Shown: positions 1 through 64,000 of the stretch, in pieces | Numbering within the stretch: the stretch's first letter is position 1 | How the letters are laid out: every line of letters begins with the position of its first letter | NCBI GenBank assembly: GCA_016934315.1 | Contig: JAFGSY010000027.1 | Coordinates: 1 to 64,000, forward strand | DNA from: Candidatus Anaeroferrophillus wilburensis | GTDB lineage: Bacteria > Desulfobacterota > Anaeroferrophillalia > Anaeroferrophillales > Anaeroferrophillaceae | DNA length: 64,000 nt | Reading direction: 5' to 3' | The notes under the pieces: model-generated | Told to the model about the DNA's origin: nothing | The model's database searches: none | The model's input: the letters and a program-made list of their open reading frames with translations, nothing else | Position numbers and translations under genes: made by a program

Positions 1-244
1 CTAACATTAAATATTAAAAAGAATCTATTTTTTTAAAAATCAGTATGGTAAAACAATATTCCTGTCAAGGATAAAGTATATTTTGTACAATGGATGTATT
101 TCGCTAAGTAACTGACTATATGCTTAATACAAGATGCTGTGTGGAAAATGAAAATTAATTGGTGGAATATCCGTAGGTTGTTGTTCTATAATATAGTGCT
201 ATTAACGATAATATGTAGAATATAGTTATCTATTATTACAAATT
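1..244. other. AT-rich region upstream of the integron integrase
   Basis: No gene is visible here. The stretch is much richer in AT than the rest of the window. In ordinary integrons the attI site and the cassettes lie on the 5' side of intI, which is this side. The first five bases (CTAAC) match the end of the RYYYAAC core-site consensus, but the site is cut by the window edge and five bases prove nothing. A TATAAT box at 187-192 could be a -10 element for the integrase, with no convincing -35. Confidence 0.4.
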
Positions 245-1489
245 ATGGAAATGGTTATGAAAAATTTCAGCAGCTATCTGCAGAATCAGAAAGCGGTTCC
301 GGAATATAAAGTTAAATTCTATCTTTCATGGGTACAGCAGCTGTATCATTTTTCCGGCAGCGACTACGGTTCGGAGTTGCAGACTTCACAGGTGGCTTCT
401 TATCTGAAAATGTTGGCCCGGAGCAAGGAGGACTGGCAGGTTAAACAGGCTCAAGAGGCTATTAAGCTTTTTCAGTTTTTTCTGCGTCAGCAGAGCCGGG
501 AGGATGCTGAACCGCATGCTGAACGCGAACAGAAATGGAATGAGGCTTTTGTTGCTGCGGTTACCATGCTGCGCCTTAAACACCGGTCATTGAGTACTGA
601 AAGAACCTATCTGGGTTGGTTGAAGCAGTTTCGTGCTTTCTTTGCATCCCAGACACCTGAGCAGATCACCGGCCTGCAGGTGAGGGATTTTCTCAGCTAC
701 CTGGCGGTTGAGCGCCGGGTAGCTCCATCGACCCAGAATCAGGCGCTCAATGCCATCGTCTTTTTTTTTCGCCACGTTCTTGAGCGGGATCTTGATGGTC
801 TGGGTGAAGCGGTCAGGGCCCATCCGCGGCGTCGTTTGCCGGTCGTGCTTTCCAAACGGGAAGTGTCGGACCTTTTTGAGCAGATGACGGGGACTGGGCT
901 GCTGATGTCCAGACTGATTTATGGCTGTGGTCTGCGGCTGAAGGAATGCCTCTGCCTGCGGATCAAGGATATTGATTTCGATCGCTCTTGCCTGACGGTC
1001 AGGGCGGGAAAAGGGGATAAGGACCGGCAGACGGTTCTGCCTGAAAGCCTGAAGTATGATCTGCAGCAGCAGCTGGACAAGGTTGCGTCCGTTTATAAGG
1101 AGGATCGTCGCAATGAGGTTGCCGGCGTTTACCTGCCTGGAGCCCTGGAGAAAAAGTATCCCGGCGCTGGCAGGGAGTGGGGCTGGCAGTGGGTTTTTCC
1201 GGCCAATGCGCTGTCCATAGATCCGCGCAGCAGCGTGATCCGCCGCCATCACCTCCATCCCAACACCCTGCAGAAGCAGGTGAAACAGGCGGCGCTTGCT
1301 GCCGGTCTGGCAAAAAATGTTTCCGTTCATACCCTGCGTCACAGTTTTGCCACCCATCTGCTGGAAAACGGTTATGACATCCGTACTATCCAGGAGCTGC
1401 TGGGCCACCAGAGCGTCCAGACGACGATGATCTACACCCACGTGGCCCAAAAAAACCGACTGGGGGTCAGAAGCCCCCTGGATGAATAA
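245..1489 (+). CDS. intI: Integron-type tyrosine recombinase (IntI family)
   Basis: This is a site-specific recombinase that would exchange gene cassettes at attI/attC sites. The C-terminal catalytic domain shows the tyrosine-recombinase set: Arg in GLRLKECL, Lys in AGKGDKDRQT, the HTLRHSFATH box, LGHQSVQTTMIYTH with the nucleophilic Tyr, and the ending GVRSPLD typical of IntI. The segment between Lys and the HxxR box (about residues 285-350, with RRHHLHPNTLQKQVKQAA) is the extra IntI-specific region that XerC/D lack. At 414 residues it is about 75 longer than IntI1. The extra length is an N-terminal helical domain (about residues 4-90) that resembles a second SAM-like core-binding domain. 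No good Shine-Dalgarno marks the start; ATGs at 251 and 257 are alternatives. Confidence 0.88.
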   Translation: MEMVMKNFSSYLQNQKAVPEYKVKFYLSWVQQLYHFSGSDYGSELQTSQVASYLKMLARSKEDWQVKQAQEAIKLFQFFLRQQSREDAEPHAEREQKWNEAFVAAVTMLRLKHRSLSTERTYLGWLKQFRAFFASQTPEQITGLQVRDFLSYLAVERRVAPSTQNQALNAIVFFFRHVLERDLDGLGEAVRAHPRRRLPVVLSKREVSDLFEQMTGTGLLMSRLIYGCGLRLKECLCLRIKDIDFDRSCLTVRAGKGDKDRQTVLPESLKYDLQQQLDKVASVYKEDRRNEVAGVYLPGALEKKYPGAGREWGWQWVFPANALSIDPRSSVIRRHHLHPNTLQKQVKQAALAAGLAKNVSVHTLRHSFATHLLENGYDIRTIQELLGHQSVQTTMIYTHVAQKNRLGVRSPLDE

Positions 1490-1564
1490 CACGGTTGCCG
1501 GTTGGTTTTTTCTCTCCTTGATTGTTCTCTGCTGATTTTTCCGCAAAAAAATCATACCGATTAC

Positions 1565-1592
1565 TTGACTTCTTCAGATTACTGGTTATAAA
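1565..1592 (+). promoter_or_regulatory. Sigma-70-type promoter of the tetR-RND operon
   Basis: TTGACT (1565-1570) and TATAAA (1587-1592) are separated by 16 bp. The -10 element lies inside the left arm of the operator palindrome, so repressor binding would block RNA polymerase. Confidence 0.55.
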
Positions 1593-1620
1593 AAATGAAG
1601 ATTAATTCACTTTTTATAAC
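1585..1620. promoter_or_regulatory. Palindromic operator, probable TetR-family binding site
   Basis: The left arm GTTATAAAAAATGAA (1585-1599) and right arm TTCACTTTTTATAAC (1606-1620) are inverted repeats matching at 14 of 15 positions around a 6-bp centre. The site overlaps the -10 box and lies 23 bp before the start of a TetR-family gene, the usual place for an autoregulatory operator. Confidence 0.65.
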
Positions 1621-1643
1621 AGGCGGTTGTCAAGGAGGATAGA

Positions 1644-2300
1644 GTGAAGGAAAAGCGGGCTGCCCGGCGGCAGGAGTATCAGGACCGCCAGCGGCAGGAG
1701 ATTCTTGATGAGGCCCTGGAGCTGTTTTCGGAGCGCGGTTACCACAATGTTTCCATGCAGGAGATTGCCGCCGAGGCGGAGTTTGCCGTCGGCACGCTGT
1801 ACAAGCTTTTCGCCAACAAGGAGGAGCTGTACCGGGCCATCCTTTTTGACCTCAGCGAGATTTTTGCCGATGCCCTGGGGCAGGCGCTGGAAGAGGGTGA
1901 TGGAGAGGTTGAGCGGATCACCAGTTACCTGCGGGTGGCCGGCGAGGTGTTCATGGCCAACAGCCGGGCCATCCGGCTCTATTTTGCCGAAACCAGGGGG
2001 GCGAGTTTCAATATCCGGGCCGGGCTGGATGATGAGCTCATCGGCCGCTATGACGAAATCCTCGGCTGGCTGGCGGAAGTCTTTGCCACCGGCATTGGCA
2101 AAGGGGTTTTTCGACCCCTCGATCCCCACATCCTGGCCCGCTCCCTGGACAGCCTGGCCTGCACTTTCCTGGTGGCCTGGCTCGATGATCCTGAAAGGTA
2201 TCCCTATGAGCAGAGCATTGCCATGATCCAGGAGATTTTCTTCCGGGGGGTCATGGCCGTCAAGCCGGTGCCGCCGGCCGCGGAAAGGAGCAGCTCATGA
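1644..2300 (+). CDS. TetR/AcrR-family transcriptional repressor of the efflux operon
   Basis: A 218-residue regulator. The N-terminal helix-turn-helix has the family pattern (ILDEALELFSERGYHNVSM, then EIAAEAEFAVGTLYKLFANKEELY, about residues 15-60), followed by a divergent helical ligand/dimer domain. The GTG start at 1644 is chosen because AAGGAGG at 1632-1638 sits at the right distance. Its stop overlaps the ATG of the outer-membrane factor gene (ATGA), so it is the first gene of an efflux operon that it probably represses through the palindrome at 1585-1620. The ligand cannot be deduced. Confidence 0.88.
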   Translation: MKEKRAARRQEYQDRQRQEILDEALELFSERGYHNVSMQEIAAEAEFAVGTLYKLFANKEELYRAILFDLSEIFADALGQALEEGDGEVERITSYLRVAGEVFMANSRAIRLYFAETRGASFNIRAGLDDELIGRYDEILGWLAEVFATGIGKGVFRPLDPHILARSLDSLACTFLVAWLDDPERYPYEQSIAMIQEIFFRGVMAVKPVPPAAERSSS

Positions 2301-3664
2301 AACCTCACTGGGTGTCTGTCTTGCTGATTGTTTGTTTGCTGTGGCCACCTGCCATCTGGGGACAGGATGGAGAGCCTGCCGGGGTTTTGACCCTGGAGCA
2401 GGCCATTGACGAGGCGCTTGCCAATCATCCCCTGATCGAGGCGGCGCTGGAGATGCGCCTGGAGGCGGAGGCTGGCGGCAAAAGTGCCGCTGCCGACCTG
2501 CTGCCGAAAATTTCCACCTCCTATTCCTACAACCGCCTGCACAATGAACCCTATGCCACCTTCGGTCCCGGGAGCTTCATCATCAGCGACGATGATGTTT
2601 TCACCTGGGATGTGACGGCGGTGCAGCCGCTGTTTACCGGCTTTGCCCTGACCACCCGCAAAAAAATTGCCGGTCTGGAGTCCGCTGGCCGGGAGGTGGA
2701 GCGGCAGCAGGTGATGCTGGAGGTGGTGCAAAATGTCAAAGTGGCCTATGCCCGCATTCTGCTGGCCAGGCGCCAGCTGGCGGTGGCCGGCCAGGAGGTG
2801 GAGAATCTGAGTGCCCATCTCCGGGATGCCGGCTATCTGTATGATCAGGGAATGATTGCCTATAACGACCTGCTCCAGTCCCAGGTAGCCCTGGCCCAGG
2901 CGCAGCAGCAGCAAGTCAGGACCAGGCAGCAGCTGGAGGTGGCGAAAGCTGCGCTCAATGTGCTGCTGAACCGTGATATCGGCGCCGACCATGCGATTCT
3001 CGATCTTGCTGTTGAGCCGGCAGTCTCCGACCAGCTCGATCAACTGATCGCCGAAGCGGTCGCTCAGCGGCCGGAACTGCGCTATCTTGAAGTCAAGGCG
3101 CAGCAGGCGGAGCTGGCGGTCAAACTGGCTCGCAGCAGCTATTATCCCACCGTCTCCCTGGTGGGCCGCTACGAACAGTCAGGGCATAATGCCGCTGCCA
3201 GTGAGAATGACTACCGCAACAGCGATACGGCCAGCATCGGTGTCCAGGCCGACTGGCAGTTGTTTGAATGGGGTAAAAGGCCGGCTGAAGTGCGCCGCAA
3301 GCTGCACGCCCTCAATGCTTTGCGGAAGAATGTTGAGGAGGCGGCAAACCGGGTCAGCCTGGAGGTGAAGACCGCCTACAGCGCTCTCCAGGTGACGGTG
3401 GAAAATGTCAAGACCGCCGAAGCAGCATTGGAACAGGCCCGGGAGCATTACCGGATCACCACCCTGCAGTATCAGCAGCAGGTTGCCACCTCGACGGCGG
3501 TTCTTGATGCCAGCACCTTTCTGAGTCGGGCGGAAAACAACTATTACGGTGCCCTGTATGGTTATCTGATTTCTTGGGCGGAGCTGGAGCGGGCGGTGGG
3601 CAGAAATGTTGATATCCGGGTGAAGCATAGTGATGGCGAGCAGGAGGAGGGGCAGCATGGCTAG
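2297..3664 (+). CDS. TolC-family outer-membrane efflux protein
   Basis: The outer-membrane channel of a tripartite RND pump, 455 residues. It has an N-terminal signal peptide (about residues 1-23, ending IWGQ) and two repeated long helical segments with the OMF pattern: LTLEQAIDEALANHPLIEAA near the start, and the LLARRQL...QDGMIAYNDLLQSQVALAQAQ type helical hairpin, repeated near 350-430. It overlaps the regulator upstream by 4 bp (ATGA) and the adaptor downstream by 8 bp, which indicates translational coupling. Confidence 0.88.
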   Translation: MKPHWVSVLLIVCLLWPPAIWGQDGEPAGVLTLEQAIDEALANHPLIEAALEMRLEAEAGGKSAAADLLPKISTSYSYNRLHNEPYATFGPGSFIISDDDVFTWDVTAVQPLFTGFALTTRKKIAGLESAGREVERQQVMLEVVQNVKVAYARILLARRQLAVAGQEVENLSAHLRDAGYLYDQGMIAYNDLLQSQVALAQAQQQQVRTRQQLEVAKAALNVLLNRDIGADHAILDLAVEPAVSDQLDQLIAEAVAQRPELRYLEVKAQQAELAVKLARSSYYPTVSLVGRYEQSGHNAAASENDYRNSDTASIGVQADWQLFEWGKRPAEVRRKLHALNALRKNVEEAANRVSLEVKTAYSALQVTVENVKTAEAALEQAREHYRITTLQYQQQVATSTAVLDASTFLSRAENNYYGALYGYLISWAELERAVGRNVDIRVKHSDGEQEEGQHG

Positions 3665-4805
3665 CAGCAAAAATGGCAAAGGCCGGATGATGACTGTGGT
3701 GGTGTTGCTTGTTTTGGCTGGTTTTCTGCTGTTTGCCTTCTATAATGTTCATCGGAGCCGGCAGGAGAAGCCGCAGACGGCGGCGGTTGCCGCCCCGATT
3801 CCGGTGTCGACGATCAGGGCGGCAAGGGGTCCCCTTGACTGGGTGGTGGCCACCAGCGGCGACCTGCAGTCACTGGAGGATGTCTATGTTTTCCCCAAAT
3901 TCAGCGGGAAGATGATTGAAAAGATCCTGGTGGAAAAGGGCGATCGGGTAAAGCGCGGCCAGCTGCTGGTGATCTTGGATGAGGAGATGGTCAATGCCCA
4001 GGTGAAGCGGGCGGTGGCGGCCGTTGATGTGGCTGCCAGTCAGGTGGCAATGCTGGAAAAGGATTACCAGCGCCTTGCCTTTCTCTATGAACACAAGGCG
4101 GCTCCCAAGCAGCAGCTTGACCGGGTTGAGGCCCAGCATGATGCGGCCCAGGCCGGTCTCCGGGAAGCCCGGGCGGCACTTGATGAGCTGACCATTGTGG
4201 CTGGTGACCACCGGATTCGGGCGGCCATCGACGGCCTGGTGGCCGACCGCTATGTTGATGCCGGCAACCTTGCCGATCGGACGAAGCCATTGCTTCGGCT
4301 TGCCAATGATACCACCCTGAAGGTGAAGATTGCGGTGCCGGAAATCGATTATCCCCATGTGCGCCTGGGGATGAGCGGCGAATTCAGCGTTGATGCCTAT
4401 CCCCGCCGGCGATTCAATGGTACGGTGGCCACCATCACCCCCACCCTGGACCCGGCCACCCGAACGGCCGGGGTTGAACTGCAGCTGCCCAACGATAATC
4501 TGGAATTGCGGGCCGGCATGTTCGCCCATGTTATCCTGCGCCTGGGACGCAAGGAGGCGCTGCTCATTCCCCGGGATACGCTCAACCGGCTGCCGGGCAG
4601 CGGCAGCTACTATGTGTTTGTGGTGGAGGAGGGCAAGGCCCGGCTGCGCAATATCAGCGTCGGCCTGAAACAGGGCAACCGGGTGGCGGTGACCGCCGGC
4701 CTGGAGGACGGGGAGCTGGTGGTCATCAAAGGGCAGAACCGGCTGCAGGATGGTGCCGCCGTCAATCTGGTGGAAACGCTTGCTGTAGAGGATGTCCGGC
4801 AATGA
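3657..4805 (+). CDS. RND efflux periplasmic adaptor (HlyD/AcrA-type membrane fusion protein)
   Basis: This protein links the inner-membrane RND pump to the TolC-like channel. The start at 3657 (MASSKNGKG) follows AGGAGGAGG at 3642-3650 and is preferred over an in-frame ATG at 3630. One N-terminal membrane anchor (about residues 8-28) is followed by a biotinyl-lipoyl half (GDLQSLEDVYVFPKFSGKM, VEKGDRVKRGQLLVILD), a helical hairpin (about 90-150), the second lipoyl half, and a beta-barrel domain (about 200-290) with the TITPTLDPATRTAGVELQL pattern. There are 382 residues. Its stop overlaps the pump start (ATGA). Confidence 0.9.
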   Translation: MASSKNGKGRMMTVVVLLVLAGFLLFAFYNVHRSRQEKPQTAAVAAPIPVSTIRAARGPLDWVVATSGDLQSLEDVYVFPKFSGKMIEKILVEKGDRVKRGQLLVILDEEMVNAQVKRAVAAVDVAASQVAMLEKDYQRLAFLYEHKAAPKQQLDRVEAQHDAAQAGLREARAALDELTIVAGDHRIRAAIDGLVADRYVDAGNLADRTKPLLRLANDTTLKVKIAVPEIDYPHVRLGMSGEFSVDAYPRRRFNGTVATITPTLDPATRTAGVELQLPNDNLELRAGMFAHVILRLGRKEALLIPRDTLNRLPGSGSYYVFVVEEGKARLRNISVGLKQGNRVAVTAGLEDGELVVIKGQNRLQDGAAVNLVETLAVEDVRQ

Positions 4806-7800
4806 AACTGCCTGAATTTTCCGTCAAACAGCCGGTGGCAACCATGATGCTCTTTCTTGCCATCGTGATCATTGGCGTTTTTTCGTTGTTTCGCCTCAAT
4901 ATCGACATGTTTCCCGACATCAGCCCGCCGGTGGTTTCCATCCTCACCACCTGGCCGGGGGCCAGCGCCGCCGATGTGGAAACCGAGGTGACCAAGGCCA
5001 TCGAGGATGAGGTGAATGCGGCCAGCAACCTGGACACCCTGACCTCCAAATCGCTTGACAATCTGTCGGTGGTGATCTGCAAGTTCGACTGGGGCACCAG
5101 CCTTGATGAGGCCACCAATGATATCCGCGACAAGCTGGAGCTGGCCAAACGGGCGCTGCCCGATGACGTTGAACTGCCGATGCTCTACCGGTTTAGCAGC
5201 GCGACGGCGCCGGTCATGTTTATCACCATCAGCGGCGACCAGAGCTGGCCGCGGCTGTTTCGCCTGGTGGACAAGGGGATCGGTGACGAGCTGCGGCGGG
5301 TGCCGGGGGTGGGGGCCATCCAGCTCTACGGCGGCCAGCGGCGGCGGATCAACGTCTACTTTGACCTCAAAAAGATTGAAGCCTATCACCTGACGCTTGC
5401 CGGGATCAATGAGGTGCTGGCCAGCGAGAATCTCAACATTCCTTCCGGCAATATCAAATCCGGAATGCAGGAGTATTTTCTCCGGGTTCCCGGTCGCTTC
5501 CGCGAGATGGAGGAGATCGGCGCCACGATTGTCGGCTACCATCGCGGCCGGCCGGTTTACCTGCATGACGTGGCCCGGGTTGAGGATGACTTCAAACCCA
5601 TGGAGCTGAACGGCTGGGGCGACGGCAAGCCGGCCATCGTTATGCTGCTGCAGAAACAGACCGGCAGGAATACGGTCGAAGTCATCCAGCGGGTTGAGAA
5701 GAAGCTGGATGCCATGAAGGCCTGGCTGCCAAGTGACGTGCAGATCAACATCGTCCTCAATAATGCTGAAGATATTCTTACGTCGATCAGGAACCTGCGG
5801 GAAACCCTGATGTGGGGGATTGCCCTGGTGGTGCTGGTGACCCTGCTGTTTCTCCGCCAGTTTCGTGCCTCCCTGATCATTGCCCTGGCGATTCCCGGTT
5901 CGCTGATCATCTCCTTCATCTTCCTCTACCTTTTCGACTACACCATCAATCTGACTTCGCTCATGGCCCTGGCCATCGGTGCCGGCATGGTGGTGGACAA
6001 CGGGGTGGTGGTGCTGGAAAACATCATCCGCCATCAGGAGCAGGGGGAAGAGCTGGGGCGGGCGGCCATGGCCGGCGCCGGCGAAATGGGGCTGGCGATT
6101 ACCGCTTCAACCATGACCACGGTGGTGGTCTTCGTGCCGCTGATGTTTCTCGAGGGCCTGGCGGGCATTATCTTCAAGCAGCTTGGTTTTGTCATTATCA
6201 TTACCCTGCTGGCCTCGCTGTTTACCGCCCTCAGCCTGACTCCCATGCTGTCGTCACGGTGGATACGGCAGGCGGACGACACCAATGGCGGCGGCATCCT
6301 GCGCGTTTTCCACCGTTGGAGCGAGAAGGGATTCCTTGTGCTGGAGCGGAGTTATGGGGTGCTGCTGGGCTGGGCGCTGGGCCGGCGGAAAACGGTTTTC
6401 CTGTTGGCAGTGGCGGTTTTTGTCAGCAGTCTGTCGCTGATTCCCTTTCTTTCCACCTCTTTTATGCCGGCGGTGGATTCCGGCTCCCTGTCCATCGATC
6501 TGCGGCTGGCGGAGGGAACCCGCATCGAGGAGACCAACCAGGCGATCGTCGACATCTTCAGCGACATCGACGGGATTCTGCTGCCCGGTGAGCTGCGCCA
6601 TTCCTACGCCTTTGACGGCCATACGGAGACCGGCAAAGGGGTGGCCCTGGGTTTTGATGAGGGCACCAACGTCGGCCAGGTGGGGCTCAAACTGGTGGAT
6701 CGGGATCAGCGCCGGCGGAGCGTCAAAGAGGTGGCCATGCTGGTCCGTCAGCGGATTGAGAGGCTGCCCGGGATTACCAAACTGAAAGTAACCGACCGTG
6801 ATCCGGTGAGTGCTATTCTGATGGGTAATGTGAAGCCGGTTGCCCTGGAGATCCAGGGCAGCAACATCGACGAGGTGGTTGCCTTTGCCAGGCGGGTGGC
6901 GGTGCGGTTTGCGGCTATTCCGGGGTTGGTGGACATCTCCATCAGCCAGAAGGACCCGCGGCCGGAGCTGTGGATCAACATTGATCGGGAGAAGGCTGCC
7001 GCCCTGGGGCTGCGGGTGGCCAGTATTGCGATGCCGCTGAGGAACTATTTTTATGGCCGGGAAGCGACCCGCTACCGGGATGCCGGTGACAGCTTCGCCA
7101 TTTTTACCCGGCTGGCCAGCGGTGACAAGGATAATCTCGAAACCCTGCTCAATGTGCCGTTAACATCGGTTGACGGCCGGACGATTCGCCTGCGCAATGT
7201 GGTGGCGGTGGCCGAGGGCAGCGGCCCGATTGAGATCGAACGGAAGAACCGGCAGAAAATTGTCAGGGTTGAAGCGGATCTTTTTCAGCGGTCCCTGGGA
7301 GCGGCGACTGCTGACATCAAAAAGGTCCTGGGCGGGATGGATATCCCCCTCGGGATCTCCACCGGCTTCGGTGGTGATATCGAGGAGCAGAAGAAAGCTT
7401 TTGCCGATTTGACCTTGCTGCTGGTGTTGGGCATTGTTTTGGTCTACATGGTTATGGCTTCATTGTTCGGCAACCTGCGCGACCCCTTTATCGTCATGTT
7501 TTCGGTGCCTTTTGCCTTTACCGGGGTACTCTATGCCTTCTACCTCACGAATACCACCCTGGGAATCATCTCTTTTATGGGGGTGGTAATGCTGATGGGC
7601 ATCGTGGTCAATAATGCCATCGTGTTGCTCGACTATATTCACCAGCTGAAACGCCGGGGTACCGCCACCTATGCTGCCGTTGTCGAGGCCGGGCGCAGTC
7701 GCCTGCGGCCGGTGCTGATGACCACCCTGACCACCTTTTTCGGCATGCTGCCGATGGCGGTTTCCCATAAAGTGGGGGCCGAGGTCTGGAATCCCCTGGG

Positions 7801-7897
7801 GATCACCATGCTGGGCGGCCTGGCGGTGTCAACCCTGGTGACCCTGGTGCTGATTCCCACTGTCTACTACCAGCTGGAAAGCCGCCGGGAGCAGTGA
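4802..7897 (+). CDS. RND-family inner-membrane efflux transporter (HAE1-like)
   Basis: A proton-driven pump of 1031 residues, close to AcrB length, with the internal duplication of the family: a TM1 start (KQPVATMMLFLAIVIIG), a large periplasmic porter domain, a TM2-6 block, a second periplasmic domain and a second TM block ending VSTLVTLVLIPTVYYQLE. The TM4 proton-relay region reads GAGMVVDNGVVVLENI, with one Asp and an Asn where AcrB has two Asp, as in several non-enteric RND pumps. This fits a drug, lipid or small-molecule exporter rather than the metal-type CusA. The substrate is unknown. It is the last gene of the operon. Confidence 0.92.
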   Translation: MKLPEFSVKQPVATMMLFLAIVIIGVFSLFRLNIDMFPDISPPVVSILTTWPGASAADVETEVTKAIEDEVNAASNLDTLTSKSLDNLSVVICKFDWGTSLDEATNDIRDKLELAKRALPDDVELPMLYRFSSATAPVMFITISGDQSWPRLFRLVDKGIGDELRRVPGVGAIQLYGGQRRRINVYFDLKKIEAYHLTLAGINEVLASENLNIPSGNIKSGMQEYFLRVPGRFREMEEIGATIVGYHRGRPVYLHDVARVEDDFKPMELNGWGDGKPAIVMLLQKQTGRNTVEVIQRVEKKLDAMKAWLPSDVQINIVLNNAEDILTSIRNLRETLMWGIALVVLVTLLFLRQFRASLIIALAIPGSLIISFIFLYLFDYTINLTSLMALAIGAGMVVDNGVVVLENIIRHQEQGEELGRAAMAGAGEMGLAITASTMTTVVVFVPLMFLEGLAGIIFKQLGFVIIITLLASLFTALSLTPMLSSRWIRQADDTNGGGILRVFHRWSEKGFLVLERSYGVLLGWALGRRKTVFLLAVAVFVSSLSLIPFLSTSFMPAVDSGSLSIDLRLAEGTRIEETNQAIVDIFSDIDGILLPGELRHSYAFDGHTETGKGVALGFDEGTNVGQVGLKLVDRDQRRRSVKEVAMLVRQRIERLPGITKLKVTDRDPVSAILMGNVKPVALEIQGSNIDEVVAFARRVAVRFAAIPGLVDISISQKDPRPELWINIDREKAAALGLRVASIAMPLRNYFYGREATRYRDAGDSFAIFTRLASGDKDNLETLLNVPLTSVDGRTIRLRNVVAVAEGSGPIEIERKNRQKIVRVEADLFQRSLGAATADIKKVLGGMDIPLGISTGFGGDIEEQKKAFADLTLLLVLGIVLVYMVMASLFGNLRDPFIVMFSVPFAFTGVLYAFYLTNTTLGIISFMGVVMLMGIVVNNAIVLLDYIHQLKRRGTATYAAVVEAGRSRLRPVLMTTLTTFFGMLPMAVSHKVGAEVWNPLGITMLGGLAVSTLVTLVLIPTVYYQLESRREQ

Positions 7898-8066
7898 ACA
7901 GAAAAGAGATCTTTTCAGCGGCTGGGCAATGGCAGGCTTCATACGCAGCTTGCCGGGAATACAGGAAAATTCTTGAATAAACGGAACAACTTGCTATAGT
8001 TGAGATTATAACTTCAGCCGTTTCGGTATTACCTCAGCCAGACAACAGAAAAAGGAGAGACGTGTC

Positions 8067-8603
8067 ATGCGAGTATTAAACTTATGGTATTCCTCCACCG
8101 GCAACACGACGCTGGTGGCCGAACGAATCAACCAGGCCGTCCGTGATGCCGGCCATGCCCTTGATGTTGTCCGCGTCGATAAAGCAACCACCGTCGATCT
8201 GCTCGCCTATGATCTGGTGCTTGCCGGCTCGGGCGTCTATGCCTGGCTGCCGGGCAAGCCCCTGCAGGACCTTTTTGAGCAGTTGCGGCGCAGCTATGCG
8301 GCGGCCGGAGCAATCAAGCCGGCTTCGCCGAAGCTGGCCGGCAAACACGCGGTGATCTACTGCACCTATGGCGGCGTCCATACCGGCATCAACGAGGCGG
8401 TGCCGGCAGTCAAATACATGGGCCAGCTTTTTGATCATCTTGGTTTCCACATCCTTGCCGAGTGGTATGTCGTCGGTGCCTACCGGCCGGAAAAAATGCA
8501 GGCCATGTCCCATGACGGCCGGCTTGGGGATATCAGCGACCGGCCCAACGACAAGGACCTGCGGGAGATTGAAGAAGGGGTCAAAGGCATTCTCCGGGTT
8601 TGA
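8067..8603 (+). CDS. Flavodoxin-family protein
   Basis: An FMN-binding electron-transfer protein, predicted from the N-terminal phosphate-binding loop YSSTGNTTLVAERI (about residues 8-21), the AGSGVYAWLPGKPLQDLF segment near the isoalloxazine, and TYGGVHTGINEAVPAVKYM near 105-125. It has 178 residues, within the usual range, and no export signal. Start 8067 follows AAAGGAGAG. It appears to be transcribed alone. The redox partner is unknown; it could also belong to an NAD(P)H-dependent flavin reductase subgroup. Confidence 0.8.
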   Translation: MRVLNLWYSSTGNTTLVAERINQAVRDAGHALDVVRVDKATTVDLLAYDLVLAGSGVYAWLPGKPLQDLFEQLRRSYAAAGAIKPASPKLAGKHAVIYCTYGGVHTGINEAVPAVKYMGQLFDHLGFHILAEWYVVGAYRPEKMQAMSHDGRLGDISDRPNDKDLREIEEGVKGILRV

Positions 8604-8702
8604 GCCATCCCTTTTTGGATCATCTCTTTCTGGGCGCCAACATGCCCCTTCTTATCTTCCGGAAACGTGCTGTTTTCTTCACTGTAATGAGGAGGCAAAT
8701 CC

Positions 8703-9986
8703 ATGGACAGACAATATGACACCGCCCTGCGACCTTACATGCACAAGCGCCTTGAGGAGATCCAGGAAGCCGATATCCTGGTGGGGATTCCCTGCTTCAA
8801 TAATGAAGATACCATCACCCATGTGGCGCGGATGGTGTCCCAGGGCATTTTCCAGTACTATCCCCATCACCGGGCGGTAATCATGATCGCCGACGGCGGT
8901 TCCACCGACGATTCCCGGGACCGCATCACGGAGTTGCAGCTCAAACCCTGGCAGGAGAAGCTGGTTACCATCTATCGGGGAATCGGCGGCAAGGGGACGG
9001 CCCTGCGCGCGGTGTTCGAGGCCGCCCACACCCTCAATGTGAAGGTGTGTGCCTGCGTCGATTCGGACCTCAGGAGCATCAATCCCGACTGGGTGAAATA
9101 CCTGCTTGATCCGGTGCTGGAAAAGGGGTTTGAATTTGTGGCGCCCATCTACTCGCGCTATAAATATGATGGTACGATCACCAACAACATCGTTTATAAC
9201 CTGGTACGTTCTTTGTATGGCAAGCGGATCCGTCAGCCCATCGGCGGCGATTTTGCCTTCTCCAGCGGGCTGGCTAAACACTATCTGGAGCAGGATGTCT
9301 GGGGCAGTGATATTGCCCGTTTCGGCATCGATGTCTGGATGACCACCAATGCCCTGATGCAGGGGGCCAAAGTATGCCAGGCCAACCTGGGAGTGAAAAT
9401 CCACGACGCCAAGGACCCGGCCGCGGCTTTGGGGCCCATGTTTCGTCAGGTTTGCGGTACCTTGTTCGCCCTCATGGGAGAGCATGAAAAGTTCTGGATG
9501 GGGATTGACCATAGCGACCCGGTACCGGTCTTCGGGATGGAAGGTTTCCTCGAACCGCAGCCGGTGAAGGTCAATCAGCCGCGCATGGTCAGGGAATTCA
9601 AAGAGGGCATGCGCCTGTTCGCGCCCCTCTGGAAAGGGTTGTTCTCCGCGGAGGTGTTCGGCGAACTGGAGAAGGCGGCCAGGTTGGAAGCGGACCAGTT
9701 TGCTTTTCCGGTGGAAGTCTGGGCCAAGCTGGTGTATGAACTGGCGGCCAAGTATCATCATCTGGAGCAGCATCGCATGAAGATGCTGTCGGTGATGACC
9801 CCGTTATATCTGGCCCGGGTGGCCTCGTTCATCAACCGGACCAGGGAGATGGATTCACTGGCTTCCGAGCAGGTGGTGGAGGAGCAGGCCCGGGTGTTCG
9901 AGGACCAGAAACCCTATCTGCGCCAGATTTGGAACAATGGGGAGCACCCCGGGGAACTTGAAAAAGCTCTGGCTGCGGAGGATTAG
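8703..9986 (+). CDS. GT-A-fold glycosyltransferase (family 2-like)
   Basis: A 427-residue cytoplasmic sugar transferase. The N-terminal domain shows the nucleotide-sugar fold: ILVGIPCFNNEDTI (about 25-38), the ADGGSTDDS motif (about 63-71), GGKGTALRAVFEAA, and the metal-binding DSD at residues 120-122 (ACVDSDLRS). The QPIGGDFAFSSG and GIDVWMTTNA segments look like the acceptor-site region. The C-terminal ~130 residues are helical. SD GAGGAGG precedes the ATG. The layout resembles glucosyl/mannosyl-glycerate-type synthases that make compatible solutes, but I cannot name the acceptor. Confidence 0.75.
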   Translation: MDRQYDTALRPYMHKRLEEIQEADILVGIPCFNNEDTITHVARMVSQGIFQYYPHHRAVIMIADGGSTDDSRDRITELQLKPWQEKLVTIYRGIGGKGTALRAVFEAAHTLNVKVCACVDSDLRSINPDWVKYLLDPVLEKGFEFVAPIYSRYKYDGTITNNIVYNLVRSLYGKRIRQPIGGDFAFSSGLAKHYLEQDVWGSDIARFGIDVWMTTNALMQGAKVCQANLGVKIHDAKDPAAALGPMFRQVCGTLFALMGEHEKFWMGIDHSDPVPVFGMEGFLEPQPVKVNQPRMVREFKEGMRLFAPLWKGLFSAEVFGELEKAARLEADQFAFPVEVWAKLVYELAAKYHHLEQHRMKMLSVMTPLYLARVASFINRTREMDSLASEQVVEEQARVFEDQKPYLRQIWNNGEHPGELEKALAAED

Positions 9987-10110
9987 AATCGCGGCAGGAT
10001 TCCTGAAGCGTTTATCCGGAAAAGAGTTTTCTCCTTGACAAAAGGGGAAGTGATAGTGTTGTATGATAATTCACACTAAAATACTTTGATAATTGCTTGG
10101 GAACAAGAAC

Positions 10111-10836
10111 ATGACTGAGAAGAACACCAATTTTTCCTGTGTGCAGTGCAGCGCCGTCTGGGGCAAACAGGGCAAGACCAACTGCTGGAGCAGTTCCGCG
10201 GAAGAGGCACCGGTAAAGCCAAAGAACTGTCCGTCCAGGGATTACCTGGATGTCATTAACGAGTGCTTCGAACTCTACCGGGACAATAGCGAGGATGCCA
10301 AGCTGGCCCAGGTGGCTGCCAGAGTGGAAGGCATGTGCTACCAGCCGATTCCCGGCAGTGAGGCAGTCAATCCCCGTTGGACCAGGGTTGAAGATACCAT
10401 TGCCCTGGCCAAGCTCATGGGCTACCAGAAAATCGGCATTGCCACCTGTCTTGGTCTGCTGGAGGAGAGCAACCAGCTGGTGAAGATTCTCAAAGCCCAG
10501 GGCTTTGACGTGGTGAGCCTGTGCTGCAAGGCCGGCAGCATCGACAAACTGGAATTGGGCCTCACGGAAGACGAAAAGGTGCGGCCCCATACCTTTGAGC
10601 CGGCCTGCAACCCGGTGGCTCAGGCCAAGCTGCTGAACCGGGCAGAAACCGATATGAATATCATCGTCGGCCTTTGCGTCGGCCACGACATGCTTTTTTC
10701 CAAGTATTCAGAGGCGCCGGTTACCACCCTGGTGGTCAAGGATCGGGTCACCGGCCACAATCCGGCCAGCGTTCTCTACGGGCAGAATTTTTACTACAAA
10801 CGGCTCCAGAGCCAGCCCCTCCAGATTCCCGAATGA
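10111..10836 (+). CDS. DUF1847 family cysteine-rich, probable metal-binding protein
   Basis: A soluble protein of 241 residues from the ATG at 10111; an upstream TTG at 10093 is less likely. The N-terminus carries a cysteine cluster (FSCVQCSAVWG, NCWSS, NCPS), and more cysteines occur in a Rossmann-like middle (KIGIATCLGLLEE, VVSLCCKAGS, EPACNPV, GLCVGHDMLF). This matches the DUF1847 pattern as I remember it. Its stop overlaps the next ATG (ATGA), coupling it to a DUF2284 protein that is also rich in cysteine. The biochemical role of the family is not known to me. Confidence 0.72.
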   Translation: MTEKNTNFSCVQCSAVWGKQGKTNCWSSSAEEAPVKPKNCPSRDYLDVINECFELYRDNSEDAKLAQVAARVEGMCYQPIPGSEAVNPRWTRVEDTIALAKLMGYQKIGIATCLGLLEESNQLVKILKAQGFDVVSLCCKAGSIDKLELGLTEDEKVRPHTFEPACNPVAQAKLLNRAETDMNIIVGLCVGHDMLFSKYSEAPVTTLVVKDRVTGHNPASVLYGQNFYYKRLQSQPLQIPE

Positions 10837-11423
10837 GTGATCTTCCATTGACCGTCCTGCGTCGGCTGGCCGCTCACCTGGGAGCCAGCGATGTGGCATT
10901 GCTGAATGCTGCCGATATTGTGGTCGAAGACCGGCTGGCTGCCCTCTGTCGTGAGCCTGGCTGTGAATGGTACGGCCAGTCATGCAGCTGCCCGCCGCAT
11001 GTCGGCGGCCCGGCCGTTTTCAGGAAACTTCTGGAGATCTATCCCCAGGCCCTGGCGTTTCGCATCGATGCCCCGAAAGAGGTCCTTTTCTCCGCTGATC
11101 GGCGGGAAGTCTTTCATCTGCTGCACACCATTGCCGCAGATCTTGAAGCGGCCGCTGAAAAAGAGGGATTCAGCCGTGCGGCAGCGTTTGCCGGCGGGTC
11201 CTGCAAGGATATCTTCTGCACTGATCAGAGTGATTGTCGGGTGCTGGCCATCGGCGGCTCCTGCCGCCACCCGGAAGCCGCACGGCCATCCCTTTCCGGG
11301 TTTGGCGTCAATGTGTCACACCTGCTGCAGACTGCCGAATGGGAAGACGCCTCCGCAACCGGTGCTTTGCCGGATGAGGCGGATAACACCATGCCGCTGG
11401 TTGGCCTGGTGCTGCTGGGGTAG
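10833..11423 (+). CDS. DUF2284 family predicted metal-binding protein
   Basis: A 196-residue protein starting at the ATG that overlaps the previous stop. The key feature is a cysteine cluster typical of DUF2284: CREPGCEWYGQSCSCPPHVG near residues 29-48, then CKDIFC and DCRVLAIGGSCRHPEAARPS near 128-155, suitable for an iron-sulfur cluster or other metal. The ending GLVLLG is also family-like. A hairpin at 11435-11455 probably terminates the two-gene operon. The longer in-frame extension back to 10674 lies inside the upstream gene and is not used. Confidence 0.72.
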   Translation: MSDLPLTVLRRLAAHLGASDVALLNAADIVVEDRLAALCREPGCEWYGQSCSCPPHVGGPAVFRKLLEIYPQALAFRIDAPKEVLFSADRREVFHLLHTIAADLEAAAEKEGFSRAAAFAGGSCKDIFCTDQSDCRVLAIGGSCRHPEAARPSLSGFGVNVSHLLQTAEWEDASATGALPDEADNTMPLVGLVLLG

Positions 11424-11434
11424 TGGAAATCCGG

Positions 11435-11455
11435 GCGGCAGGCAGCGCCAGCCGC
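11435..11455. terminator. Hairpin between convergent genes
   Basis: GCGGC-a-GGC-agc-GCC-a-GCCGC forms an 8-bp GC-rich stem with symmetric single mismatches, followed on the plus strand by TTCAGCTTTTT. It sits between the DUF2284 gene and the convergent CoA-binding gene and may serve both. Confidence 0.6.
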
Positions 11456-11467
11456 TTCAGCTTTTTG

Positions 11468-11839
11468 CTAGGCGATCATGTACTGGTCGGTTCTCAGGAG
11501 GACCAGGGTGCAGGCCCTGACCACCCTGATGCCTGCGTCGGTCAGCTGCGCTTCGATATGGTCATCTTCGGTGCCTGGATTGAGGATTACCCTGGCCGGT
11601 TTTTTCGCGATGATCTCCGGGACGATTTTTTGCAGAATTGTCGGGTTGACGTAGACGGTTACCGTATCGATGGTTTCATCAATGGAGCTGACGTCAGGCC
11701 GGCAGGGGATGCCATCCACCGTTTCGACCCGGTGACTGACCGGGATGACCTTATGGCCATACTCAGCAAGCATGTTCTGAGCCTTGTAGGCGTATCTTTC
11801 TTTTTTATCGCTGGCTCCCAAGAGGGCTACCGTTTCCAT
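11468..11839 (-). CDS. CoA-binding domain protein (CoA_binding_2 type)
   Basis: A small single-domain Rossmann protein of 123 residues. It shows the family nucleotide loop ETVALLGASDKKERYAYKA, HKVIPVSHRVETVDGIPCRP, and the DTVTVYVNPTILQKIVPEI and RVILNPGTEDD segments. The start at METVALLG is preferred because GGAGGA lies just upstream; a start five codons earlier is possible. Related proteins bind CoA or a nucleotide, but their role is unclear. It is divergent from the PhnD-like lipoprotein gene, with the shared intergenic region holding that gene's promoter. Confidence 0.75.
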   Translation of the reverse strand: METVALLGASDKKERYAYKAQNMLAEYGHKVIPVSHRVETVDGIPCRPDVSSIDETIDTVTVYVNPTILQKIVPEIIAKKPARVILNPGTEDDHIEAQLTDAGIRVVRACTLVLLRTDQYMIA

Positions 11840-11897
11840 CGTATCCTCCTCCATTTCCTTATTAGCTGTTTGACCTGAACCGCAAAAACCTTGACCG

Positions 11898-11926
11898 TTG
11901 ATAATAATTGAGTACTATACTATACT
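11898..11926 (+). promoter_or_regulatory. Sigma-70-type promoter for the PhnD-like/sensor kinase operon
   Basis: TTGATA (11898-11903) and TATACT (11921-11926) are separated by exactly 17 bp, in an AT-rich intergenic region about 40 bp before the lipoprotein start. Confidence 0.6.
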
Positions 11927-11968
11927 TTTATTGGAAAAGTGATTATTTTCTAATGAGAGGTGCTTAGC

Positions 11969-12883
11969 ATGAAGAGGATGAAATGGGCTATAGTTTTTTT
12001 GCTGATGCTGTTGTTCATTGGTGGGTGCGGCGAGCGGGAAAAGAGCGAGGAAACGGTGGAAAGCACCAAGCCGACGCTGCAGATCGGCCTGCTTCCCGAG
12101 CAGAATATCTTCAGCCAGAAAAAACGCTATGAGCCGCTGGCTGCCTATATTTCCCGGCAGGCAGGAGTGACCGTGAATCTTAAAATTCTTTCCCGTTATG
12201 GCAACATTATTGATAATTTCATCTCTGGTGACCTGGATGGTGCTTTTTTCGGTAGTTTTACCGGTGCCCTGGCAATCAGAAAGCTGGGGGTGGAGCCCCT
12301 CGCCAGGCCCGAATACAACGATGGCACCTCCACCTATTACGGCATGATTTTTACCCGCAAGGACAGCGGCATCCAATCAGCTCGTGATATGAAAGGAAAA
12401 CGGTTTGCTTTCGTGGATATGGTAACCACCGCCGGCTGGCTCCTGCCCTTGCACTATTTTCAGGAACATGGCATTGACGATTATCGCTCTTGGTTCGGAG
12501 AAACCTATTTTGCCGGTACCCATGAAGATGCCATCTACGATGTGCTTAACGGCAAGGCTGATGTGGGGGCGGCAAAAAACCAGGTTTTTTATCGATTGGC
12601 CCGGAAAAACCCGGCCCTGACCGAGGAATTGACCATCCTGATGACCTCGCCTGAGGTGCCGGCAAATGGTCTGGCGGTGCGACACGATCTTGATGAAACA
12701 CTGAAGAAAAGGCTTAAAGATGTCCTGATCCATATGGACCTCAGCGAAGAAGGTAAACGTGTTCTGCAAAGCCTGGGGGTGCAGCGGTTCATTGAAACCA
12801 CGGTGCAGGACTATCAGCCGGTTTTTGATTTTGCCAATCATATCGGCCTCGACCTGTCGACCTATGATTACCTTAATCAGTGA
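11969..12883 (+). CDS. PhnD-like phosphate/phosphonate-type substrate-binding lipoprotein
   Basis: A periplasmic type-2 binding protein of 304 residues. It has a lipoprotein signal with lipobox LLFIGGC (about residues 15-21), then a PhnD-like body: LQIGLLPEQNIFSQKKRYEPLAAYISRQ-type start, DGAFFGSFTGALA, YYGMIFTRKDSGIQSARDMKGKRFAFVD, and HEDAIYDVLNGKADVGAAKN. The start at 11969 follows GAGAGG. No ABC permease or ATPase is next to it. Instead a sensor kinase follows 42 bp later, so it more likely presents a ligand to the sensor than to a transporter. The ligand (oxyanion, phosphonate or other) cannot be deduced. Confidence 0.82.
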   Translation: MKRMKWAIVFLLMLLFIGGCGEREKSEETVESTKPTLQIGLLPEQNIFSQKKRYEPLAAYISRQAGVTVNLKILSRYGNIIDNFISGDLDGAFFGSFTGALAIRKLGVEPLARPEYNDGTSTYYGMIFTRKDSGIQSARDMKGKRFAFVDMVTTAGWLLPLHYFQEHGIDDYRSWFGETYFAGTHEDAIYDVLNGKADVGAAKNQVFYRLARKNPALTEELTILMTSPEVPANGLAVRHDLDETLKKRLKDVLIHMDLSEEGKRVLQSLGVQRFIETTVQDYQPVFDFANHIGLDLSTYDYLNQ

Positions 12884-12925
12884 ATGGATTAGGTGCCGTT
12901 TCGTGGTGGGGAAAGATCCTGATCA

Positions 12926-14389
12926 ATGAGAAAAAAAGTCATAACCGGATTAACGGTGCTGATCCTTTGTTTTGTTGCCGGTGGCGTCTATATAACCGGA
13001 TCGATCGATAAGGTTATGACCCGGCTGGAAAACATCAACACCCTGCATAAAGTGGAATTCCTGCGCAAGACCCTCCTGCAGGAGATCAATGTTGTGCAGA
13101 CGGATCTCCTGCTCAAAGATTCTCCCCATGCCCGCAATATCGATGTATTTGTCGGCAATGTTGAGCAGATGGTCAGCGGTGTCGACAGCTGTTTTGACTG
13201 CCATCATGATCCCCTGGTTTTGCAGCAAATTACCGAGGTGCGTGATGACATCAATGAGTATGCCAAAAAACTCAGCCGAGTCTATACCCTCAGGGCAAAC
13301 TTGCAGCGGCTTAACAGGGAAAAACAGAATGCCTTTGCCCAAGGGCAGAATGTCATCAGCAAGGTTGACCGGATCGTTGTCACCTCATCGGAAAAAGTAG
13401 CTTCCAGGGTTCTGCAGGCACGGAATAAAATTGAGGAGACCAAAAATCTGGTTACTGCCCTGCTGGTGATTGGTCCCCTGGCCATCGTCATGTTGGCGTT
13501 GATTTTTGTCCGTTTTGTCATCGATAGCGTTGGGACGCTTACGAGAGCTACCCGGAAACTGAAAGAGGGGAACCTGCATTATCGGATTGACAAAAGACTG
13601 CAGGATGAATTTCAGGAGCTGGCAGTAGCCTTTAACGATATGGCCACTTCCATCGAAGCCCAGTATCGGAACATGCAGCATACCGAACGCCTGGCGGCGG
13701 TGGGTGAGTTTGCCGCCGGTCTGGCCCACGAGGTGAAGAATCCCCTGGCTGGCATCAAAGTGTCCATTGAGGTTCTTGCTAATGATCTGCCGCTGGAACC
13801 GGATGACAAGGATATCTTTGCCAGGATTATCAACGAAGTGAACCGGATCGAAACGTTGCTTAAGAGTCTCCTGAACTATGCCCGCCCGCCGAAACCAAAG
13901 GCAACGGTTCTCAATCTCAATCAGCTGCTGGAAAAAACCATTGCTACTTCCCAATACACTCTCAAGAGCACTACCAGCGGTCCAGGGGCTGGTAAATATA
14001 TTAAATTTATTACCGAATTTGGTCGCGATATTCCAGATATTACTGCTGACCCCGGGCAGTTGCAGCAGATTTTTCTGAACTTGCTGTTGAATGCCATCGA
14101 TGCTATCCGTGACCAGGGAACAATTAGCATCAGTACTGTGTCCAAGGATGACGGGTATGTCCAGGTCATTATTGCCGATACCGGCCGGGGTATTGAGCCG
14201 GACGTCAGGAACAATATTTTCAACCCTTTTTTTACCACGAAACCTAAAGGCACCGGTTTGGGGCTGGCAATCTGCAAGCGCCTGATCGAACAGCAAGGCG
14301 GCAGTATCAAGGTTGACAGCGTGGTGGGGGAGGGGGCGGTTTTTACGCTGCTGCTGCCGTATGAGTTGATAAAAGAAGGTGAAAAATGA
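12926..14389 (+). CDS. Membrane sensor histidine kinase with a periplasmic c-type haem motif
   Basis: A 487-residue signalling kinase. TM1 spans about residues 6-24 and TM2 about 175-199. Between them is a helical periplasmic sensor of ~150 residues with a CXXCH motif at C89-F-D-C92-H93 (SCFDCHHD), which indicates covalent haem c. A HAMP segment follows (about 200-250), then HisKA with the phospho-acceptor H268 in GLAHEVKNPLAG, and an HATPase domain with N-box (NLLLNAIDAI), G1 (IADTGRGI), F-box and G2 (KGTGLGLAICK). It lies after a PhnD-like lipoprotein and overlaps the response regulator start (ATGA), so the three genes form one signalling unit. Haem could sense redox state or a gas; this is inference. 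Confidence 0.88.
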   Translation: MRKKVITGLTVLILCFVAGGVYITGSIDKVMTRLENINTLHKVEFLRKTLLQEINVVQTDLLLKDSPHARNIDVFVGNVEQMVSGVDSCFDCHHDPLVLQQITEVRDDINEYAKKLSRVYTLRANLQRLNREKQNAFAQGQNVISKVDRIVVTSSEKVASRVLQARNKIEETKNLVTALLVIGPLAIVMLALIFVRFVIDSVGTLTRATRKLKEGNLHYRIDKRLQDEFQELAVAFNDMATSIEAQYRNMQHTERLAAVGEFAAGLAHEVKNPLAGIKVSIEVLANDLPLEPDDKDIFARIINEVNRIETLLKSLLNYARPPKPKATVLNLNQLLEKTIATSQYTLKSTTSGPGAGKYIKFITEFGRDIPDITADPGQLQQIFLNLLLNAIDAIRDQGTISISTVSKDDGYVQVIIADTGRGIEPDVRNNIFNPFFTTKPKGTGLGLAICKRLIEQQGGSIKVDSVVGEGAVFTLLLPYELIKEGEK

Positions 14390-15783
14390 GCAAAGCCCAT
14401 GGCAGAATATTTCTCATTGATGACGAAGAATTGGTCGTTTCCATGCTGGCGAGGGTGTTGAAAAAGGAGGGCTATGAAACCAGGGTGCAGACGAGTGCCG
14501 AAGATGCGGTCAACAACATCGCTTCCTGGCATCCTGATCTGGTGCTGCTGGATATCCATCTTGATGAAGATGTGGATGGTATCCAGATCCTGCAGCAGAT
14601 AAAAACAGAGGAGATCGACACCCAGGTGGTGATGCTCACTGCCGATGACCGGGCGGAAACAGCCATCAAGGCAATGAAGCTCGGAGCTGTCGACTACCTT
14701 AACAAACCCTTCAACAGTGAAGAGGTGAAGATTGTCATCAAAGGCATTCTGGAAAAGGGGAAACTCAAGGATGAAGTCAGTTACCTGAGAAAAAGCAACG
14801 AAGCCAAAGCCACGCAGAAGATGGTCGGTGAATCACCGGTTATCAAAGATCTGATGTTCAAAGCCCAGCGCATTGCTGAAGCCGGTGCCCAGACTATCCT
14901 GATTACCGGTGAATCAGGAACCGGCAAGGAAGTCCTGGCCCGTTATATCCATGACTGTCGTAACGCACAGCAGGCGCCGGGGGGGCAGCAGGTTCCTTAT
15001 GTGACGGTCAACTGTACCGCTCTGCCGGATAATCTTATTGAAAGCGAGCTTTTCGGCCATTCAAAGTGGGCGTTTACCGATGCCAAGGCGGAAAAGAAGG
15101 GGATGTTTGAATTGGCTGACGGGGGGACCATCCTCCTGGACGAAATCGGCGATATGCGTCTTGAGCTCCAAAGCAAGTTTCTCCGGGTGCTGGAGGAGAG
15201 AAAAGTCAGGCGGCTGGGGGGGAAAACGGACCTTCCTGTTGATGTGACGGTGATTGCCACCACCAATAAGGATTTGAAGGCTGCCGTTGCCGCCAAGCAG
15301 TTTCGCGAAGATCTTTATTTTCGTCTGAGTACCTTTGCCATGCACCTGCCGCCGCTGCGGGAGCGGTCCCAGGATATTGCTCTCCTGGCCCGTTTTTTTC
15401 TGGCCCATTTTGCCCGTAAATATGACAAAAAAAAGGTTCAGGACATCTCTCCCGAGGCCGAGCAGATTTTGTGCTCCTATGGATGGCCGGGCAATATCCG
15501 GGAGTTGAGAAATGTCATTGAACGGTGTGTTGTGTTGGAAAGCGCGGAGCTCATTACTGCTGATCAGCTGCCGGCTGAGCTGGCGGGCGGCCAAGCCTCG
15601 GAGTCTTTCCAGATGGATAGGATTATTCTGCCGGCGGAGGGCTTATCGCTGGAGAAGGTGGAGCAGGAACTGCTGCGGCAGGCGTTAGAGAGGACGGGCT
15701 ACAATCAGACAAAAGCGGCAAAATTGCTGCAGATTTCCTATGATACCCTGCGTTATCAGGCAAAAAAATATGGTTTGCTTTAA
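14386..15783 (+). CDS. Sigma-54-dependent response regulator (NtrC family) with atypical GAFTGA loop
   Basis: A 465-residue regulator: receiver domain with phospho-acceptor D56 (LVLLDIHL), AAA+ domain with Walker A GESGTGKEVLARYIH and Walker B ADGGTILLDEIGDM, a C-terminal Fis-type helix-turn-helix (NQTKAAKLLQISYDTLRYQAK). The sigma-54-contacting GAFTGA loop is replaced by W228-A-F-T-D-A233, within SKWAFTDAKAEKKG. GAFTDA variants exist, but a bulky Trp at the first position is unusual. It is translationally coupled to the sensor kinase, its likely partner. Targets are unknown; a good -24/-12 site at 20058 is one candidate. Confidence 0.9.
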   Translation: MSKAHGRIFLIDDEELVVSMLARVLKKEGYETRVQTSAEDAVNNIASWHPDLVLLDIHLDEDVDGIQILQQIKTEEIDTQVVMLTADDRAETAIKAMKLGAVDYLNKPFNSEEVKIVIKGILEKGKLKDEVSYLRKSNEAKATQKMVGESPVIKDLMFKAQRIAEAGAQTILITGESGTGKEVLARYIHDCRNAQQAPGGQQVPYVTVNCTALPDNLIESELFGHSKWAFTDAKAEKKGMFELADGGTILLDEIGDMRLELQSKFLRVLEERKVRRLGGKTDLPVDVTVIATTNKDLKAAVAAKQFREDLYFRLSTFAMHLPPLRERSQDIALLARFFLAHFARKYDKKKVQDISPEAEQILCSYGWPGNIRELRNVIERCVVLESAELITADQLPAELAGGQASESFQMDRIILPAEGLSLEKVEQELLRQALERTGYNQTKAAKLLQISYDTLRYQAKKYGLL

Positions 15784-15811
15784 CAACGTGCCGGGAAAAT
15801 ATCCATGTTAG

Positions 15812-16519
15812 TTATGGGGAAAACCGGATTCCCGCCCGGCAGACCCCGGCATCAAATATGGTTTTCCAGACGACAACTCCGGTGCGGTCGGCAAAGGTAT
15901 TCTCAAAATTGACCGGCTGCCCCGGTTCCAGCGGATACAGGGTGGTAAGACCAATACCCCCCTCGCTCATATCGATTGACTGCGAGGTAAAGGTTGATCG
16001 ACGCTGTTTTCCCGCAAAATTGGTGTTCATCGACAAGTTTATTCGTCGGGCAAAGGGGCGGCGTGGTGTCTGGCGCCTGCTTTTAACGCCGTCATTGCCG
16101 ATGAAGCGGCAGCCTTGGGAAAAAAGGCAGGAATTCTGATCGAGTGCTTCGCAGATAAAGGTGGTAACTTCATTTAGTTTGAAGGGCTTGATGATAAAGT
16201 GACAGGCTCCGCCAAGGATCGCCTGGCGGATATTGCTACTCAGATTCGAGCCATTGATATAGCTGGCGGTCATGATAACGGTCAGAGTCTCGGGATAGAG
16301 AAGCTTAATGGCCTTCATGAGTTCCAGTCCATTGAAATCCGGCAAATGGATATCCAGGATGCACATGTCGAAGGAGCGTTCGGCCATGACCTCCAGGGCT
16401 TGGGCGGCTGTCTCTGCAGTGACCACCTGGTAGGGATGATGACGTAATGCTTTTTTGAGGCCGAAAAGAATAAGTTGCTCATCGTCAACTATGAGAAGAC
16501 TTCTCTCTTGTCCCGCCAT
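15812..16519 (-). CDS. Response regulator with receiver and PilZ domains
   Basis: A 235-residue protein starting at the ATG preceded by GGGGAAGG (a GTG two codons earlier is too close to it). The receiver domain spans about residues 5-125 (LLIVDDEQLILFGLKKAL, phospho-acceptor in MCILDIHLPDFNGLELM, KPF motif). A PilZ domain follows (about 145-235) with the c-di-GMP-binding signature: the basic cluster SRRQTPRRPFARR and the DMSEGGIGL turn. It would join phosphorelay input with c-di-GMP binding. No effector domain such as HTH is present, so it may act by protein contact. It is convergent with the sigma-54 regulator and lies downstream of the spermidine-synthase-like gene. Confidence 0.82.
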   Translation of the reverse strand: MAGQERSLLIVDDEQLILFGLKKALRHHPYQVVTAETAAQALEVMAERSFDMCILDIHLPDFNGLELMKAIKLLYPETLTVIMTASYINGSNLSSNIRQAILGGACHFIIKPFKLNEVTTFICEALDQNSCLFSQGCRFIGNDGVKSRRQTPRRPFARRINLSMNTNFAGKQRRSTFTSQSIDMSEGGIGLTTLYPLEPGQPVNFENTFADRTGVVVWKTIFDAGVCRAGIRFSP

Positions 16520-16628
16520 AGCCACACCTTCCCCTTCCTTCTTCGTTAAGCTCCAAGATATACTGTTGTCATCACCAGACTGGGAAATAAGACGGCAGCA
16601 CTGTTTCCATTTATCTGGTGATTGGCTG

Positions 16629-19600
16629 TCAGGTCGCCGGCATGCTTATGGCTATTGTCGCTTTCAACTGCTCCATCGTGGTATCGAACCGGGGCAGCGC
16701 AGCTTGACGATCTGCTGTCTGTTCAGCCTTTTGCCGGTAGAGGTTCTGCAGATCCGTCAGCCTTTCATGGGCAATGGCTTGCGCCTGTTCCTCAAGGTTT
16801 TTGCCGGTAATCAGCTGCTGGCCATAGATTATGCGCTCAGCATTGTTGAGCAACAGGATGTTTGCCCGGGTTTTGCTGATTGGTGCGATGACGGCGGCGA
16901 TTTCTACGGTTTTCCGCTGGCCGTGCCGGTCGATAAAGGCGAATGATGCCTTGTCAATCAGGTGCGGCATCCTGGCCATTTCCTCCCGGTATTCGCTGTG
17001 GAGAAATTTCCCCCGGGCAAAGAAGGGGTATCTGGTTTCCAGCACATCCAGCAGAAAACGGAATTCATTGGTATTGAACAGCTGGCCGGTCATCAGTGCC
17101 TGACCTTTGATGGCCACCCGGGCTGCTTTGTAATAGCGTTGCCATTTTTCCTGCAGGGCGTGGCGCTGTTCAGGCTCCTCCGGCTGGCGGAGGTAGGGAT
17201 AGATGCTTTCCAGGTGACTATGAATAGCGTTGAGATTGTCGCTCATCACCGTCCGGGCGATGGAAATGGGCGAGGAAAATTCCAGGTAGAGATTGTCATC
17301 GGTATTAATCATGCCGCCCCGGGCGAAGTCGTCCAGGCCCTTGGAACCCAGGACAAAGTAGCTCATGAAGTCGGCTGCCGACCCCATCTGCACCTGCTGA
17401 AGGTCGGCGGCAACCGCCGGCGCGGCGGCAATGCGGCGATCAAGTTCCGCTTCGTCAATGATGATCGGTTCATTGCTGCCGATAAGTTCGGCATCGTGGT
17501 GGGTAAGCCAGAGCATGGTGTATTTGAAAGACTGGCTGAACGTTTTGACCACTGCCTGCAGATCGGCGGTGGACAGCTCGTAGGCAGGCAGCCATTGGCA
17601 CATGATGCCTCCCGGCTGCAGGCGTTTGGCCGCCATGGTAAAATATTCAACGGTGTAGAGATAGCTGGCCCCCTGGGCCCAGGGATGGATGGGATCGGCG
17701 GTGATGACATCAAACTTCTTGCCGGTGGTCATCAGGAAGTTGCGGCCGTCGTTGAACACCACCGTCAGCTTCGGGTTGTCAAGCACCTGGTGGTTGTAAG
17801 CCGCAAAGGTTCGGGCGCCGCCCATGACTTTCGGTTCAATCTCAGCCAGGGTAATCTCCCTGACACTGGGATGGATCGAGGTGGCTCCCAGGGTCATGCC
17901 GGTTCCCAAGCCGACCACCAGGACTTTTTCCGGCTTGTTGTGGAGCAGCATGGGCAGGTGACCAAGGGTGTACTGGCACTGAATGCCTGAAGAATCAGTG
18001 TCGGCAACCACCTTGCTGTTGACCAGCAGAGCCTGGATGCCGCCTTCACCCTTTATCTTGACGGAACTGATGACTGCCTCGATACCTTCCTGGTAATAGA
18101 GAATATCGGTGTTGTCGAGGGCTTCTTTAAACTTTGCCGGTGAACGGAAAGCGACCGGATCGTTGTTGCGATAGATGGCGAAATAGCTGCTGTTCCACAA
18201 CCGCAGTCCGGTCGTGTTGAACATCAGAAAAAGCAGCATGGCAGAGGTTCCCGCCAATGCGGCAAGCGGCAGCACCCGCGATGGCCGCAGGCTGGCAAGC
18301 ACAACGATGCCATAGCCGATGTTGATGGTGACCAGAATCTGCAGAGCCCGCTCCATGCCGAAAAGGTAGATCAGAAGAAAACCGCTGGCCGCCGCGCCAA
18401 GAATTGCGCCGATGGTGTTATACGCAAGGATCTCGCCCACCGCGAGGCCGATTTTTTGCCGGTAGTGAGCATGAATGTTGCCGGCCAGGGGGAATGCCAC
18501 GCCCATAAAAAAAGAGGGAACCAGCATGTAGAGGTAGGCAACCATAAAGTTGACCAGCAGGCGGGCGGTAAAAATATCGGATTGGTACTGCATGACAAAT
18601 TCCCGCAGGCGTACCGTGTGAAACGGCAGGTCGCGGATGAAGATGCTGACCAGCAGGGCAGAAACACCAATGATTATCTGGACAATGCCGAACCAGGCAA
18701 CCGATCTGGCCTGGGTTTGTTTCCTTGAGCCAAGAATGTGGGGCAGGACTCCGAATGCCTTGCTTCCCAGGGCGATGCCGGTGAGAAAGGCCACCAGCAT
18801 GGTGGTGAAGCTGTAGACGCTGGCACCGGCAACCAGGGCCAGGACCCTGGTCCACAGCACTTCATAGCCGAGGGCGCAGAAGCCGCTGATGCCGATTCCC
18901 CAGAGGACCAGCTTCAAAGGCAGCGGTGCTCCGGTTCCGGCAGCTGCTTTCACTCGTTCCTCTGATGGCTCCCTGCGTTTGGCCGATCGGATCATTTCCG
19001 TCATCTTTTCAGCAGGTGCCAGGATTCTGCCGCCCCACCGCTGCAGGAGAATGCTGGTGATGCCGATCAGCAGATTCATGATTACCGCGGCCTGCAAAGT
19101 AAAGCTGACGGAAAAGAGGCGCAGCAGAAAAAAACCCGCTGCTGCCGCACCCAACACCGCCCCAAGGGTGTTGATGCCGTAGAGCAGCGACAGGTGTCCC
19201 CTGATCTTTTCCGGTTGTCGGGAAAGAAAGCGCGACAGCACCGGCAGGGTCCCCCCCATCAGGGTGGTGGGAATGATCAGGGCGATGAAGGCAAACAGGA
19301 AGCGGATCAGGGTAAGAACAATAATTGCATCATCCTTTCCCCGGGCCAGGCTGATGTAGAGAGACGGGTAGATTTTCATTAAGCCGGCAAAGACGACGGC
19401 GAAAAGGGCGATGCCAATTTCCAGGATGCCATAGAGCCTCAGGGGCCTGATGCTGCGATCCACATATTTGCCGATGACATAGCCTCCCAGGGCCAGTCCG
19501 GCCATGAAAATGGAGAGGACTGCGGTGACCGCCAGATGGGTGCCGCCGAAGATCAGGCTGAGAGAGCGGACCCAGACCACCTGATACATCAGGGCGGCTG

Positions 19601-19655
19601 CTCCGGAGAGGAAAAACATCACATAGACCAGTGAAAGAAGAATGACCTGCTGCAT
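16629..19655 (-). CDS. Membrane-fused spermidine synthase-like protein
   Basis: A 1008-residue protein: a polytopic N-terminal region with two MFS-like halves (about 1-250 and 270-520, e.g. YVMFFLSGAAALMYQVVWVR and GISGFCALGYEVLWTRVLAL), then a spermidine-synthase-type Rossmann domain (about 590-790) with VLVVGLGTGMTLGAT, EIEPKV, FNDGRNFL and ADPIHPWAQGASYLYTVEYF, and a C-terminal ~200-residue helical tail. The start is set at MQQVILL, where GAGG lies 9 nt upstream; the longer open frame to 19814 lacks transmembrane or signal character. The canonical GGGDGG loop is GLGTGM, so true aminopropyl transfer is doubtful; it may act on another nucleophile. Confidence 0.75.
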   Translation of the reverse strand: MQQVILLSLVYVMFFLSGAAALMYQVVWVRSLSLIFGGTHLAVTAVLSIFMAGLALGGYVIGKYVDRSIRPLRLYGILEIGIALFAVVFAGLMKIYPSLYISLARGKDDAIIVLTLIRFLFAFIALIIPTTLMGGTLPVLSRFLSRQPEKIRGHLSLLYGINTLGAVLGAAAAGFFLLRLFSVSFTLQAAVIMNLLIGITSILLQRWGGRILAPAEKMTEMIRSAKRREPSEERVKAAAGTGAPLPLKLVLWGIGISGFCALGYEVLWTRVLALVAGASVYSFTTMLVAFLTGIALGSKAFGVLPHILGSRKQTQARSVAWFGIVQIIIGVSALLVSIFIRDLPFHTVRLREFVMQYQSDIFTARLLVNFMVAYLYMLVPSFFMGVAFPLAGNIHAHYRQKIGLAVGEILAYNTIGAILGAAASGFLLIYLFGMERALQILVTINIGYGIVVLASLRPSRVLPLAALAGTSAMLLFLMFNTTGLRLWNSSYFAIYRNNDPVAFRSPAKFKEALDNTDILYYQEGIEAVISSVKIKGEGGIQALLVNSKVVADTDSSGIQCQYTLGHLPMLLHNKPEKVLVVGLGTGMTLGATSIHPSVREITLAEIEPKVMGGARTFAAYNHQVLDNPKLTVVFNDGRNFLMTTGKKFDVITADPIHPWAQGASYLYTVEYFTMAAKRLQPGGIMCQWLPAYELSTADLQAVVKTFSQSFKYTMLWLTHHDAELIGSNEPIIIDEAELDRRIAAAPAVAADLQQVQMGSAADFMSYFVLGSKGLDDFARGGMINTDDNLYLEFSSPISIARTVMSDNLNAIHSHLESIYPYLRQPEEPEQRHALQEKWQRYYKAARVAIKGQALMTGQLFNTNEFRFLLDVLETRYPFFARGKFLHSEYREEMARMPHLIDKASFAFIDRHGQRKTVEIAAVIAPISKTRANILLLNNAERIIYGQQLITGKNLEEQAQAIAHERLTDLQNLYRQKAEQTADRQAALPRFDTTMEQLKATIAISMPAT

Positions 19656-20057
19656 TTTACATACCTCGAGGCTGGTGGTTTGCTGTTTTATCCTTAATTG
19701 AAAACATGGTAGCAATTTTTGAGCCGTTTTTTTGTTTTTGCCATGCGGTGAACCGGTTTTTCCCGCCAACTCCTTGCCCGCCGCCCGGTTTTTCAGTCCG
19801 CCAACTGTCCTCATTCCTTGTGTTTCCCTTGTTTCAGTAAATCTCCTGATTCGTTTGTGCCGTATCCTGTCTGTCCGTGCTCTTGGGGCTGTTCAGGCCT
19901 GGAAGGCATTAGCTATTGTTAATCGCAGTAAAAAGGTTGGTTATTTCACCAAGTCCATTTGGGAAAATAACCAACCTTTTTACTATGAAAATGATTGGCG
20001 GAACATCTCGTAACTGTAACTCATTGAAAAATTAGAGCTAAATTGATTTTAAGCGAG
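19656..20057. other. Divergent intergenic region without a gene
   Basis: This gap separates the minus-strand synthase-like gene from the plus-strand NHL gene. It holds a large perfect hairpin (19927-19984) and, at its right end, a sigma-54-type promoter. I see no convincing short gene in it. Confidence 0.6.
19927..19984. repeat. Perfect 20-bp inverted repeat with 18-nt loop
   Basis: The left arm AGTAAAAAGGTTGGTTATTT (19927-19946) is exactly complementary to the right arm at 19965-19984. The 18-nt loop itself contains CCAA and TTGG, which can extend the stem. It may be a terminator for an unseen small RNA, a bidirectional terminator, or a small mobile repeat. Confidence 0.7.
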
Positions 20058-20074
20058 TTGGCACAGAGGTTGCT
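20058..20074 (+). promoter_or_regulatory. Candidate sigma-54 (-24/-12) promoter before the NHL/OmcS-like cluster
   Basis: TTGGCACAGAGGTTGCT matches the sigma-54 consensus with the invariant GG (20060-61) and GC (20072-73) separated by 10 nt. Transcription would begin near 20085, so the ATG at 20088 would be almost leaderless, which agrees with the absence of a Shine-Dalgarno there. Confidence 0.5.
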
Positions 20075-20087
20075 CTCTCTCATTGGT

Positions 20088-21080
20088 ATGAAGACACAAC
20101 GCACACATAGCAGCACTGCCATCATCACCGCCATCATGATCAGCATGTTTGTGGCGGCAACTGCCTTTGGGATGGAGATTCAATTCCAATACCGGTTGGC
20201 CAATTTTGATGGCATCGTGTCGTCCCTCTGGGCCCGGTTGGCCCTTGATAAGGAAACAACAGAGTTGTATGCCCTGGACCGGCATGAGCGGGAGGTGCGG
20301 ATTTTCAACGAAGCCGCCATGGAGGTTTTTGCTATCGGTGAGGATGTGGAGCTGGCCGGGGCAGATGATATCGCCCTTGGTGAGGAAGGCACGCTCTATG
20401 TTGTCTACGGTAATTCCCCCGAACATACCGTGCTGAAACTCAACTACAAAGGTGAAGAGGTTGGCCACCTGAGACTTTCCGGGGTGCCGGAAGAATTAAT
20501 GCCGTTCCATCCCGATCATGTTGAGTATCTGGATAACCGCCTGTACTTGGCAGACTCCAACGACCTGTCAATCATCATAGTTGAAGCAGATGGTCGCTTT
20601 CTTAAAGGCTATCGTTTGCCGGCTCTCTTGCAGCAGAATGCTGAAAAGCTTGCTCTTAATGTTGAAGATGGCCAGTTGAAAGACGATCGGCAGATTCCCG
20701 CCTCCTTCGGCGGCTTCTGTGTCGACCAGCAGGGTGCCATGTATTTCACCGTGCCGGCCATGTTTGCCGCCTTTAGGCTGAGTGCTGACGGTGAATTGCA
20801 GGGTTTTGGTCAACCGGGCAGCGCCGCCGGCAAGTTCGGCGTCGTCGGCGGCATCGGTACCGATGGTGCGGGCAACCTTTATATTGCTGATCGCCTGCGG
20901 TGCGTTGTCCTGATCTTTGACCGCAATTTCACCTTTCTGAAGGAGTTTGGCTACCGGGGCTCCCGGCCCGGCAGCCTGATTGTTCCCGATGATGTGGTTG
21001 TCGACGATGCCAGGGGAACGGTCTATGTTTCCCAGGCGGCCAATCGAGGGGTCAGCGTCTACAAGCTGATCTTCAACTGA
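20088..21080 (+). CDS. Secreted NHL-repeat beta-propeller protein
   Basis: A 330-residue exported protein. An N-terminal signal segment (MKTQRTHSSTAIITAIMISM...ATAFG) precedes a six-bladed propeller with NHL-type repeats, such as GTDGAGNLYIADRLRCVVLIFDR, FLKEFGYRGSRPGSLIVPDDV and DDARGTVYVSQAANRGVSVY. Start 20088 is chosen for the signal peptide; a TTG at 20043 is possible, and no clear SD is present. It lies directly upstream of the OmcS-like cytochrome, as NHL proteins do near some Geobacter cytochromes (recollection). It may help secretion, haem loading or polymer assembly, but no catalytic motif shows this. Confidence 0.78.
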   Translation: MKTQRTHSSTAIITAIMISMFVAATAFGMEIQFQYRLANFDGIVSSLWARLALDKETTELYALDRHEREVRIFNEAAMEVFAIGEDVELAGADDIALGEEGTLYVVYGNSPEHTVLKLNYKGEEVGHLRLSGVPEELMPFHPDHVEYLDNRLYLADSNDLSIIIVEADGRFLKGYRLPALLQQNAEKLALNVEDGQLKDDRQIPASFGGFCVDQQGAMYFTVPAMFAAFRLSADGELQGFGQPGSAAGKFGVVGGIGTDGAGNLYIADRLRCVVLIFDRNFTFLKEFGYRGSRPGSLIVPDDVVVDDARGTVYVSQAANRGVSVYKLIFN

Positions 21081-21090
21081 AATCCAGCAG

Positions 21091-21118
21091 TTGAAACAGG
21101 AATAACCTGATGCATAAT
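21091..21118 (+). promoter_or_regulatory. Possible promoter for the riboswitch-cytochrome transcript
   Basis: TTGAAA (21091-21096) and CATAAT (21113-21118) are separated by 16 bp, about 120 nt before the riboswitch aptamer. It is weak in both boxes; the transcript may instead come from the promoter upstream of the NHL gene. Confidence 0.3.
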
Positions 21119-21237
21119 CAACAGTGTCAACAGGGTCTCGCACATGATGAAAGGAGGTATGGAAAAAGGGAGTGGAGAGGCCTGCAGCAAGCAAGAAGGG
21201 AAAAAGGCCGGAGTACCTGATTGATTCCGGCGCAACG

Positions 21238-21331
21238 ATCCTCCGCTAAAGGTAAACCCATTGTAAGGTGGGGACACAAAGCCGCAGGTCCCGAAGGGAT
21301 GGCTGGGCTGCCGGGGAAAAGCAAGGAGGAT
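21238..21331 (+). promoter_or_regulatory. GEMM-I riboswitch (cyclic dinucleotide sensor) controlling the OmcS-like cytochrome
   Basis: The leader shows the GEMM-I core: GGTAAACC, a P2 stem capped by a GTAA (GNRA) tetraloop, then GGGGACACAAAGCC, a P3 stem GCC...TCCC-gaa-GGGA-t-GGC, and TGGGCTGCCG. The 5' strand ATCCTCCGCT (21238-21247) can pair with AGC-aa-GGAGGAT (21320-21331), which contains the Shine-Dalgarno of the cytochrome gene at 21337. Closing this helix would hide the SD. In my alignment the base equivalent to Vc2 position 20 is G, favouring c-di-GMP over cGAMP, but the alignment is by eye. Confidence 0.85.
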
Positions 21332-21336
21332 GAATC

Positions 21337-22503
21337 ATGAAGAAATTAACGTGTGCAATTGCCTGTATGGCCCTGCTGATGTTGGGATTTACCGGTACCG
21401 GATTTGCCTTCCACGGCGGCGGCGTGGCCCACTGCGATGGTTGTCATACCATGCATAACTCGGCTGACAACCCGGCTGAGGGGGCGGCAAATTCCATGCT
21501 CTTGACCGGCTCCGACGCCAGCTCCACCTGTCTGAACTGTCATGCCGGCGGTGGCGGCTACCATGTTATGAGCACCGACGGTTCCAATACCAATGCCGGC
21601 GGTGACTTTTACTGGGTAAACAATGCCTATACGCTGACAGTCCGGGGAACAGTTAACACCTACGCCGGCGATAATGCCGGTCACAACATGGTCGCGGCTG
21701 ACTACGGCATGACTGCCGATGCCCGGGCCGATAATCTCCAGGCGCCCGGCGGCACCTATGCTGCCAATCTGCTGGGCTGCACCAGCTGCCACGATGCCCA
21801 CGGCCAGGTCAACGGCGGGACCAGCAACGGTACGGCGCCGATTTCGGCCTCCGGTTCCTACGGGGCTGCCGAACCGACGGATGGCTCCATTCTCGGCAAC
21901 TACCGTCTGCTTGGTGACAGTCAGTACACGGCCGGCAATACCGATGCCGATGGTTTTGCCTTCAACGCCGATGCCCCGATTGCCCGGGCCAGCGGTTCCA
22001 ACGGCGCCTCGGTTGACTACGGTTCCAATATGTCCGAATGGTGTGCCAACTGCCATGGCGATTTCCTGGTGGGTGGATCCGCCGCCCATAAGCATCCGGC
22101 CGGCAATGATGTGCATCTGAACGGCTATGGCACCAACTATAACTCCTACGTTGCCACCGGTGATTTCACCGGCCTGCAGGCAACCTCTTATGATGCTCTG
22201 GTGCCCTTCGAACGCGGCGTTGTCACTGGTACTTGGGATCTGGATCCCACCAGCACGGCCGGTCCGGACAACAATTCCAATGTCTCATGTCTGACTTGCC
22301 ACCGCGCCCATTCGTCGGCATTCAACAACATGGGCCGCTGGGACTTCGAGGTCGAGATGCTGGCTGAATCCCATGTGTTGGAATCTGCTGATGTACCCGC
22401 CACCGCGGTACCGTACTATGCCGATGGCGCGGCGATCGATATCGTGACCAAGTATGGTGAGTATCAGCGTTCACTGTGTAACAAATGTCACGTGCAGGAT
22501 TAA
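21337..22503 (+). CDS. omcS: OmcS-like hexahaem c-type cytochrome, probable extracellular nanowire subunit
   Basis: A 388-residue secreted cytochrome. The signal peptide ends GFA|FHGGG near residue 24. Six CXXCH sites: C33, C65, C148, C236, C318 and C381. The sequence follows Geobacter OmcS as I remember it: mature N-terminus FHGGGVAHCDGCHTMHNS (OmcS FHSGGVAECEGCHTMHNS), AGHNMVA, SEWCANCH, HPAGND, SNVSCLTCHRAH and C-terminal YQRSLCNKCHVQD. Candidate distal haem ligands are also kept (H26, H40, H76, H116, H155, H253, H325). OmcS polymerises into haem-lined filaments that carry electrons outside the cell. The gene has its own GEMM-I riboswitch and a good SD (AAGGAGG). It is shorter than OmcS (about 407 mature residues), mainly in loops. 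Confidence 0.9.
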   Translation: MKKLTCAIACMALLMLGFTGTGFAFHGGGVAHCDGCHTMHNSADNPAEGAANSMLLTGSDASSTCLNCHAGGGGYHVMSTDGSNTNAGGDFYWVNNAYTLTVRGTVNTYAGDNAGHNMVAADYGMTADARADNLQAPGGTYAANLLGCTSCHDAHGQVNGGTSNGTAPISASGSYGAAEPTDGSILGNYRLLGDSQYTAGNTDADGFAFNADAPIARASGSNGASVDYGSNMSEWCANCHGDFLVGGSAAHKHPAGNDVHLNGYGTNYNSYVATGDFTGLQATSYDALVPFERGVVTGTWDLDPTSTAGPDNNSNVSCLTCHRAHSSAFNNMGRWDFEVEMLAESHVLESADVPATAVPYYADGAAIDIVTKYGEYQRSLCNKCHVQD

Positions 22504-22538
22504 CAGAGGGATACCTGCCGTATAACATGTCGTTGAAT

Positions 22539-22572
22539 ACAAGGGCCGGCGGGATATCCTGCCGGCCCTTGT
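22539..22572 (+). terminator. Terminator after the OmcS-like gene
   Basis: The arms ACAAGGGCCGGC and GCCGGCCCTTGT (12 bp, extendable inward through GGG/TCC pairs) form a very stable hairpin 36 nt after the stop. The following T-run is short (GTTT). Confidence 0.65.
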
Positions 22573-23005
22573 GTTTGACAAAGCCATCTTTGGACACTAA
22601 AGTAGTGATGTGAGGCAGTTGCAGCCCTGTTATCGATATTGTGAAGCTCAACCGCTGTTTGCTGTAACCTTAGAAGGTGTCGGAAGCGGAAATGATTGCC
22701 GGGATTAACGCTGCCCCTTTTGTTCACGGTTGGCGGGCAGAGAAAACCGTTGCTTTTTCTCTAAACCTGATATAGATAATCAGGTATATCTTGAATCGTT
22801 ATCTCTTTCCCGGGGACGAGGCATGTCAATGCTTGCCGCAGGTCACGGAAAAATCGATCAGCAGATGGTTTTCTCCGGTCTTGCCGGTTGGCTGAATGCC
22901 CAGACGGTCGTCATTTTTCAGGTCGGTGGAACTGTTCCGGGTGATGGCAAATATCCATCTCCTTTTTGCAGGGAGTGATGGCGAAGCCCCATCAGGAGGT
23001 GAAGC
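22573..23005. other. Long leader region before the propeller lipoprotein gene
   Basis: About 430 bp without a convincing gene; open frames here lack SD, composition and recognisable motifs. Near its 3' end, CCATCTCC (about 22951-22958) can pair with GGGAG...GATGG (about 22971-22981). The same GATGG can instead pair with CCCATC just before the SD AGGAGG (22994-22999), so a switch between two hairpins is possible. Confidence 0.4.
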
Positions 23006-24475
23006 GTGGGATGTGAACGTCGGCGGCGGCAGGAGAACATCAGGCGCACGGGATCGGTACTGCAGTTTCTTGCGGCGCTTAGGCTGCTGTTGATTCTGTT
23101 CTTGCTTTTTTCAGTTGGTTGCAGTCTTGAGGCGATCGTTGAGGATGCTCCGACCCTGGGGACGAAAGGAAGGGTTTTCGTCTATCTGCAGCCGCTGCCA
23201 CAGGAAAGCCGTTCATTGACGTTTGTCCTCGAGCAGCTGGCAGCGGTTAGTGAAGATGGTTCTTTGAAACCCCTCGAATCATCCTCTCTGGAGATTAAAG
23301 GTGATGCTTTCAGCGGCCGCCAGAAGCTGCTGACGGCGGCAATCCTGCCTTCCGGCAGCTATCAGGGACTTTCCCTGGTGATTGCCGCGGCCACGATAAG
23401 CGGTGAGGAAGGGGAGACAAACCTGCTGGTTCCCGAGCAGCCACTGTTGATATCACAGAAATTCCACCTCCTGCCCGGCAATGACCAGGCGCTTTTTCTC
23501 ACCCTGTTGCCGGAAAACCTGGTTGCCCAGGGCTACCGCTTTTCCCCTTCCTTTTCCCTTGGCGTTCCCCGTCGGCTGACCCGCAATTTCACCGGCTTTG
23601 CCTCCCAGACTGCGACCCATACGGTAACGGTTTTCAATAAGCGGACGATGGAGGTGTTTTGTCTTCTGAGCCCGGGGACCACCCCCCGGGGTATGGCCCT
23701 CGATGATCGCAGCGGGCGGCTGTATGTTGCCCTGGCCGGTGATGACGCGGTGGCGGTGATCGATGTCGATACCCTGGAAGAGGTGGGGCGGGTCGGGCTC
23801 TTTTTTGGTGATCGTCCGGTGGAACTGGCATTGGCGGTGAACGGTGATACCCTGGTTGCCGCCAACCAGGGGTCCCGGACCCTGAGCATTATCGATACCG
23901 CCTCTCTCTATGAAAGACACAGGGTGCAGCTCAACAGCGAGCCGGCCTGGGTGGTGGCCGACAGATCCGGCCGGCAGGTCTACGTTCTTCAGGCCATGGA
24001 TAACTCGGTGGCGATTATTGATCTGGCCAGCGGTGTGCAGCTCACCACCATTGTTCTCGATGAAGTGCCGGAACATGGTGCTTTGAGCCGGGACGGCAAT
24101 CAGCTGTATGTTGTCGGCCGGCGGTCAGGCGATCTGCTGGTGGTTGATCTGCAGCAGCTCGCAGTGGTGGATAAAATTTTTGTCGGTGGTGGTTCCTCAG
24201 CCATCACGGCTGATTCGCGCACCAACCTGGTGTATATCGGCAAGCAGTCGGGTGAGGTGGTTCTGGTTGATGCGGCGGCGCAGATGGTTCTTGACTCATG
24301 TATGGTACCCGGCGATGTGAGACATCTGGCCATTGATGGTGAAGAAAACAGTCTTTTTATCCTGTCGGCTGGTGAGCGCCTCATCCACAAGGTGGATCTG
24401 GTCGGCAAACAGGGCCTGGGCAGGGTGGAAACGGCAGAGGGGGGATATTCCCTGGTGATCATGGGTGCGCGGTAG
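23006..24475 (+). CDS. YVTN-type beta-propeller lipoprotein
   Basis: A 489-residue lipoprotein. The GTG start follows AGGAGG; a long basic n-region precedes the lipobox LFSVGC (about residue 38). The first ~150 residues form a beta-rich domain similar in layout to DUF4382 (GRVFVYLQPLP...ILPSGSYQGLSLVI). A propeller of YVTN-like repeats follows: GMALDDRSGRLYVALAGDDA, VDLASG-type turns, GDTLVAANQGSRTLSIIDT, SGRQVYVLQAMDNSVAIIDL, TNLVYIGKQSGEVVLVD. It is the first gene of a compact run (5 bp before the barrel gene) and is likely an outer-membrane or surface partner of the electron-transfer proteins. No enzyme motif is seen. Confidence 0.78.
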   Translation: MGCERRRRQENIRRTGSVLQFLAALRLLLILFLLFSVGCSLEAIVEDAPTLGTKGRVFVYLQPLPQESRSLTFVLEQLAAVSEDGSLKPLESSSLEIKGDAFSGRQKLLTAAILPSGSYQGLSLVIAAATISGEEGETNLLVPEQPLLISQKFHLLPGNDQALFLTLLPENLVAQGYRFSPSFSLGVPRRLTRNFTGFASQTATHTVTVFNKRTMEVFCLLSPGTTPRGMALDDRSGRLYVALAGDDAVAVIDVDTLEEVGRVGLFFGDRPVELALAVNGDTLVAANQGSRTLSIIDTASLYERHRVQLNSEPAWVVADRSGRQVYVLQAMDNSVAIIDLASGVQLTTIVLDEVPEHGALSRDGNQLYVVGRRSGDLLVVDLQQLAVVDKIFVGGGSSAITADSRTNLVYIGKQSGEVVLVDAAAQMVLDSCMVPGDVRHLAIDGEENSLFILSAGERLIHKVDLVGKQGLGRVETAEGGYSLVIMGAR

Positions 24476-24480
24476 AACTT

Positions 24481-26652
24481 ATGGAAAAGCAGCTGCCCCT
24501 CATGCTGACGATAATGGTTTTGGTCACCGTCCTGGTTCTGGTGACCGCGGTTGGCAGCCTGCATGCGGAAGGCATCAGCCTGTTGACCGATCTGGAGTAT
24601 TTCAATACCAATGATACCATAACCGACAAGGAGAGCGGCAGCAAAACCGATAACCAGTTTACCCGTTTTACCCAGGTATACAACGTGGCCATGGCAAAAC
24701 AGCTTTTCCCCAACCTTTCTTTCAGTGCCGGCAGTTTTTTCGAGTTCGACAAGTTGAACAATGATGCCGACGGCACGGAGACGGAGTTTCGGGAACGAAC
24801 CATGCGGCCTTTTATGGAGGTGAATCTGGCCAACCCGCTTTACCGCGCCGGGTTTGTCTACCGGCGGACGGAAAAGAAAGAGAATCCCAGTGCCATGCCC
24901 ACCACCAGAACGTTCATGGATGACTACAGCGGCAACTTCAACTGGCGGCCGGTGGCCTTGCCATCACTCAATATCAATTATCGCCGGAGTCTGGTTCATG
25001 ATCAGCCGAAAACCGTCGACCAGACGAATGAAACCTTAAGTCTGCTCAGCAAGTATGTCTATAAAGGGGTGGAGTTTGACTATACCTACAACCGCCGGCA
25101 GGAAAAGGAGCAGCTCAGCGATGCCGGTTCACTGACCCAGATTCACAACGGCGGCATTTTCACTTCCCGGAATTTTTATGATAATCGTCTCAGACTCAGC
25201 GCTGGTTCAAGGGTTGATTACACGGAAACGGTCTTTTCCGGTGCGGGGGAAAGCCGGGTCAGGACGGCATTCCCAGGCAGTGCTTTTTACCTCCTTGATG
25301 ATTCCACCCCTGTCAGCAACCTGGCTGGAGAGTTTACCGATGTCGGCGGCGCGGCACCGCTCAGCACGGTGAATATCGGCAGAAACGGCGGTTTCAACCC
25401 GGTGAGCGCCGGCCTTGATTTCAGTGTGAGAACGGAGGTTGATGCGGTCTATATCCTGCTGGAAAAAGATGACCAAAACCCGAACCTGGCGATTCCGAGC
25501 CAGATAGCCGGAATTGCCGCTTCCTTCACCTGGTCGCTTTATGCCAGTGATGATCGGGAAAACTGGACGGCACACGGTATTGCCACCGTCACCTATAACA
25601 GCTTCTACCACCGGTTTGAGATTGTCTTTGCCTCTCCGATAGATGCTCAGTATCTCAAAATTGTTGTCTTGCCGCAGGTGTTTGCCCCGGGAGAAATTCG
25701 CTTAGCGGATATTCAAGCCTTTACCACGGTTGCGGGCGGTTCCCGGGTGACGATTGAAAACCTGAACCAGTTTTATACGTTTGGCGCCGAATGGCGGCCG
25801 ACAACCAGCACCAGCGCCGGCTATAATGTCAACTATCGCCACCGTGAGACAAAGCCGGATGGTGAGGTCAGGACTTCCCTGGTCAATGGTGTCAATGTCC
25901 GTCACCAGTTCAATCCGGTCTTTTCCACCACTGCCCGGCTGTTGCGCAGCGATGCCACCCAGACGGGAGAGAGTGACCTGGTCAGTTATACCTACAGCAC
26001 CGCCCTGCGGGCCGATTTTTTTGATACCTTGAGGCAGTCACTGATCTACAGCGGCACCAGAAGCGATGAAGATGAGGGCAGCAGTACCACCAACGCTGTC
26101 GTTCTCCGTACCAGTGCCGATCTCTATGAAGGCTGGAGCATGAATCTTGATCTTGGCTACGCCTGGAACAGTCTTCAGGAGAGCGGTGACCAGACCAGCA
26201 AGTTTCTGCGTCTTGATACCGTGGTGGTTCCCCATAATAAACTGCATCTTGACTTTTCCTATGAAGTTTATTGGAATACCCAGGAGGATGAAGAGGACAG
26301 CACCCGTCAGAAAGGCAGCATCCATAGCTTGCTGGTCGTAACGGATACTATCAACATGACGGCGGATTATAATTTTACCGACCGTCAGGGGCCGGATAAT
26401 GACTCCACTTTTTTGCAGGATTATGCCTTAAACTGGGCACCGTTCAGGGATGGTACCCTGCAGTTCTCGCTGTCCTATACCGAGTCGATCAGCTCGGAGA
26501 ACAACGAGGAAAAATTCCTCTCACCGAGCATCAAGTGGCAGGTTGCCAAGGGGATGCTCATGGAACTGCGCTATAATACCGGTACCATAGAAACTGCCAG
26601 AGAAAAACTGGATACGGATAATGTTTACTGTAACCTGAGACTGTTTTATTGA
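24481..26652 (+). CDS. Outer-membrane beta-barrel protein with an inserted discoidin-like domain
   Basis: A 723-residue exported protein. The signal peptide ends GSLHA (about residue 29). Most of the chain is alternating amphipathic strands with Tyr/Phe/Arg ends, e.g. TAGFNVNYRHRETKPDG-like and LHLDFSYEVYWNT-like strands, and it ends in an aromatic strand (NVYCNLRLFY), as barrel proteins do. About residues 300-420 resemble an F5/8 type C (discoidin) domain: WSLYASDDRENWT, FEIVFASPIDAQYLKIVV, GEIRLADIQAF. Placed between a propeller lipoprotein and multihaem cytochromes, it is a candidate porin sheath for electron or protein passage; this role is inferred from context. Confidence 0.75.
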   Translation: MEKQLPLMLTIMVLVTVLVLVTAVGSLHAEGISLLTDLEYFNTNDTITDKESGSKTDNQFTRFTQVYNVAMAKQLFPNLSFSAGSFFEFDKLNNDADGTETEFRERTMRPFMEVNLANPLYRAGFVYRRTEKKENPSAMPTTRTFMDDYSGNFNWRPVALPSLNINYRRSLVHDQPKTVDQTNETLSLLSKYVYKGVEFDYTYNRRQEKEQLSDAGSLTQIHNGGIFTSRNFYDNRLRLSAGSRVDYTETVFSGAGESRVRTAFPGSAFYLLDDSTPVSNLAGEFTDVGGAAPLSTVNIGRNGGFNPVSAGLDFSVRTEVDAVYILLEKDDQNPNLAIPSQIAGIAASFTWSLYASDDRENWTAHGIATVTYNSFYHRFEIVFASPIDAQYLKIVVLPQVFAPGEIRLADIQAFTTVAGGSRVTIENLNQFYTFGAEWRPTTSTSAGYNVNYRHRETKPDGEVRTSLVNGVNVRHQFNPVFSTTARLLRSDATQTGESDLVSYTYSTALRADFFDTLRQSLIYSGTRSDEDEGSSTTNAVVLRTSADLYEGWSMNLDLGYAWNSLQESGDQTSKFLRLDTVVVPHNKLHLDFSYEVYWNTQEDEEDSTRQKGSIHSLLVVTDTINMTADYNFTDRQGPDNDSTFLQDYALNWAPFRDGTLQFSLSYTESISSENNEEKFLSPSIKWQVAKGMLMELRYNTGTIETAREKLDTDNVYCNLRLFY

Positions 26653-26679
26653 GAACCATGGAAGCTGAGGAAGAGGCTG

Positions 26680-27261
26680 ATGAAAAAAATGATGCGGACC
26701 ATGACGCTGCCGGTGGTGCTTTTTTCCCTTCTCCTGTTGGTTGGCTGTGCCGCTGTCCATGAAGGGGTGTATGTCAACCAGATGGTCGATTTCGCTGCCC
26801 TGCAGAAGGTGGCGGTCATGCCGCTGCAGAATTTTTCCGAACGGGATGAAGGTGCCGAGCGGGTGAGGGACACCTTCATGAGCATGCTCCTGGCCACGGA
26901 GGCGGTCTATGTCCTGCCGGCCGGCGAAGTGGCCCGCGGCATCAGCCGGGCCGGCATCCGATCGCCGGCGACTCCTGCGGCTGAGGAGATTAAAAGCCTG
27001 AAGTCCATTCTCGGGGTGGATGCGGTGGTTACCGGCAGCCTGCGGGAATATGGGGCGGTACGCTCCGGCTCAAGCTCGGCCAATATCGTTTCGTTAAGTA
27101 TCCAGCTGATTGAAGCCGAGACCGGGGCGGTCATCTGGTCCGGCTCGTCAACCAAAGGGGGGATAACGGTGACTGACCGTCTGTTCGGCGGCGGCGGCCG
27201 ACCCATGAACGATGTGACCGTTGAGGTCGTCAATGACTTGCTTGACAAACTTTTTCAATAA
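26680..27261 (+). CDS. CsgG/GNA1162-like outer-membrane lipoprotein
   Basis: A 193-residue lipoprotein with lipobox LLLVGC (about residue 23). The body has the pattern of CsgG- or GNA1162-type proteins: KVAVMPLQNFSERDEGAERVRDTF, LGVDAVVTGSLREYGAV, SIQLIEAETGAVIWSGSSTKGG. In curli systems CsgG forms a secretion pore; other relatives are LPS- or flagellum-linked. The 3' end overlaps the next gene, which carries two similar domains. In this cluster a secretion or envelope-assembly role for the cytochrome filament is plausible but unproven. Confidence 0.68.
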   Translation: MKKMMRTMTLPVVLFSLLLLVGCAAVHEGVYVNQMVDFAALQKVAVMPLQNFSERDEGAERVRDTFMSMLLATEAVYVLPAGEVARGISRAGIRSPATPAAEEIKSLKSILGVDAVVTGSLREYGAVRSGSSSANIVSLSIQLIEAETGAVIWSGSSTKGGITVTDRLFGGGGRPMNDVTVEVVNDLLDKLFQ

Positions 27262-28681
27262 AAGATTGTGGCTGACGGTAGTGCTGCCAGCCCTGCTGAT
27301 CACCGGCTGCGCGCATCTCGATCAGCAGGCGGTGCTTACCATGGATTTTTTTGCGGTGGAGCAGGAGCATAGTAGCCCCATCGGTTTGCCTGTCATTCGC
27401 TGGAAAGCCGCTGTTTCCGGAGGCCGGGGGCGGATCAGCTATGAGTTTCGTTCCCGGATGCAGAGCGTAGAAATGCTTGAACAGCGCGGGTCCTCACCAG
27501 TGTGGGAGTGGATGCCAGCAAAGCCCGGTATCTATGAGGTGATGGTTCTGGCACGGGATGAGGCGGGGAATGAGGTGGATTCAGGCTGGTCGGCGCCTTT
27601 TTACGTTGATCAGCCGATCAGCAGGAAAAGCACCATTGCCGTTCTGCCGCTGGAGAACCTCAGTGGTGAGAAAGCTCCCCTGGAGCAGATCAGCAGTGTG
27701 ATGATCAAGAAACTGGAAGATCTGGGTTTTCACCTGCTGGCTGATGAGCGGCTTGAAACATTCCGCCGGCGGCATCGCATGCGTTATGTCGGCGGCATAA
27801 ACAGCAAACTTTCGCAGGCAATGCGGGACGAAGCCGGTGTCGATGCCTGCCTGATTACTTCGCTGGAAGCCTATCAGGAGAAATATCCCCCCCAAGTGGC
27901 CCTGATTGCCAGACTTGTCCAGACCGGCAGGGAGCCTGCTATTGTCTGGATGGACAGCGTGGGGATGACCGGTGAGGATGCCCCAGGCCTGCTTGGCCTG
28001 GGCCGGATAAAAAACCCTGAAAAGCTGGCGGCAAGAGCGGCCGGCCGACTGATTGATTCACTGTCAGCCAGATTGGAAAACGTTCAGCACGGCGATGAAC
28101 AACCTTTTGTCAGCAGATCTCTGCCTGGGAATGGTGCCAGGCAGCTGACCGGTCCTCAAGGGGTGAAACGGCGTTATCTGCCAAAGGATTTTTTCCGTTC
28201 ACCGGCTGTTGATCCGGGGAAGGTCTATCGGGTTGCCGTGGTTCCCTTTTTTGACCTTGCAGTAAGGAAATATGCCGGGCGGATTATGGCACTGCACTTT
28301 GTCAAGGAACTTCATCAGCGGGCGAATCTGGTGGTTGTGGAACCGGGGCTGGTGCGGGAAGAGCTGTTCAGATTCAGAGCCGTGATGGCAGCGGGACCGT
28401 CATTGGCCATCACTGATCTGCTCACCAGTGAGCAGTCTCTGGGTGTTGACCTGGTGCTGTCGGGAAAAGTTTTTGATTATCAGGGTGAGATCGGAACGGC
28501 CAAGGTTGACTTCTCGGTCCAGGTTTTTGAAAAATACAGCCGTGAAGTTGTCTTCGCCTCGACAACCTATGCTGCGGGTGACCAGGGGGTGTTTTTCTTT
28601 AATGTCGGCAGGGTTCGTTCAGCGCACAATCTCTCGGATGAGATGACCAGGGCTGCCGTGACAACGATGATGAGCCCGTAG
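27233..28681 (+). CDS. Lipoprotein with tandem CsgG-like domains
   Basis: A 482-residue lipoprotein. The start at 27233 is set by GAGG 7 nt upstream and gives a signal peptide with lipobox LLITGC; it overlaps the previous gene by 29 bp in another frame. An immunoglobulin-like N-terminal domain (about 35-125, IRWKAAVSGGRGRISYEFR) is followed by two domains that each resemble the preceding protein: STIAVLPLENLSGEKAPL...GVDACLITSLEAY and YRVAVVPFFDLAVRKYAGR...GVDLVLSGKVFDY. The duplication suggests multimer formation in the outer membrane. Function is inferred only from neighbours. Confidence 0.65.
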   Translation: MTCLTNFFNKRLWLTVVLPALLITGCAHLDQQAVLTMDFFAVEQEHSSPIGLPVIRWKAAVSGGRGRISYEFRSRMQSVEMLEQRGSSPVWEWMPAKPGIYEVMVLARDEAGNEVDSGWSAPFYVDQPISRKSTIAVLPLENLSGEKAPLEQISSVMIKKLEDLGFHLLADERLETFRRRHRMRYVGGINSKLSQAMRDEAGVDACLITSLEAYQEKYPPQVALIARLVQTGREPAIVWMDSVGMTGEDAPGLLGLGRIKNPEKLAARAAGRLIDSLSARLENVQHGDEQPFVSRSLPGNGARQLTGPQGVKRRYLPKDFFRSPAVDPGKVYRVAVVPFFDLAVRKYAGRIMALHFVKELHQRANLVVVEPGLVREELFRFRAVMAAGPSLAITDLLTSEQSLGVDLVLSGKVFDYQGEIGTAKVDFSVQVFEKYSREVVFASTTYAAGDQGVFFFNVGRVRSAHNLSDEMTRAAVTTMMSP

Positions 28682-28736
28682 ATTGATGGTAACTGAACGG
28701 CCCGGAATGTGGCTCAGTAATACCGATCGCCGAAGT

Positions 28737-28761
28737 GGGGACAGGTTTTAAACCTGTCCCC
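28737..28761. repeat. REP-like palindrome with GGGGAC...GTCCCC ends
   Basis: GGGGACAGGTTT-t-AAACCTGTCCCC is a perfect 12-bp inverted repeat with a single central base, in the gap between the tandem-domain lipoprotein and the chaperone gene. It shares the GGGGAC/GTCCCC termini with the larger hairpin at 63198-63257, which suggests a common repeat family (REP/RAYT-type). No transposase is in the window. Confidence 0.7.
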
Positions 28762-28938
28762 CGCAGGTGATTAGCGGCGGACACCTCGGAACCGCCCATG
28801 GACGGCCGGCGAGAATGAGCGAGAGCCATGCCGGAACATCCGGAGAAATTTCTTTCAGCTGTTTGTAGGGCAGCTCAGAACGTTGCGCCAATAGTAAAAG
28901 TAACGGTGATGGTTAAGGAAGGAATGACAGGTGATCTG

Positions 28939-30723
28939 ATGAAATCAGTGAAAAACGCAGTGCTGGCATGGGGTAGTGTCCTGGTGATCATGTTGTCGGT
29001 GGCTCCGGCATTCAGCCAAGCTCCCCGGGGGGAGATGGCCGGCGCCGCGGTGGTGGAAGGCGGCCAGCATATTTCGCTTGAAAGGCTGCTGGCGCTTCGT
29101 ATACCTCTTTTTTCCCCTCATTTTGCCGAGACCCCGGTTGCCCTGGTCAACGATGAACCGATCAAGATGTGGGAACTGGCGCGGGCACTTGTCTCCCGTG
29201 ACAGCGATGCCGGAGCCGGGGAGGGTGAGGCAATCCTTCAGGATCTTCTTGGACGGCTGATCAATATCCGGCTTATTGTCCAGGAGGCGAGAAATATCGG
29301 TTTGGACGAAGCGGAGAGCATGCAGGCTCTGTTTGCCGATTTTACCAAAAAAAGTCTGCTGCAGGAGCTGATTGACAACCAGATGAAGGACCTTGCTCCC
29401 GATCCTGACGAGGTGGAAGACCTTTACCGGCAGATGTCCCGCGAGGTGCAGATTCATACCCTGATTTTCAAACGAGCCGAAGACGCTGCTGAATTGCTCG
29501 AGGAGAGTGCCAAAGGAGTTGCTTTTGAACAGCTTGCGAGCACATATATTGCTGACGGCAAGGCAACCGACGAGCATAATGACGCGTTCATGAAGATCAG
29601 TGACCTGCTGCCCCAGGTAGGGGAGGCCGCCTACACGATGAAACCCGGTGAGGTCAGCAAACTGTTTCGTGCCCCGAAGGGCTTTGTCCTTTTTCAGCTT
29701 CGTGATGTTCGTTTTGTGGCCGACCCACAGGTGCAGGAGAAAGCCAGACAAATTGTCTATGAGCGCCTCAAGAAGAAGCGGGCCAGAGAATACAGTGATG
29801 AACTGATCGAAAAGCATGCAGTCATCGATGAAGAACTTTTTGAACAGCTCGATTTTGAGCAGGATGTTTCGGATTCCGTCAAAGAAGGAGAGAAAAAACC
29901 GGCTGATTTTGGCAAATTGCTGCAGGATCAGCGTGTCCTGGCCACCATCCGTGGCGGGGAACCGGGCACCATTACCGTGGCGGACCTGGCCAGGGAGTTG
30001 AAAGGGCAGTTTTTTCATGGTGTTGACAAAGCCGTCAAGTCGGGAAATATCAACAGTAGAAAAATTATTATTTTTTCCAACATGCTTTTCAAAATAACCG
30101 GCGACCTGGAAGCCAGGCTGCTGAAACTTGATCAGGAGCCCCGCTTTCGTTACACTTTACATGAATTTGAGCAGTCAACCCTTTTCGGTGCTTTTGTAGA
30201 CAAGGTGGTGGCGCCGGAGGTGAAGCTTGTCGAGGCTGAGGTAAGGCAGGTCTATGACGATCATCTGGATGAATACTCTTCCCCGGTGATGCTGCGGATC
30301 AAAAGCCTTGTTTTTGCCAAAAAGAAGGATGCCGACCATGCGTTTGATCGTCTTCACAAGGGGGCGGATTTCAGGTGGGTTTCGGGCAATGCCGTCGGCC
30401 TGGTTGACAAAAGCTCGCCGGGGGTCCTTGATTTTGAAAGCCAGCTGTTAACGTTGTCCACTCTGCCAGAAGGCCTGCGACAGCTGGTTAAGGAGCCCCG
30501 CCAGGGGGATTCTTTCATCTATGCCGCTCCCGGCGGCGACCTCCACTATGTGCTGTTTCTGGAGCAGGTATTTCCTCCCCAGGTGCAGCCTTTTGACAAG
30601 GTGAAAGCTCCCATCGCCAGGAAGCTTTATAATGAAAAAATCAAGCTGGCGGTTGATGAGTGGCTTGCCAAGCTGAAAGATGCGTATGAAACCCGGATTT
30701 TCATAACTGCCGTTGATGAGTAA
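28939..30723 (+). CDS. Periplasmic SurA/PpiC-type peptidyl-prolyl isomerase with two parvulin-like domains
   Basis: An exported chaperone of 594 residues. The start at MKSVKNAVLAWG is chosen for its signal peptide (cleavage near AFSQA) and the AGGTGAT upstream; earlier in-frame starts extend a non-signal sequence. It has a helical SurA-like N-domain (VALVNDEPIKMWELARALV, INIRLIVQEARNIGLDE), a first PpiC-like domain (about 195-300, VQIHTLIFK, AYTMKPGEVSKLFRAPKGFVLFQL), a helical linker, and a second PpiC-like domain (about 450-560, MLRIKSLVFAKKKDADHAF). Its place before two huge cytochromes suggests folding or assembly of the electron-transfer proteins. Confidence 0.8.
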   Translation: MKSVKNAVLAWGSVLVIMLSVAPAFSQAPRGEMAGAAVVEGGQHISLERLLALRIPLFSPHFAETPVALVNDEPIKMWELARALVSRDSDAGAGEGEAILQDLLGRLINIRLIVQEARNIGLDEAESMQALFADFTKKSLLQELIDNQMKDLAPDPDEVEDLYRQMSREVQIHTLIFKRAEDAAELLEESAKGVAFEQLASTYIADGKATDEHNDAFMKISDLLPQVGEAAYTMKPGEVSKLFRAPKGFVLFQLRDVRFVADPQVQEKARQIVYERLKKKRAREYSDELIEKHAVIDEELFEQLDFEQDVSDSVKEGEKKPADFGKLLQDQRVLATIRGGEPGTITVADLARELKGQFFHGVDKAVKSGNINSRKIIIFSNMLFKITGDLEARLLKLDQEPRFRYTLHEFEQSTLFGAFVDKVVAPEVKLVEAEVRQVYDDHLDEYSSPVMLRIKSLVFAKKKDADHAFDRLHKGADFRWVSGNAVGLVDKSSPGVLDFESQLLTLSTLPEGLRQLVKEPRQGDSFIYAAPGGDLHYVLFLEQVFPPQVQPFDKVKAPIARKLYNEKIKLAVDEWLAKLKDAYETRIFITAVDE

Positions 30724-30746
30724 TTTTCCTTTTACCGCGGCGTGGT

Positions 30747-30778
30747 GCCCGTCGTCGGGATGGTTCCCGATACCGGGC
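30747..30778. repeat. Hairpin between chaperone and 26-haem cytochrome genes
   Basis: GCCCG-tcg-TCGGGA-tggt-TCCCGA-tac-CGGGC: an inner 6-bp and an outer 5-bp stem. There is no T-run, so it may be an mRNA-stabilising or processing structure rather than a terminator. Confidence 0.5.
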
Positions 30779-30813
30779 TGTAATTGACAACCATCAGGAT
30801 ACATGGCGCAATT

Positions 30814-32796
30814 ATGAAGCATATTCGAGGAACGGACAGATGCAGGATGTTGGTGGCCGCCATTCTCTGTTGTGGCGTGTTGTTTCTGGCCTTGGCTCCT
30901 TCAGCCGCTGCCAAGAAAAGGACGTTTAAGAAAAAGGAGTGTATCGACTGCCATGACACGTTTGCCAAGCAGTACCTGTCGAAGAAAAATGTTCATGCCG
31001 TGGTCCGGGAACAGCAGTGTGATGACTGCCATCTGCGCCACGGGATAGTGCCGAAACTGCTGCTGAAGGAGGAAGGCAACGAACTCTGCTACCGTTGCCA
31101 CAAAATTGAGGCTCTCCAGCTGGATCAAAAGGTGGTGCATACCGCCTTGCGGCGGGGAAAGTGTGTCTCCTGCCATGACCCCCACGCCTCCGATTCACCG
31201 GCACTCCTGTCAGCGGTTGGCAATGACATCTGTTTCCAATGCCATCAGCAGGACTCCTTTTCGGGCAAGGTTGTTCATGGTGTGGTTGAGAAGGAAGGCT
31301 GCCGGGCCTGTCATGATGCCCATGGTTCGGCTGAAAAAAACCTGCTGGTCAAACCGCCGGCTGAGCTTTGCATCTCCTGCCATGAACCGAAAACCGAGGA
31401 TTTCCGGCATGCTCATGGTGGCTACCCCGTGGCAACCGGCTCGTGTACCGTTTGTCATTCCCCCCATGCGTCTGATCAGGGAAAGCTGTTGAAAGCCAGT
31501 GTTCATGAGCCGGTGACTGCCGGTGAGTGTGATGCCTGTCACCAATCTCCAACGTCAGCAGATCCTTTTGCCACTACCGCCGATGCCCGGGAACTCTGCC
31601 TCACCTGTCACGAACGAAGCGATTTGATGGGTGACGGCACGGTTTCGCATGCTCCCTTTGCCGACGGCGATTGCCTTTCCTGTCATGATCCTCATACGGC
31701 TGCCAACCCTACGCTGCTTATTGCTCAAGGCAATCAGCTGTGTTTTTCATGCCACGAAAATACCGGGGTGAAAGTCCTGCATCCCCATGCTCCCATTGAG
31801 GGTGAGCGGGGCTGTCTTGCCTGCCATGCCCCCCATGCCGGCCGGCACAACGGTCTCCTGGACCTGGCCGGCGGCGATCTTTGTTTCAGCTGCCATGAAC
31901 AGATCAAGGACCGTGGCAAGGGGTTGCAGCATCAACATGAACCGTTTGTCGACCAGGAGTGCAGCGCCTGTCACAATTCCCATGGTTCCAATGCGGCCAA
32001 CATGCTTAATAATCGTACCGATGCCGTCTGCTATTCCTGCCATGTCGAACTGGAAAGCGAGTTCCAGCTCAGTGCCACCCATGAGCCGGTCAGGAAAGGC
32101 AACTGTACCGTCTGTCACCGTGGACACGCTTCTGATTATGGCAAGCTTCTTACCACTGATGGGTCGAAGCTGTGTGCCCAGTGCCACGAAGCTATGATGG
32201 GCAGGGAGAACGCTGAAAGTCTGCACCCACCCTTCGAAGAGGCTGCCTGCCAGGACTGCCATGCCCCTCATGCCAGCAATTTCCCGGGCATGATCAGTGA
32301 AGACCAGTATTCGTTGTGTCTCGGCTGCCACGGGCAGATCAGCGATGAGCTTCAGACAGCGAAAAGTGCCCATGAACCGGTGCGCGCCGGCACCTGCACC
32401 GGCTGCCACAGTCCCCACAAGGCGAGCCTTGATGTGCTGATGCTGGCTCCCAGCCCTGATCTGTGCCTTACCTGTCATCAGGATATCAAGGCGCAGATGG
32501 AAACCCAGAGGGCCCATTCGCCAGCTGCCAGGGACTGTCTCCGCTGTCATCAGCCCCATGCGGCTGCTGAACCGGCTCTGCTGAACAATCCCCAGCAGGT
32601 TTTGTGCGCCGAATGTCATGAAGCTGATGCCGAAACTTTCAAGCGGGCCCATCTCCGAATTGAGGCGTCAGCCATGGACTGCATGAACTGTCATGCCCCC
32701 CATGCTTCAAAAGATCCGAAATTTTTCAAATCAAACGTGCATGCTCCCTTTGCGTCAAAGTCATGTGATGCCTGCCATATCGCAGAAAAAGAGTAA
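30814..32796 (+). CDS. 26-haem c-type cytochrome (doubled CXXCH repeats)
   Basis: An exported cytochrome of 660 residues from the ATG at 30814 (MKHIRGTD), with a signal peptide ending SAAAK. I count 26 CXXCH motifs, about one per 25 residues, arranged as repeated pairs in which CxxCHxPHAS-type sites alternate with LCxxCH sites; the His in PHAS/AHGS and in VHEPV-type turns can be distal ligands. There is no lipobox and no other domain. It is separated from the 16-haem gene by 11 bp. Such proteins form long haem wires; together with the barrel upstream it may carry electrons across the envelope. Confidence 0.92.
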   Translation: MKHIRGTDRCRMLVAAILCCGVLFLALAPSAAAKKRTFKKKECIDCHDTFAKQYLSKKNVHAVVREQQCDDCHLRHGIVPKLLLKEEGNELCYRCHKIEALQLDQKVVHTALRRGKCVSCHDPHASDSPALLSAVGNDICFQCHQQDSFSGKVVHGVVEKEGCRACHDAHGSAEKNLLVKPPAELCISCHEPKTEDFRHAHGGYPVATGSCTVCHSPHASDQGKLLKASVHEPVTAGECDACHQSPTSADPFATTADARELCLTCHERSDLMGDGTVSHAPFADGDCLSCHDPHTAANPTLLIAQGNQLCFSCHENTGVKVLHPHAPIEGERGCLACHAPHAGRHNGLLDLAGGDLCFSCHEQIKDRGKGLQHQHEPFVDQECSACHNSHGSNAANMLNNRTDAVCYSCHVELESEFQLSATHEPVRKGNCTVCHRGHASDYGKLLTTDGSKLCAQCHEAMMGRENAESLHPPFEEAACQDCHAPHASNFPGMISEDQYSLCLGCHGQISDELQTAKSAHEPVRAGTCTGCHSPHKASLDVLMLAPSPDLCLTCHQDIKAQMETQRAHSPAARDCLRCHQPHAAAEPALLNNPQQVLCAECHEADAETFKRAHLRIEASAMDCMNCHAPHASKDPKFFKSNVHAPFASKSCDACHIAEKE

Positions 32797-32807
32797 CGGA
32801 GGACAGA

Positions 32808-34082
32808 GTGAAAGTACGCTATCTCTTTCTTATGATGACTGTTCTGGTGCTGCCGCTTCTTCTGGTTCCGGCTGTCGTGGATGCCAAGGATAGCATGAAA
32901 CTTAAAAGCGGCGCCAAGGGCAAGCTGTGCCTGGAATGTCATGAGGGTTTCAGGGAGAAACTGAAGAAATCTCATGTCCATACCCCCTTGGCGGAAGGTG
33001 AGTGCACCGGCTGTCACAACCCCCACACCTCCTCGCATGAGCTGCTCATGGCGGCCGAACCGAAGGATATCTGCTACCAATGCCATGAGCGCATGGTTCC
33101 TGAAGGGGCGGCCAGTGCTCACCAAGTGGTGGTTGATGGCCAATGTACTACCTGCCATGACCCCCATGCAGCCGATAACCGGATGAACCTCATCCGGTCG
33201 GGAAGTGAACTCTGCTATGGCTGCCATGAAGAACTGGGGCGCAAGGTTAGTGACAGCAAGTTCCAGCATTCGCCGGTCAAAAAAGACTGCCTGAAATGCC
33301 ACAACCCCCATGCTTCCAGCGAGCATCCTGCTTTGTTGGTGAAAAGCGTGCCGGAGCTGTGCAAAACCTGTCACCAGACGGATAAGACGACTTTCAAAAA
33401 CCTGCATGCAAATTATCCCGTGGACCAGGCCGACTGTACCTCTTGTCATGATACCCATGGTTCCAGCCAGGCTGCCATGCTTTATGATAATGTCCACCAG
33501 CCGGTCAGCAAGGGAATGTGCAAGCAATGCCATGCCGCTCCTGATGCTGCCGAACCGCTGAAGTTGAAACAGGCCGGTTATGAGTCCTGCCAGGGGTGCC
33601 ACTACGACATGGTGACCGATACCCTCAACCTGAAGCGGATTCACTGGCCGGTGGTCGATGGCAAAGGATGTCTGAACTGCCATACCCCCCACGCGTCAGC
33701 GACCGGCAGCCTGCTGCTGAAGCCTCAGAAAGCCTTGTGCGCCGGCTGCCATACCGATACCATGGCCCGACAGGAGCGCTCATCAACCAAGCATCCGCCA
33801 ATTGACGAGGGCAACTGTACCGCCTGCCATGCCCCCCATGGTTCCAATAACCAGTTTATCATGACCCGGGCGTCGGTGATGGATGTCTGCGGCGACTGCC
33901 ATGATTGGCAGACCCATTCATCCCATCCCATCGGGGAAAAAGTTGTTGATCCCCGCAACAAAAACAGTACTGTCCAATGCTTAAGCTGTCACCGCTCTCA
34001 CGGAACCGAACACAAACATTTTCTCTATTTCGCGACAACCAATGAACTGTGTATCCAGTGTCATGCAGGGTATCGGAGATAA
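32808..34082 (+). CDS. 16-haem c-type cytochrome (doubled CXXCH repeats)
   Basis: An exported cytochrome of 424 residues. The GTG start follows GGAGG. The signal peptide ends VVDAKD (about residue 26). There are 16 CXXCH motifs, with the same paired pattern as the upstream 26-haem protein (CTGCHNPHTSS, CTTCHDPHAAD, CTACHAPHGSN), so the two probably arose by duplication and differ in repeat number. Together they could hold 42 haems. It lies 4 bp before the second NHL gene, so these genes are cotranscribed. Confidence 0.92.
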   Translation: MKVRYLFLMMTVLVLPLLLVPAVVDAKDSMKLKSGAKGKLCLECHEGFREKLKKSHVHTPLAEGECTGCHNPHTSSHELLMAAEPKDICYQCHERMVPEGAASAHQVVVDGQCTTCHDPHAADNRMNLIRSGSELCYGCHEELGRKVSDSKFQHSPVKKDCLKCHNPHASSEHPALLVKSVPELCKTCHQTDKTTFKNLHANYPVDQADCTSCHDTHGSSQAAMLYDNVHQPVSKGMCKQCHAAPDAAEPLKLKQAGYESCQGCHYDMVTDTLNLKRIHWPVVDGKGCLNCHTPHASATGSLLLKPQKALCAGCHTDTMARQERSSTKHPPIDEGNCTACHAPHGSNNQFIMTRASVMDVCGDCHDWQTHSSHPIGEKVVDPRNKNSTVQCLSCHRSHGTEHKHFLYFATTNELCIQCHAGYRR

Positions 34083-34086
34083 AACC

Positions 34087-34989
34087 ATGAAAAAAACCTT
34101 TCTCCTGTTTGTCGGTCTTTTGCTGCTGGTTGTTTGGGGCCACTCTTCTCCTGCCCACGGGGCAAAAATCCGCTATCTCGCTTCGGTGTATGGTGACCGG
34201 CAGGGAGCCGGGCTGAAATATCCGGAGGGTGTCGCCTGTACCGAAAATCTCTTATTTGTTGCCGATACCGGCAACAGCCGGGTTGTGCGTTATTCGTATG
34301 AGGGGCGGGTAGTCACCGGTCAGGCCGAGTATGCACTGCCCAATACCTCCCCCATCAAACTGGAGGTGGATTCCCGCGGCTATCTCTATGTCCTCGACGG
34401 CCGTGAGCGGCGGATTATTCTTCTGGGAACGGAGGGCAACGTTGAGGGGTATTTTTCCCCTAAGGGGGTTCCCGGCGGCGGGCAGGTGGTTCCCAGAAGT
34501 TTTGCCGTTGGTCATGATGACTCGGTTTACCTGCTGGATGTTTTTTCCCGGTCGTTGCTGGTTCTGGATCGGACAGGTCAGTATCAGCGGCAACTCCCTT
34601 TTCCCGGGGATATCGGGTTTTTTTCCGACGTCGCCGTTGACCGCCAGGGAACAGTTTACCTGCTTGACAGTGTAGCGGCTGCCGTTTATGTGGTGCCGGC
34701 CAATGTCGGCGAGATCAGCCTGTTGAGTTCAAACCTGCGGGAATACGTAAATTTTCCAACCAACATGACTGTTGACCGTCATGGAGTTCTCTACTTGGTT
34801 GATCAGCATGGCGGCGGTCTTGCCCTGCTGAATAAGGACGGCTCATTCCTTGGCCGCAAGCTGAGTATGGGATGGAATGAAAGCCAGCTCTCCTACCCGG
34901 CCCAGATCTGCATCAGCGGCGGGGGCAGTATCTTTATCGCCGACCGTAACAACAGCCGGGTCCAACTGTTTTCTCTCGAAGAAAAGTGA
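34087..34989 (+). CDS. Secreted NHL-repeat beta-propeller protein
   Basis: A 300-residue exported protein with signal peptide MKKTFLLFVGLLLLVVWG...AHGAK and NHL repeats: KYPEGVACTENLLFVADTGN, VDSRGYLYVLDGRERRIILLG, SVYLLDVFSRSLLVLDRTG, GTVYLLDSVAAAVYVV, and the ending SIFIADRNNSRVQLFSLEE. SD GGAGA precedes the ATG. It closes the cytochrome cluster, which thus has an NHL protein at both ends; the two are diverged. A scaffold or maturation role is inferred. Confidence 0.8.
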   Translation: MKKTFLLFVGLLLLVVWGHSSPAHGAKIRYLASVYGDRQGAGLKYPEGVACTENLLFVADTGNSRVVRYSYEGRVVTGQAEYALPNTSPIKLEVDSRGYLYVLDGRERRIILLGTEGNVEGYFSPKGVPGGGQVVPRSFAVGHDDSVYLLDVFSRSLLVLDRTGQYQRQLPFPGDIGFFSDVAVDRQGTVYLLDSVAAAVYVVPANVGEISLLSSNLREYVNFPTNMTVDRHGVLYLVDQHGGGLALLNKDGSFLGRKLSMGWNESQLSYPAQICISGGGSIFIADRNNSRVQLFSLEEK

Positions 34990-35222
34990 TCCGGGCAGGA
35001 GTTTAGTCGCGTCCTAGCCTGGAGTGTGGTCTGCAATCGTCCCATCTTTAGGTCATTTACAACCGTATGCCTGCTATAGTCGAGCTGGTATGCGGTTTTT
35101 TTATGGCAAACGGTGGTGGCTCCGGCTTTTTTGTAAAAAAAAAAGACGCAGGCCGGACGGCATGATATACTTTTTTTGAAAAGCTCGACTTCATTTCACC
35201 TCTGTTTCTTGAAGGATGAAGA

Positions 35223-36974
35223 ATGCGTCTGGCTGTCCCTATCGTGCTGTTGCTCCTTACCTGTTTTTTGCTGCTATCTCCGGTCCTGGTGTCCGCGGCA
35301 TCCCTTGTCATCCGGATTGAAGGGATCGAAGACGCCCCTCTGGAAAACGTCACCAAGGCACTGGTGTTGCCGGCTGCCCTCCAGCGTGATGATGCTGAGC
35401 TCAAACCCCTTTGGCGGCGCCGCTTGGTTCGGCAGGCGCCTGAAAAGGTTCGCCTGGCCCTTGAACCCTTCGGCTATTATCATGCGGTGGTTAACGTCCG
35501 TCTCAACGAGCAGGCCAGTCCGCCCCAGCTTGAAGTAACCATCGTGCCGGGGGATCCGGTACGCATCATCCGGCAGCAGATCGAGATTGAAGGTAATCGT
35601 GAGCTGCTGGCAACGGCCATAAGCTCGTTTCCTCTCCATGAGGGGGATATTTTCCGCCATGATCTCTATGAACAGGGGAAGTCCCAGCTGTTGGGCTTGG
35701 CAGTCGATCATGGTTATCTGGATGCCGAATTTCGCCGCCACCAGGTGGTCGTGGACCCTGATGCCCTGAGTGCGTCCATCAACCTGCTGCTGGTTACCGG
35801 CGAACGTTACACCATCGGCAAGGTCCATTTTTCCGGGGCATCCGACTATCCGGAGAAATTTCTTGTCCGCTATCTCACCGTCCGGCCGGGAAGCTTTTTC
35901 TCCTATGCCCAACTGGGCAAGTCCCGGCAGAACCTGCTGGACAGCGACCGTTTCCGGGAGGTTGTCATCCAACCCCGCAAGGAGGAGGCTGTCGATGGCC
36001 AACTGCCGGTGGAGATTGTCCTTGATCCATCCCCCCCACGCCGGCTGCGGCCGGGGATCGGCTACGGCACCGATACGGGTGCCCGGCTCAGTGTCCGCGG
36101 CCAGGATCTCAATCTTCTCCACCGGGGCCATGAACTATACGGTGACCTGCTTATTGCTCAGCTGCGGCAGGATATCAGCTTCTCCTACATCCTGCCGGCC
36201 AGCCATGATATCAATACCATGACCGCCCTTCGCGGCGGCTATCGGGCCGAAAATCTCAAGAGTTATGATACCCGCTACGCCTATGCCGAGGCTGAACAGC
36301 TTTACGGTTTGGGGCCCCAGAAAACCGGCTCGTTCTTCCTCCGTTTTCTCTCGGAACGTTCTGATCTCAGCGGCGATAGTGTTTCCTCCGAACAGCTCAT
36401 CCCCGGCATTCGTTACCGCCAGTCAAAGCTCGACAACCCGGTCAGGCCCTCAAGGGGCTATCGGTGGTCGGTGGAAGGTCGTGGTGCCGTTGATCTGGTT
36501 CTTGCCGGCCTGCCGGTGCTCCAGGTGCTTGGCGATCTCCAGGTTATTCAGCCGCTGCCCTGGGAGAGTCTGCTGCTACTGCGGGGGGCTGCCGGTTCCA
36601 CGCTGCAGAAGGATGCCTTTCAGGATCTGCCGGCGTCACTGCGGTTTTTCACCGGCGGCGACAATTCGGTGAGAGGCTACGCCTACCAGTCCCTGGGACC
36701 GACCAACGGCCAGGGAGAGGTTGTGGGCGGCCGGCATTTTCTGGCCGGCAGCATCGAGGTCGAGCGGCGGGTGGCCACGGATTGGGGATTGGCTGCCTTT
36801 TTCGATATGGGCAATGCGTTTGACGACTTCACCCGGATCGATGCCAGAAAGGCGGCCGGCATCGGCATCCGCTACTACACACCCGTCGGCCCGGCCCGGC
36901 TTGACATTGCCCGGACGATTGCCGATCCTGATTCCCGTTTTCGCATTCATATTGGTTTGGGGGTAAGCTGGTGA
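35223..36974 (+). CDS. tamA: TamA-type Omp85 outer-membrane assembly protein
   Basis: A 583-residue outer-membrane protein: signal peptide (MRLAVPIVLLLLTCFLLLSPVLVSA-type), POTRA domains (about 30-260; VTIVPGDPVRIIRQQIEIEG, YTIGKVHFSGASDYPEKF), and a C-terminal 16-strand Omp85 barrel with RPSRGYRWSVEGRGAV, FFTGGDNSVRGYAYQSLGP (the conserved VRGF-type loop) and a terminal strand ending RFRIHIGLGVSW. It overlaps the TamB gene by 4 bp, the usual tamA-tamB pair that inserts selected outer-membrane proteins and supports lipid transport. Confidence 0.9.
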   Translation: MRLAVPIVLLLLTCFLLLSPVLVSAASLVIRIEGIEDAPLENVTKALVLPAALQRDDAELKPLWRRRLVRQAPEKVRLALEPFGYYHAVVNVRLNEQASPPQLEVTIVPGDPVRIIRQQIEIEGNRELLATAISSFPLHEGDIFRHDLYEQGKSQLLGLAVDHGYLDAEFRRHQVVVDPDALSASINLLLVTGERYTIGKVHFSGASDYPEKFLVRYLTVRPGSFFSYAQLGKSRQNLLDSDRFREVVIQPRKEEAVDGQLPVEIVLDPSPPRRLRPGIGYGTDTGARLSVRGQDLNLLHRGHELYGDLLIAQLRQDISFSYILPASHDINTMTALRGGYRAENLKSYDTRYAYAEAEQLYGLGPQKTGSFFLRFLSERSDLSGDSVSSEQLIPGIRYRQSKLDNPVRPSRGYRWSVEGRGAVDLVLAGLPVLQVLGDLQVIQPLPWESLLLLRGAAGSTLQKDAFQDLPASLRFFTGGDNSVRGYAYQSLGPTNGQGEVVGGRHFLAGSIEVERRVATDWGLAAFFDMGNAFDDFTRIDARKAAGIGIRYYTPVGPARLDIARTIADPDSRFRIHIGLGVSW

Positions 36975-39900
36975 AAAAGGTGGTTATCATGCTGCTGGTG
37001 GTGGTTGTTGCCGGGCTGGCTGGCGCGGGAGGCTGGTTTGCCTGGCTGGCCGGCAGCATCAACGGCAACCTCTACCTCATGGAACTCTGCTCACGATTTA
37101 CACCGCTGGAGGTGGAGGCGCATATCAGCCGGCCGTTGACCAGCGGATTGCAGGCAGAGGGCTTGCGGGTTCGCTGGCCGGCAGGAACCATGAAGGTGAC
37201 GCGGCTTGCCGTTGACTGGCAGCCGCGGGCGTTGATGAAACGCCGATTGCTTATCAATCACCTGGAAGTGGATGGTGTGGAGGTGACTATGGTTCCTGGT
37301 GCTGATGAACCCCAGCACCGGGGCGAGTTGTCTCTGCCTGTGCTTCCTGCCATTCCTTTTGACATTGAACTGCGGCAGCTGCGGCTCAGTAATCTCACTG
37401 CTTCTGCCGGATCAGGGAAGCCGCTATACCTTGCCGCCCTTTCTGCCAGCCTGTATGCGGCCGGAACAGCCATCAACCTGGATAATTTGGAGATCCGGCG
37501 GCATAGTGGTGGCGAGTGGATAGCGGGGAATTGCCGGTTTGAACTGCAGGACCATGGTCCGGCGATCCTGGTCGACCTGAAACTGGCATCGGTTAATCTT
37601 GCCGCGGAAATCGGTCTTGCCACTAACCTGAACGGCACAGTCCGGGGCCGGGTTGAGAGGGAACGCTATCGCTTTGATGTTGATCTGCAGAACGCTATTG
37701 ACGACTGGCAGCAGGCAAGCCTGCAGGCCGTGATTGACGGCAACCTGCAAGGACTACAAATGATGGATATCTCTGCCAGAGTGCTGAATGGTATGGTTGC
37801 CGGTGATCTGGATATTTCCTGGGAACAGGGGCTGCGGTTGGCCGGCAGATTAACCGGCAGGGATGTGGATCTGTCCGTACTTGGGAAAAATATGGCCGGT
37901 AGCCTGAATTTCACTGCTGATGGTGCCATGGCCAAAAGTGACGATGGCCTGGTCGCCCATTGGGATGTCACGATTGCTGAGAGTATCCTCCAGGGCCGTC
38001 AGTTTGCGGGTATTTTTGCCGGTAGTTGGCAAGAACATGATCTTACGATAGCCAATCTTGATTTCTCCGGTGAGGGTATCCACCTCAGCGGCCATGGGCG
38101 CTTGGGCCGGCGGGTTGAGGTAGCACTGGCAGTGGACGACCTTGATCGGCTGGTCACCGGCGGGCATGGTTCACTGAACTTCGGCGGCTGGTTTTCCCGC
38201 GTGGATGAAGACGTTCGCGGTCAACTGGACGGTGATTTTGCTGGGGTTATCTTCCATGATATTGCGGCTGCCAGCGGCAAGGTCCGTCTTTCCTGGCCCG
38301 GGGGGGGCATGGCAGCCGGCAGACTGGAGTTACAGACTGACAGCGTGAGGACACAAGGGGTTGCCTTGGATACGCTGTGCTTTTCAGCAGTCGGGCGGCC
38401 TGCCGACCATGCTCTGACCCTGACCACCGGCTGGGCCGGCGGTAATCTCAATCTTGTGGGTGCTGGCGGTTGGCAAAAAGACAGGTGGGCTGGAGTGCTG
38501 CAACAGTTTATCGGGCAGGAAGAACATACGGGTGCCTGGCGGCTGTCCGAGCCGGTTGCCGTCAGTGCCGGCAGTCAGTCACTGCAGCTGGGTGATTTTG
38601 TCATCGAGGGAGAGCGGGGCTGGCGGCTGCAGGGCAGGGCGGATCTCCAGCTAGCTCTGGAAGTCTACCATGCCAATCTTGCCTGGGATAATCTTTCTCT
38701 TTCGCTGCTGAAACCGCTGGCCGGGGCATGTCAACTGGAAGGCAAGACCCATGGCCTCCTCCGGCTGGACAGCGAAGGTGACGGCCGGCTGACTGTTGAT
38801 CTGCAGTCAGAGGGAGATCCCTCGATAACTGCCGCTGGTAGCACCTTTGCGTTCAGTAGCGCTACCCTGCGGGCCTCCTGGAACGAAGAGGGACTGCGGG
38901 CTGAGGCTCTTCTGCGGCCATCTGCCGGTGGCCAGATCAGGGCTGATCTGCAGTCGCCGGATCCCGCCCATCCCGGTTTGCCGGCCCAGTGTGACTTTGA
39001 TGTGAACTGGGAAAATCTGCCGGTGGCGGAGGTGGCCGCATCAATCATCTCCGACGTCCAACTCTCCGGGCGCTGGCAGGGCAGTCTGCAGGGAAACTGG
39101 CGGGGAACATCGGCGTCCTTCTCGCTCACCGGCCGCAGCTGGATCGATGATGGCGAGCTGGTATGGCAAAGCGATGAGCGCCAGGTGCGGGCCGGTCTGC
39201 GAAAGGCTGAGGTGAACCTGGACTGGCAGGCTGCCATGGCCAGAACAGAGGCCGTTGTTCTGCTTGCCGGCGGTGGTCGGCTTGCCGGCCGGCTGGAGCT
39301 GCCCCTGCCGGCACGGCTGCCTCTGGCTGCTGCCGGTGACCTGCCGTTGACCGGGGATCTTGCTTTTTCTCTGGCGGAGCTGGGACTCGCCGGGGTGTTG
39401 TTTCCGGGGATGGTTGACGAGGTGCGCGGCCGGCTGGAGGGAGAGCTGCAGGTTGGCGGCAGGGTTTCCAGCCCGGTATTGACCGGTCGCTTTTCCCTGC
39501 ATGATGCGGGCGGTGTGATTCCCGATGCTGGACTTCGTATTGAAGCACTGACCCTGAAGGGCAGTCTGGCAGACAACCGGCTGGTCCTGGAACAATTGCA
39601 TCTTACCTCGGGCGGCGGCGCCCTTGACGGCAGCGGTGTGGTGGAACTGGCCGGCTGGCTGCCGGAAAAATGGAATTTTGCCGTCCAGGGCGACCGGGTC
39701 CTGGTGGTGGATCTGCCGGAATGGTCGCTGCTGGTCAGCCCGAACCTGAAAATATCCGGCAGCCCCGATGGCATCCATGTTGACGGTGATATCCTGGTGC
39801 CGTCCATGATGCTTACCGGGGTTGCTGCTCAAACCGTTGGCCCCAGTTCCGATGTTGTGCTGGTTGGTGGCCAGGAATTGACGGCACCACCCCGGCCGCA

Positions 39901-40609
39901 GATCAACGCCAATATCAGGATTACCCTTGGTGACAGCGTCGTGGTCAAGGCGCAGGGACTGGATGCGCGTCTGGAAGGGAAGATTGCCGTCAGCAATGAC
40001 CGGAAGGGGCGTTATGTCGGTGAAGGGGAGATCCGGATTGCCAAGGGGCGCTATGCGGCCTACGGCCTGCAGCTGCCGATTTCCCGCGGCCGCTTCATGT
40101 TTGCCGGCGGCCCGGTGGAGGAGCCGTTGATTGATGTGCTTGCCGAACGGGTTGTGGGCGATGTGAAAACCGGGATGTTGATCAGCGGCACACCGAGGAA
40201 CCCCATGATGAAACTCATTTCAACCCCGGTCATGCCGGATGCAGACATCCTCTCCTATCTGGTCCTTGGCCGACCTGTCGGAGAGGCAGCCGGTCAGGAA
40301 AGTGCACTGCTGGTGGCTGCCAACGCCCTGATGGCCCGCGGCGAGTCGGTGGCGTTGCAGGAACAGCTCAAGCGGCGGCTGGGTATCGATGTTCTGCAGG
40401 TGGAAAAGGGTAACGGCGGGGTGGAGGGCTCCATGGTTACCATCGGCAAGTACCTGACCCCCGACCTCTATCTGAGCTTCGGCCAGTCGCTGTTTTCGCC
40501 GGTGAGTCTCACGACGCTCCGCTACCGGCTGGCTAAAAGCTGGGAGCTGGAATCCCAGCTCGGCACGGTCAGCGGCGTTGACCTTTCCTACCGGCTGGAA
40601 TTCTGGTGA
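36971..40609 (+). CDS. tamB: TamB-like inner-membrane-anchored translocation/assembly protein
   Basis: A 1212-residue AsmA-like protein. The GTG start overlaps the TamA stop (GTGA). An N-terminal membrane anchor (about residues 4-24) leads into a very long beta-rich region with repeated strand patterns, typical of the bridge-like groove. The C-terminal ~350 residues form the DUF490/TamB domain (ARLEGKIAVSNDRKGRYVGEGEIRIAKGRYAAYG-type segment, ending SLTTLRYRLAKSW...LSYRLEFW). It spans the periplasm to TamA and is thought to pass phospholipids and aid barrel assembly. Confidence 0.88.
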   Translation: MKKVVIMLLVVVVAGLAGAGGWFAWLAGSINGNLYLMELCSRFTPLEVEAHISRPLTSGLQAEGLRVRWPAGTMKVTRLAVDWQPRALMKRRLLINHLEVDGVEVTMVPGADEPQHRGELSLPVLPAIPFDIELRQLRLSNLTASAGSGKPLYLAALSASLYAAGTAINLDNLEIRRHSGGEWIAGNCRFELQDHGPAILVDLKLASVNLAAEIGLATNLNGTVRGRVERERYRFDVDLQNAIDDWQQASLQAVIDGNLQGLQMMDISARVLNGMVAGDLDISWEQGLRLAGRLTGRDVDLSVLGKNMAGSLNFTADGAMAKSDDGLVAHWDVTIAESILQGRQFAGIFAGSWQEHDLTIANLDFSGEGIHLSGHGRLGRRVEVALAVDDLDRLVTGGHGSLNFGGWFSRVDEDVRGQLDGDFAGVIFHDIAAASGKVRLSWPGGGMAAGRLELQTDSVRTQGVALDTLCFSAVGRPADHALTLTTGWAGGNLNLVGAGGWQKDRWAGVLQQFIGQEEHTGAWRLSEPVAVSAGSQSLQLGDFVIEGERGWRLQGRADLQLALEVYHANLAWDNLSLSLLKPLAGACQLEGKTHGLLRLDSEGDGRLTVDLQSEGDPSITAAGSTFAFSSATLRASWNEEGLRAEALLRPSAGGQIRADLQSPDPAHPGLPAQCDFDVNWENLPVAEVAASIISDVQLSGRWQGSLQGNWRGTSASFSLTGRSWIDDGELVWQSDERQVRAGLRKAEVNLDWQAAMARTEAVVLLAGGGRLAGRLELPLPARLPLAAAGDLPLTGDLAFSLAELGLAGVLFPGMVDEVRGRLEGELQVGGRVSSPVLTGRFSLHDAGGVIPDAGLRIEALTLKGSLADNRLVLEQLHLTSGGGALDGSGVVELAGWLPEKWNFAVQGDRVLVVDLPEWSLLVSPNLKISGSPDGIHVDGDILVPSMMLTGVAAQTVGPSSDVVLVGGQELTAPPRPQINANIRITLGDSVVVKAQGLDARLEGKIAVSNDRKGRYVGEGEIRIAKGRYAAYGLQLPISRGRFMFAGGPVEEPLIDVLAERVVGDVKTGMLISGTPRNPMMKLISTPVMPDADILSYLVLGRPVGEAAGQESALLVAANALMARGESVALQEQLKRRLGIDVLQVEKGNGGVEGSMVTIGKYLTPDLYLSFGQSLFSPVSLTTLRYRLAKSWELESQLGTVSGVDLSYRLEFW

Positions 40610-40767
40610 TTGAAATCACTGGATGTCGCCTGTTTCTATGACGGTGACCAACCGGCAAAGAAAATCCCTGGACGAGTCAATGCTGTATGACGTATTCTTC
40701 CATGATAAGATATAAGCACACATGTATTGTTGTAACACCAGGTGAAAGCATCTGAAAGGAGAACTAC

Positions 40768-43287
40768 ATGCATCCTTTACGCTACCTGCCCCGACCGGTT
40801 CCTGAGCCATTGGCCGGGCTGGTGGACCTGGCCCTGGACCTGCGCTGGAGCTGGGATCACCATGCCGACCGGTTGTGGCAGCAGATGGATGTTGAGCTCT
40901 GGGAGTCGACCTGTGATCCCTGGCTCATCCTTGAGAGCGTCTCCCAGCAGCGGCTCGAAGATCTGGCTGGAGATCAGGCCTTCATTGCCCTCCTCCGCGA
41001 GCAGGTTGCCGTCCGTCGGGAGTATCTGGAGCGGCAACCATGGTACAGCCGTATCCATGGAGCTGACACCTCCCTAGGAACAGTGGCCTACTTCAGTATG
41101 GAATTCGGTTTGAGCGAAGCGCTGCCCATCTATTCCGGCGGCTTGGGGGTGCTTGCCGGGGACCTGCTCAAGACGGCCAGCGATCTCGGCGTGCCGCTGG
41201 TGGGGATCGGCCTGTTGTACCAGCAGGGCTATTTTCATCAGGTGATTGACGCCTCGGGGCAACAGCTGGAGTTTTATCCCTTCAACAATCCGGCCATGCT
41301 GCCCGTTCTCCCTTTGCGTGATGCCACTGGTGGCTGGCTGCAGATTGTTTTGGATCTGCCTGGCAGGATACTTCATCTGCGTGGCTGGGAAGCCCGTATT
41401 GGCCGGGTTTCCCTCTATCTTCTGGACAGCAATGATCTGCGCAATGCCCCGGGCGATCGGGGGATTACCAGTGGGCTGTACAGTGGTGGCCCGGAATTGC
41501 GGCTCCAGCAGGAGATGGTCCTGGGAATCGGCGGCTGGCGGCTGCTGGAGGCGCTGGGCGTCAACCCGGATATTTGTCACCTGAATGAAGGGCATGCCGC
41601 ATTCGCACCCCTGGAACGTGCCCGCAGCTTCATGGCGGACAATGGCTGCAGCTTCCATGAGGCGCTGCGGTGCACCCGCAGCGGCAATCTGTTTACCACC
41701 CACACCCCGGTGGCGGCGGGATTTGACCATTTTGCGCCCGAACTGGTTACCCAGTACCTGCAGGCCTACGTGGCTCGGCTGGGGATATCGGTGGAGGATC
41801 TCCTGACCTTGGGGCGGGCTTCCAATAACGACCCGCTGGAACCGCTCAATATGGCGTACCTGGCCATGCGTTGCAGCGGCGCGGTCAATGGGGTCAGCAG
41901 GTTGCATGCGACCGTTTCTCAGGAAATTTTCCAGCCCCTTTTTCCCCGCTGGCCGGTGGCCGAGGTTCCGGTGGGCTATGTGACCAACGGTGTCCATGTT
42001 CCCTCCTGGGACTCGGCGGCCGCCGATGCCTTGTGGACTGCGGCCAGCGGTCGGGAGCGTTGGCTGGGTGATCTGCGATCTCTGGAGCAGGCTGTCCATA
42101 CGGTGTCTGACGAGGAACTTTGGCGGACCCGCACTCAGGGCCGTCAGGCCCTGGTGCAGGCGGTTCACCGGCGCCAATGCCGCCAGGAGGCGGCGTGTGG
42201 CTATGCCGAGGTCCAGTTTCCCGAGGTTCTGGATCCCAACATCCTTACTCTCGGTTTTGCCAGGCGCTTTGCGGCCTATAAACGTCCCGATCTTTTGCTG
42301 CACGATCCCCAGCGGCTGACACGTCTGCTCATCGATACCAGGCGGCCGGTCCAGCTGGTCATTGCCGGCAAAGCCCATCCCCAGGACCAGGTTGGCCGCC
42401 GGCTGATCAACCGGTGGGTGGCCTTTGCCCGCCAACCGGCGGTCCACGGCCGGGTGGTTTTTCTGGAAGATTACGATCTTGCCCTGGCAACCGATCTGGT
42501 GCAGGGGGTTGATGTGTGGATCAACACCCCCCGGCGACCCTGGGAGGCCAGCGGTACCAGCGGCATGAAGGTGTTGGTCAATGGCGGCCTCAATGTGTCG
42601 GAACTCGATGGCTGGTGGGCCGAGGCCTGGTCGCCGGAGGTTGGCTGGGCCCTGGGCGACCGGCGTGAGCATGACGCCGATCCGGCATGGGATGCCGCCG
42701 AAGCGGATGAACTGTACCGGCTGCTGGAGGAGGAAGTGGTGCCGGAATTCTATGAACGTAATGAGAATGGCCTGCCGGCGGCCTGGCTGGCCCGCATCCG
42801 TAAGAGCATGGCCAGACTGACGCCCCGTTTTTCCAGCAACCGGATGCTGCGGGAGTACGTCGAGGACTACTACCTGCCGGCGGCGGCTGTAGTAAAAAAC
42901 CGCTGTGCCGACGGTGGCGCGTTGGGCATCAGCCTGGAGTCCCGCCTTGTCCTGCTGACCCGCCACTGGAACAGCTTGCGTTTTGGGACAGTGACTTCCC
43001 GTGCCGACGGTGGCGCGCTGGAGATTGAGGCGCAGATCTATTTTGATGATATATCTCCCGATCTCCTGGAGGTTGAGCTCTATGCCGAGCCGCTGGCGGC
43101 GGACGATGCCCCGGAACGCATTCCTATGGCGCAGAGCCGTTCGCTTCCCGGCGCCGTCCAGGGCTTTGTGTATCGTGCGGTTGTGGGCTGCCGGCGGCCT
43201 GCGGAACACTATACCCCCAGGGTTATGGCGGCTGCTGATGGCCTTGCCGTTCCACTGGAGGCTCCCTGGATTCTATGGCAGCGGTAA
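40768..43287 (+). CDS. glgP: Alpha-glucan phosphorylase (GlgP-like, GT35 short form)
   Basis: A cytoplasmic PLP enzyme that releases glucose-1-phosphate from glycogen or maltodextrin. It has 839 residues and an N-terminal domain of the alpha-glucan phosphorylase type found in many bacteria and archaea (DLALDLRWSWDHHADRLWQQM). Motifs are GTVAYFSMEFGLSEALPIYSGGLGVLAGD, CHLNEGHAAF, GYVTNGVHVPSW, FARRFAAYKRPDL, and EASGTSGMKVLVNGGLN, whose Lys is the expected PLP site. SD AAAGGAG precedes the ATG. The MprF-like gene 93 bp downstream is not obviously linked in function. Confidence 0.9.
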   Translation: MHPLRYLPRPVPEPLAGLVDLALDLRWSWDHHADRLWQQMDVELWESTCDPWLILESVSQQRLEDLAGDQAFIALLREQVAVRREYLERQPWYSRIHGADTSLGTVAYFSMEFGLSEALPIYSGGLGVLAGDLLKTASDLGVPLVGIGLLYQQGYFHQVIDASGQQLEFYPFNNPAMLPVLPLRDATGGWLQIVLDLPGRILHLRGWEARIGRVSLYLLDSNDLRNAPGDRGITSGLYSGGPELRLQQEMVLGIGGWRLLEALGVNPDICHLNEGHAAFAPLERARSFMADNGCSFHEALRCTRSGNLFTTHTPVAAGFDHFAPELVTQYLQAYVARLGISVEDLLTLGRASNNDPLEPLNMAYLAMRCSGAVNGVSRLHATVSQEIFQPLFPRWPVAEVPVGYVTNGVHVPSWDSAAADALWTAASGRERWLGDLRSLEQAVHTVSDEELWRTRTQGRQALVQAVHRRQCRQEAACGYAEVQFPEVLDPNILTLGFARRFAAYKRPDLLLHDPQRLTRLLIDTRRPVQLVIAGKAHPQDQVGRRLINRWVAFARQPAVHGRVVFLEDYDLALATDLVQGVDVWINTPRRPWEASGTSGMKVLVNGGLNVSELDGWWAEAWSPEVGWALGDRREHDADPAWDAAEADELYRLLEEEVVPEFYERNENGLPAAWLARIRKSMARLTPRFSSNRMLREYVEDYYLPAAAVVKNRCADGGALGISLESRLVLLTRHWNSLRFGTVTSRADGGALEIEAQIYFDDISPDLLEVELYAEPLAADDAPERIPMAQSRSLPGAVQGFVYRAVVGCRRPAEHYTPRVMAAADGLAVPLEAPWILWQR

Positions 43288-43380
43288 GACCGGCATGCTG
43301 GATTGCTTGCCAGGGCGTCTGGCCACAATTCCTCGGTTTTCGGCGGTGCCTCAGGTTGGTTGCCTGAAGTGGAGTAGTCA

Positions 43381-45942
43381 GTGAACGTTGAATGGGTCAA
43401 GAAAAATGTGGTTCCCTGGTTTGGCCTGGCCATGTTCATGGCCGCTCTGTGGCTGTTGCACCGGCTGCTTGGCGGCCACCACCTGGCTGATGTTCGCCTT
43501 GAAATCAGGCTGATTGCCACCAACCGTACTGCCGCTGCGGTGGGCTTGACCATGCTCAGCTATCTGACCTTGACCTTTTATGATCAGTTGGCCACCATTT
43601 ACCTCCAGCACCGCCTGCCAAAAAGAAAAATCACCCTTGTTTCTTTCATCAGCTATGCGTTCAGCAATAATATCGGCTTGTCGCTCTTCACTTCCGGGAC
43701 CATCCGCTACCGCTTCTATACCGCCTGGGGTTTTTCCAGCGAGGAGATCAGCCGCCTGATTGTTTTCACTACGGGAACCTTCTGGCTGGGCATTCTGACG
43801 GTGGGCGGTTTTCTGTTTGTCTTGGAACCTCCAGCGCTTACCAATCTGTTGCCTTGGCTGTCCTTCAAGTCCGCACGACCTCTGGGGTTGCTCTTCGGCG
43901 GTGCAGTGCTGGCCTATCTCGTGGCAGCTATCCGCCGTCCCCGCCCCCTGCAGATAAGGGGCTGGCAATTTCCGCTGCCGCAGGTGAAGATTGCCGCAGC
44001 CCAACTGGTCATCGGCAGTCTTGACTGGCTGCTGGCCGGCAGTGTTTTGTATGTCCTCCTGCCGCCAGGCAGCGGGCTGAGCTACTGGTATCTCCTCAGC
44101 ATCTACCTTTTTGCGCAGACCCTTGCTCTGGCGAGCAACATTCCCGGCGGTCTGGGGGTTTTTGAATCCCTGGTCCTGCTTGCCGCCCCCACGGTGTCTC
44201 CCGCAGCCCTTATGGGTGCTCTGCTGGTGTATCGTGGCATCTATTACCTGGTTCCCTTTATGATGGCGGTGTTGCTGCTTGGTTTCCAGGAGTTGGAACA
44301 GGGTCGGGCCCGCCTCATCAGCTCTACCCGGGTGGCGGCAAACTGGATTTCCCCTCTGGTACCTCCTTTGCTGGCGGTGGCAACCCTGATGGCCGGGGCG
44401 GTACTCCTCTTTTCCGGCGCAACCCCTGCCGTTCCTGTCAGACTTGTGCGGCTTCGCCATTTCATCCCGCTCAGCCTGCTGGAACTGTCTCATTTCCTCG
44501 CCAGCATCATCGGGGCCGCATTCCTGTTGCTGGCCAGGGGACTGCAACGCCGGTTGGATGGCGCCTGGCTGTCCACCATCATCCTGCTGGCCGTCGGTAT
44601 CTTCGTATCCCTGGTGAAAGGACTGGATTATGAGGAGGCGGTGCTTCTCGGGCTGCTGTTGGTCATTCTGCTGACCTGTCGACGGCAATTCTACCGGCAT
44701 TCCTCCCTTTTCAATGAACCGTTGACCATGGGCTGGCTGGTTTCCATCATCATGGTTCTGGCTGCGGCAATCTGGCTGGGATTTTTCTCCTACCAGCACA
44801 TTGCTTATTCGGACAGCCTCTGGTGGCAGTTCGCTTTCCATGCGGAAGCGCCGCGCTTTCTCAGGGCCCTGGTGGGTACGGTCACCCTGCTCTTGCTCTA
44901 CGCCATTGCCCGGCTTCTGGCGCCTGGGAGCAAGGTGTCCATTAATATGCCGGGGACGGAAGAACTGTCAGCGGCAGCAGTGGTTGTCAGGTCATCGCCT
45001 TGCAGTGAGGCCAACCTTGCCCTGCTGGGGGATAAGAGGCTGCTGTTTGACCATTCAGGCACCGGCTTTATCATGTATGGCATCAAAGGGCGCAGCTGGA
45101 TAGCCATGGGTGATCCCGTGGGGGCGGAACCGGCGGCGGCCGAGCTTGTCTGGTCTTTTCGAGAACTGGCGGAACGTCATGGGGGCTGGCCGGTGTTTTA
45201 TGAGGTCGGCAGCGGCACTCTGCATCGCTATCTCGATCTGGGTTTGACGCTCTTCAAAATCGGCGAGGAGGCGAAGGTGCCGCTGGCCGAGTTTTCCCTG
45301 GAAGGCTCACATCGCAGTGAACTGCGTTATATCCAACGGCGGCTCCAGAAGGAGGGTTATAGTTTTGCCGTCATCGATTCCAGCGAGGTAGATGCCTTGC
45401 TGCCTGAATTGGGCAGGATTTCAGACAACTGGCTACAGAGTAAGCATACCCGGGAAAAGGGGTTCTCCCTGGGGTTTTTTGATCCCGCCTATCTCAAACG
45501 GTTTTCCGCCGCCCTGGTGCGCCGTGACGAAAAGATTGTCGCCTTTGCCAATCTCTGGGAAACTGCTGGCAAAGAGGAGCTTTCCGTTGATTTGATGCGC
45601 TATGAACCCCAGGAGGCCCGCGGCATCATGGATTTTTTATTTGTCAATCTGATGCTCTGGGGACGGGAACAGGGCTTTGGCAGCTTCGTGCTGGGGATGG
45701 CCCCCCTGGCAGGGCTGGAAAACCGCCCCTTTGCCCCCCTGTGGAATCGGCTTGGGGCCATGATGTATCGCCACGGGGAACATTTTTATAATTTTGAGGG
45801 CCTGCGGGCATATAAAAACAAGTTTTTGCCGGTCTGGGAGCCGCGCTATCTGGCTTGCCCGGGGGGGCTCTCCCTGCCCATGGTTCTGGTGCATCTCACA
45901 ACCCTCATCAGCGGCGGCCTGAAAGGCTCAATCAGCAAATAG
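43381..45942 (+). CDS. mprF: MprF-like bifunctional lysylphosphatidylglycerol synthase/flippase
   Basis: An 853-residue membrane protein. An N-terminal flippase region (about 1-520) carries some 13-14 TM helices, including the UPF0104-type motif SYAFSNNIGLSLFTSGTIRYRFY. The C-terminal DUF2156 domain (about 530-830) transfers an amino acid from aminoacyl-tRNA to phosphatidylglycerol: FIMYGIKGRSWIAMGDPVGAE, KIGEEAKVPLAEFSLEG, SDNWLQSKHTREKGFSLGFF, DLMRYEPQEARGIMDFLFVN. Such proteins reduce negative surface charge and give resistance to cationic peptides. GTG start; lysine versus alanine specificity cannot be read. Confidence 0.88.
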   Translation: MNVEWVKKNVVPWFGLAMFMAALWLLHRLLGGHHLADVRLEIRLIATNRTAAAVGLTMLSYLTLTFYDQLATIYLQHRLPKRKITLVSFISYAFSNNIGLSLFTSGTIRYRFYTAWGFSSEEISRLIVFTTGTFWLGILTVGGFLFVLEPPALTNLLPWLSFKSARPLGLLFGGAVLAYLVAAIRRPRPLQIRGWQFPLPQVKIAAAQLVIGSLDWLLAGSVLYVLLPPGSGLSYWYLLSIYLFAQTLALASNIPGGLGVFESLVLLAAPTVSPAALMGALLVYRGIYYLVPFMMAVLLLGFQELEQGRARLISSTRVAANWISPLVPPLLAVATLMAGAVLLFSGATPAVPVRLVRLRHFIPLSLLELSHFLASIIGAAFLLLARGLQRRLDGAWLSTIILLAVGIFVSLVKGLDYEEAVLLGLLLVILLTCRRQFYRHSSLFNEPLTMGWLVSIIMVLAAAIWLGFFSYQHIAYSDSLWWQFAFHAEAPRFLRALVGTVTLLLLYAIARLLAPGSKVSINMPGTEELSAAAVVVRSSPCSEANLALLGDKRLLFDHSGTGFIMYGIKGRSWIAMGDPVGAEPAAAELVWSFRELAERHGGWPVFYEVGSGTLHRYLDLGLTLFKIGEEAKVPLAEFSLEGSHRSELRYIQRRLQKEGYSFAVIDSSEVDALLPELGRISDNWLQSKHTREKGFSLGFFDPAYLKRFSAALVRRDEKIVAFANLWETAGKEELSVDLMRYEPQEARGIMDFLFVNLMLWGREQGFGSFVLGMAPLAGLENRPFAPLWNRLGAMMYRHGEHFYNFEGLRAYKNKFLPVWEPRYLACPGGLSLPMVLVHLTTLISGGLKGSISK

Positions 45943-46115
45943 CAAAGCCAGGAGCCAGATGTTCGCCTGGTGGAGTTATCCGTTGGTCGAGGTAGTGAAA
46001 ACAACAAATACTTGGCAAAAGAGCGCGGGAACCTGTATGATGCGACGGTTGATGCCTGTAGTGTCCGGCATAGTGCCATAACCGTCCAGCCAAGTGAAAA
46101 AAGAGTCGTTGAACA

Positions 46116-47438
46116 ATGATCATTAAAATCCTGACGGTGCTGTTCATTATCCTGGTTAACGCCTTCTTTGTCGCTGCCGAGTTTGCCCTGGTCAAGTTGA
46201 GCAGCAGTGAAGTTGCGGTGCTGGCCCGCGGCGGCAGCCGAACTGCCAAGGCGGTGGAATCAATTGTTGGCCATTTAGATGCCTACCTTTCCGCCTGTCA
46301 ACTTGGGATAACCCTGGCCAGTCTTGCTCTTGGCTGGGTTGGCGAACCGCTGGTTGCCCGCCTGCTGGAGCCGGCTGTACATCTCATTGGGCTGCCGGTG
46401 GAGAAGGTGCACTATATTGCCCTGCCGCTGGCTTTCTCCCTGATCACCTTTCTCCATATTACCGTCGGTGAACAGGCGCCCAAAATATTGGCAATCCAGC
46501 GGCATCAACCGACGGCGCTGTTCGTTGCCCTGCCGCTGCTGATCTTTCGGCAGATATTCATGCCGTTTATCTGGGCCCTCAATGCCTTCAGCAACCGTCT
46601 GCTGCGCTTCGTCGGCCTGTCGGCCGACGAAGTCCACAGTGCCAGCCATACTGAAGAGGAACTGCGTCATATCCTGCTGGAATCCACCGTTGGCGGGCTG
46701 CTCAAGCCGCGTGAGCGGCGGCTTATGGAAAACGTCATGGATCTTGAAGAGAAATATGCCCGCCGCTATATGGTGCCGCGCAACCAGATTGTTTACCTGG
46801 ACCTCAATGATTCCCTGGAGGAAAAACTGCGTCGGGCGGCCGATTCCGGTCATACACGGCTTCCTTTGTGTGATGGCGATATCGATCACATTGTCGGTGT
46901 CGTTCACGTGAAGGATATTTTCCAGCTGCTGGCTACTGATCGGCAGCTGGTAACGCTGCGAAATCTTTCCCGCAAGGCGGTTTATCTGCCGGAGAATATC
47001 CATCTCGATGTTCTGCTGCTGGAATTTCAGAGACGCAAAGTGCTGATGGCTCTGTTGGTTGACGAGTACGGCTCGGTATCGGGGATGATCACCCTTGAAA
47101 ATGTTCTGGAAGAACTGGTGGGTCCCATTGAGGATGAATTTGATCACGAAACGCCGTTCATCATCCGTACCGGTACCCATTCCTTTGTGGTTAACGCTCT
47201 GTGCCCGGCAGATGAGGTGGCAAAAACGTGCCTGCTTGTTATACCGGATGATATAACCTCTGATACCATCGGTGGTGTTGTGGTCGAACTGCTCGGCCGA
47301 ATTCCAGTTGCTGGTGAGGTCATTCCTTTGGGCAGCCATGAAATTGCCGTCAGGGAGGCCGACCAGCGTCGGGTTATCGGCGTTGAAATCCGCCCGGCGG
47401 TGCCTGCCGGCCCGGTAGCAACCCCCTCTCCTGTGTGA
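46116..47438 (+). CDS. CNNM/CorC-family membrane protein with CBS domains (HlyC/TlyC-like)
   Basis: A 440-residue protein: CNNM domain (about 1-190) with TM helices at VLFIILVNAFFVAAEFALVKL, LAFSLITFLHITVGEQAPKIL and neighbours; two CBS motifs (about 205-325, RYMVPRNQIVYLDL, HTRLPLCDGDIDHIVGVVHVKDIF, LLVDEYGSVSGMITLENVLEELVG); and a C-terminal CorC_HlyC domain. The family acts in Mg/Co export or resistance. A CorA channel gene lies 7.5 kb downstream. The weak SD leaves the exact start slightly uncertain. Confidence 0.86.
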   Translation: MIIKILTVLFIILVNAFFVAAEFALVKLSSSEVAVLARGGSRTAKAVESIVGHLDAYLSACQLGITLASLALGWVGEPLVARLLEPAVHLIGLPVEKVHYIALPLAFSLITFLHITVGEQAPKILAIQRHQPTALFVALPLLIFRQIFMPFIWALNAFSNRLLRFVGLSADEVHSASHTEEELRHILLESTVGGLLKPRERRLMENVMDLEEKYARRYMVPRNQIVYLDLNDSLEEKLRRAADSGHTRLPLCDGDIDHIVGVVHVKDIFQLLATDRQLVTLRNLSRKAVYLPENIHLDVLLLEFQRRKVLMALLVDEYGSVSGMITLENVLEELVGPIEDEFDHETPFIIRTGTHSFVVNALCPADEVAKTCLLVIPDDITSDTIGGVVVELLGRIPVAGEVIPLGSHEIAVREADQRRVIGVEIRPAVPAGPVATPSPV

Positions 47439-47491
47439 TGGTCGGCTTCCGTGTGCCGGCAATAATCAGCCGATTTTATATGTTATAGCCC

Positions 47492-49753
47492 ATGAAAATT
47501 CCGAAGTTTTTATCCATGACCGGCTTCGTTGGTCGGCCATCTGCACCGGGCAGGCTAGGGGCATTCATCGGGGTCTATACTCCGACGGTCCTGACCATCC
47601 TCGGGGTTATCATGTACTTGCGGTTCGGCTGGGTGGTGGGTCAGGTCGGTCTTGGCCACTCCCTGCTGATTGTCGTTGTTGCCAACGGCATTACGCTGAT
47701 TACCACGCTCTCCTTGTCGGCCATTGCCACCAACAGCAAGGTGGGCATCGGCGGGGCCTATTACATGATCTCCCGCAGCCTTGGCCGGGAGGTCGGTGGT
47801 GCGATCGGCCTGCCGCTCTATCTTTCCCAAGCTCTTTCGGTCACCCTCTATGCCTTCGGGCTGGCTGAATCACTCGCCTTTGTCTGGCCGGGAATCCCTG
47901 TAGCAATCACCGCCTTTCTGATTATTATTGCGGTTTCCGTTCTTGCCCTGCGGGGAGCCGGATTCGCTTTGAAAACCCAAGTGCCGATCATGATCATGAT
48001 TGGTGTTTCACTGTTGGCCCTTTTATCCGGCTCCCTGCTGCAAGGTTCGTCGGCGAACCTGACAAGCAGCAGTCCGCCAACCCACAGTTTCTGGATGGTG
48101 TTTGCAGTATTTTTCCCGGCGGTGACCGGCATTATGGCCGGACTCAGTTTGTCAGGCGACCTGGAAGCTCCCAAAAGTGCTATTCCCAAGGGAACTTTAT
48201 GGGCAACCCTGACCGGATTCGCTATCTATCTGATCATTCCGCTGCTGTTGTCGTATGCCCGACCTGCCGCTGACCTGCGGGCCGAACCACTCATCTGGAC
48301 CAAAATTGCAGTTTTGGGGCCGTGGCTGATCATGCCTGGTCTCTGGGGGGCAATTTTTTCGTCCGCTGTTGGTTCGCTGCTTGGCGCTCCGAGGACGCTT
48401 CAGGCACTGTCTCGTGACCGGCTTGTCCCCCGTATTTTCACCAGGGTCGATGAGAAAAACGGCGAGCCTTTGTTTGGCATGGCGGTGACCGTTGCCATTG
48501 CCGTTGCGGCGATCTTCCTTGGCGGGCTCAATGCCGTTGCCCAGGTGGTGACGATGTTTTTCCTGACCGTATACGGTACCACCAATCTGGTGGCTGCCCT
48601 TGAACAGCTGTCGGGAAATCCTTCCTGGCGGCCATCCATCGTTGTGCCCTGGTTCTTCAGCCTTCTTGGTGCACTCGGTTGTTTCGGTGTCATGGCGCTT
48701 ATCAATCTGCCGGTCAGCCTGCTGGCGATCATTGTTGAACTGGCCATCTGGCTGTTGTTGAAACGCAGGGCTCAGCGTGAGTCATGGGGTGATGTGCGGC
48801 GTGACATCTATGAGGCGGTCATCCGCTGGGCGCTTGTCCAGCTTGGCCGCCATCCCATGACAGCCCGCAACTGGCGGCCCCACGTCCTGGTATTTGTCAG
48901 CAATATTGAGCAGCGTTTGAACCTGGTCCGCTTTGGTGCCTGGTTCAGCGAGGACCGGGGCGTGGTCACCGTTTGTGAACTGAAGGTTGGCGATCTCCTC
49001 GACCTGGCCATCGATACCGTTCCCCGCCAGCGGCAGATTGAAGCCATTCTCCATGCGGAGCAGATTGTTGCCTTCGGCGAGGTGAATGTGGTGCCGGACA
49101 TTGAGCGAGGGATCATTGCCGTGGCCCAGGCCAACGGCATGGCCGGCATCGAGAGCAACACCATCCTGGTGGGGCTGCCCGATGAACCTGAACGCCTGGC
49201 CTCCTTTCTGCGGATTATCCGGCGGCTGGCGATTATCAACCGGTCCCTGATTATCGGTCAGGTGGCTGCATCCCTGCCAGCTGTTCCGGCGACCATCGAT
49301 ATCTGGTGGGGAGGCCTGCAGCGCAACGGCGATCTCATGCTGCTGCTTGCCTATCTGTTGTCCCGCAATCCCCAGTGGCATGCTGCCACCATCCGGGTCT
49401 TGAGTGTTGCCTCAAATGAGTTGATGAGGCAACAGACCCAGGCATTTCTCCAGCAGCTGATGCCGGAAATCCGGATCGAGGCGGAGATCCACATCTTTGT
49501 CCGTGAAGAGGAGATGAGCATCAAGGAGATGATTCACCGTGAGAGTGCGGCCGCCGATGTGGTACTCCTTGGTCTGGCAGTCCCGGCTGAAGACGAGATA
49601 GAGGCCGCAGCCCGGCGGCTGCAGGAGCTGGCCGCGGGACTGCCGACCTGTTTTTTTATCCATAATGGCAGCCTGTTCATTGGTGATCTGGTATCCCCTG
49701 AACAGGAGGTTGTCCAAAGCCGAATGCCGGACAGCAATCGGGAGAAGACGTGA
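47492..49753 (+). CDS. SLC12-type cation-chloride cotransporter/amino-acid permease-like protein
   Basis: A 753-residue transporter. The N-terminal ~430 residues form 12 TM helices of the APC fold with the cation-chloride-cotransporter signature start (GAFIGVYTPTVLTILGVIMYLRFGWVVGQ-type, AIATNSKVGIGGAYYMISRSLG) and GLSLSGDLEAPKSAIPKGTL. The C-terminal ~300 residues are cytosolic (RPHVLVFVSNIEQRLNLVRFG; SIKEMIHRESAAADVVLLGLA), like the SLC12 C-terminal domain. It could move K/Na with Cl or amino acids. The neighbours are other ion and osmotic genes (MscS, CPA antiporter, CorA). Confidence 0.82.
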   Translation: MKIPKFLSMTGFVGRPSAPGRLGAFIGVYTPTVLTILGVIMYLRFGWVVGQVGLGHSLLIVVVANGITLITTLSLSAIATNSKVGIGGAYYMISRSLGREVGGAIGLPLYLSQALSVTLYAFGLAESLAFVWPGIPVAITAFLIIIAVSVLALRGAGFALKTQVPIMIMIGVSLLALLSGSLLQGSSANLTSSSPPTHSFWMVFAVFFPAVTGIMAGLSLSGDLEAPKSAIPKGTLWATLTGFAIYLIIPLLLSYARPAADLRAEPLIWTKIAVLGPWLIMPGLWGAIFSSAVGSLLGAPRTLQALSRDRLVPRIFTRVDEKNGEPLFGMAVTVAIAVAAIFLGGLNAVAQVVTMFFLTVYGTTNLVAALEQLSGNPSWRPSIVVPWFFSLLGALGCFGVMALINLPVSLLAIIVELAIWLLLKRRAQRESWGDVRRDIYEAVIRWALVQLGRHPMTARNWRPHVLVFVSNIEQRLNLVRFGAWFSEDRGVVTVCELKVGDLLDLAIDTVPRQRQIEAILHAEQIVAFGEVNVVPDIERGIIAVAQANGMAGIESNTILVGLPDEPERLASFLRIIRRLAIINRSLIIGQVAASLPAVPATIDIWWGGLQRNGDLMLLLAYLLSRNPQWHAATIRVLSVASNELMRQQTQAFLQQLMPEIRIEAEIHIFVREEEMSIKEMIHRESAAADVVLLGLAVPAEDEIEAAARRLQELAAGLPTCFFIHNGSLFIGDLVSPEQEVVQSRMPDSNREKT

Positions 49754-49821
49754 TTGCCGGTTCCGATAGATTTTCCAGCGTTGCCATATGGGGTTGCCTT
49801 GTTTTGGGATTAAAAAGGTAA

Positions 49822-49968
49822 GGCAGGCTGTTGACCGGGCCTTTGGGTATCAATGTCGGCGGCATCCCAGGGGCGGATAATCCCTTTGTGTTTTTCTTCG
49901 TCTGCGTTATACTGTTGGTGATTGCGGCCTTGCAGATCGTGTTTTTTCGCCCTATTCGCTGGGTGTAA
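49822..49968 (+). pseudogene. Remnant of a CorA/ZntB-family transporter (C-terminal end only)
   Basis: An open segment of 48 codons with no start, preceded by an in-frame TAA at 49819. It encodes LLTGPLGINVGGIPGADNPF, then a hydrophobic helix ending IVFFRPIRWV and a stop. This is the final pore-loop and TM2 of the CorA superfamily; GIN is the ZntB form of the GMN signature. The rest of the gene is missing. An intact CorA gene is at 54888-55952 and differs in sequence. Confidence 0.75.
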
Positions 49969-50002
49969 CCATGAACTTTGATATTATCCAGGAGATTGCC
50001 TA

Positions 50003-50842
50003 ATGGCCGACTATCTGGTGAACCTCTGGGGTGAGCATGCTGAATTGATCATTGATCTTGGCTATAAGGGCCTGCTGGCGGCGGCGGTGCTGCTGGCCGG
50101 TTTTGCTGCCGCCCGGCTGGTCCGTCAGGCCATTGTCCAGGCGCCTCAGCGCCTCAAAAAATTTGATGATGTCCTGGTGCCGATTTTTTCCACCACCGCA
50201 ACCTACTCGATCTACGCCATCAGCCTGGTTATCATCCTGGATATCTTCGGGGTCAACACCACCAGCATCATCGCCCTGCTGGGTGCCGCCGGCCTGGCTG
50301 TTGGTCTGGCACTGAAAGATACCCTGGGCAATATTGCGGCCGGGATCATGCTGCTGATTCTGCGGCCCTACCGCATCGGCGATTATATTGAGTGCGGTTC
50401 CCAGGCCGGTACGGTCAGGGAGATCGGGCTGTTTACCACCATCCTCGAAACGTTTGACGGTCTGTATGTCTTTGCCCCCAACGGCGCCATGTGGGGGACG
50501 CCGGTGAAAAATTTTACCCGCAACGGCCGCCGGCGAATGGATGTGGTTGTCGGTATTGCTTATGACGATTCCATCGACGCCGGTTTTGAGGCCCTCCGGG
50601 GAGTTATCCGCAGCGAGCCCCGGATGCTCCCTGATCCGGCGCCACAGGTGATGGTTCAGGAATTGGCTGACAGCTCTGTCAACCTCGGTCTGCGGTGCTG
50701 GACCACGGTGGATGATTTTTGGGACACCTGGTGGGATCTCAAAAAACGGGTCAAAGAGGAGATTGAAGCTGCCGGTCTGACGATTCCGTTTCCTCAGCAG
50801 GATGTTCATCTCAATCGTGAGGGAGGGCAGCGCAACCCATGA
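50003..50842 (+). CDS. mscS: Small-conductance mechanosensitive channel (MscS family)
   Basis: A 279-residue channel close in length to E. coli MscS: TM1-TM2 (about 20-90) and the pore helix TM3 with the Gly/Ala pattern (SIIALLGAAGLAVGLALKDTLGNIAAGIMLLILRPYRIGD), followed by the beta domain (GTVREIGLFTTILETFDGLYVFAPNG) and the C-terminal alpha/beta cage. It opens on membrane tension during hypo-osmotic shock. SD GGAG; its stop overlaps the LapA-like gene (ATGA). Confidence 0.92.
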   Translation: MADYLVNLWGEHAELIIDLGYKGLLAAAVLLAGFAAARLVRQAIVQAPQRLKKFDDVLVPIFSTTATYSIYAISLVIILDIFGVNTTSIIALLGAAGLAVGLALKDTLGNIAAGIMLLILRPYRIGDYIECGSQAGTVREIGLFTTILETFDGLYVFAPNGAMWGTPVKNFTRNGRRRMDVVVGIAYDDSIDAGFEALRGVIRSEPRMLPDPAPQVMVQELADSSVNLGLRCWTTVDDFWDTWWDLKKRVKEEIEAAGLTIPFPQQDVHLNREGGQRNP

Positions 50843-51048
50843 AGGCAAGATTTTACGTGGCTTTGGTTATCGGTTTGCTGGCGCTTCTTTTTATGGTGCA
50901 GAATGCCAGGGTGGTGGAGATCCGCTTCCTTTTCTGGCATTTTTCCCTTTCCCGGGCCCTTTTGCTGCTGGTGACCATGCTGGCCGGCCTGGTTCTTGGG
51001 GTCCTTTTTGGCAGCTACAGAAGTAAAGATAAAACATCACAATATTGA
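50839..51048 (+). CDS. LapA-domain (DUF1049) small membrane protein
   Basis: A 69-residue protein with two TM helices (VALVIGLLALLFMVQNA and LLLVTMLAGLVLGVLFGSYR) and the family middle NARVVEIRFLFWHFSLS. It is translationally coupled to MscS by an ATGA overlap. LapA relatives (with LapB/YciM) help control LPS synthesis in enterics, but this copy stands alone beside a channel gene. Confidence 0.8.
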   Translation: MKARFYVALVIGLLALLFMVQNARVVEIRFLFWHFSLSRALLLLVTMLAGLVLGVLFGSYRSKDKTSQY

Positions 51049-51087
51049 TGGGTTGATTGTTGATGTAACCAAAACGAGGAGGCTGAT

Positions 51088-51420
51088 ATGAAAAACGTAT
51101 GGATAGTGATGGTTGTCTGTTGTCTCTGGCTGGTGGTTGCCGCTGCGGTTCAAGCAGATGGCAAGGGACCGGAACAGATGGATCTGAAAGCCCGTTTTCA
51201 GGTGGAGGGCAGCAAAAAGGCGGTTATTTTCCCTCATCACCAGCATCAGGCAAAACTGGCTTGCACCAAATGCCATCCGTCGGATGCCGGTGGCCCGCTG
51301 GTGGTGACCATTGAAAACAAGTCTGGGACTGCCAACGATTTTCATAAAAAATTCTGTTGGCCATGTCATGTCGAGATGCAGGTGCCCAAGGGTAAGATGT
51401 GCATGACCTGTCACAAGTGA
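51088..51420 (+). CDS. Small trihaem cytochrome c7-type protein
   Basis: A periplasmic cytochrome of 110 residues with a signal peptide ending AAVQA. It carries three CXXCH motifs (CTKCH, CWPCH, CMTCH) and the class III feature FPHHQHQAKLACTKCH, where the paired His supply distal ligands. This is the layout of PpcA-type c7 proteins that carry electrons through the periplasm to outer-membrane cytochromes. It lies 84 bp before the YeeE/YedE genes and could serve either them or the 20-35 kb cytochrome system. SD GAGGAGG. Confidence 0.85.
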   Translation: MKNVWIVMVVCCLWLVVAAAVQADGKGPEQMDLKARFQVEGSKKAVIFPHHQHQAKLACTKCHPSDAGGPLVVTIENKSGTANDFHKKFCWPCHVEMQVPKGKMCMTCHK

Positions 51421-51504
51421 GTTTAAAGTCCGTATGGCGTGGAGGTAGTTGCCGAAGAGTGACCATACACGTCTTGATGTCGCATTGAGAAAGGGGAAGA
51501 TCCT

Positions 51505-52026
51505 ATGAGCATTCGGGAAAAAGGTAGTTGGAGTCCCTATCTTGCCGGGGGACTGTCGGGATTGGTTTTGGTGTTATCCGTGGCCCTGGCCGGCAAATAT
51601 TTCGGCGCGTCAACCAGCTTTGTCCGGGTTGTCGGGATGATTGAGAAGGTGTTTGCCCCCGACCGGGTTGCCACGATGGATTATTTTATCAAAGAGGCTC
51701 CGGTAGTCGATTGGCAGATCATGTTTGTTGTCGGCATTTTTGTCGGTTCACTGATTGCCGCACTTATGTCGGGATCTTTTAACTGGCAGGGAGTTCCTGA
51801 TATGTGGAGGGATCGTTTTGGTCCGAGCGTTGGCAAACGGGGCATTGCGGCTTTTGTCGGCGGAGCCATCGCCATGTATGGCGCCAGGCTTGCCGGTGGC
51901 TGACCAAGCGGCCACGGGCTGAGCGGGACGCTGCAGCTGGCGGTGAGTGGATATGTGGCAATGGTCTGTTTTTTCATTGGTGGTATCGTTGTTGCTAAGC
52001 TGCTGTATGGGGGAGGAAGATCATGA
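51505..52026 (+). CDS. YeeE/YedE-family sulfur transporter, first half; likely selenoprotein (Sec at UGA 51901-51903)
   Basis: A membrane protein of 173 residues if the in-frame TGA at codon 133 is read as selenocysteine. Before it: GIAAFVGGAIAMYGARLAGG; after it, in the same frame: PSGHGLSGTLQLAVSG, then VAMVCFFIGGIVVAKLLYGG and a stop. The family motif as remembered is GARLAGGCTSGHGxSG, so the TGA falls exactly on the conserved Cys, the site that handles the sulfur substrate in TsuA-type transporters. The readthrough stop at 52024-52026 overlaps the ATG of the second-half gene (ATGA), supporting the longer product. A SECIS-like hairpin is at 51918-51937. Without recoding the protein would end at residue 132. 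Confidence 0.82.
51918..51937 (+). promoter_or_regulatory. Putative bacterial SECIS hairpin
   Basis: GCTGAGC (51918-51924) pairs with GCT-g-CAGC (51930-51937) with one bulged G, leaving the apical loop GGGAC. The loop begins 21 nt after the UGA and starts with G, which fits the known spacing and loop rule for bacterial SECIS elements. Confidence 0.65.
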
Positions 52027-52550
52027 ACACGCTGATGTATGGACTCGTGACGGGAATGTTCTTCGGCTTTCTTCTCCAGAAAGGCAGGGTTATTCGTTAT
52101 GATAAGCAGCTGGGGGCATTGCGGCTGCTGGATATGACTATTGTCAAGTTTATGTTTTCGGCAATTTTGGTGGCTATGGTTGGCGTCTATCTGCTCAACG
52201 ATATGGGGCTGGCGAAGTTGTCGATCAAGGCAACAGTCCTGGGCGGCAATATTATCGGCGGTCTTTTGTTTGGTGTTGGCTGGGGTTTGCTTGGCTATTG
52301 TCCGGGAACCCAGGCAGGTGCCCTGGGGGAAGGACGTTGGGATGCCATCTGGGGAATTGCCGGCATGCTGGCTGGCGCCGGCTTGTTTGCCGAATCCTAC
52401 CCGTTGCTCAAAAAAACGGTCTTGACCTGGGGTGACCTGGGGAAAATAACTCTGGTGGATATTCTTCATCTTCACCACTGGCTGATTATCGCCATCATTG
52501 TGGTTGCCGTCATTGCCTTGTTCGCCTATTTTGAACGTTCAGATTTGTGA
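52023..52550 (+). CDS. YeeE/YedE-family sulfur transporter, second half
   Basis: A 175-residue inner-membrane protein forming the second repeat of a YeeE/YedE transporter. It shows the family start LMYGLVTGMFFGFLLQKGRVIRYD and the conserved Cys motif GYCPGTQAGALGEGRWDAIWGIAGMLAGA, followed by further TM helices. Full-length relatives hold both halves in one chain; here they are two coupled genes. The Cys in CPGT would face the probable Sec of the first half. The substrate may be thiosulfate or another sulfur or selenium species. Confidence 0.85.
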   Translation: MNTLMYGLVTGMFFGFLLQKGRVIRYDKQLGALRLLDMTIVKFMFSAILVAMVGVYLLNDMGLAKLSIKATVLGGNIIGGLLFGVGWGLLGYCPGTQAGALGEGRWDAIWGIAGMLAGAGLFAESYPLLKKTVLTWGDLGKITLVDILHLHHWLIIAIIVVAVIALFAYFERSDL

Positions 52551-52642
52551 CCGTGGCAGCTACATGAAGTTATAATCGTTCAACCTGGGGCGAAGAGTGA
52601 TGGCGGCTGGTTGATAAGCGGCTGGCAGGCAATTGGAGCAAG

Positions 52643-52670
52643 GCGGCAGGATGGGGAACCTACCTGCCGC
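52643..52670 (+). terminator. Terminator after the YeeE/YedE genes
   Basis: GCGGCAGG (52643-52650) and CCTGCCGC (52663-52670) form an 8-bp GC-rich stem followed by TTTGTCT. Confidence 0.7.
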
Positions 52671-52801
52671 TTTGTCTGTAGACGTCTGCTTGCAGTTGTT
52701 CATGAGCTTTAATGTAGTGGTTATTGCCAATAAAAAAATCTTCTTCCTGTGGCAGAAATTTCCTTGCTTTTCATATCCTGCCCAACAAGGTTGGTCAAAG
52801 A

Positions 52802-54745
52802 ATGTCGATGGATACCACTGTTTTCCATAATCCCGGCCTGACCATCGCTTTTTCCCTCGCTCTGGGAATGATGGCGCAGGCGCTGGCGCATCACTTGCGC
52901 GTGCCGGGAATTGTGTTGCTGCTTGCTGCCGGTGTGTTGTTCGGCCCGGACGGTATGGGTATTATTCGCCCGGAGACGCTTGGCTCTTCATTGACCATTC
53001 TTACCGGGTTTGCCGTTGCCGTCATTCTCTTTGAAGGGGGTATGAAGCTCAAATTCGGTCAGCTGAAGCGTGTCCAGCGTTCCATTCGCCAACTCATCCT
53101 TTTCGGTGGTTTGCTGACGGTGGCCGGCGGTGCGGCGGCGGCCCATTATCTTCTCCATTGGCCGTGGAAAACCGCCGTGCTGTTCGGGACATTGATTATG
53201 GTGACCGGCCCTACGGTGATCAACCCGCTGCTGAAGCGGTTGAAAGTCAAGCGGTCGGTAGCCACCGTGCTTGAGGCCGAAGGGGTTCTGATCGATGCCA
53301 TTGGCGCGGTGGTGGCTACTGTCGCTCTTGAAGCCGCACTCACTCCCGAGCACGGCGGCCCTTTGGTCTGGTGCTGGGACGTGATTTCACGCCTTGGCTT
53401 TGGCGCGGTCAGCGGCGGTGTGGTGGCGCTGTTGTTGGTCGTTTTGTACCGTAAACGGCGCCTGATCCCGGTGGGTACGGAAAATGTTTTTACTCTGTCC
53501 GTCATGTTGGCTCTTTTTCAGGGGGCCAATCTGATCCTGCCGGAAAGCGGTATTGCCGCCGTGACCGTGGCTGGTATAGTTACCGGCAACGTTAGCAGCC
53601 ATGCCCTGCGGGAACTGGTGGAATTCAAAGAAGAGCTGACCGTCATGCTGATCGGGATGCTCTTTGTACTGCTGGCGGCGGATGTTCGTCTGGTTCAGGT
53701 TGTCTCTCTGGGTTGGCCGGCCCTTGGTGTTGTCGCAATACTCATGTTTCTGGTGCGGCCGGTTGCCGTGCTTGCCGGCACCTGCTGTTCCAGTCTCGGC
53801 TGGAAAGAACGGTTTTTTATCGCCTGGATAGGGCCGCGGGGAATTGTAGCCGCGGCGGTGGCTTCTTTTTTTGCCGCCGCGTTCACTGAACAGGGGCTGT
53901 CCGGGGGCTACGAGCTGCGTGCCCTGGTTTTTCTGGTTATCGCTGTTACGGTGGTCTTTTCCGGCCTGACCGGAGGTCCCATGGCCGGCGCCCTTGGGCT
54001 GCGGCGGCCAAGTCAGTTGGGTTGGGTCATCCTGGGGGCCAACGCCCTGGCCCGGGGGGTGGCAAAGCTATTTATGGAAGATGGCCAGGAAATTGTTTGC
54101 ATCGACGCCAATGCGGACCACTGCCAGGCGGCGGAATTTGATTGTACCCGAGTTATTTACGGCAACGGTCTTGATATTACCTATCTTCAGCGGGCGGAAA
54201 TCGATATCCGCCGGGGGGCCTTGGCGCTGACTGCCAATGAAGGGGTGAACTATCTTTTTATGCAAGTAGCGAAGGGGGAGGTTAAAGAACTGCTGCTGTA
54301 TACCGTGTTGAAAGCTGACAGCACCTCATTGACTGTGGAGATGCTCCATCAGGACGGCGCTGAAGAGGCCTTTGGCATGCCGATCGATGTTCCTGCCTGG
54401 GACCGCCGATTTGCAGCAAAACAGGTTGGTCTTCAGCGGTGGAAGGTTTCCCAGGAGTCGCCCGGCAATTCTGCGGGAGAACCGCTGCTGGTGGATTATT
54501 CCGGCAATGGCCTGCTTGCCGCCGCGGTCCGCAGAAATGGTGAGTTATGGCCTGTCGGTGATTCCCTGCGGGTCAAGAATGGGGATGAAGTGTATTTTTT
54601 TGTTTTTGCTCCGGAGCTCCAGGCTGCTGATGAGTGGTTGACGCGCAATGGCTGGCAGCTGCTCGACACTGTTACTGGCGATGTTTTCTCAACCTCCGCC
54701 TGCCAGCTGGTGAAAAGCCCCCGGGATGCGGAGCAGGTGTTGTGA
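52802..54745 (+). CDS. CPA1-type cation/proton antiporter with C-terminal RCK-like domain
   Basis: A 647-residue transporter. The N-terminal ~400 residues hold 12-13 TM helices with the antiporter pattern (GIVLLLAAGVLFGPDGMG, ILFEGGMKLKF, LIMVTGPTVINPLLKRLKVK, EGVLIDAIGAVVA with the expected ion-binding acidic residues, IGPRGIVAAAVASFFA). A Rossmann-like TrkA-N/RCK domain follows (about 410-520: GWVILGANALARGVAKLFMEDGQEIVCIDANADHC), then a TrkA-C-like end, suggesting nucleotide gating. The start at 52802 is preferred over 52724, which adds a non-conserved leader. Confidence 0.86.
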   Translation: MSMDTTVFHNPGLTIAFSLALGMMAQALAHHLRVPGIVLLLAAGVLFGPDGMGIIRPETLGSSLTILTGFAVAVILFEGGMKLKFGQLKRVQRSIRQLILFGGLLTVAGGAAAAHYLLHWPWKTAVLFGTLIMVTGPTVINPLLKRLKVKRSVATVLEAEGVLIDAIGAVVATVALEAALTPEHGGPLVWCWDVISRLGFGAVSGGVVALLLVVLYRKRRLIPVGTENVFTLSVMLALFQGANLILPESGIAAVTVAGIVTGNVSSHALRELVEFKEELTVMLIGMLFVLLAADVRLVQVVSLGWPALGVVAILMFLVRPVAVLAGTCCSSLGWKERFFIAWIGPRGIVAAAVASFFAAAFTEQGLSGGYELRALVFLVIAVTVVFSGLTGGPMAGALGLRRPSQLGWVILGANALARGVAKLFMEDGQEIVCIDANADHCQAAEFDCTRVIYGNGLDITYLQRAEIDIRRGALALTANEGVNYLFMQVAKGEVKELLLYTVLKADSTSLTVEMLHQDGAEEAFGMPIDVPAWDRRFAAKQVGLQRWKVSQESPGNSAGEPLLVDYSGNGLLAAAVRRNGELWPVGDSLRVKNGDEVYFFVFAPELQAADEWLTRNGWQLLDTVTGDVFSTSACQLVKSPRDAEQVL

Positions 54746-54887
54746 GTTTGTCGCTGGTGAGGGTCTGCGTACGAGTTGAGTTCATGAACCCGTCAACCTG
54801 CCAGTTTGGAATAGATATGCAAGACAGACATGCTTTCGCTTTTTGTCACATTTTCAGTTGATTGGTGGTTTTTTACGGAGGGAGGAT

Positions 54888-55952
54888 ATGGCAAGGTTTT
54901 TGAAGAAGAAAGAGGCTTCTCTGGGGCAGGTTCCCGGTGAACTGGTTTTTATCGGCGAGCAGAAAGTGCAGGAGGTGACCATTCGGGTTATTGACTATGA
55001 TCAAGAACACCTGAGTGAACAGTATCTGCAGGATATCGGTGATGGCATCCCCTACAAGGAAACCTCGACCGTTACCTGGCTCAACATCAACGGCCTCCAT
55101 GATACGGAACTGATCAGGGAGATCGGCAATGGTTTCGGACTGCACGCCCTGGTTCTCGAAGATGTCGTCAACACCGGCCAGCGGCCGAAAATGGAGGAGT
55201 ATGACGACTACCTCTTTTTTGTCCTCAAAATGATGCGCTATGATGAGGATGAGGGAAAAATCTACAGCGAACAGCTGAGCATGATTCTCGGAAAAACCTA
55301 TCTGCTGACCTTCCAGGAGCGGCCGGGTGACGTTTTTGAACCGGTGCGCGAGCGGATCCGCAAGCAGAAGGGCAGAATCCGCAAGGTCGGCATTGACTAT
55401 CTGGCCTATGCGTTGCTGGACACCATCGTGGACAATTATATCTTTATCGTTGAACGATTGGGGGGAAAGATCGAAGAGATCGAGGACGAGATCCTGGAAA
55501 ATCCGACGCGGGATGTTCTTGCCAGAATTAATGCCTACAAGCGGGAAATAAACTACCTGCGCAAGGCGATCAGGCCGGCAAGAGAGTTTATTCTCCAACT
55601 GAGCAGGCTTGACTCAGACCTTGTTCAGGAGCAGACCATCCCTTTTCTGAAGGACCTCCTTGATCTTGCCACCCAGACGGTGGAGATTATTGACACCTAC
55701 CGGGACATGCTGTCCGATCATCTGGAGATCTACAATACCGGGGTGAACAACCGGCTCAATGAGATCATGAAAGTCCTGACGATCTTTTCGGCGATCTTTA
55801 TTCCTCTCACCTTTATCGCCGGCATCTACGGGACCAATTTCGAGTATCTGCCGGAGCTCCATTACCGCTACAGCTACCTGGTCTTCTGGGGGGTGCTGGT
55901 GGTGGTTGCCCTGGTGATGGTCAGGTTTTTTCAGCGCAGAAACTGGCTGTGA
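54888..55952 (+). CDS. corA: CorA-family divalent-cation channel with GTN in place of GMN
   Basis: A 354-residue inner-membrane channel: a cytosolic alpha/beta funnel (about 1-240), the long stalk helix (VEIIDTYRDMLSDHLEIYNTGVNNRLNEIMKVLTIFS-type), and two C-terminal TM helices. The signature loop reads IYGTNFEYLPEL, i.e. G315-T316-N317 where CorA normally has YGMNFEYMPEL. The rest is canonical, including the terminal basic end FFQRRNWL. Start 54888 follows GGAGGGAGG. Likely Mg transport; the Thr may alter ion selection. Confidence 0.88.
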   Translation: MARFLKKKEASLGQVPGELVFIGEQKVQEVTIRVIDYDQEHLSEQYLQDIGDGIPYKETSTVTWLNINGLHDTELIREIGNGFGLHALVLEDVVNTGQRPKMEEYDDYLFFVLKMMRYDEDEGKIYSEQLSMILGKTYLLTFQERPGDVFEPVRERIRKQKGRIRKVGIDYLAYALLDTIVDNYIFIVERLGGKIEEIEDEILENPTRDVLARINAYKREINYLRKAIRPAREFILQLSRLDSDLVQEQTIPFLKDLLDLATQTVEIIDTYRDMLSDHLEIYNTGVNNRLNEIMKVLTIFSAIFIPLTFIAGIYGTNFEYLPELHYRYSYLVFWGVLVVVALVMVRFFQRRNWL

Positions 55953-56058
55953 AACCAAGGGCTAGGCTGGTGTCAGGGGGTTCCCTTATGTGCAGGGCGG
56001 CAATGCCAGCGTTGGGTTTCTTCAGAATGTTGACGTTGTCAAAACCCTTTGCGGAATG

Positions 56059-56078
56059 CCCCGGGGCTTGCCCCGGGG
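56059..56078. terminator. Hairpin between convergent corA and nitrilase genes
   Basis: CCCCGGGG-ctt-g-CCCCGGGG forms an 8-bp stem of pure G/C; TTT follows on the plus strand. It lies between the ends of two convergent genes. Confidence 0.55.
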
Positions 56079-56087
56079 AGTTTCACT

Positions 56088-57623
56088 CTACGTTGCTTTC
56101 CAAACGATCTCATACAACTCTTTTCTACGACTTTGTAAATTACGTACACTTCCCTGTTGTCGCAGTTCTTTCAGCAGATCAAGATCTAAATCAACCATCA
56201 AGGTCATCTCGGTATTTGGGGTTGCTTCAGCGGCAATAGCGTCATGGGGAAAAGCGAAGTCGGACGGCGTAAAAACAGCCGATTGAGAATACTGAATATC
56301 CATGTTTTCAATTTTCGGCAGGTTGCCGACACTGCCGGAAATTGCCACATAGCATTCATTTTCAATCGCCCGGGCCTGGGCACATCGCCGAACTCGAAGA
56401 TAGGCATTTTTCGTATCGGTCCAATAAGGAACAAAAAGAATCATCATACCTTTGTCAACCAGGTGCCGAGACAGTTCCGGAAACTCGACGTCGTAACAAA
56501 TCAGAATACCTATTTTGCCAATATCGGTATCAAATATCTTGATTTCACTGCCGCCTTTCAATCCCCAATATTTCGCCTCATCGGGAGTTATATGCACCTT
56601 GTACTGGGCATCCCAGGTGCCATCACGTCGGCATAAAAAAGAGACATTATATAAACTGTCATCTTTCAGGTGCGGCAAACTGCCAACTACGATGTTTATA
56701 TTATATGATATCGCCATATTGATGAAACCTGATCGTATTTCATCAGTGTATTCAGAGAGTGCACGCATAGCTTCAGCGGGATTGTTCTGATCAAAATTTT
56801 TCAGTAACGGTGCATTGAAAAATTCAGGAAACAGAACAAGATCAGAATTATAGCCGGATACCGCATCAACAAAGAATTCAGCCTGTTGCAGAAAATCATC
56901 AACAGTATGAAAGGTGCGCATCTGCCATTGAACCACACCAATGCGAGGATATGATTTTCTCCCGCCAAATAATTGCTGACGCTTTTCATAGTAGATATTG
57001 TTCCATTCCATCAAGACGCCATAGGCATTGGACTCAGAGTCTTCCGGAATGTAGTTTTTCAGTATTTTCTTGATATGGAAATCATTTGCTAACTGAAACG
57101 AGAGGACTGGATCATATATCTCATTAACCTTAACTTTTTGGATATATTCAGCCGGCGACATGTTTTCTGCGTGTTCTCCATATCCAGGAATCCTGCCACC
57201 AAAAATTATGCCTTTCAGATTCATCGTTTCACATAGTTCTTTGCGTGCGGCGTAGAGGCGCCGACCGAGTCTCAATCCACGATAATCAGGGGTAACAAAT
57301 ACATCGATACCATACAACGAGTCGCCTCTTGAATCATGAGCGGTCATCATTCCCCCACCCACAACATCTTCATAGGTATGTCGACTTTCGAAGTCCACTG
57401 CATTGACGAGGATTGCGAGAGCAGCGGCCACTACCGTTCCTTTATCTTCGATACATATCTGTCCTTCCGGAAACGTGTCGATCAGGGCATGATATTCATC
57501 AGGCAGCCAGGCACCGCCCAAGTCCGGATAAACCTGGTCCATAATGCGCTTGATGTGTGCATAATCCTGATGGGTCAATCCGCGAATGGTTAGTTTATGT
57601 TCTTGATGTTCCATTTCTTTCAT
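56088..57623 (-). CDS. GNAT acetyltransferase - carbon-nitrogen hydrolase (nitrilase superfamily) fusion
   Basis: A 511-residue two-domain enzyme. The N-terminal GNAT domain (about 10-215) has the acetyl-CoA loop DVFVTPDYRGLRLGRRLYAARKEL. The C-terminal nitrilase domain (about 225-505) keeps the full triad: E267 (LVLFPEFFN), K342 (QYKVHITPDE) and C376 (GILICYDVEFPE). The fusion is known in many bacteria; amidase substrate and acetyl acceptor are unknown. Codons are clearly richer in A/T than in neighbouring genes, and the gene lies beside a mobile-element scar, which suggests acquisition by transfer. The SD (GGAGGGAG) is farther from the ATG than usual. Confidence 0.87.
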   Translation of the reverse strand: MKEMEHQEHKLTIRGLTHQDYAHIKRIMDQVYPDLGGAWLPDEYHALIDTFPEGQICIEDKGTVVAAALAILVNAVDFESRHTYEDVVGGGMMTAHDSRGDSLYGIDVFVTPDYRGLRLGRRLYAARKELCETMNLKGIIFGGRIPGYGEHAENMSPAEYIQKVKVNEIYDPVLSFQLANDFHIKKILKNYIPEDSESNAYGVLMEWNNIYYEKRQQLFGGRKSYPRIGVVQWQMRTFHTVDDFLQQAEFFVDAVSGYNSDLVLFPEFFNAPLLKNFDQNNPAEAMRALSEYTDEIRSGFINMAISYNINIVVGSLPHLKDDSLYNVSFLCRRDGTWDAQYKVHITPDEAKYWGLKGGSEIKIFDTDIGKIGILICYDVEFPELSRHLVDKGMMILFVPYWTDTKNAYLRVRRCAQARAIENECYVAISGSVGNLPKIENMDIQYSQSAVFTPSDFAFPHDAIAAEATPNTEMTLMVDLDLDLLKELRQQGSVRNLQSRRKELYEIVWKAT

Positions 57624-57792
57624 TTTGATTCAAAGCTCCCTCCAGCACGTACCAATTGATTGTGCAGTGATAGTATTCTTTTGGCACAATAGCAGAATGC
57701 TTTTTTTCCTTTAGTGCTGATTTTTATAGTTTACCATATTATCCAAGCTTTAGGTATCATTCTCTAGGTTTGGGTTGACAGTTTTTAATAAT

Positions 57793-58089
57793 ATGGGGGC
57801 CACCTCAAGGGGGAAAGTGATGTTGGTGAAAGAACAACTTCAAAGACAGCGCTGGGGGAAGTTGAAGAACAGGAACCCGCCTTTTGTGACCTCTCAGCCT
57901 TATCCAGTTGCCATGCTATTGCCGGCAAGCGTTGTAGTAATGCCGTCATGAAAGGGAAGCGGGTCTGCTACCTCCACGGCGGGAAGTCGGCAGGGGCGCC
58001 AAGGCAAGAAGAATGTCCTGAAACACGTGGCTTATAGCTGGGACATAAAACGGGCGCATGCGGGGCAAAGCGCAAAATTGCAGAGGTGA
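57793..58089 (+). pseudogene. Frameshifted HGG-motif gene of a mobile element
   Basis: Three successive frames give one family-like protein. Frame A from ATG 57793 gives MGATSRGKV... and QRWGKLKNRNPPF. Frame B (about 57900-58000) gives CHAIAGKRCSNAVMKGKRVC then YLHGGKSAGAP. Frame C (from 58003) gives GKKNVLKHVAYS and stops at 58087. Joined, they follow the order NGNPP...C..K...C......KG..C..HGGKS.GAP.GN.NALKHG.Y that I remember from small proteins of phages and integrative elements. At least two frameshifts show that it is dead. Confidence 0.72.
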
Positions 58090-58146
58090 GAAACGTAACT
58101 GGAAAAGAGTCAGATTTTATGAGGAAAACCGGCTGTTAGGGGGTGA

Positions 58147-58189
58147 AACAGCAAAAGGGGAAGTCATGGCGACTTCCCCTTTTGCTGTT
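58147..58189. terminator. 19-bp perfect hairpin, terminator of the tRNA-Gly fragment
   Basis: The left arm AACAGCAAAAGGGGAAGTC (58147-58165) is exactly complementary to 58171-58189, with loop ATGGC. It lies 28 bp beyond the CCA end of the minus-strand tRNA fragment, where a tRNA terminator would be. Confidence 0.7.
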
Positions 58190-58216
58190 CTAACCAACTG
58201 AATTGTAGGTATTTTT

Positions 58217-58266
58217 TGGGGCTGGGTACGGGATTCGAACCCGCGACTTTCAGCTTGGGAAGCTGA
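58217..58266 (-). pseudogene. 3' fragment of a tRNA-Gly(CCC)-like gene
   Basis: On the minus strand the anticodon arm TCAGC-TTCCCAA-GCTGA (anticodon CCC), variable region, T-arm GCGGG-TTCGAAT-CCCGT, 3' acceptor strand ACCCAGC and encoded CCA are all present. The expected 5' acceptor strand (GCTGGGT) and a D-arm are absent upstream. The 3' half of a tRNA without its 5' half is a usual trace left by an integrative element. Confidence 0.72.
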
Positions 58267-58391
58267 TACTTCGTAGTGCAATAGTATGCAAGTGAAGGTT
58301 GAGGATGGCAAAGATATCAATCATTAATTCTTTTAGTGGCAGGTGCCTCTTGTTGTTATATTGACACCCATCTGACAACCAATATATAGAA

Positions 58392-58432
58392 AAAACCGCA
58401 TATCTGCCGTCAAGGGCTAAATATGCGGTTTT
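58392..58432 (-). terminator. Terminator of tRNA-Val
   Basis: AAAACCGCATAT (58392-58403) and ATATGCGGTTTT (58421-58432) pair perfectly. On the minus strand the hairpin begins 5 nt after the tRNA-Val CCA end and is followed by a run of T. Confidence 0.75.
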
Positions 58433-58437
58433 ATTGG

Positions 58438-58512
58438 TGGTAGGCGGTACTGGATTTGAACCAGTGACTTCTACCGTGTGAAGGTAGCACTCTCCCACTG
58501 AGTTAACCGCCC
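58438..58512 (-). tRNA. tRNA-Val (anticodon CAC)
   Basis: A complete cloverleaf on the minus strand: acceptor GGGCGGT/ACCGCCT (with one G-U end pair), D-arm around CTCAGTGGGAGAG, anticodon arm CTACC-TTCACAC-GGTAG giving anticodon CAC, T-arm ACTGG-TTTGAAT-CCAGT, and an encoded CCA after discriminator A. 75 nt including CCA. Confidence 0.92.
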
Positions 58513-58667
58513 GGATCATCATTGAAGGATTGTTGTATAGCATGGCGCCAGGTGGTGATGCAAGACTAAATTAACCGCTTTATTTCATCGCAATCATCTT
58601 TCAAGTTTTTTCCTGCTGTTGCCGAATATCCTGCTAAGGAGAGGGAGTAACCCTGAGGGATGGAACG

Positions 58668-58844
58668 ATGAGCGAAGAATCCTGTGTTATGGAACTTGGC
58701 CTTCTCATTGACCGGTATGGAGAAAAGTACATTGTCGAGCATCTGGCAGCGCTTGTCGGCCAGCGGCAGCTTGAAAGAGCCAGAACGGAATATTTCCTTG
58801 ATCAGGCTTTTTCAACGTGCACGGCTCCAAACCTTGATATGTAG
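58668..58844 (+). CDS. Small hypothetical protein (58 residues)
   Basis: ATG with GAGGGA at 58655-58660 upstream. It encodes MSEESCVMELGLLIDRYGEK, then YIVEHLAALVGQRQLERAR and the end APNLDM. The helical, charged composition has no TM segment or known motif; two Cys are present. Codon use looks like that of the neighbours and a hairpin follows at 58903. I do not recognise it. Confidence 0.5.
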   Translation: MSEESCVMELGLLIDRYGEKYIVEHLAALVGQRQLERARTEYFLDQAFSTCTAPNLDM

Positions 58845-58902
58845 GGGATTCAGCAATTTATGAAGCCGTTATAACGGTAATGACTACTTTGTTTTATATA
58901 AA

Positions 58903-58929
58903 ACAGGGGCAGCCAACGGCTGCCCCTGT
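58903..58929. terminator. Bidirectional terminator between the small ORF and fabH
   Basis: ACAGGGGCAGCC (58903-58914) and GGCTGCCCCTGT (58918-58929) pair perfectly around AAC. On the minus strand it is followed by TTTTATAT, right after the fabH stop; on the plus strand by GCTTTT. Confidence 0.8.
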
Positions 58930-58933
58930 GCTT

Positions 58934-59917
58934 TTACCATTCAACAACCGCCGCCGCCCAAGTCAACCCGCCGCCGAAAACCGTCAAGAGTACCAGATCA
59001 CCTTTTTCCAGAAAGCCGCTCCGATTGGCTTCGTTGAGGGCGATGGGAATGGTGCCTGCCGAGGTGTTGCCATAGCGGTCGATATTGACAAAAACCTGAT
59101 CGAGGGGCCGCTTGAATTGTTTGGCCAGCATTTCGATGATCCGCAGGTTGGCCTGATGGGGGATGATTTTGGTGATCTGGTCCGGGGAGATTCCCGCCTT
59201 CTGGATTGCTTTGCCGGAGATCTCCACCATGTTTTTAATGGCATGTTTGAAAATTTCCCGGCCCTGCATGACGATGTAGTTGTGTTCCGGCCTGAAATCT
59301 TCACGGCCTACCGGGTGCGCTGAGCCGAGTCCGGGAAAGTAGAGCAGATCTCCCAGTTTGCCGTTTGAACCCATTTCCACCGACAGGATTTTTGCTCCCT
59401 GGTTTTCCCGGGCGGCAACCACTGCCGCCCCGACACCGTCACCAAACAGCACGGCGGTATTGCGGTTTTCCCAGTCCATATGGTGGGAAACGATTTCGCC
59501 GCCGACCACCAGAATCTGCAGCTCAGGATCGTTTTTCAAGAAGCGGTCGGCAATTGCCAGGCCGTAGACAAAGCCGGAGCAGGCGGCGCAGACATCAAAA
59601 CCCACCGCCCGGTCGGCGTTGAGCAAGGCCTGCATGGTACAGCCGCCGGATGGCATCAGGGTGTCTGGGGTCAGGGAACCGACAATGATCATGTCGAGAT
59701 CGGTCGCCTCAATGCCGGCCATTTTCAGAGCCTGGTGGGAGGCAGGAAGGCCGAAGTCGGAAAACTTTTCCCCCGGTAGGGCGATCCGCCGTTCCTTGAT
59801 GCCGGTGCGCTGGGTAATCCACTCATCCGAGGTGTCCATGATTTTTTCCAGATCAAAATTGGTGACAATGTTGTCCGGGGCTGCTGAACCAGTGCCGAGA
59901 ATGACATTGTGTTTCAT
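58934..59917 (-). CDS. fabH: 3-oxoacyl-ACP synthase III (KAS III)
   Basis: Starts fatty-acid synthesis by condensing an acyl-CoA primer with malonyl-ACP. It has 327 residues, the usual length. The thiolase-fold triad is complete: C113 in DVCAACSGFVYGL, His in KIIPHQANLRI and Asn in DRYGNTSAGTIPIAL. The N-terminal RTGIKERRI motif is also typical. SD GGAAGGA. It is the last gene of the minus-strand run and is followed by a strong terminator. Its link to the aminotransferases upstream looks positional rather than metabolic. Confidence 0.93.
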   Translation of the reverse strand: MKHNVILGTGSAAPDNIVTNFDLEKIMDTSDEWITQRTGIKERRIALPGEKFSDFGLPASHQALKMAGIEATDLDMIIVGSLTPDTLMPSGGCTMQALLNADRAVGFDVCAACSGFVYGLAIADRFLKNDPELQILVVGGEIVSHHMDWENRNTAVLFGDGVGAAVVAARENQGAKILSVEMGSNGKLGDLLYFPGLGSAHPVGREDFRPEHNYIVMQGREIFKHAIKNMVEISGKAIQKAGISPDQITKIIPHQANLRIIEMLAKQFKRPLDQVFVNIDRYGNTSAGTIPIALNEANRSGFLEKGDLVLLTVFGGGLTWAAAVVEW

Positions 59918-59944
59918 GGATGTTCCTTCCTTTCCCTTAAGAAA

Positions 59945-61129
59945 TTAACCAAAAAACTTTTCGCCGACTTTTTTGAAGACCGGCAAAGAGCGCTTGATGC
60001 TGGCGTCATCAATACAGTAGGCCAGGCGGAAGTAGCCGGGGCCGCCAAAGCCGCTGCCGGGTACGGCCAGAATATTGAATGTCTGCAGGGTGCGGACAAA
60101 CTCCACATCATCCTCCAGCGGGCTTTTGGGGAACAGGTAGAAAGCCCCGGCCGGTTTGGCGACCGTAAAACCGGCTTCAACCAGACCGGTATAGAGCAGA
60201 TCACGCTTCTGTTGATACAGTGAAATATCGACTGATCTGCCCTGAAACCTGGCCACTAAACGCTGCATGATGCCGGGTGCATTGACAAAGCCGAGAATCC
60301 GGTTGCAGAACAGGAAACCGGAAGTCAGTTGAGCAAAATCATCCGCCGCTGGATTGAGGGCCAGAAAACCGATCCGTTCACCGGCCAGGGAAAGGTCTTT
60401 GGAATAGGAGTTGGCGATGATGCTGTTGGCATAAAAGGGGAAAATGGGTGGTACCGCGGCGCCATCATAAATAATTTTGCGATAGGGTTCGTCAGAAATC
60501 AGGTAGATGGTCTGGCCGGTTTCCGCCGATTTGCGGGCCAGCAGCTCCCCCAGGGCCTTGATTTGAGCTTCGGGGAAGATGGCGCCGGTGGGGTTGTTGG
60601 GCGAGTTGATGATCACCGCCCTGGTTTTAGCGGTAATCTCCGCTTCAATGGTATCCATATCCAGGGTGAAATCAGGAAGGGTGGCGACAGTTTTCAAAAA
60701 GCCACCGTGGTTGTCAACATAAAAGTTGTATTCAACAAAATAGGGCCGGGGAGCAATGACTTCATCACCGGGATTAAGAATGGCTTTGAAAATGACATTC
60801 AGCGCCCCGCCGGCACCACAGGTCATGACAATAGCGTTGGCCCCGACTTTGGTCTGCTGCTCCGTGCTGAGATAGTCGGCTACCGCTTGTCTGGTTTCAG
60901 GATAACCGGAGTTTGGCATGTAGCCGTATTTCATCGGCTGCTTCTCCTGGATAATCTTAAGCAGTTCCGCTTCCACTTCCGGCGGTGGACTGAGGTCCGG
61001 ATTGCCGAGGGTGAAATCGAAAACGTTTTCCGCTCCCAGTTTGGCTTTCAGGGCGGCCCCCTCTTCAAACATTTTTCTGATCCATGAGGATCGTTCCATA
61101 AAAGCGGTGATGCGGTTGGCAATCGGCAT
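59945..61129 (-). CDS. Class I PLP-dependent aminotransferase
   Basis: A 394-residue fold-type I enzyme with GAGGALNVIFKAILNPGDEVI near 105-130, the NSPNNPTG motif (about 172-179), YLISDEPYRKIIYDG, and the PLP lysine in NSYSKDLSLAGERIGFLALNP (about 240). It begins 2 bp after the HisC stop, so the two are cotranscribed. It looks like an aspartate/alanine/aromatic-type transaminase; the exact amino acid cannot be read from sequence alone. Confidence 0.88.
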   Translation of the reverse strand: MPIANRITAFMERSSWIRKMFEEGAALKAKLGAENVFDFTLGNPDLSPPPEVEAELLKIIQEKQPMKYGYMPNSGYPETRQAVADYLSTEQQTKVGANAIVMTCGAGGALNVIFKAILNPGDEVIAPRPYFVEYNFYVDNHGGFLKTVATLPDFTLDMDTIEAEITAKTRAVIINSPNNPTGAIFPEAQIKALGELLARKSAETGQTIYLISDEPYRKIIYDGAAVPPIFPFYANSIIANSYSKDLSLAGERIGFLALNPAADDFAQLTSGFLFCNRILGFVNAPGIMQRLVARFQGRSVDISLYQQKRDLLYTGLVEAGFTVAKPAGAFYLFPKSPLEDDVEFVRTLQTFNILAVPGSGFGGPGYFRLAYCIDDASIKRSLPVFKKVGEKFFG

Positions 61130-61131
61130 GA

Positions 61132-62202
61132 TTATTTTCCTTCCTGAACTAAAAAATTGCTTATAGTCTGGATAACCTGATCCATCTGTTCTGTCGTGCC
61201 GATGCTGATCCGGATGCCCTGATCCAGGGGCGGGGCGGCAAAGTAGCGAACCAGGATATGATGGTCAGCCAGAAATTGATAGAGGTCTGCGGCCTTGAAC
61301 CCGGCCGGTGGGATGGTGAAGATGAAATTGGTCCGGGAAGGGAATACCGTGAACCCATGTTCAGCAAGCAGGTGGCCGAATTCCTGCCGTACTTTTTTCA
61401 CCCGGCCGACGGTTTCTTTTAAGTAACTTTCGTCAAGCAGAGCCGCAGTGGCCGCCTCCTGGGCCAGGAGATCAAGGTTATAGCTGTCCCGGGCTTTATC
61501 CATTTCGACAATAATTTCCGGGGCGGCGAAAGCCAGTCCAACCCGCATGGCGGCCAGGGCATACGACTTGGAAAAGCTGCGGGTCACCACCAGGTTTTTG
61601 CACTCGGCCAAAATCCCCAAGGCGCTTTCTTCGGCAAAATCAACATACGCTTCATCAGCGACCAGGATGCCATCCAGGCAGTCAGCCAGTTTTTTGATAT
61701 AGCCGTTGCTGAATGAAAAGCCGTAGGGGGCATGGGGGGTGGTGAGGTAGAAAAGCTTTATGCCGGTAGTGTCAATACGCTGCTCGGGCTTTTCCCGGTT
61801 GAGGGGGAAAGCCCGGGGAAGTCCGCCCCTGATCCTGGTCAGTACCGGATAGAGCGAATAGGAGGGTTCAAAAAACCCCACCGATTCTCCGGGATCGACA
61901 AAGGTGTCCAGCAGGATCCGCAGCAGATCATCGGAGCCGTTGCCGGCCAGCACCTGCTCCGGGTTCAACCCGTAAACCCGGGCTGCGGTTTGTCGCAGCT
62001 GATCGCTCACCGGGTCAGGGTAGAGCCGGAAGCGATCGCAGCTTTCAACCGCCCGCCGGATAGCCGCTGCCACCATCGGGGAGGGCGGGTAGGGGTTTTC
62101 ATTGGTATTCAGCTTGATGATCTGCTGGTTTCTGGGTGGCTGAAAACCGGGTGTATAGCCGGCCATCGTGCTGATGGCCGGGCGAACATGGCGATTGCTC
62201 AT
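61132..62202 (-). CDS. hisC: Histidinol-phosphate aminotransferase
   Basis: A 356-residue fold-type I PLP enzyme with the HisC start YTPGFQPP...[47 protein letters not shown], and the PLP lysine in [16 protein letters not shown]. It would make L-histidinol phosphate in histidine synthesis, and could also act in aromatic amino acid or cobamide-related steps, as some HisC-like enzymes do. Its ATG overlaps the HemB stop by 4 bp. Confidence 0.87.
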
Positions 62203-63167
62203 AGCAGCTTTGCCGCTTCCTTGGCAAAATAGGTGAGGATCAGATCGGCTCCGGCCCGTTTGATGGCCAGCAGTGATTCCAGCATGACTTTGGTGCCGTC
62301 AATCCAGCCCAGTTGGGCAGCCGCTTTGATCATTGAAAACTCGCCGCTGACATTGTAAGCCGCCAGGGGATGGTCAAACTCCTCACGCATCAGCCGGATA
62401 ATATCGAGATAAGGCAGAGCCGGCTTCACCATGATCATATCGGCGCCTTCCTGGATATCAAGTTCCGCTTCCCGAATGGCTTCCCTGACATTGCCGGGGT
62501 CCATCTGGTAGCTCTGGCGGTCGCCGAACTGGGGCGGTGATTCAGCAGCATCGCGAAAAGGGCCGTAAAATGCCGAAGCATACTTGACCGCATAGGCCAT
62601 GATCGGCGTTTCGGCAAAGCCTTCTTCATCCAGGGCTTCCCGGATGACACCCACCCGGCCGTCCATCATATCGGAAGGGGCGACCATGTCGGCGCCGGCC
62701 TTGACGTGGGAAACTGCCTCCCGGGCAAGCAGCTCAAGGGTGGGATCGTTGAGGATTTCACCATTCTGGACAATGCCGCAGTGCCCATGGGAGGTATATT
62801 CGCAAAGGCAGACATCGGTAATGATCTGGACATCACTGGTGGTTTCCTTGACCGCCCGGATAGCCCGCTGAATGATTCCCTGATCATCATAGGCCCCGCT
62901 GCCCACTTCATCCTTGTGTTCCGGAATGCCGAAGAGAATGACGGCCGGAATGCCCAGCGATTGCACTTCGGCCATCTCCTTGACCAGCATATCAATGGAA
63001 AGCTGGTAATTGCCGGGCATGGAGGATATTTCCTTTTTTACCCCTTGTCCCGGACAGACAAAGAGAGGGTAGATGAGATCATCAACGGACAGCCTGGTTT
63101 CCCGGACCATGCGGCGAATCTGGCTGTTGGCCCGTAAACGTCGTGGACGATAGGAAGGAAAATACAT
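62199..63167 (-). CDS. hemB: Delta-aminolevulinic acid dehydratase (porphobilinogen synthase)
   Basis: Joins two 5-aminolevulinates to porphobilinogen in haem, siroheme and corrinoid synthesis. 322 residues. The active-site lysines are in [18 protein letters not shown] and [13 protein letters not shown]. The cysteine-rich metal site [14 protein letters not shown] marks a zinc-type enzyme. SD AGGAG. A heavy haem demand fits the many cytochromes in the window. The next gene upstream on this strand is hemD, 68 bp away. Confidence 0.94.
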
Positions 63168-63197
63168 GTCCTAAACTCCTGTACTTTGTTGTTTGTT

Positions 63198-63257
63198 GGG
63201 GACGTTGTTAAATTGTTAAATTACAATAACGCAATTTAACAATTTAACAACGTCCCC
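63198..63257. repeat. 25-bp-arm perfect hairpin with GGGGAC...GTCCCC ends (REP-like element)
   Basis: The left arm (63198-63222, GGGGACGTTGTTAAATTG then TTAAATT) is exactly complementary to the right arm (63233-63257), with a 10-nt loop. It shares its termini with the palindrome at 28737-28761. It lies between hemD and hemB, and the right arm supplies the last codons and TAA stop of hemD. Confidence 0.85.
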
Positions 63258-64000
63258 GATTGGTTGAGCCAGGTTTTCATGGCGTCAATGAGGCCTTCAA
63301 CGGTGTAGTCGGCGGCCACCACCTGGACATTCAGGCCTGCTTCCCGGGCGGTATCAGCGGTTATGGGACCGATGCAGGCCACCGGGAGCTGGCGGATTGT
63401 TGCAAAGGCCGGGAGCTGGCGGCAATGGCTGACCAGGTTGGTTACCGTCGACGAGCTGGTGAAGGTCACCATGTCAATTGCCTCCCGGTCGGCAAATAAC
63501 CTGTCAAGCCGATCAGCCGACGATTGGGGGAAAATAGACTGGTAGACAGGAACGACATCGACTATTGCCCCCCGGCTGCGCAGGGTTTCAGGCAGTATTT
63601 CCCTGGCTACCTTGGCCCGGGGCAGAAGAAAGCGGCAGCCGGCTACCGCTGTTTTTTCCAGAATTTTGAGTATTCCTTCGCCCTGGTATTCTTCCGGCAG
63701 CATGGTGCTGGTGAGCCCTTCTTCTGCGAGTGCACCGGCCGTTTTCGGCCCGACACTGATGATCAGATGTTGTTCCAGCTCACTGATCGCATGCCCTACC
63801 TTCCGGAGGTGTCGGCAGAAATACCGGACTCCGTTGACACTGGAGAAGATGATCCACCCATACTGGTCCAGCGCTGCGATGGCCCGGTCAACCGGCTCCC
63901 AGGTGTCCGGGGGGATGATTTCAATGGTCGGCAGGGCTATGGGCTCCGCCCCTTCCTGCAGCAGCAGGTTAATGAAACTTTCTGCCTGGTGTCGGGGACG
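63236..64000 (-). CDS. hemD: Uroporphyrinogen-III synthase (partial, cut by the window edge)
   Basis: The open frame runs off the right edge with no stop. The visible ~254 codons cover the HemD domain from near its start (INLLLQEGAEPIALPTIEI, DQYGWIIFSSVNGVRYFC) through VGPKTAGALAEEGL and DMVTFTSSSTVTNLVSHC to VACIGPITADTAREAGLNV and ADYTVEGLIDAM. It closes hydroxymethylbilane to uroporphyrinogen III. Whether it is fused upstream to a CobA/SUMT domain, as in some relatives, cannot be seen. Its C-terminal residues SGTLLNC and stop come from the repeat hairpin. Confidence 0.87.
   Translation of the reverse strand, partial: RPRHQAESFINLLLQEGAEPIALPTIEIIPPDTWEPVDRAIAALDQYGWIIFSSVNGVRYFCRHLRKVGHAISELEQHLIISVGPKTAGALAEEGLTSTMLPEEYQGEGILKILEKTAVAGCRFLLPRAKVAREILPETLRSRGAIVDVVPVYQSIFPQSSADRLDRLFADREAIDMVTFTSSSTVTNLVSHCRQLPAFATIRQLPVACIGPITADTAREAGLNVQVVAADYTVEGLIDAMKTWLNQSGTLLNC

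Follow-up and report, generated by a model that had tools for sequence, protein, structure and literature searches.

A GEMM-I aptamer with a predicted Shine-Dalgarno strand exchange upstream of an OmcS-like cytochrome gene in Candidatus Anaeroferrophillus wilburensis

The omcS-like gene and its cluster

The window analyzed here is a 64,000 nucleotide stretch of DNA from Candidatus Anaeroferrophillus wilburensis (contig JAFGSY010000027.1, positions 1 to 64,000). The following genes were recognized at the locus by homology, domain searches and motif counts:

20043–21080, forward strand: six-bladed beta-propeller (NHL-like) gene, upstream; the ORF is listed from a TTG, and its actual start may lie further downstream
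21337–22503, forward strand: omcS-like gene, 388 aa, six CxxCH motifs, signal peptide-like N-terminus (homology, motif count)
23006–24475, forward strand: beta-propeller protein of the OetI-type cluster (domain search)
24481–26652, forward strand: 723-aa candidate outer-membrane barrel in the OetI position, no Pfam match (inferred from position and size)
28828–30723, forward strand: peptidyl-prolyl isomerase (PPIase) of the OetI-type cluster (domain search)
30784–32796, forward strand: 26-heme cytochrome (26 CxxCH)
32808–34082, forward strand: 16-heme cytochrome (16 CxxCH)

The product of the omcS-like gene matches OmcS (PDB 6ef8/6nef) over residues 25–388 with an E-value of 8.5e-65, and the nanowire gene claimed in the original prediction is borne out by homology as one of the OmcS type with six CxxCH hemes. 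The label “nanowire” is used here for a filament predicted from this homology. A beta-propeller, a PPIase and the 16-heme and 26-heme cytochromes are found together and, judged by this gene content, the omcS-like gene heads an OetI-type extracellular-electron-transfer cluster. The cluster core was described in PMC5539420 and named OetI-type in PMC10553843, and an OmcS-like gene belongs to the shared gene set as well; neither a riboswitch nor c-di-GMP is mentioned in the main text of these papers. The upstream beta-propeller neighbor recurs in a related locus (L025).

The aptamer and two alternative pairings of one strand

Located 20 nt upstream of the OmcS-like hexaheme cytochrome gene is a GEMM-I (c-di-GMP-I) aptamer (21241–21316, forward strand). 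The Infernal comparison with RF01051, a check proposed along with the original prediction, gave 60.5 bits at 21241–21315 (cut-off 35). RF03167 (c-di-GMP-I-GGC) matched 21242–21316 with 61.8 bits and an E-value of 3.5e-12 (cut-off 59). The GEMM-I core blocks, all of which had been claimed for this leader, can be read directly: J1/2 with AAAGGT, a GUAA (GNRA) loop on P2, ACACAAAGCC and GCTGCCGG. The leader contains the following elements:

21091–21118, forward strand: promoter-like TTGAAA-16-CATAAT, 10/12 matches (consensus match only; shuffles average 0.2)
21207–21231, forward strand: predicted 8-bp hairpin immediately 5′ of the anti-SD strand
21238–21244, forward strand: anti-Shine-Dalgarno (anti-SD) strand ATCCTCC, common to P1 (complementarity, comparative data)
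21241–21245, forward strand: P1 5′ strand CTCCG, partner of 21312–21316 in the ligand-competent fold (Rfam alignment, covariation)
21251, 21278 and 21311, forward strand: ligand-contact bases G20, A47 and C92 of the aptamer (covariance-model alignment, Vc2 numbering)
21312–21316, forward strand: P1 3′ strand CGGGG (CGGAG in most relatives), itself SD-like (Rfam alignment, covariation)
21325–21331, forward strand: GGAGGAT, i.e., the Shine-Dalgarno (SD) sequence GGAGG (21325–21329) plus flank, masked by 21238–21244 in the ligand-free fold (folding, comparative data)

According to the model alignment, all ligand-contact bases of the c-di-GMP-I class (G20, A47, C92) are present. Although RF03167 gave the top score, it was rejected as the class of this aptamer, since its distinguishing G at position 47 (consensus GACGCGAA) is an A here (GACACAAA); in our own reading of the model, the “GGC” of its name would denote positions 20, 47 and 92, thus G-G-C as against G-A-C in our sequence. 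Based on these binding-site bases, the aptamer is assigned to the ordinary c-di-GMP-I class. Two further GEMM-I copies were found by Rfam in the same genome (G000), on contigs C40 and C10. The platform of the C10 copy (L002, 237–312) seems to be an intrinsic terminator that overlaps with the 3′ end of the aptamer, and that of the C40 copy (L001, 1501–1596) a separate downstream CAGCA/TGCTG anti-SD hairpin.

Transcription from the promoter-like site would yield a leader about 210 nt long. For about half of the relatives, folding predicts a hairpin comparable to that at 21207–21231 but differing in sequence. No terminator was found between the aptamer and the ATG start codon, and a transcription-terminator platform was rejected for this reason. 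About 80 nt upstream of the anti-SD strand, a perfect SD-like sequence occurs (AAAGGAGGT, 21150–21158), which could act for a leader peptide or as a competing partner of the anti-SD strand; AAAGGAGGTGATG-like sequences are seen upstream of OmcS in L013, L014, L018, L019, L241 and L249.

ATCCTCC (21238–21244) and GGAGGAT (21325–21331) form a perfect 7-bp helix, to which three pairs can be added across an AA bulge (GCT 21245–21247 with AGC 21320–21322). Thus, the pairing of AGC-aa-GGAGGAT over the SD, which was originally noticed in the sequence, holds: its 7-bp helix has a predicted probability of 1.00 and is kept in relatives. However, this helix is not the closing helix of the aptamer, as had been claimed. 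P1 consists of C21244-G21313 and G21245-C21312 in the Rfam alignment and can be extended to CTCCG/CGGGG; hence, bases 21241–21244 are used by both helices. Since P1 needs the same 5′ bases, the SD helix and the ligand-competent fold are mutually exclusive, and by its pairing partners the SD helix is to be regarded as a competitor of P1, neither its extension nor the closing helix of the aptamer.

Conservation of both helices in related leaders

OmcS relatives were drawn from three sources, namely named MAGs, 395 genomes belonging to the phylum and 277 genomes belonging to the class of G368, and their aptamers were detected via Rfam. The sample comprises 24 usable leaders, which collapse to 21 distinct rows and belong to genes for OmcS-type or related multiheme cytochromes. 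Pairs were counted on joined segments, since a whole-leader MAFFT alignment misplaced the SD region due to variable spacers. XTCCTCC/GGAGGAX′ and CTCYG/CRGRG are kept in nearly all of the 24 leaders; L017 is without SD pairing. The SD helix shows 98.0% standard pairs in the distinct rows and a covariation score of 0.192 compared to 0.103 in shuffles, none of 500 being as high, while slid registers reached 0.035–0.079. P1 has 98.1% standard pairs, and C-G is replaced by U-A through changes in both strands: CTCCG/CGGAG becomes CTCTG/CAGAG in L025, L154 and L129, a change which the SD pairing accommodates as U-G. The outermost pair of the SD helix is formed in 19 of 21 rows (A-U 12, C-G 4, U-A 1, G-U 2, unpaired 2), with a shuffle mean of 11.9 and 0/20,000 shuffles reaching 19; three of the C-G rows come from one family and the fourth, L247, from another. 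In the two columns further outward, pairing was not above chance in the 21 rows when compared to shuffles, so the conserved SD helix is taken to be 7 bp long. ATCCTCC and GGAGGA owe much of their conservation to bases without any variation, and some changes on both sides stem from genomes related to one another.

The layout, defined as a helix of at least six pairs from the region of the P1 5′ strand to the SD, was found in 14 of 16 OmcS-type leaders versus 2 of the 89 further GEMM-I leaders read in the phylum, the latter being an approximate rate since the 89 came from higher-scoring GEMM-I matches. Fisher's test gives p = 1.5e-13 but treats leaders as independent, which those of related genomes are not. 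The 16 leaders had been chosen by protein homology and Rfam regardless of layout, with L129, L143 and the L154 site left out. Inspected by eye, many of the other 89 leaders have T-runs resembling those of terminators, or a separate anti-SD located downstream.

A pattern scan of the 395 genomes for TCCTCYG plus the aptamer core returned few true cases, its 3′ core being too strict (GSCCRG misses GGCTGG), but added L129, L143 and the L154 site. In L154 (genome G170) and L129 (G317), the same strand-exchange riboswitch precedes multiheme cytochromes with a non-OmcS-like start (4 and 6 CxxCH, respectively), which may be other filament cytochromes. Several deviating leaders were also seen. In L037 (820–905, genome G169), the GEMM-I aptamer upstream of OmcS has C at the specificity position 20, A47 and C92 being kept. 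In L245 (1382–1465) and L246 (2682–2766), the GEMM-I aptamer before OmcS has ...CTGTTCGG replacing ...CTGCCGG, apparently with U at position 92, and the fifth P1 pair is lost. Many OmcS genes have no aptamer at all; upstream of five of these (L008, L235, L236, L237, L239), sigma-54-like sites were observed (e.g., TGGCACGggtcTTGC in L008 and TGGCACGccgaTTGC in L237), a resemblance which suggests another mode of control.

Direction of switching, ligand and proposed mechanism

The SD helix is present in the minimum-energy fold of the leader, whose folding energy is ordinary compared to shuffles (z = −0.23). Since this stability is unremarkable, the case rests on the covariance-model match and the comparative data. 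When P1 was enforced in silico, mean SD openness in the window rose from 0.00 in the free RNA to 0.85, at a cost of 6.4 kcal/mol (1.8–9.6 kcal/mol in other SD-paired leaders); in relatives, openness with P1 enforced is often just 0.2–0.7. For Vc2, P1 is required for ligand binding (PMC9262584), and because P1 takes the 5′ strand of the SD helix, a ligand should open the SD, i.e., act as an ON signal. The cost exceeds the 4.3 kcal/mol which a 1 nM binder at 1 µM ligand repays at equilibrium; therefore, tighter binding or kinetic control would be needed. In simulated partial transcripts, P1 is possible from 21316 on and the SD helix replaces it as soon as 21330 has been transcribed, so that ligand capture during transcription would be expected between 21316 and about 21330.

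These folding results bear on the opposite direction, namely that the ligand stabilizes the SD-masking helix and turns translation off, as originally proposed. Here, the ligand-bound aptamer and the SD helix would stack as one long closing helix, as reported for Vc2, a translational OFF switch according to PMC9262584. Such a nested fold is feasible on paper, with CCG/CGG and AUCCU/AGGAU pairing around a bulge, and with P1 enforced it is favored (0.64–0.72) in 3 of 24 leaders, L245, L246 and one L016 copy, in which the modeled switching direction is less clear. In the window, however, its probability with P1 enforced is 0.05, and the conserved 5-bp P1 and 7-bp SD helix cannot both be complete due to their four-base overlap. 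Further, loss of the cGAMP synthase in Geobacter lowers all genes with a GEMM-Ib switch including omcST, which fits an ON switch (PMC6456294). The OFF direction was rejected for the window and appears quite improbable to us; the folding models indicate that the original mechanism is probably backwards and that the ligand releases the SD in a translational ON switch. An aptamer which no longer switches, with the SD helix merely tuning basal translation in a decayed or constitutive leader, would agree with the loss of SD pairing in leaders such as L017 and with the many aptamer-less OmcS genes. Nevertheless, the aptamer scores above the curated cut-off with its ligand contacts intact, and both alternative helices are kept with co-variation, which leaves this explanation very little probability. 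Overall, the original observation is confirmed and its interpretation partly supported.

Concerning the ligand, position 20 is G (21251) rather than A, as originally read, so the A20 expected of cGAMP-selective GEMM-Ib aptamers is absent. An A20G change converts a cGAMP aptamer to a c-di-GMP aptamer (PMC6456294), position 20 being a selectivity factor but no strict filter (PMC9262584). Hypr enzymes carry Ser/Thr where canonical GGDEFs carry Asp. The genome, which is 98% complete, has 13 GGDEF matches, i.e., 12 complete domains plus one weak domain (L093) outside the count; none of the 12 has the Hypr Ser/Thr and all 12 have the canonical Asp. cGAMP signaling was rejected on the basis of this missing signature among the complete domains of the genome. 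Since position 20 is G and no Hypr GGDEF was found among these 12, c-di-GMP is most likely the ligand, as far as sequence features can indicate. A response regulator encoded at 15812–16525 includes PilZ, a domain known for binding c-di-GMP. This regulator is the divergent member of a group near the cluster (12926–16525) which also includes a histidine kinase with a CxxCH motif and a sigma-54 response regulator; a tie of these regulators to c-di-GMP is possible.

An ON switch answering to 3′,3′-cGAMP, or to both ligands as does the omcST riboswitch of G. sulfurreducens (PMC6456294), must be considered as well; this published dual response keeps dual sensing conceivable, and A20 occurs in both copies of L016 and, by eye, in L241 and L247. 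On the other hand, G20 and the absence of the Hypr Ser/Thr from the 12 complete GGDEF domains speak against it in our genome, and we regard it as unlikely. The locus L016 of genome G411 contains two OmcS genes, both with an A20 (cGAMP-type) aptamer of their own (892–968 and 2869–2946); no Hypr Ser/Thr was seen among the readable GGDEF domains of this genome.

Returning to the c-di-GMP-responsive ON switch, the computed observations are the aptamer, both helices with their shared strand and co-variation, and the absence of a terminator and of a Hypr signature. We consider it probable that a c-di-GMP-I riboswitch controls translation of the OmcS-type nanowire cytochrome by strand exchange; ligand identity, direction and filament formation by the gene product are what we infer. 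In the proposed mechanism, strand 21238–21245 (ATCCTCCG) would have two partners that exclude each other. In the ligand-free state, ATCCTCC would bind GGAGGAT and bury the SD; with ligand, the aptamer would fold around P1 (CTCCG with CGGGG), taking the same strand away and opening the SD. Rising c-di-GMP would thus raise nanowire production.

Compared to known systems, the leader shares with Vc2-type c-di-GMP-I riboswitches (RF01051) the aptamer fold, G20/A47/C92, the P1-P2-P3 junction and translational control, but Vc2 reportedly masks a distant site, whereas here the P1 5′ strand itself is the anti-SD and ON switching is predicted. With the Geobacter GEMM-Ib (cGAMP) riboswitches including that of omcST, it shares the OmcS target family, the aptamer family and the ON direction; it differs by G20 instead of the A20 which sets cGAMP selectivity in Gmet_0970 (PMC6456294), in that no Hypr enzyme was found, and by a translational platform instead of a terminator, the last comparison covering leaders other than that of G. 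sulfurreducens omcST. While a GEMM-I riboswitch on omcST in Geobacter has already been published (PMC6456294), a term-based literature search, incomplete for subscription papers, found no paper on P1-strand/SD exchange in GEMM-I or on riboswitch control of OetI-type clusters. The addition to the published switch is thus the conserved strand-exchange platform together with the ON direction.

The case also warns against taking any SD-masking helix beside an aptamer for its closing helix. Filaments of the OmcS type conduct electrons to minerals and electrodes and, as has been proposed, from methane-oxidizing archaea to sulfate reducers; c-di-GMP is the attachment signal. The base-by-base prediction of one strand with two partners connects c-di-GMP to nanowire translation and is testable with few point changes. 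Beyond this locus, we lean slightly towards a distinct GEMM-I subtype for extracellular multiheme (nanowire-type) cytochromes of Desulfobacterota-like bacteria, in which the P1 strand serves as anti-SD of a translational ON switch and c-di-GMP, or another dinucleotide where base 20 has changed, would set nanowire production in the OetI-type clusters found in sulfate reducers and related bacteria.

Follow-up and report, generated by a model that had tools for sequence, protein, structure and literature searches.

Two adjacent genes in the window (the entire 64,000-nucleotide stretch of DNA analyzed here) encode c-type cytochromes with 26 and 16 haem-binding motifs, and sequence comparisons suggest that they are probably OscI- and OscJ-type cytochromes of an OmcS-companion extracellular electron transfer locus (osc, overlapping 'Oet'), in which they would act as wires of the cell envelope. 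The route of electrons across the periplasm to cytochrome nanowires is an unsettled question. The 26/16 pair has already been published, including from current-producing bacteria, and the window is another instance of it; added here are 26 invariant distal histidines, an anciently diverged second locus of the source genome, and a naturally occurring fusion with 42 haems.

The 26-haem gene (30,814–32,796, forward strand; OscI/GSU2495 type) and the 16-haem gene (32,808–34,082, forward strand; OscJ/GSU2494 type), the latter with a GTG start codon, are separated by 11 bp (32,797–32,807) and encode proteins of 660 and 424 residues, respectively. The initial annotation had described 26 and 16 CXXCH motifs, 11 bp between the genes, and about 1,080 residues in two proteins built of a doubled CXXCH unit. 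Both descriptions hold: the motif counts and the gap were recovered, the combined length is 1,084 residues, and the proteins are members of the 'doubled CXXCH' family PF09699 (26-haem: 485.1 bits, E = 2.6e-149, 12 stretches; 16-haem: 294 bits, E = 1.4e-89, 8 stretches; curated cut-off 20.6). No CXnCH motif with n = 3, 4, or 10–17 was found in either cytochrome. The 26-haem protein has a signal peptide with an AxA-like end, as judged by eye, and no lipobox by the pattern used. AlphaFold2 models, for which the input was the window sequences only (alignments of 2 rows for the 26-haem and 3 rows for the 16-haem protein), were of low confidence (mean pLDDT 31.3 and 35.4, respectively).

Motifs are spaced 23–28 residues apart in the 26-haem protein and 23–30 in the 16-haem protein. 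The doubled unit that had been proposed for both stands as a common unit, in a refined form: the repeat comprises two alternating single-haem classes, labelled E and O in this analysis, with some motifs left unpaired. In the 26-haem protein, the unpaired motifs are 1, 8, 25, and 26, and E-E junctions of 28 residues occur at motifs 8–9 and 25–26. This junction spacing is retained in 91 of 98 cases, and the usual E-to-O spacing is 23 residues (499/539). In 49 proteins, the 26-haem chain ends 0–9 residues past haem 26, which belongs to an unpaired E unit; the 16-haem chain begins with an unpaired unit nearer to the O class. Exactly 26 non-motif histidines, lying roughly 8 residues upstream and 7 residues downstream of the first Cys of E-type motifs, are invariant among 12 aligned 26-haem proteins, enough to provide a predicted second ligand for each of the 26 haems. 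Most non-motif residues are variable across the aligned proteins, and the haem sites are kept. The motif pattern shows that the predicted haem sites of each cytochrome follow one another linearly, in haem units of two alternating types.

Both haem counts are constant in our sample of 395 genomes of the phylum. Among 51 full-length places of the 26-type, 50 are separate genes, all of which have 26 sites (one site being CX4CH in a single gene), and the remaining one is part of a fusion with its partner. The 49 complete 16-type partners each have 16 sites, one of which is CX4CH in six genes, and identity to the window proteins extends down to 32% and 33% in the 26- and 16-type proteins that were first aligned. 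These counts show that the sampled lineages diverged after both predicted haem numbers had become fixed.

The pair lies within a run of forward-strand genes. Upstream are a beta-propeller gene in an OscD-like position (23,006–24,475; YncE-like propeller, E = 8.4e-07) with a lipoprotein-like N-terminus by eye, a putative outer-membrane beta-barrel in the OscE/OetI position (24,481–26,652), a GNA1162-like lipoprotein in an OscF-like position (26,680–27,261; PF05643, E = 6.4e-11), a lipoprotein in an OscG-like position (27,221–28,681), and an OscH-like peptidyl-prolyl isomerase/chaperone (28,828–30,723; Rotamase_2, E = 1e-21). An NHL beta-propeller gene follows (34,087–34,989; PF01436, E = 1e-15). 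From the first propeller to the NHL gene, the gaps are 5, 27, −41, 146, 90, 11, and 4 bp. Among 21 related loci, homologues were found in 12 for the OscD-like propeller (E < 1e-40), 14 for the barrel, 18 for each lipoprotein family, 17 for the isomerase, and 17 for the NHL protein (E < 1e-40). The barrel has no Pfam match and is proposed from its length, position, and the literature. The second lipoprotein also has no Pfam match and its family cross-hits the gene at 26,680, whose homologue in the same genome has matches to LpoB and, weakly, to CsgG. Farther upstream, a hexahaem gene (21,337–22,503, forward strand; 6 CXXCH) encodes an OmcS homologue and candidate nanowire subunit (phmmer to OmcS, 6ef8_A: E = 8.5e-65, residues 25–388 against 1–407), and is preceded by a second six-bladed beta-propeller gene (20,043–21,080, forward strand; PF17170, E = 4.8e-05) of the same family as the NHL gene. 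The TamA/TamB genes (35,223–40,609) were rejected as part of the system (found in 0/21 related loci). Promoter-like sites (17 versus 9.2 expected) and terminator-like sites (17 versus 16.1 expected) were not used for operon limits. A sulfate-reducing host is unlikely, given that dsrA was not found in the source genome (E 0.001; assembly 98.19% complete).

The consulted parts of Skennerton et al. (2017; PMC5539420) describe an operon of SEEP-SRB1, Desulfofervidus, Desulfuromonadales, and others in which genes for a 26-haem and a 16-haem cytochrome lie side by side, accompanied by those for a prolyl isomerase and a six-bladed propeller; peptides of this operon were detected at methane seeps. The window locus has the same 26/16 adjacency, isomerase, and six-bladed propeller, and its genome carries two operon copies, as does Desulfurivibrio alkaliphilus in that paper. 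SEEP-SRB1 is described there as having no homologue of the known conduit porins, whereas a putative barrel and lipoproteins lie upstream of the window pair. The same parts of the paper suggest that the four core proteins are unattached to either membrane, whereas a lipobox-like motif occurs in 32 of 50 26-haem proteins of our phylum sample, the window copy not among them. In Geobacter sulfurreducens, GSU2495 (26 haems) is oscI and its neighbour GSU2494 is oscJ, both listed as periplasmic (PMC13194489, in part), and the GSU2500–GSU2493 block has been tied to OmcS maturation and secretion (PMC12977616, in part). Within the portions of the osc literature consulted, roles are proposed for OscD–OscH and none for OscI or OscJ. 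From the same portions, the osc operon resembles the window locus in its 26-haem gene with a neighbour, folding factor OscH, secretion proteins OscE–G, and nearby hexahaem genes (omcS, omcT, and GSU2501 in Geobacter; the OmcS homologue in the window). It differs in that the hexahaem gene of the window lies upstream with a propeller and that TamA/TamB genes follow the block. Features of the osc and 26+16 operons found in the window are the adjacent 26- and 16-haem genes, the isomerase beside the 26-haem gene, the NHL propeller, and the OmcS-like hexahaem gene. The window pair is putatively assigned to oscI and oscJ from its haem numbers, gene order, and partner genes. GSU2494 (oscJ) presumably has 16 haems.

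The Oet conduit OetABI, according to parts of Murali et al. (2023; PMC10553843), combines multihaem cytochromes with a barrel and adjoins OmcX- and OmcS-like genes, whereas no small cytochrome genes adjoin the barrel of the window locus; at the second copy in the same genome (L005), two 12-haem genes lie next to the barrel homologue. MtrA/DmsE proteins share doubled-CXXCH units and detectable sequence similarity with the window pair, but have 10 haems rather than 26 and 16, and the putative barrel of the window is at most a possible counterpart of MtrB. Both cytochromes match chain A of 6r2q (E = 2.3e-15 and 9.7e-18), which we take to be MtrA, although the structure listing names the chain otherwise. 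They depart in haem number from TIGR03508 (DmsE/MtrA, ten haems), against whose cut-off of 192.2 bits the 26-haem protein reaches 314.1 as a sum over 6 separate stretches and the 16-haem protein 179.7.

We propose that both cytochromes are exported, as their signal peptides (judged by eye) would indicate, and that each may form a single elongated haem wire that distantly resembles MtrA/DmsE. The wires would be located within the periplasm or, next to the barrel, at the outer membrane, and could connect the carriers of the periplasm, by electron transfer, to an OmcS-type nanowire formed from the product of the gene at 21,337; the isomerase, barrel, and lipoproteins would fold and export that nanowire. 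In the parts of PMC13194489 consulted, strains selected for high current have an oscJ frameshift at position 868 relative to Geobacter strain PCA, and work is cited in which neither anode biofilms nor the reduction of Fe(III) oxide requires OmcS. The 16-haem protein and the nanowire are therefore not indispensable in Geobacter, and the frameshift counts against an indispensable role.

An alternative that we consider unlikely, albeit with some weight, is that the cytochromes are factors for nanowire assembly or maturation (supplying electrons for folding, handling haem, or providing a docking platform) and not a working wire. Their position between isomerase and propeller, in a cluster tied to OmcS maturation and secretion, fits such a role, as do the oscJ frameshift in the high-current strains and the statement, in the consulted parts of PMC5539420, that published studies of metal respiration did not find 26+16 homologues expressed. 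However, the 42 haem sites are conserved in alignments whose remaining columns mostly vary, as expected of wires, and within the stretches covered an OmcS-like gene (E < 1e-40) was found in only 10 of the 21 related loci, although several of those stretches are cut short.

Constancy of 26 and 16 amid residue change is hard to square with storage or drift and points to a wire of critical length. A narrower version of the envelope wire, which we raise tentatively and hold to be rather doubtful, is that OscI and OscJ are halves of one fixed-length 42-haem wire that serves as a periplasm-spanning ruler; the haem numbers would then be frozen because the wire must span the periplasm from side to side. 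Set end to end, the unpaired E at the end of OscI and the near-O unit at the start of OscJ would complete a doubled motif. In genome G170 (locus L122), the two are naturally fused into one reading frame of 1,049 residues and 42 haems. Its halves are joined without an intervening signal peptide, by a step of 23 residues that equals the usual E-to-O spacing; the fusion is a ready construct for the question of end-to-end docking. No further 42-haem fusion was found among the 395 genomes (strict threshold of 1e-130, at most two candidates scored per genome), and '42 heme' did not appear among the best literature matches, although we do not claim the fusion as unpublished. The Geobacter oscJ frameshift (PMC13194489, in part) slightly lowers the odds of such a ruler. 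That the cytochromes are periplasmic capacitors, buffering charge with no fixed path, would agree with the many haems per protein and the variation of most non-motif residues, yet is quite improbable, since a store would be expected to accommodate gains and losses of haems, whereas the haem numbers are frozen here, and the E-E junction spacing is kept.

Units of the 16-haem protein align in register with units 1–16 of the 26-haem protein, the best offset with all 16 units overlapping (permutation within unit class, 0.00035), and in whole-genome searches 13 hits of 16-haem genes to a 649-position 26-haem profile ran from positions 5–16 to 404–415. The unit tree, in which only 6 of 39 inner branches are starred, grouped 26_u9, 26_u26, and 16_u9 (100/99), and 26_u4 with 16_u4 (95/87). 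Because this repeat phylogeny groups units of both proteins, separate origins were not seen, and the common origin that the initial annotation had claimed is upheld by the register, the profile, and the tree. In addition, units 18–26 of the 26-haem protein match its own units 1–9 (offset 17). As read from the sequences, the matches show the two proteins to be paralogues in register, with a history of common ancestry, an old internal duplication that left the 26-haem chain ending in a second unit 1–9 pattern, and a subsequent freeze.

Judged by divergence, the units are old at the DNA level: identity between 93-nt unit windows is 56% in the best of 781 pairs (median 37%), and Tandem Repeats Finder detected only one short 9-bp array (32,673–32,695) across the two genes, and no array of the unit. 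Protein identity is 26.4% between units at orthologous positions in other genomes, 19.9% between different same-class units within one protein, and 18.5% between same-class units of other genomes, so that the within-protein excess is slight and homogenization is not strong. The growth or loss of units by recombination suggested earlier thus applies to very old events only and not to a continuing process. That the unit number is still fluid, the 26/16 difference reflecting continuing recombinational gain and loss, is very improbable, because every complete separate gene keeps its 26 or 16 sites, no tandem array of the unit was detected, DNA identity between units is low, and orthologous units are the most alike, even though both proteins repeat one pair of unit classes, the 26-haem chain has its internal duplication, same-class units are slightly closer within a protein, and in another PF09699 family of the phylum a 35-haem (L038) and a 31-haem protein (L044) with 42% identity are four haems apart. 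Unit number is constant in the 26/16 proteins of the sample examined, and varies in that other doubled-CXXCH family.

The second 26+16 locus of the same genome (L005, on contig C14) is anciently diverged. Recent duplication of the two loci was rejected, as the copies fall in different tree groups: in the 26-haem and 16-haem trees, respectively, L054 joins the window copy (100/99 and 100/100), and the L005 copy belongs to another set of four (100/100 and 100/98). A contig scan revealed four distant loci (L001–L004), with no 26+16 pair in the available stretches; two were assigned to Myxococcota, one to Ignavibacteriota, and one to Bacteroidota.

The initial annotation described two tandem cytochromes with 26 and 16 haems, and a recount confirmed these numbers, giving 26 CXXCH motifs at 30814-32796 and 16 at 32808-34082 (both on the forward strand, with PF09699 as the dominant family). 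The PF09699 E-values and the conservation of both genes in relatives exclude chance. The repeats are ancient, because DNA identity among the unit windows of both genes does not exceed 56% (median 37%, 781 pairs) and TRF detected no unit-level tandem array in either gene. The motifs of both proteins form two alternating classes, here called E and O: E-type motifs have a conserved His about 8 residues before and another about 7 after the first Cys, and O-type motifs have no conserved His at those flanking positions. Across 49 proteins, 499 of 539 E-to-O spacings were 23 residues, and 91 of 98 E-E junctions (motifs 8-9 and 25-26) spanned 28. The alignment of 12 26-haem proteins contains 52 invariant His, 26 within CXXCH and exactly 26 elsewhere (two per motif at 12 E motifs; one each at motifs 9 and 26), so that the protein can supply a second ligand to each of its own haems, all of which are probably bis-His. 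The ligand balance of the 16-haem protein is less clear-cut (His in at least nine rows at 14 non-motif columns; 14 aligned).

Haem numbers are frozen at 26 and 16 across the sampled lineages. A profile built from the 12 26-haem proteins, which favours resemblance to the full protein and could miss strongly altered relatives, was searched against 395 genomes of the phylum with up to three candidates scored per genome, and 51 genomes matched at E 1e-90 or better. All 51 full-length 26-type places listed, including both copies in the Anaeroferrophillus genome and two each in three others (G170, G209, G310), were read; 50 are separate genes and one is a fusion. The separate genes encode 26 CXXCH in 49 of 50 cases, the exception (locus L060) having 25 plus one CX4CH. 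Among the 49 complete 16-type genes, 43 have 16 CXXCH and six have 15 with CX4CH at the missing place. Both genes were complete in 47 of the 57 loci read; these counts include near-copies (L055-L058, L086) and are not independent events, and they leave out genes cut by contig ends (26-type: L066, L070, L071, L072; 16-type: L086, L091). The stretch read at L089 contained no 16-type gene. A different PF09699 family of the phylum has homologues with 35 (L038) and 31 haems (L044) at 42% identity, and therefore the method is able to see variation in unit number. At late motif 14 of the 16-haem protein, CX4CH replaces CXXCH in L061, L067, L090, L094, L098, and L102.

The two chains are paralogous. 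The mean similarities of the 26 x 16 unit pairs, taken over loci, showed two prominent diagonals. One has offset 0, joining units 1-16 to units 1-16, and the other has offset 17, joining units 18-26 to units 1-9; the respective permutation values within unit class are 0.00035 and 0.006, which are rough because units are treated as exchangeable within a class. Consistent with offset 0, 13 matches of 16-haem genes to the 649-position 26-haem profile run from position 5-16 to position 404-415. In a tree built from concatenated units, with no more than 6 of its 39 branches starred and a long-branch warning from the program, E and O units separated except for one long-branched row (unit 15 of the 16-haem protein, 16_u15). 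The tree grouped 26_u9, 26_u26, and 16_u9 (100/99), 26_u7 and 26_u24 (98/96), and 26_u4 and 16_u4 (95/87); 26_u8, 16_u8, and 26_u25 also grouped (89/99), but were joined by 16_u15. Some other starred joins are at odds with both offsets (26_u6 with 16_u11; 26_u5 with 26_u14). The simplest history begins with the extension of an ancestral chain of unit 1-9 type; the 26-haem chain gained another copy of this end, after which both paralogues were fixed.

The fusion gene (L122:571-3720, reverse strand), encoded at a second locus of G170 (L122, L125), is a single reading frame that is 1,049 residues long and holds 42 CXXCH. Residues 1-652 match 26-haem proteins (36% to L123, the separate 26+16 pair also present in G170, over 667 aligned positions) and the remainder matches 16-haem proteins at 35-37%. 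No signal peptide lies between the halves, and motifs 26 and 27 are 23 residues apart, the spacing expected of an intact doubled motif. Two lipoprotein genes adjoin the fusion; neither isomerase nor barrel was detected within the 19.9 kb read. As one case in one assembly, possibly an assembly artefact, it is weak evidence. In L125, the fusion is adjoined by homologues (56-59%, 44%, and 56% identity) of a trio encoded at 11960-15783 in the window, a possible sensor module of the 26+16-haem system: a phosphonate-binding-type protein, a histidine kinase with one CXXCH, and a sigma-54 response regulator.

In the window, a propeller, a putative barrel, two lipoproteins, an isomerase, the two cytochromes, and an NHL propeller are encoded on a single strand with short gaps. 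The comparison set comprised 21 loci, namely the second copy in the same genome and 20 stretches from relatives, some incomplete or chosen for other reasons. Homologues were present for the isomerase (17/21), the lipoproteins (18/21 per query, with cross-hits between both queries), the putative barrel (14/21), and, at E below 1e-40, the NHL propeller (17/21), the propeller at 23006 (12/21), and OmcS (10/21). In the window, OmcS has a full-length homologue at 21337-22503. The second locus (contig C14, L005:1607-19788) likewise has a 26- and a 16-haem gene with their neighbours; a pair of 12-haem genes adjoins its barrel homologue, and two further genes are OmcS-like. The two loci fall in different, well-supported sets in both cytochrome gene trees. 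Directly downstream of the window block lie a TamA-like gene and a long gene read as TamB by position (35223-40609); neither has a homologue in the 21 loci.

Of 50 26-haem proteins, 32 have a simple lipobox-like pattern ahead of the first haem, and some of the 18 negatives are borderline (e.g., L059, L062, L064). It is absent from the window protein and its closest relatives, whose signal ends, judged by eye, in an AxA-like site; none of 17 16-haem proteins inspected has a convincing lipobox.

The window locus belongs to an already published arrangement: the 26+16 pair with isomerase and propeller was described in 2017 (PMC5539420), two papers report 26 haems for GSU2495 (PMC2996986; PMC12977616), GSU2495/GSU2494 were named oscI/oscJ (PMC13194489), and OetABI is an overlapping conduit (Murali 2023; PMC10553843). 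In the parts of this literature consulted, we found no statement of a fixed number across many lineages, nor of the in-register relationship, distal-His count, or fusion. We favour, with some confidence, an OmcS-companion locus in which both proteins would be extended wires in the periplasm or outer membrane, exchanging electrons with an OmcS-type filament. Flow would perhaps be outward, respiration being a little likelier than uptake for sulfate reduction because dsrA was not found in the genome. The constant numbers would also suit OscI and OscJ as halves of one fixed-length 42-haem wire across the periplasm, a reading we consider doubtful. Equally improbable, in our judgement, is that both cytochromes are assembly or maturation factors of the nanowire, in keeping with the link of the eight-gene block GSU2500-GSU2493 to OmcS maturation and secretion (PMC12977616). 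An oscJ frameshift listed when high-current Geobacter strains were compared with PCA, and the dispensability of OmcS in work cited there (PMC13194489), count against an essential role of the system; they slightly lowered our confidence in the OmcS-companion and fixed-length readings and slightly raised that in the assembly-factor reading.

Other multihaem clusters were also seen: adjacent 20- and 34-haem cytochrome genes in an Ignavibacteriales locus (L003:8382-12535), and 12-, 13-, 11-haem, and smaller multihaem cytochromes on contig C21 of the Anaeroferrophillus genome (L007).
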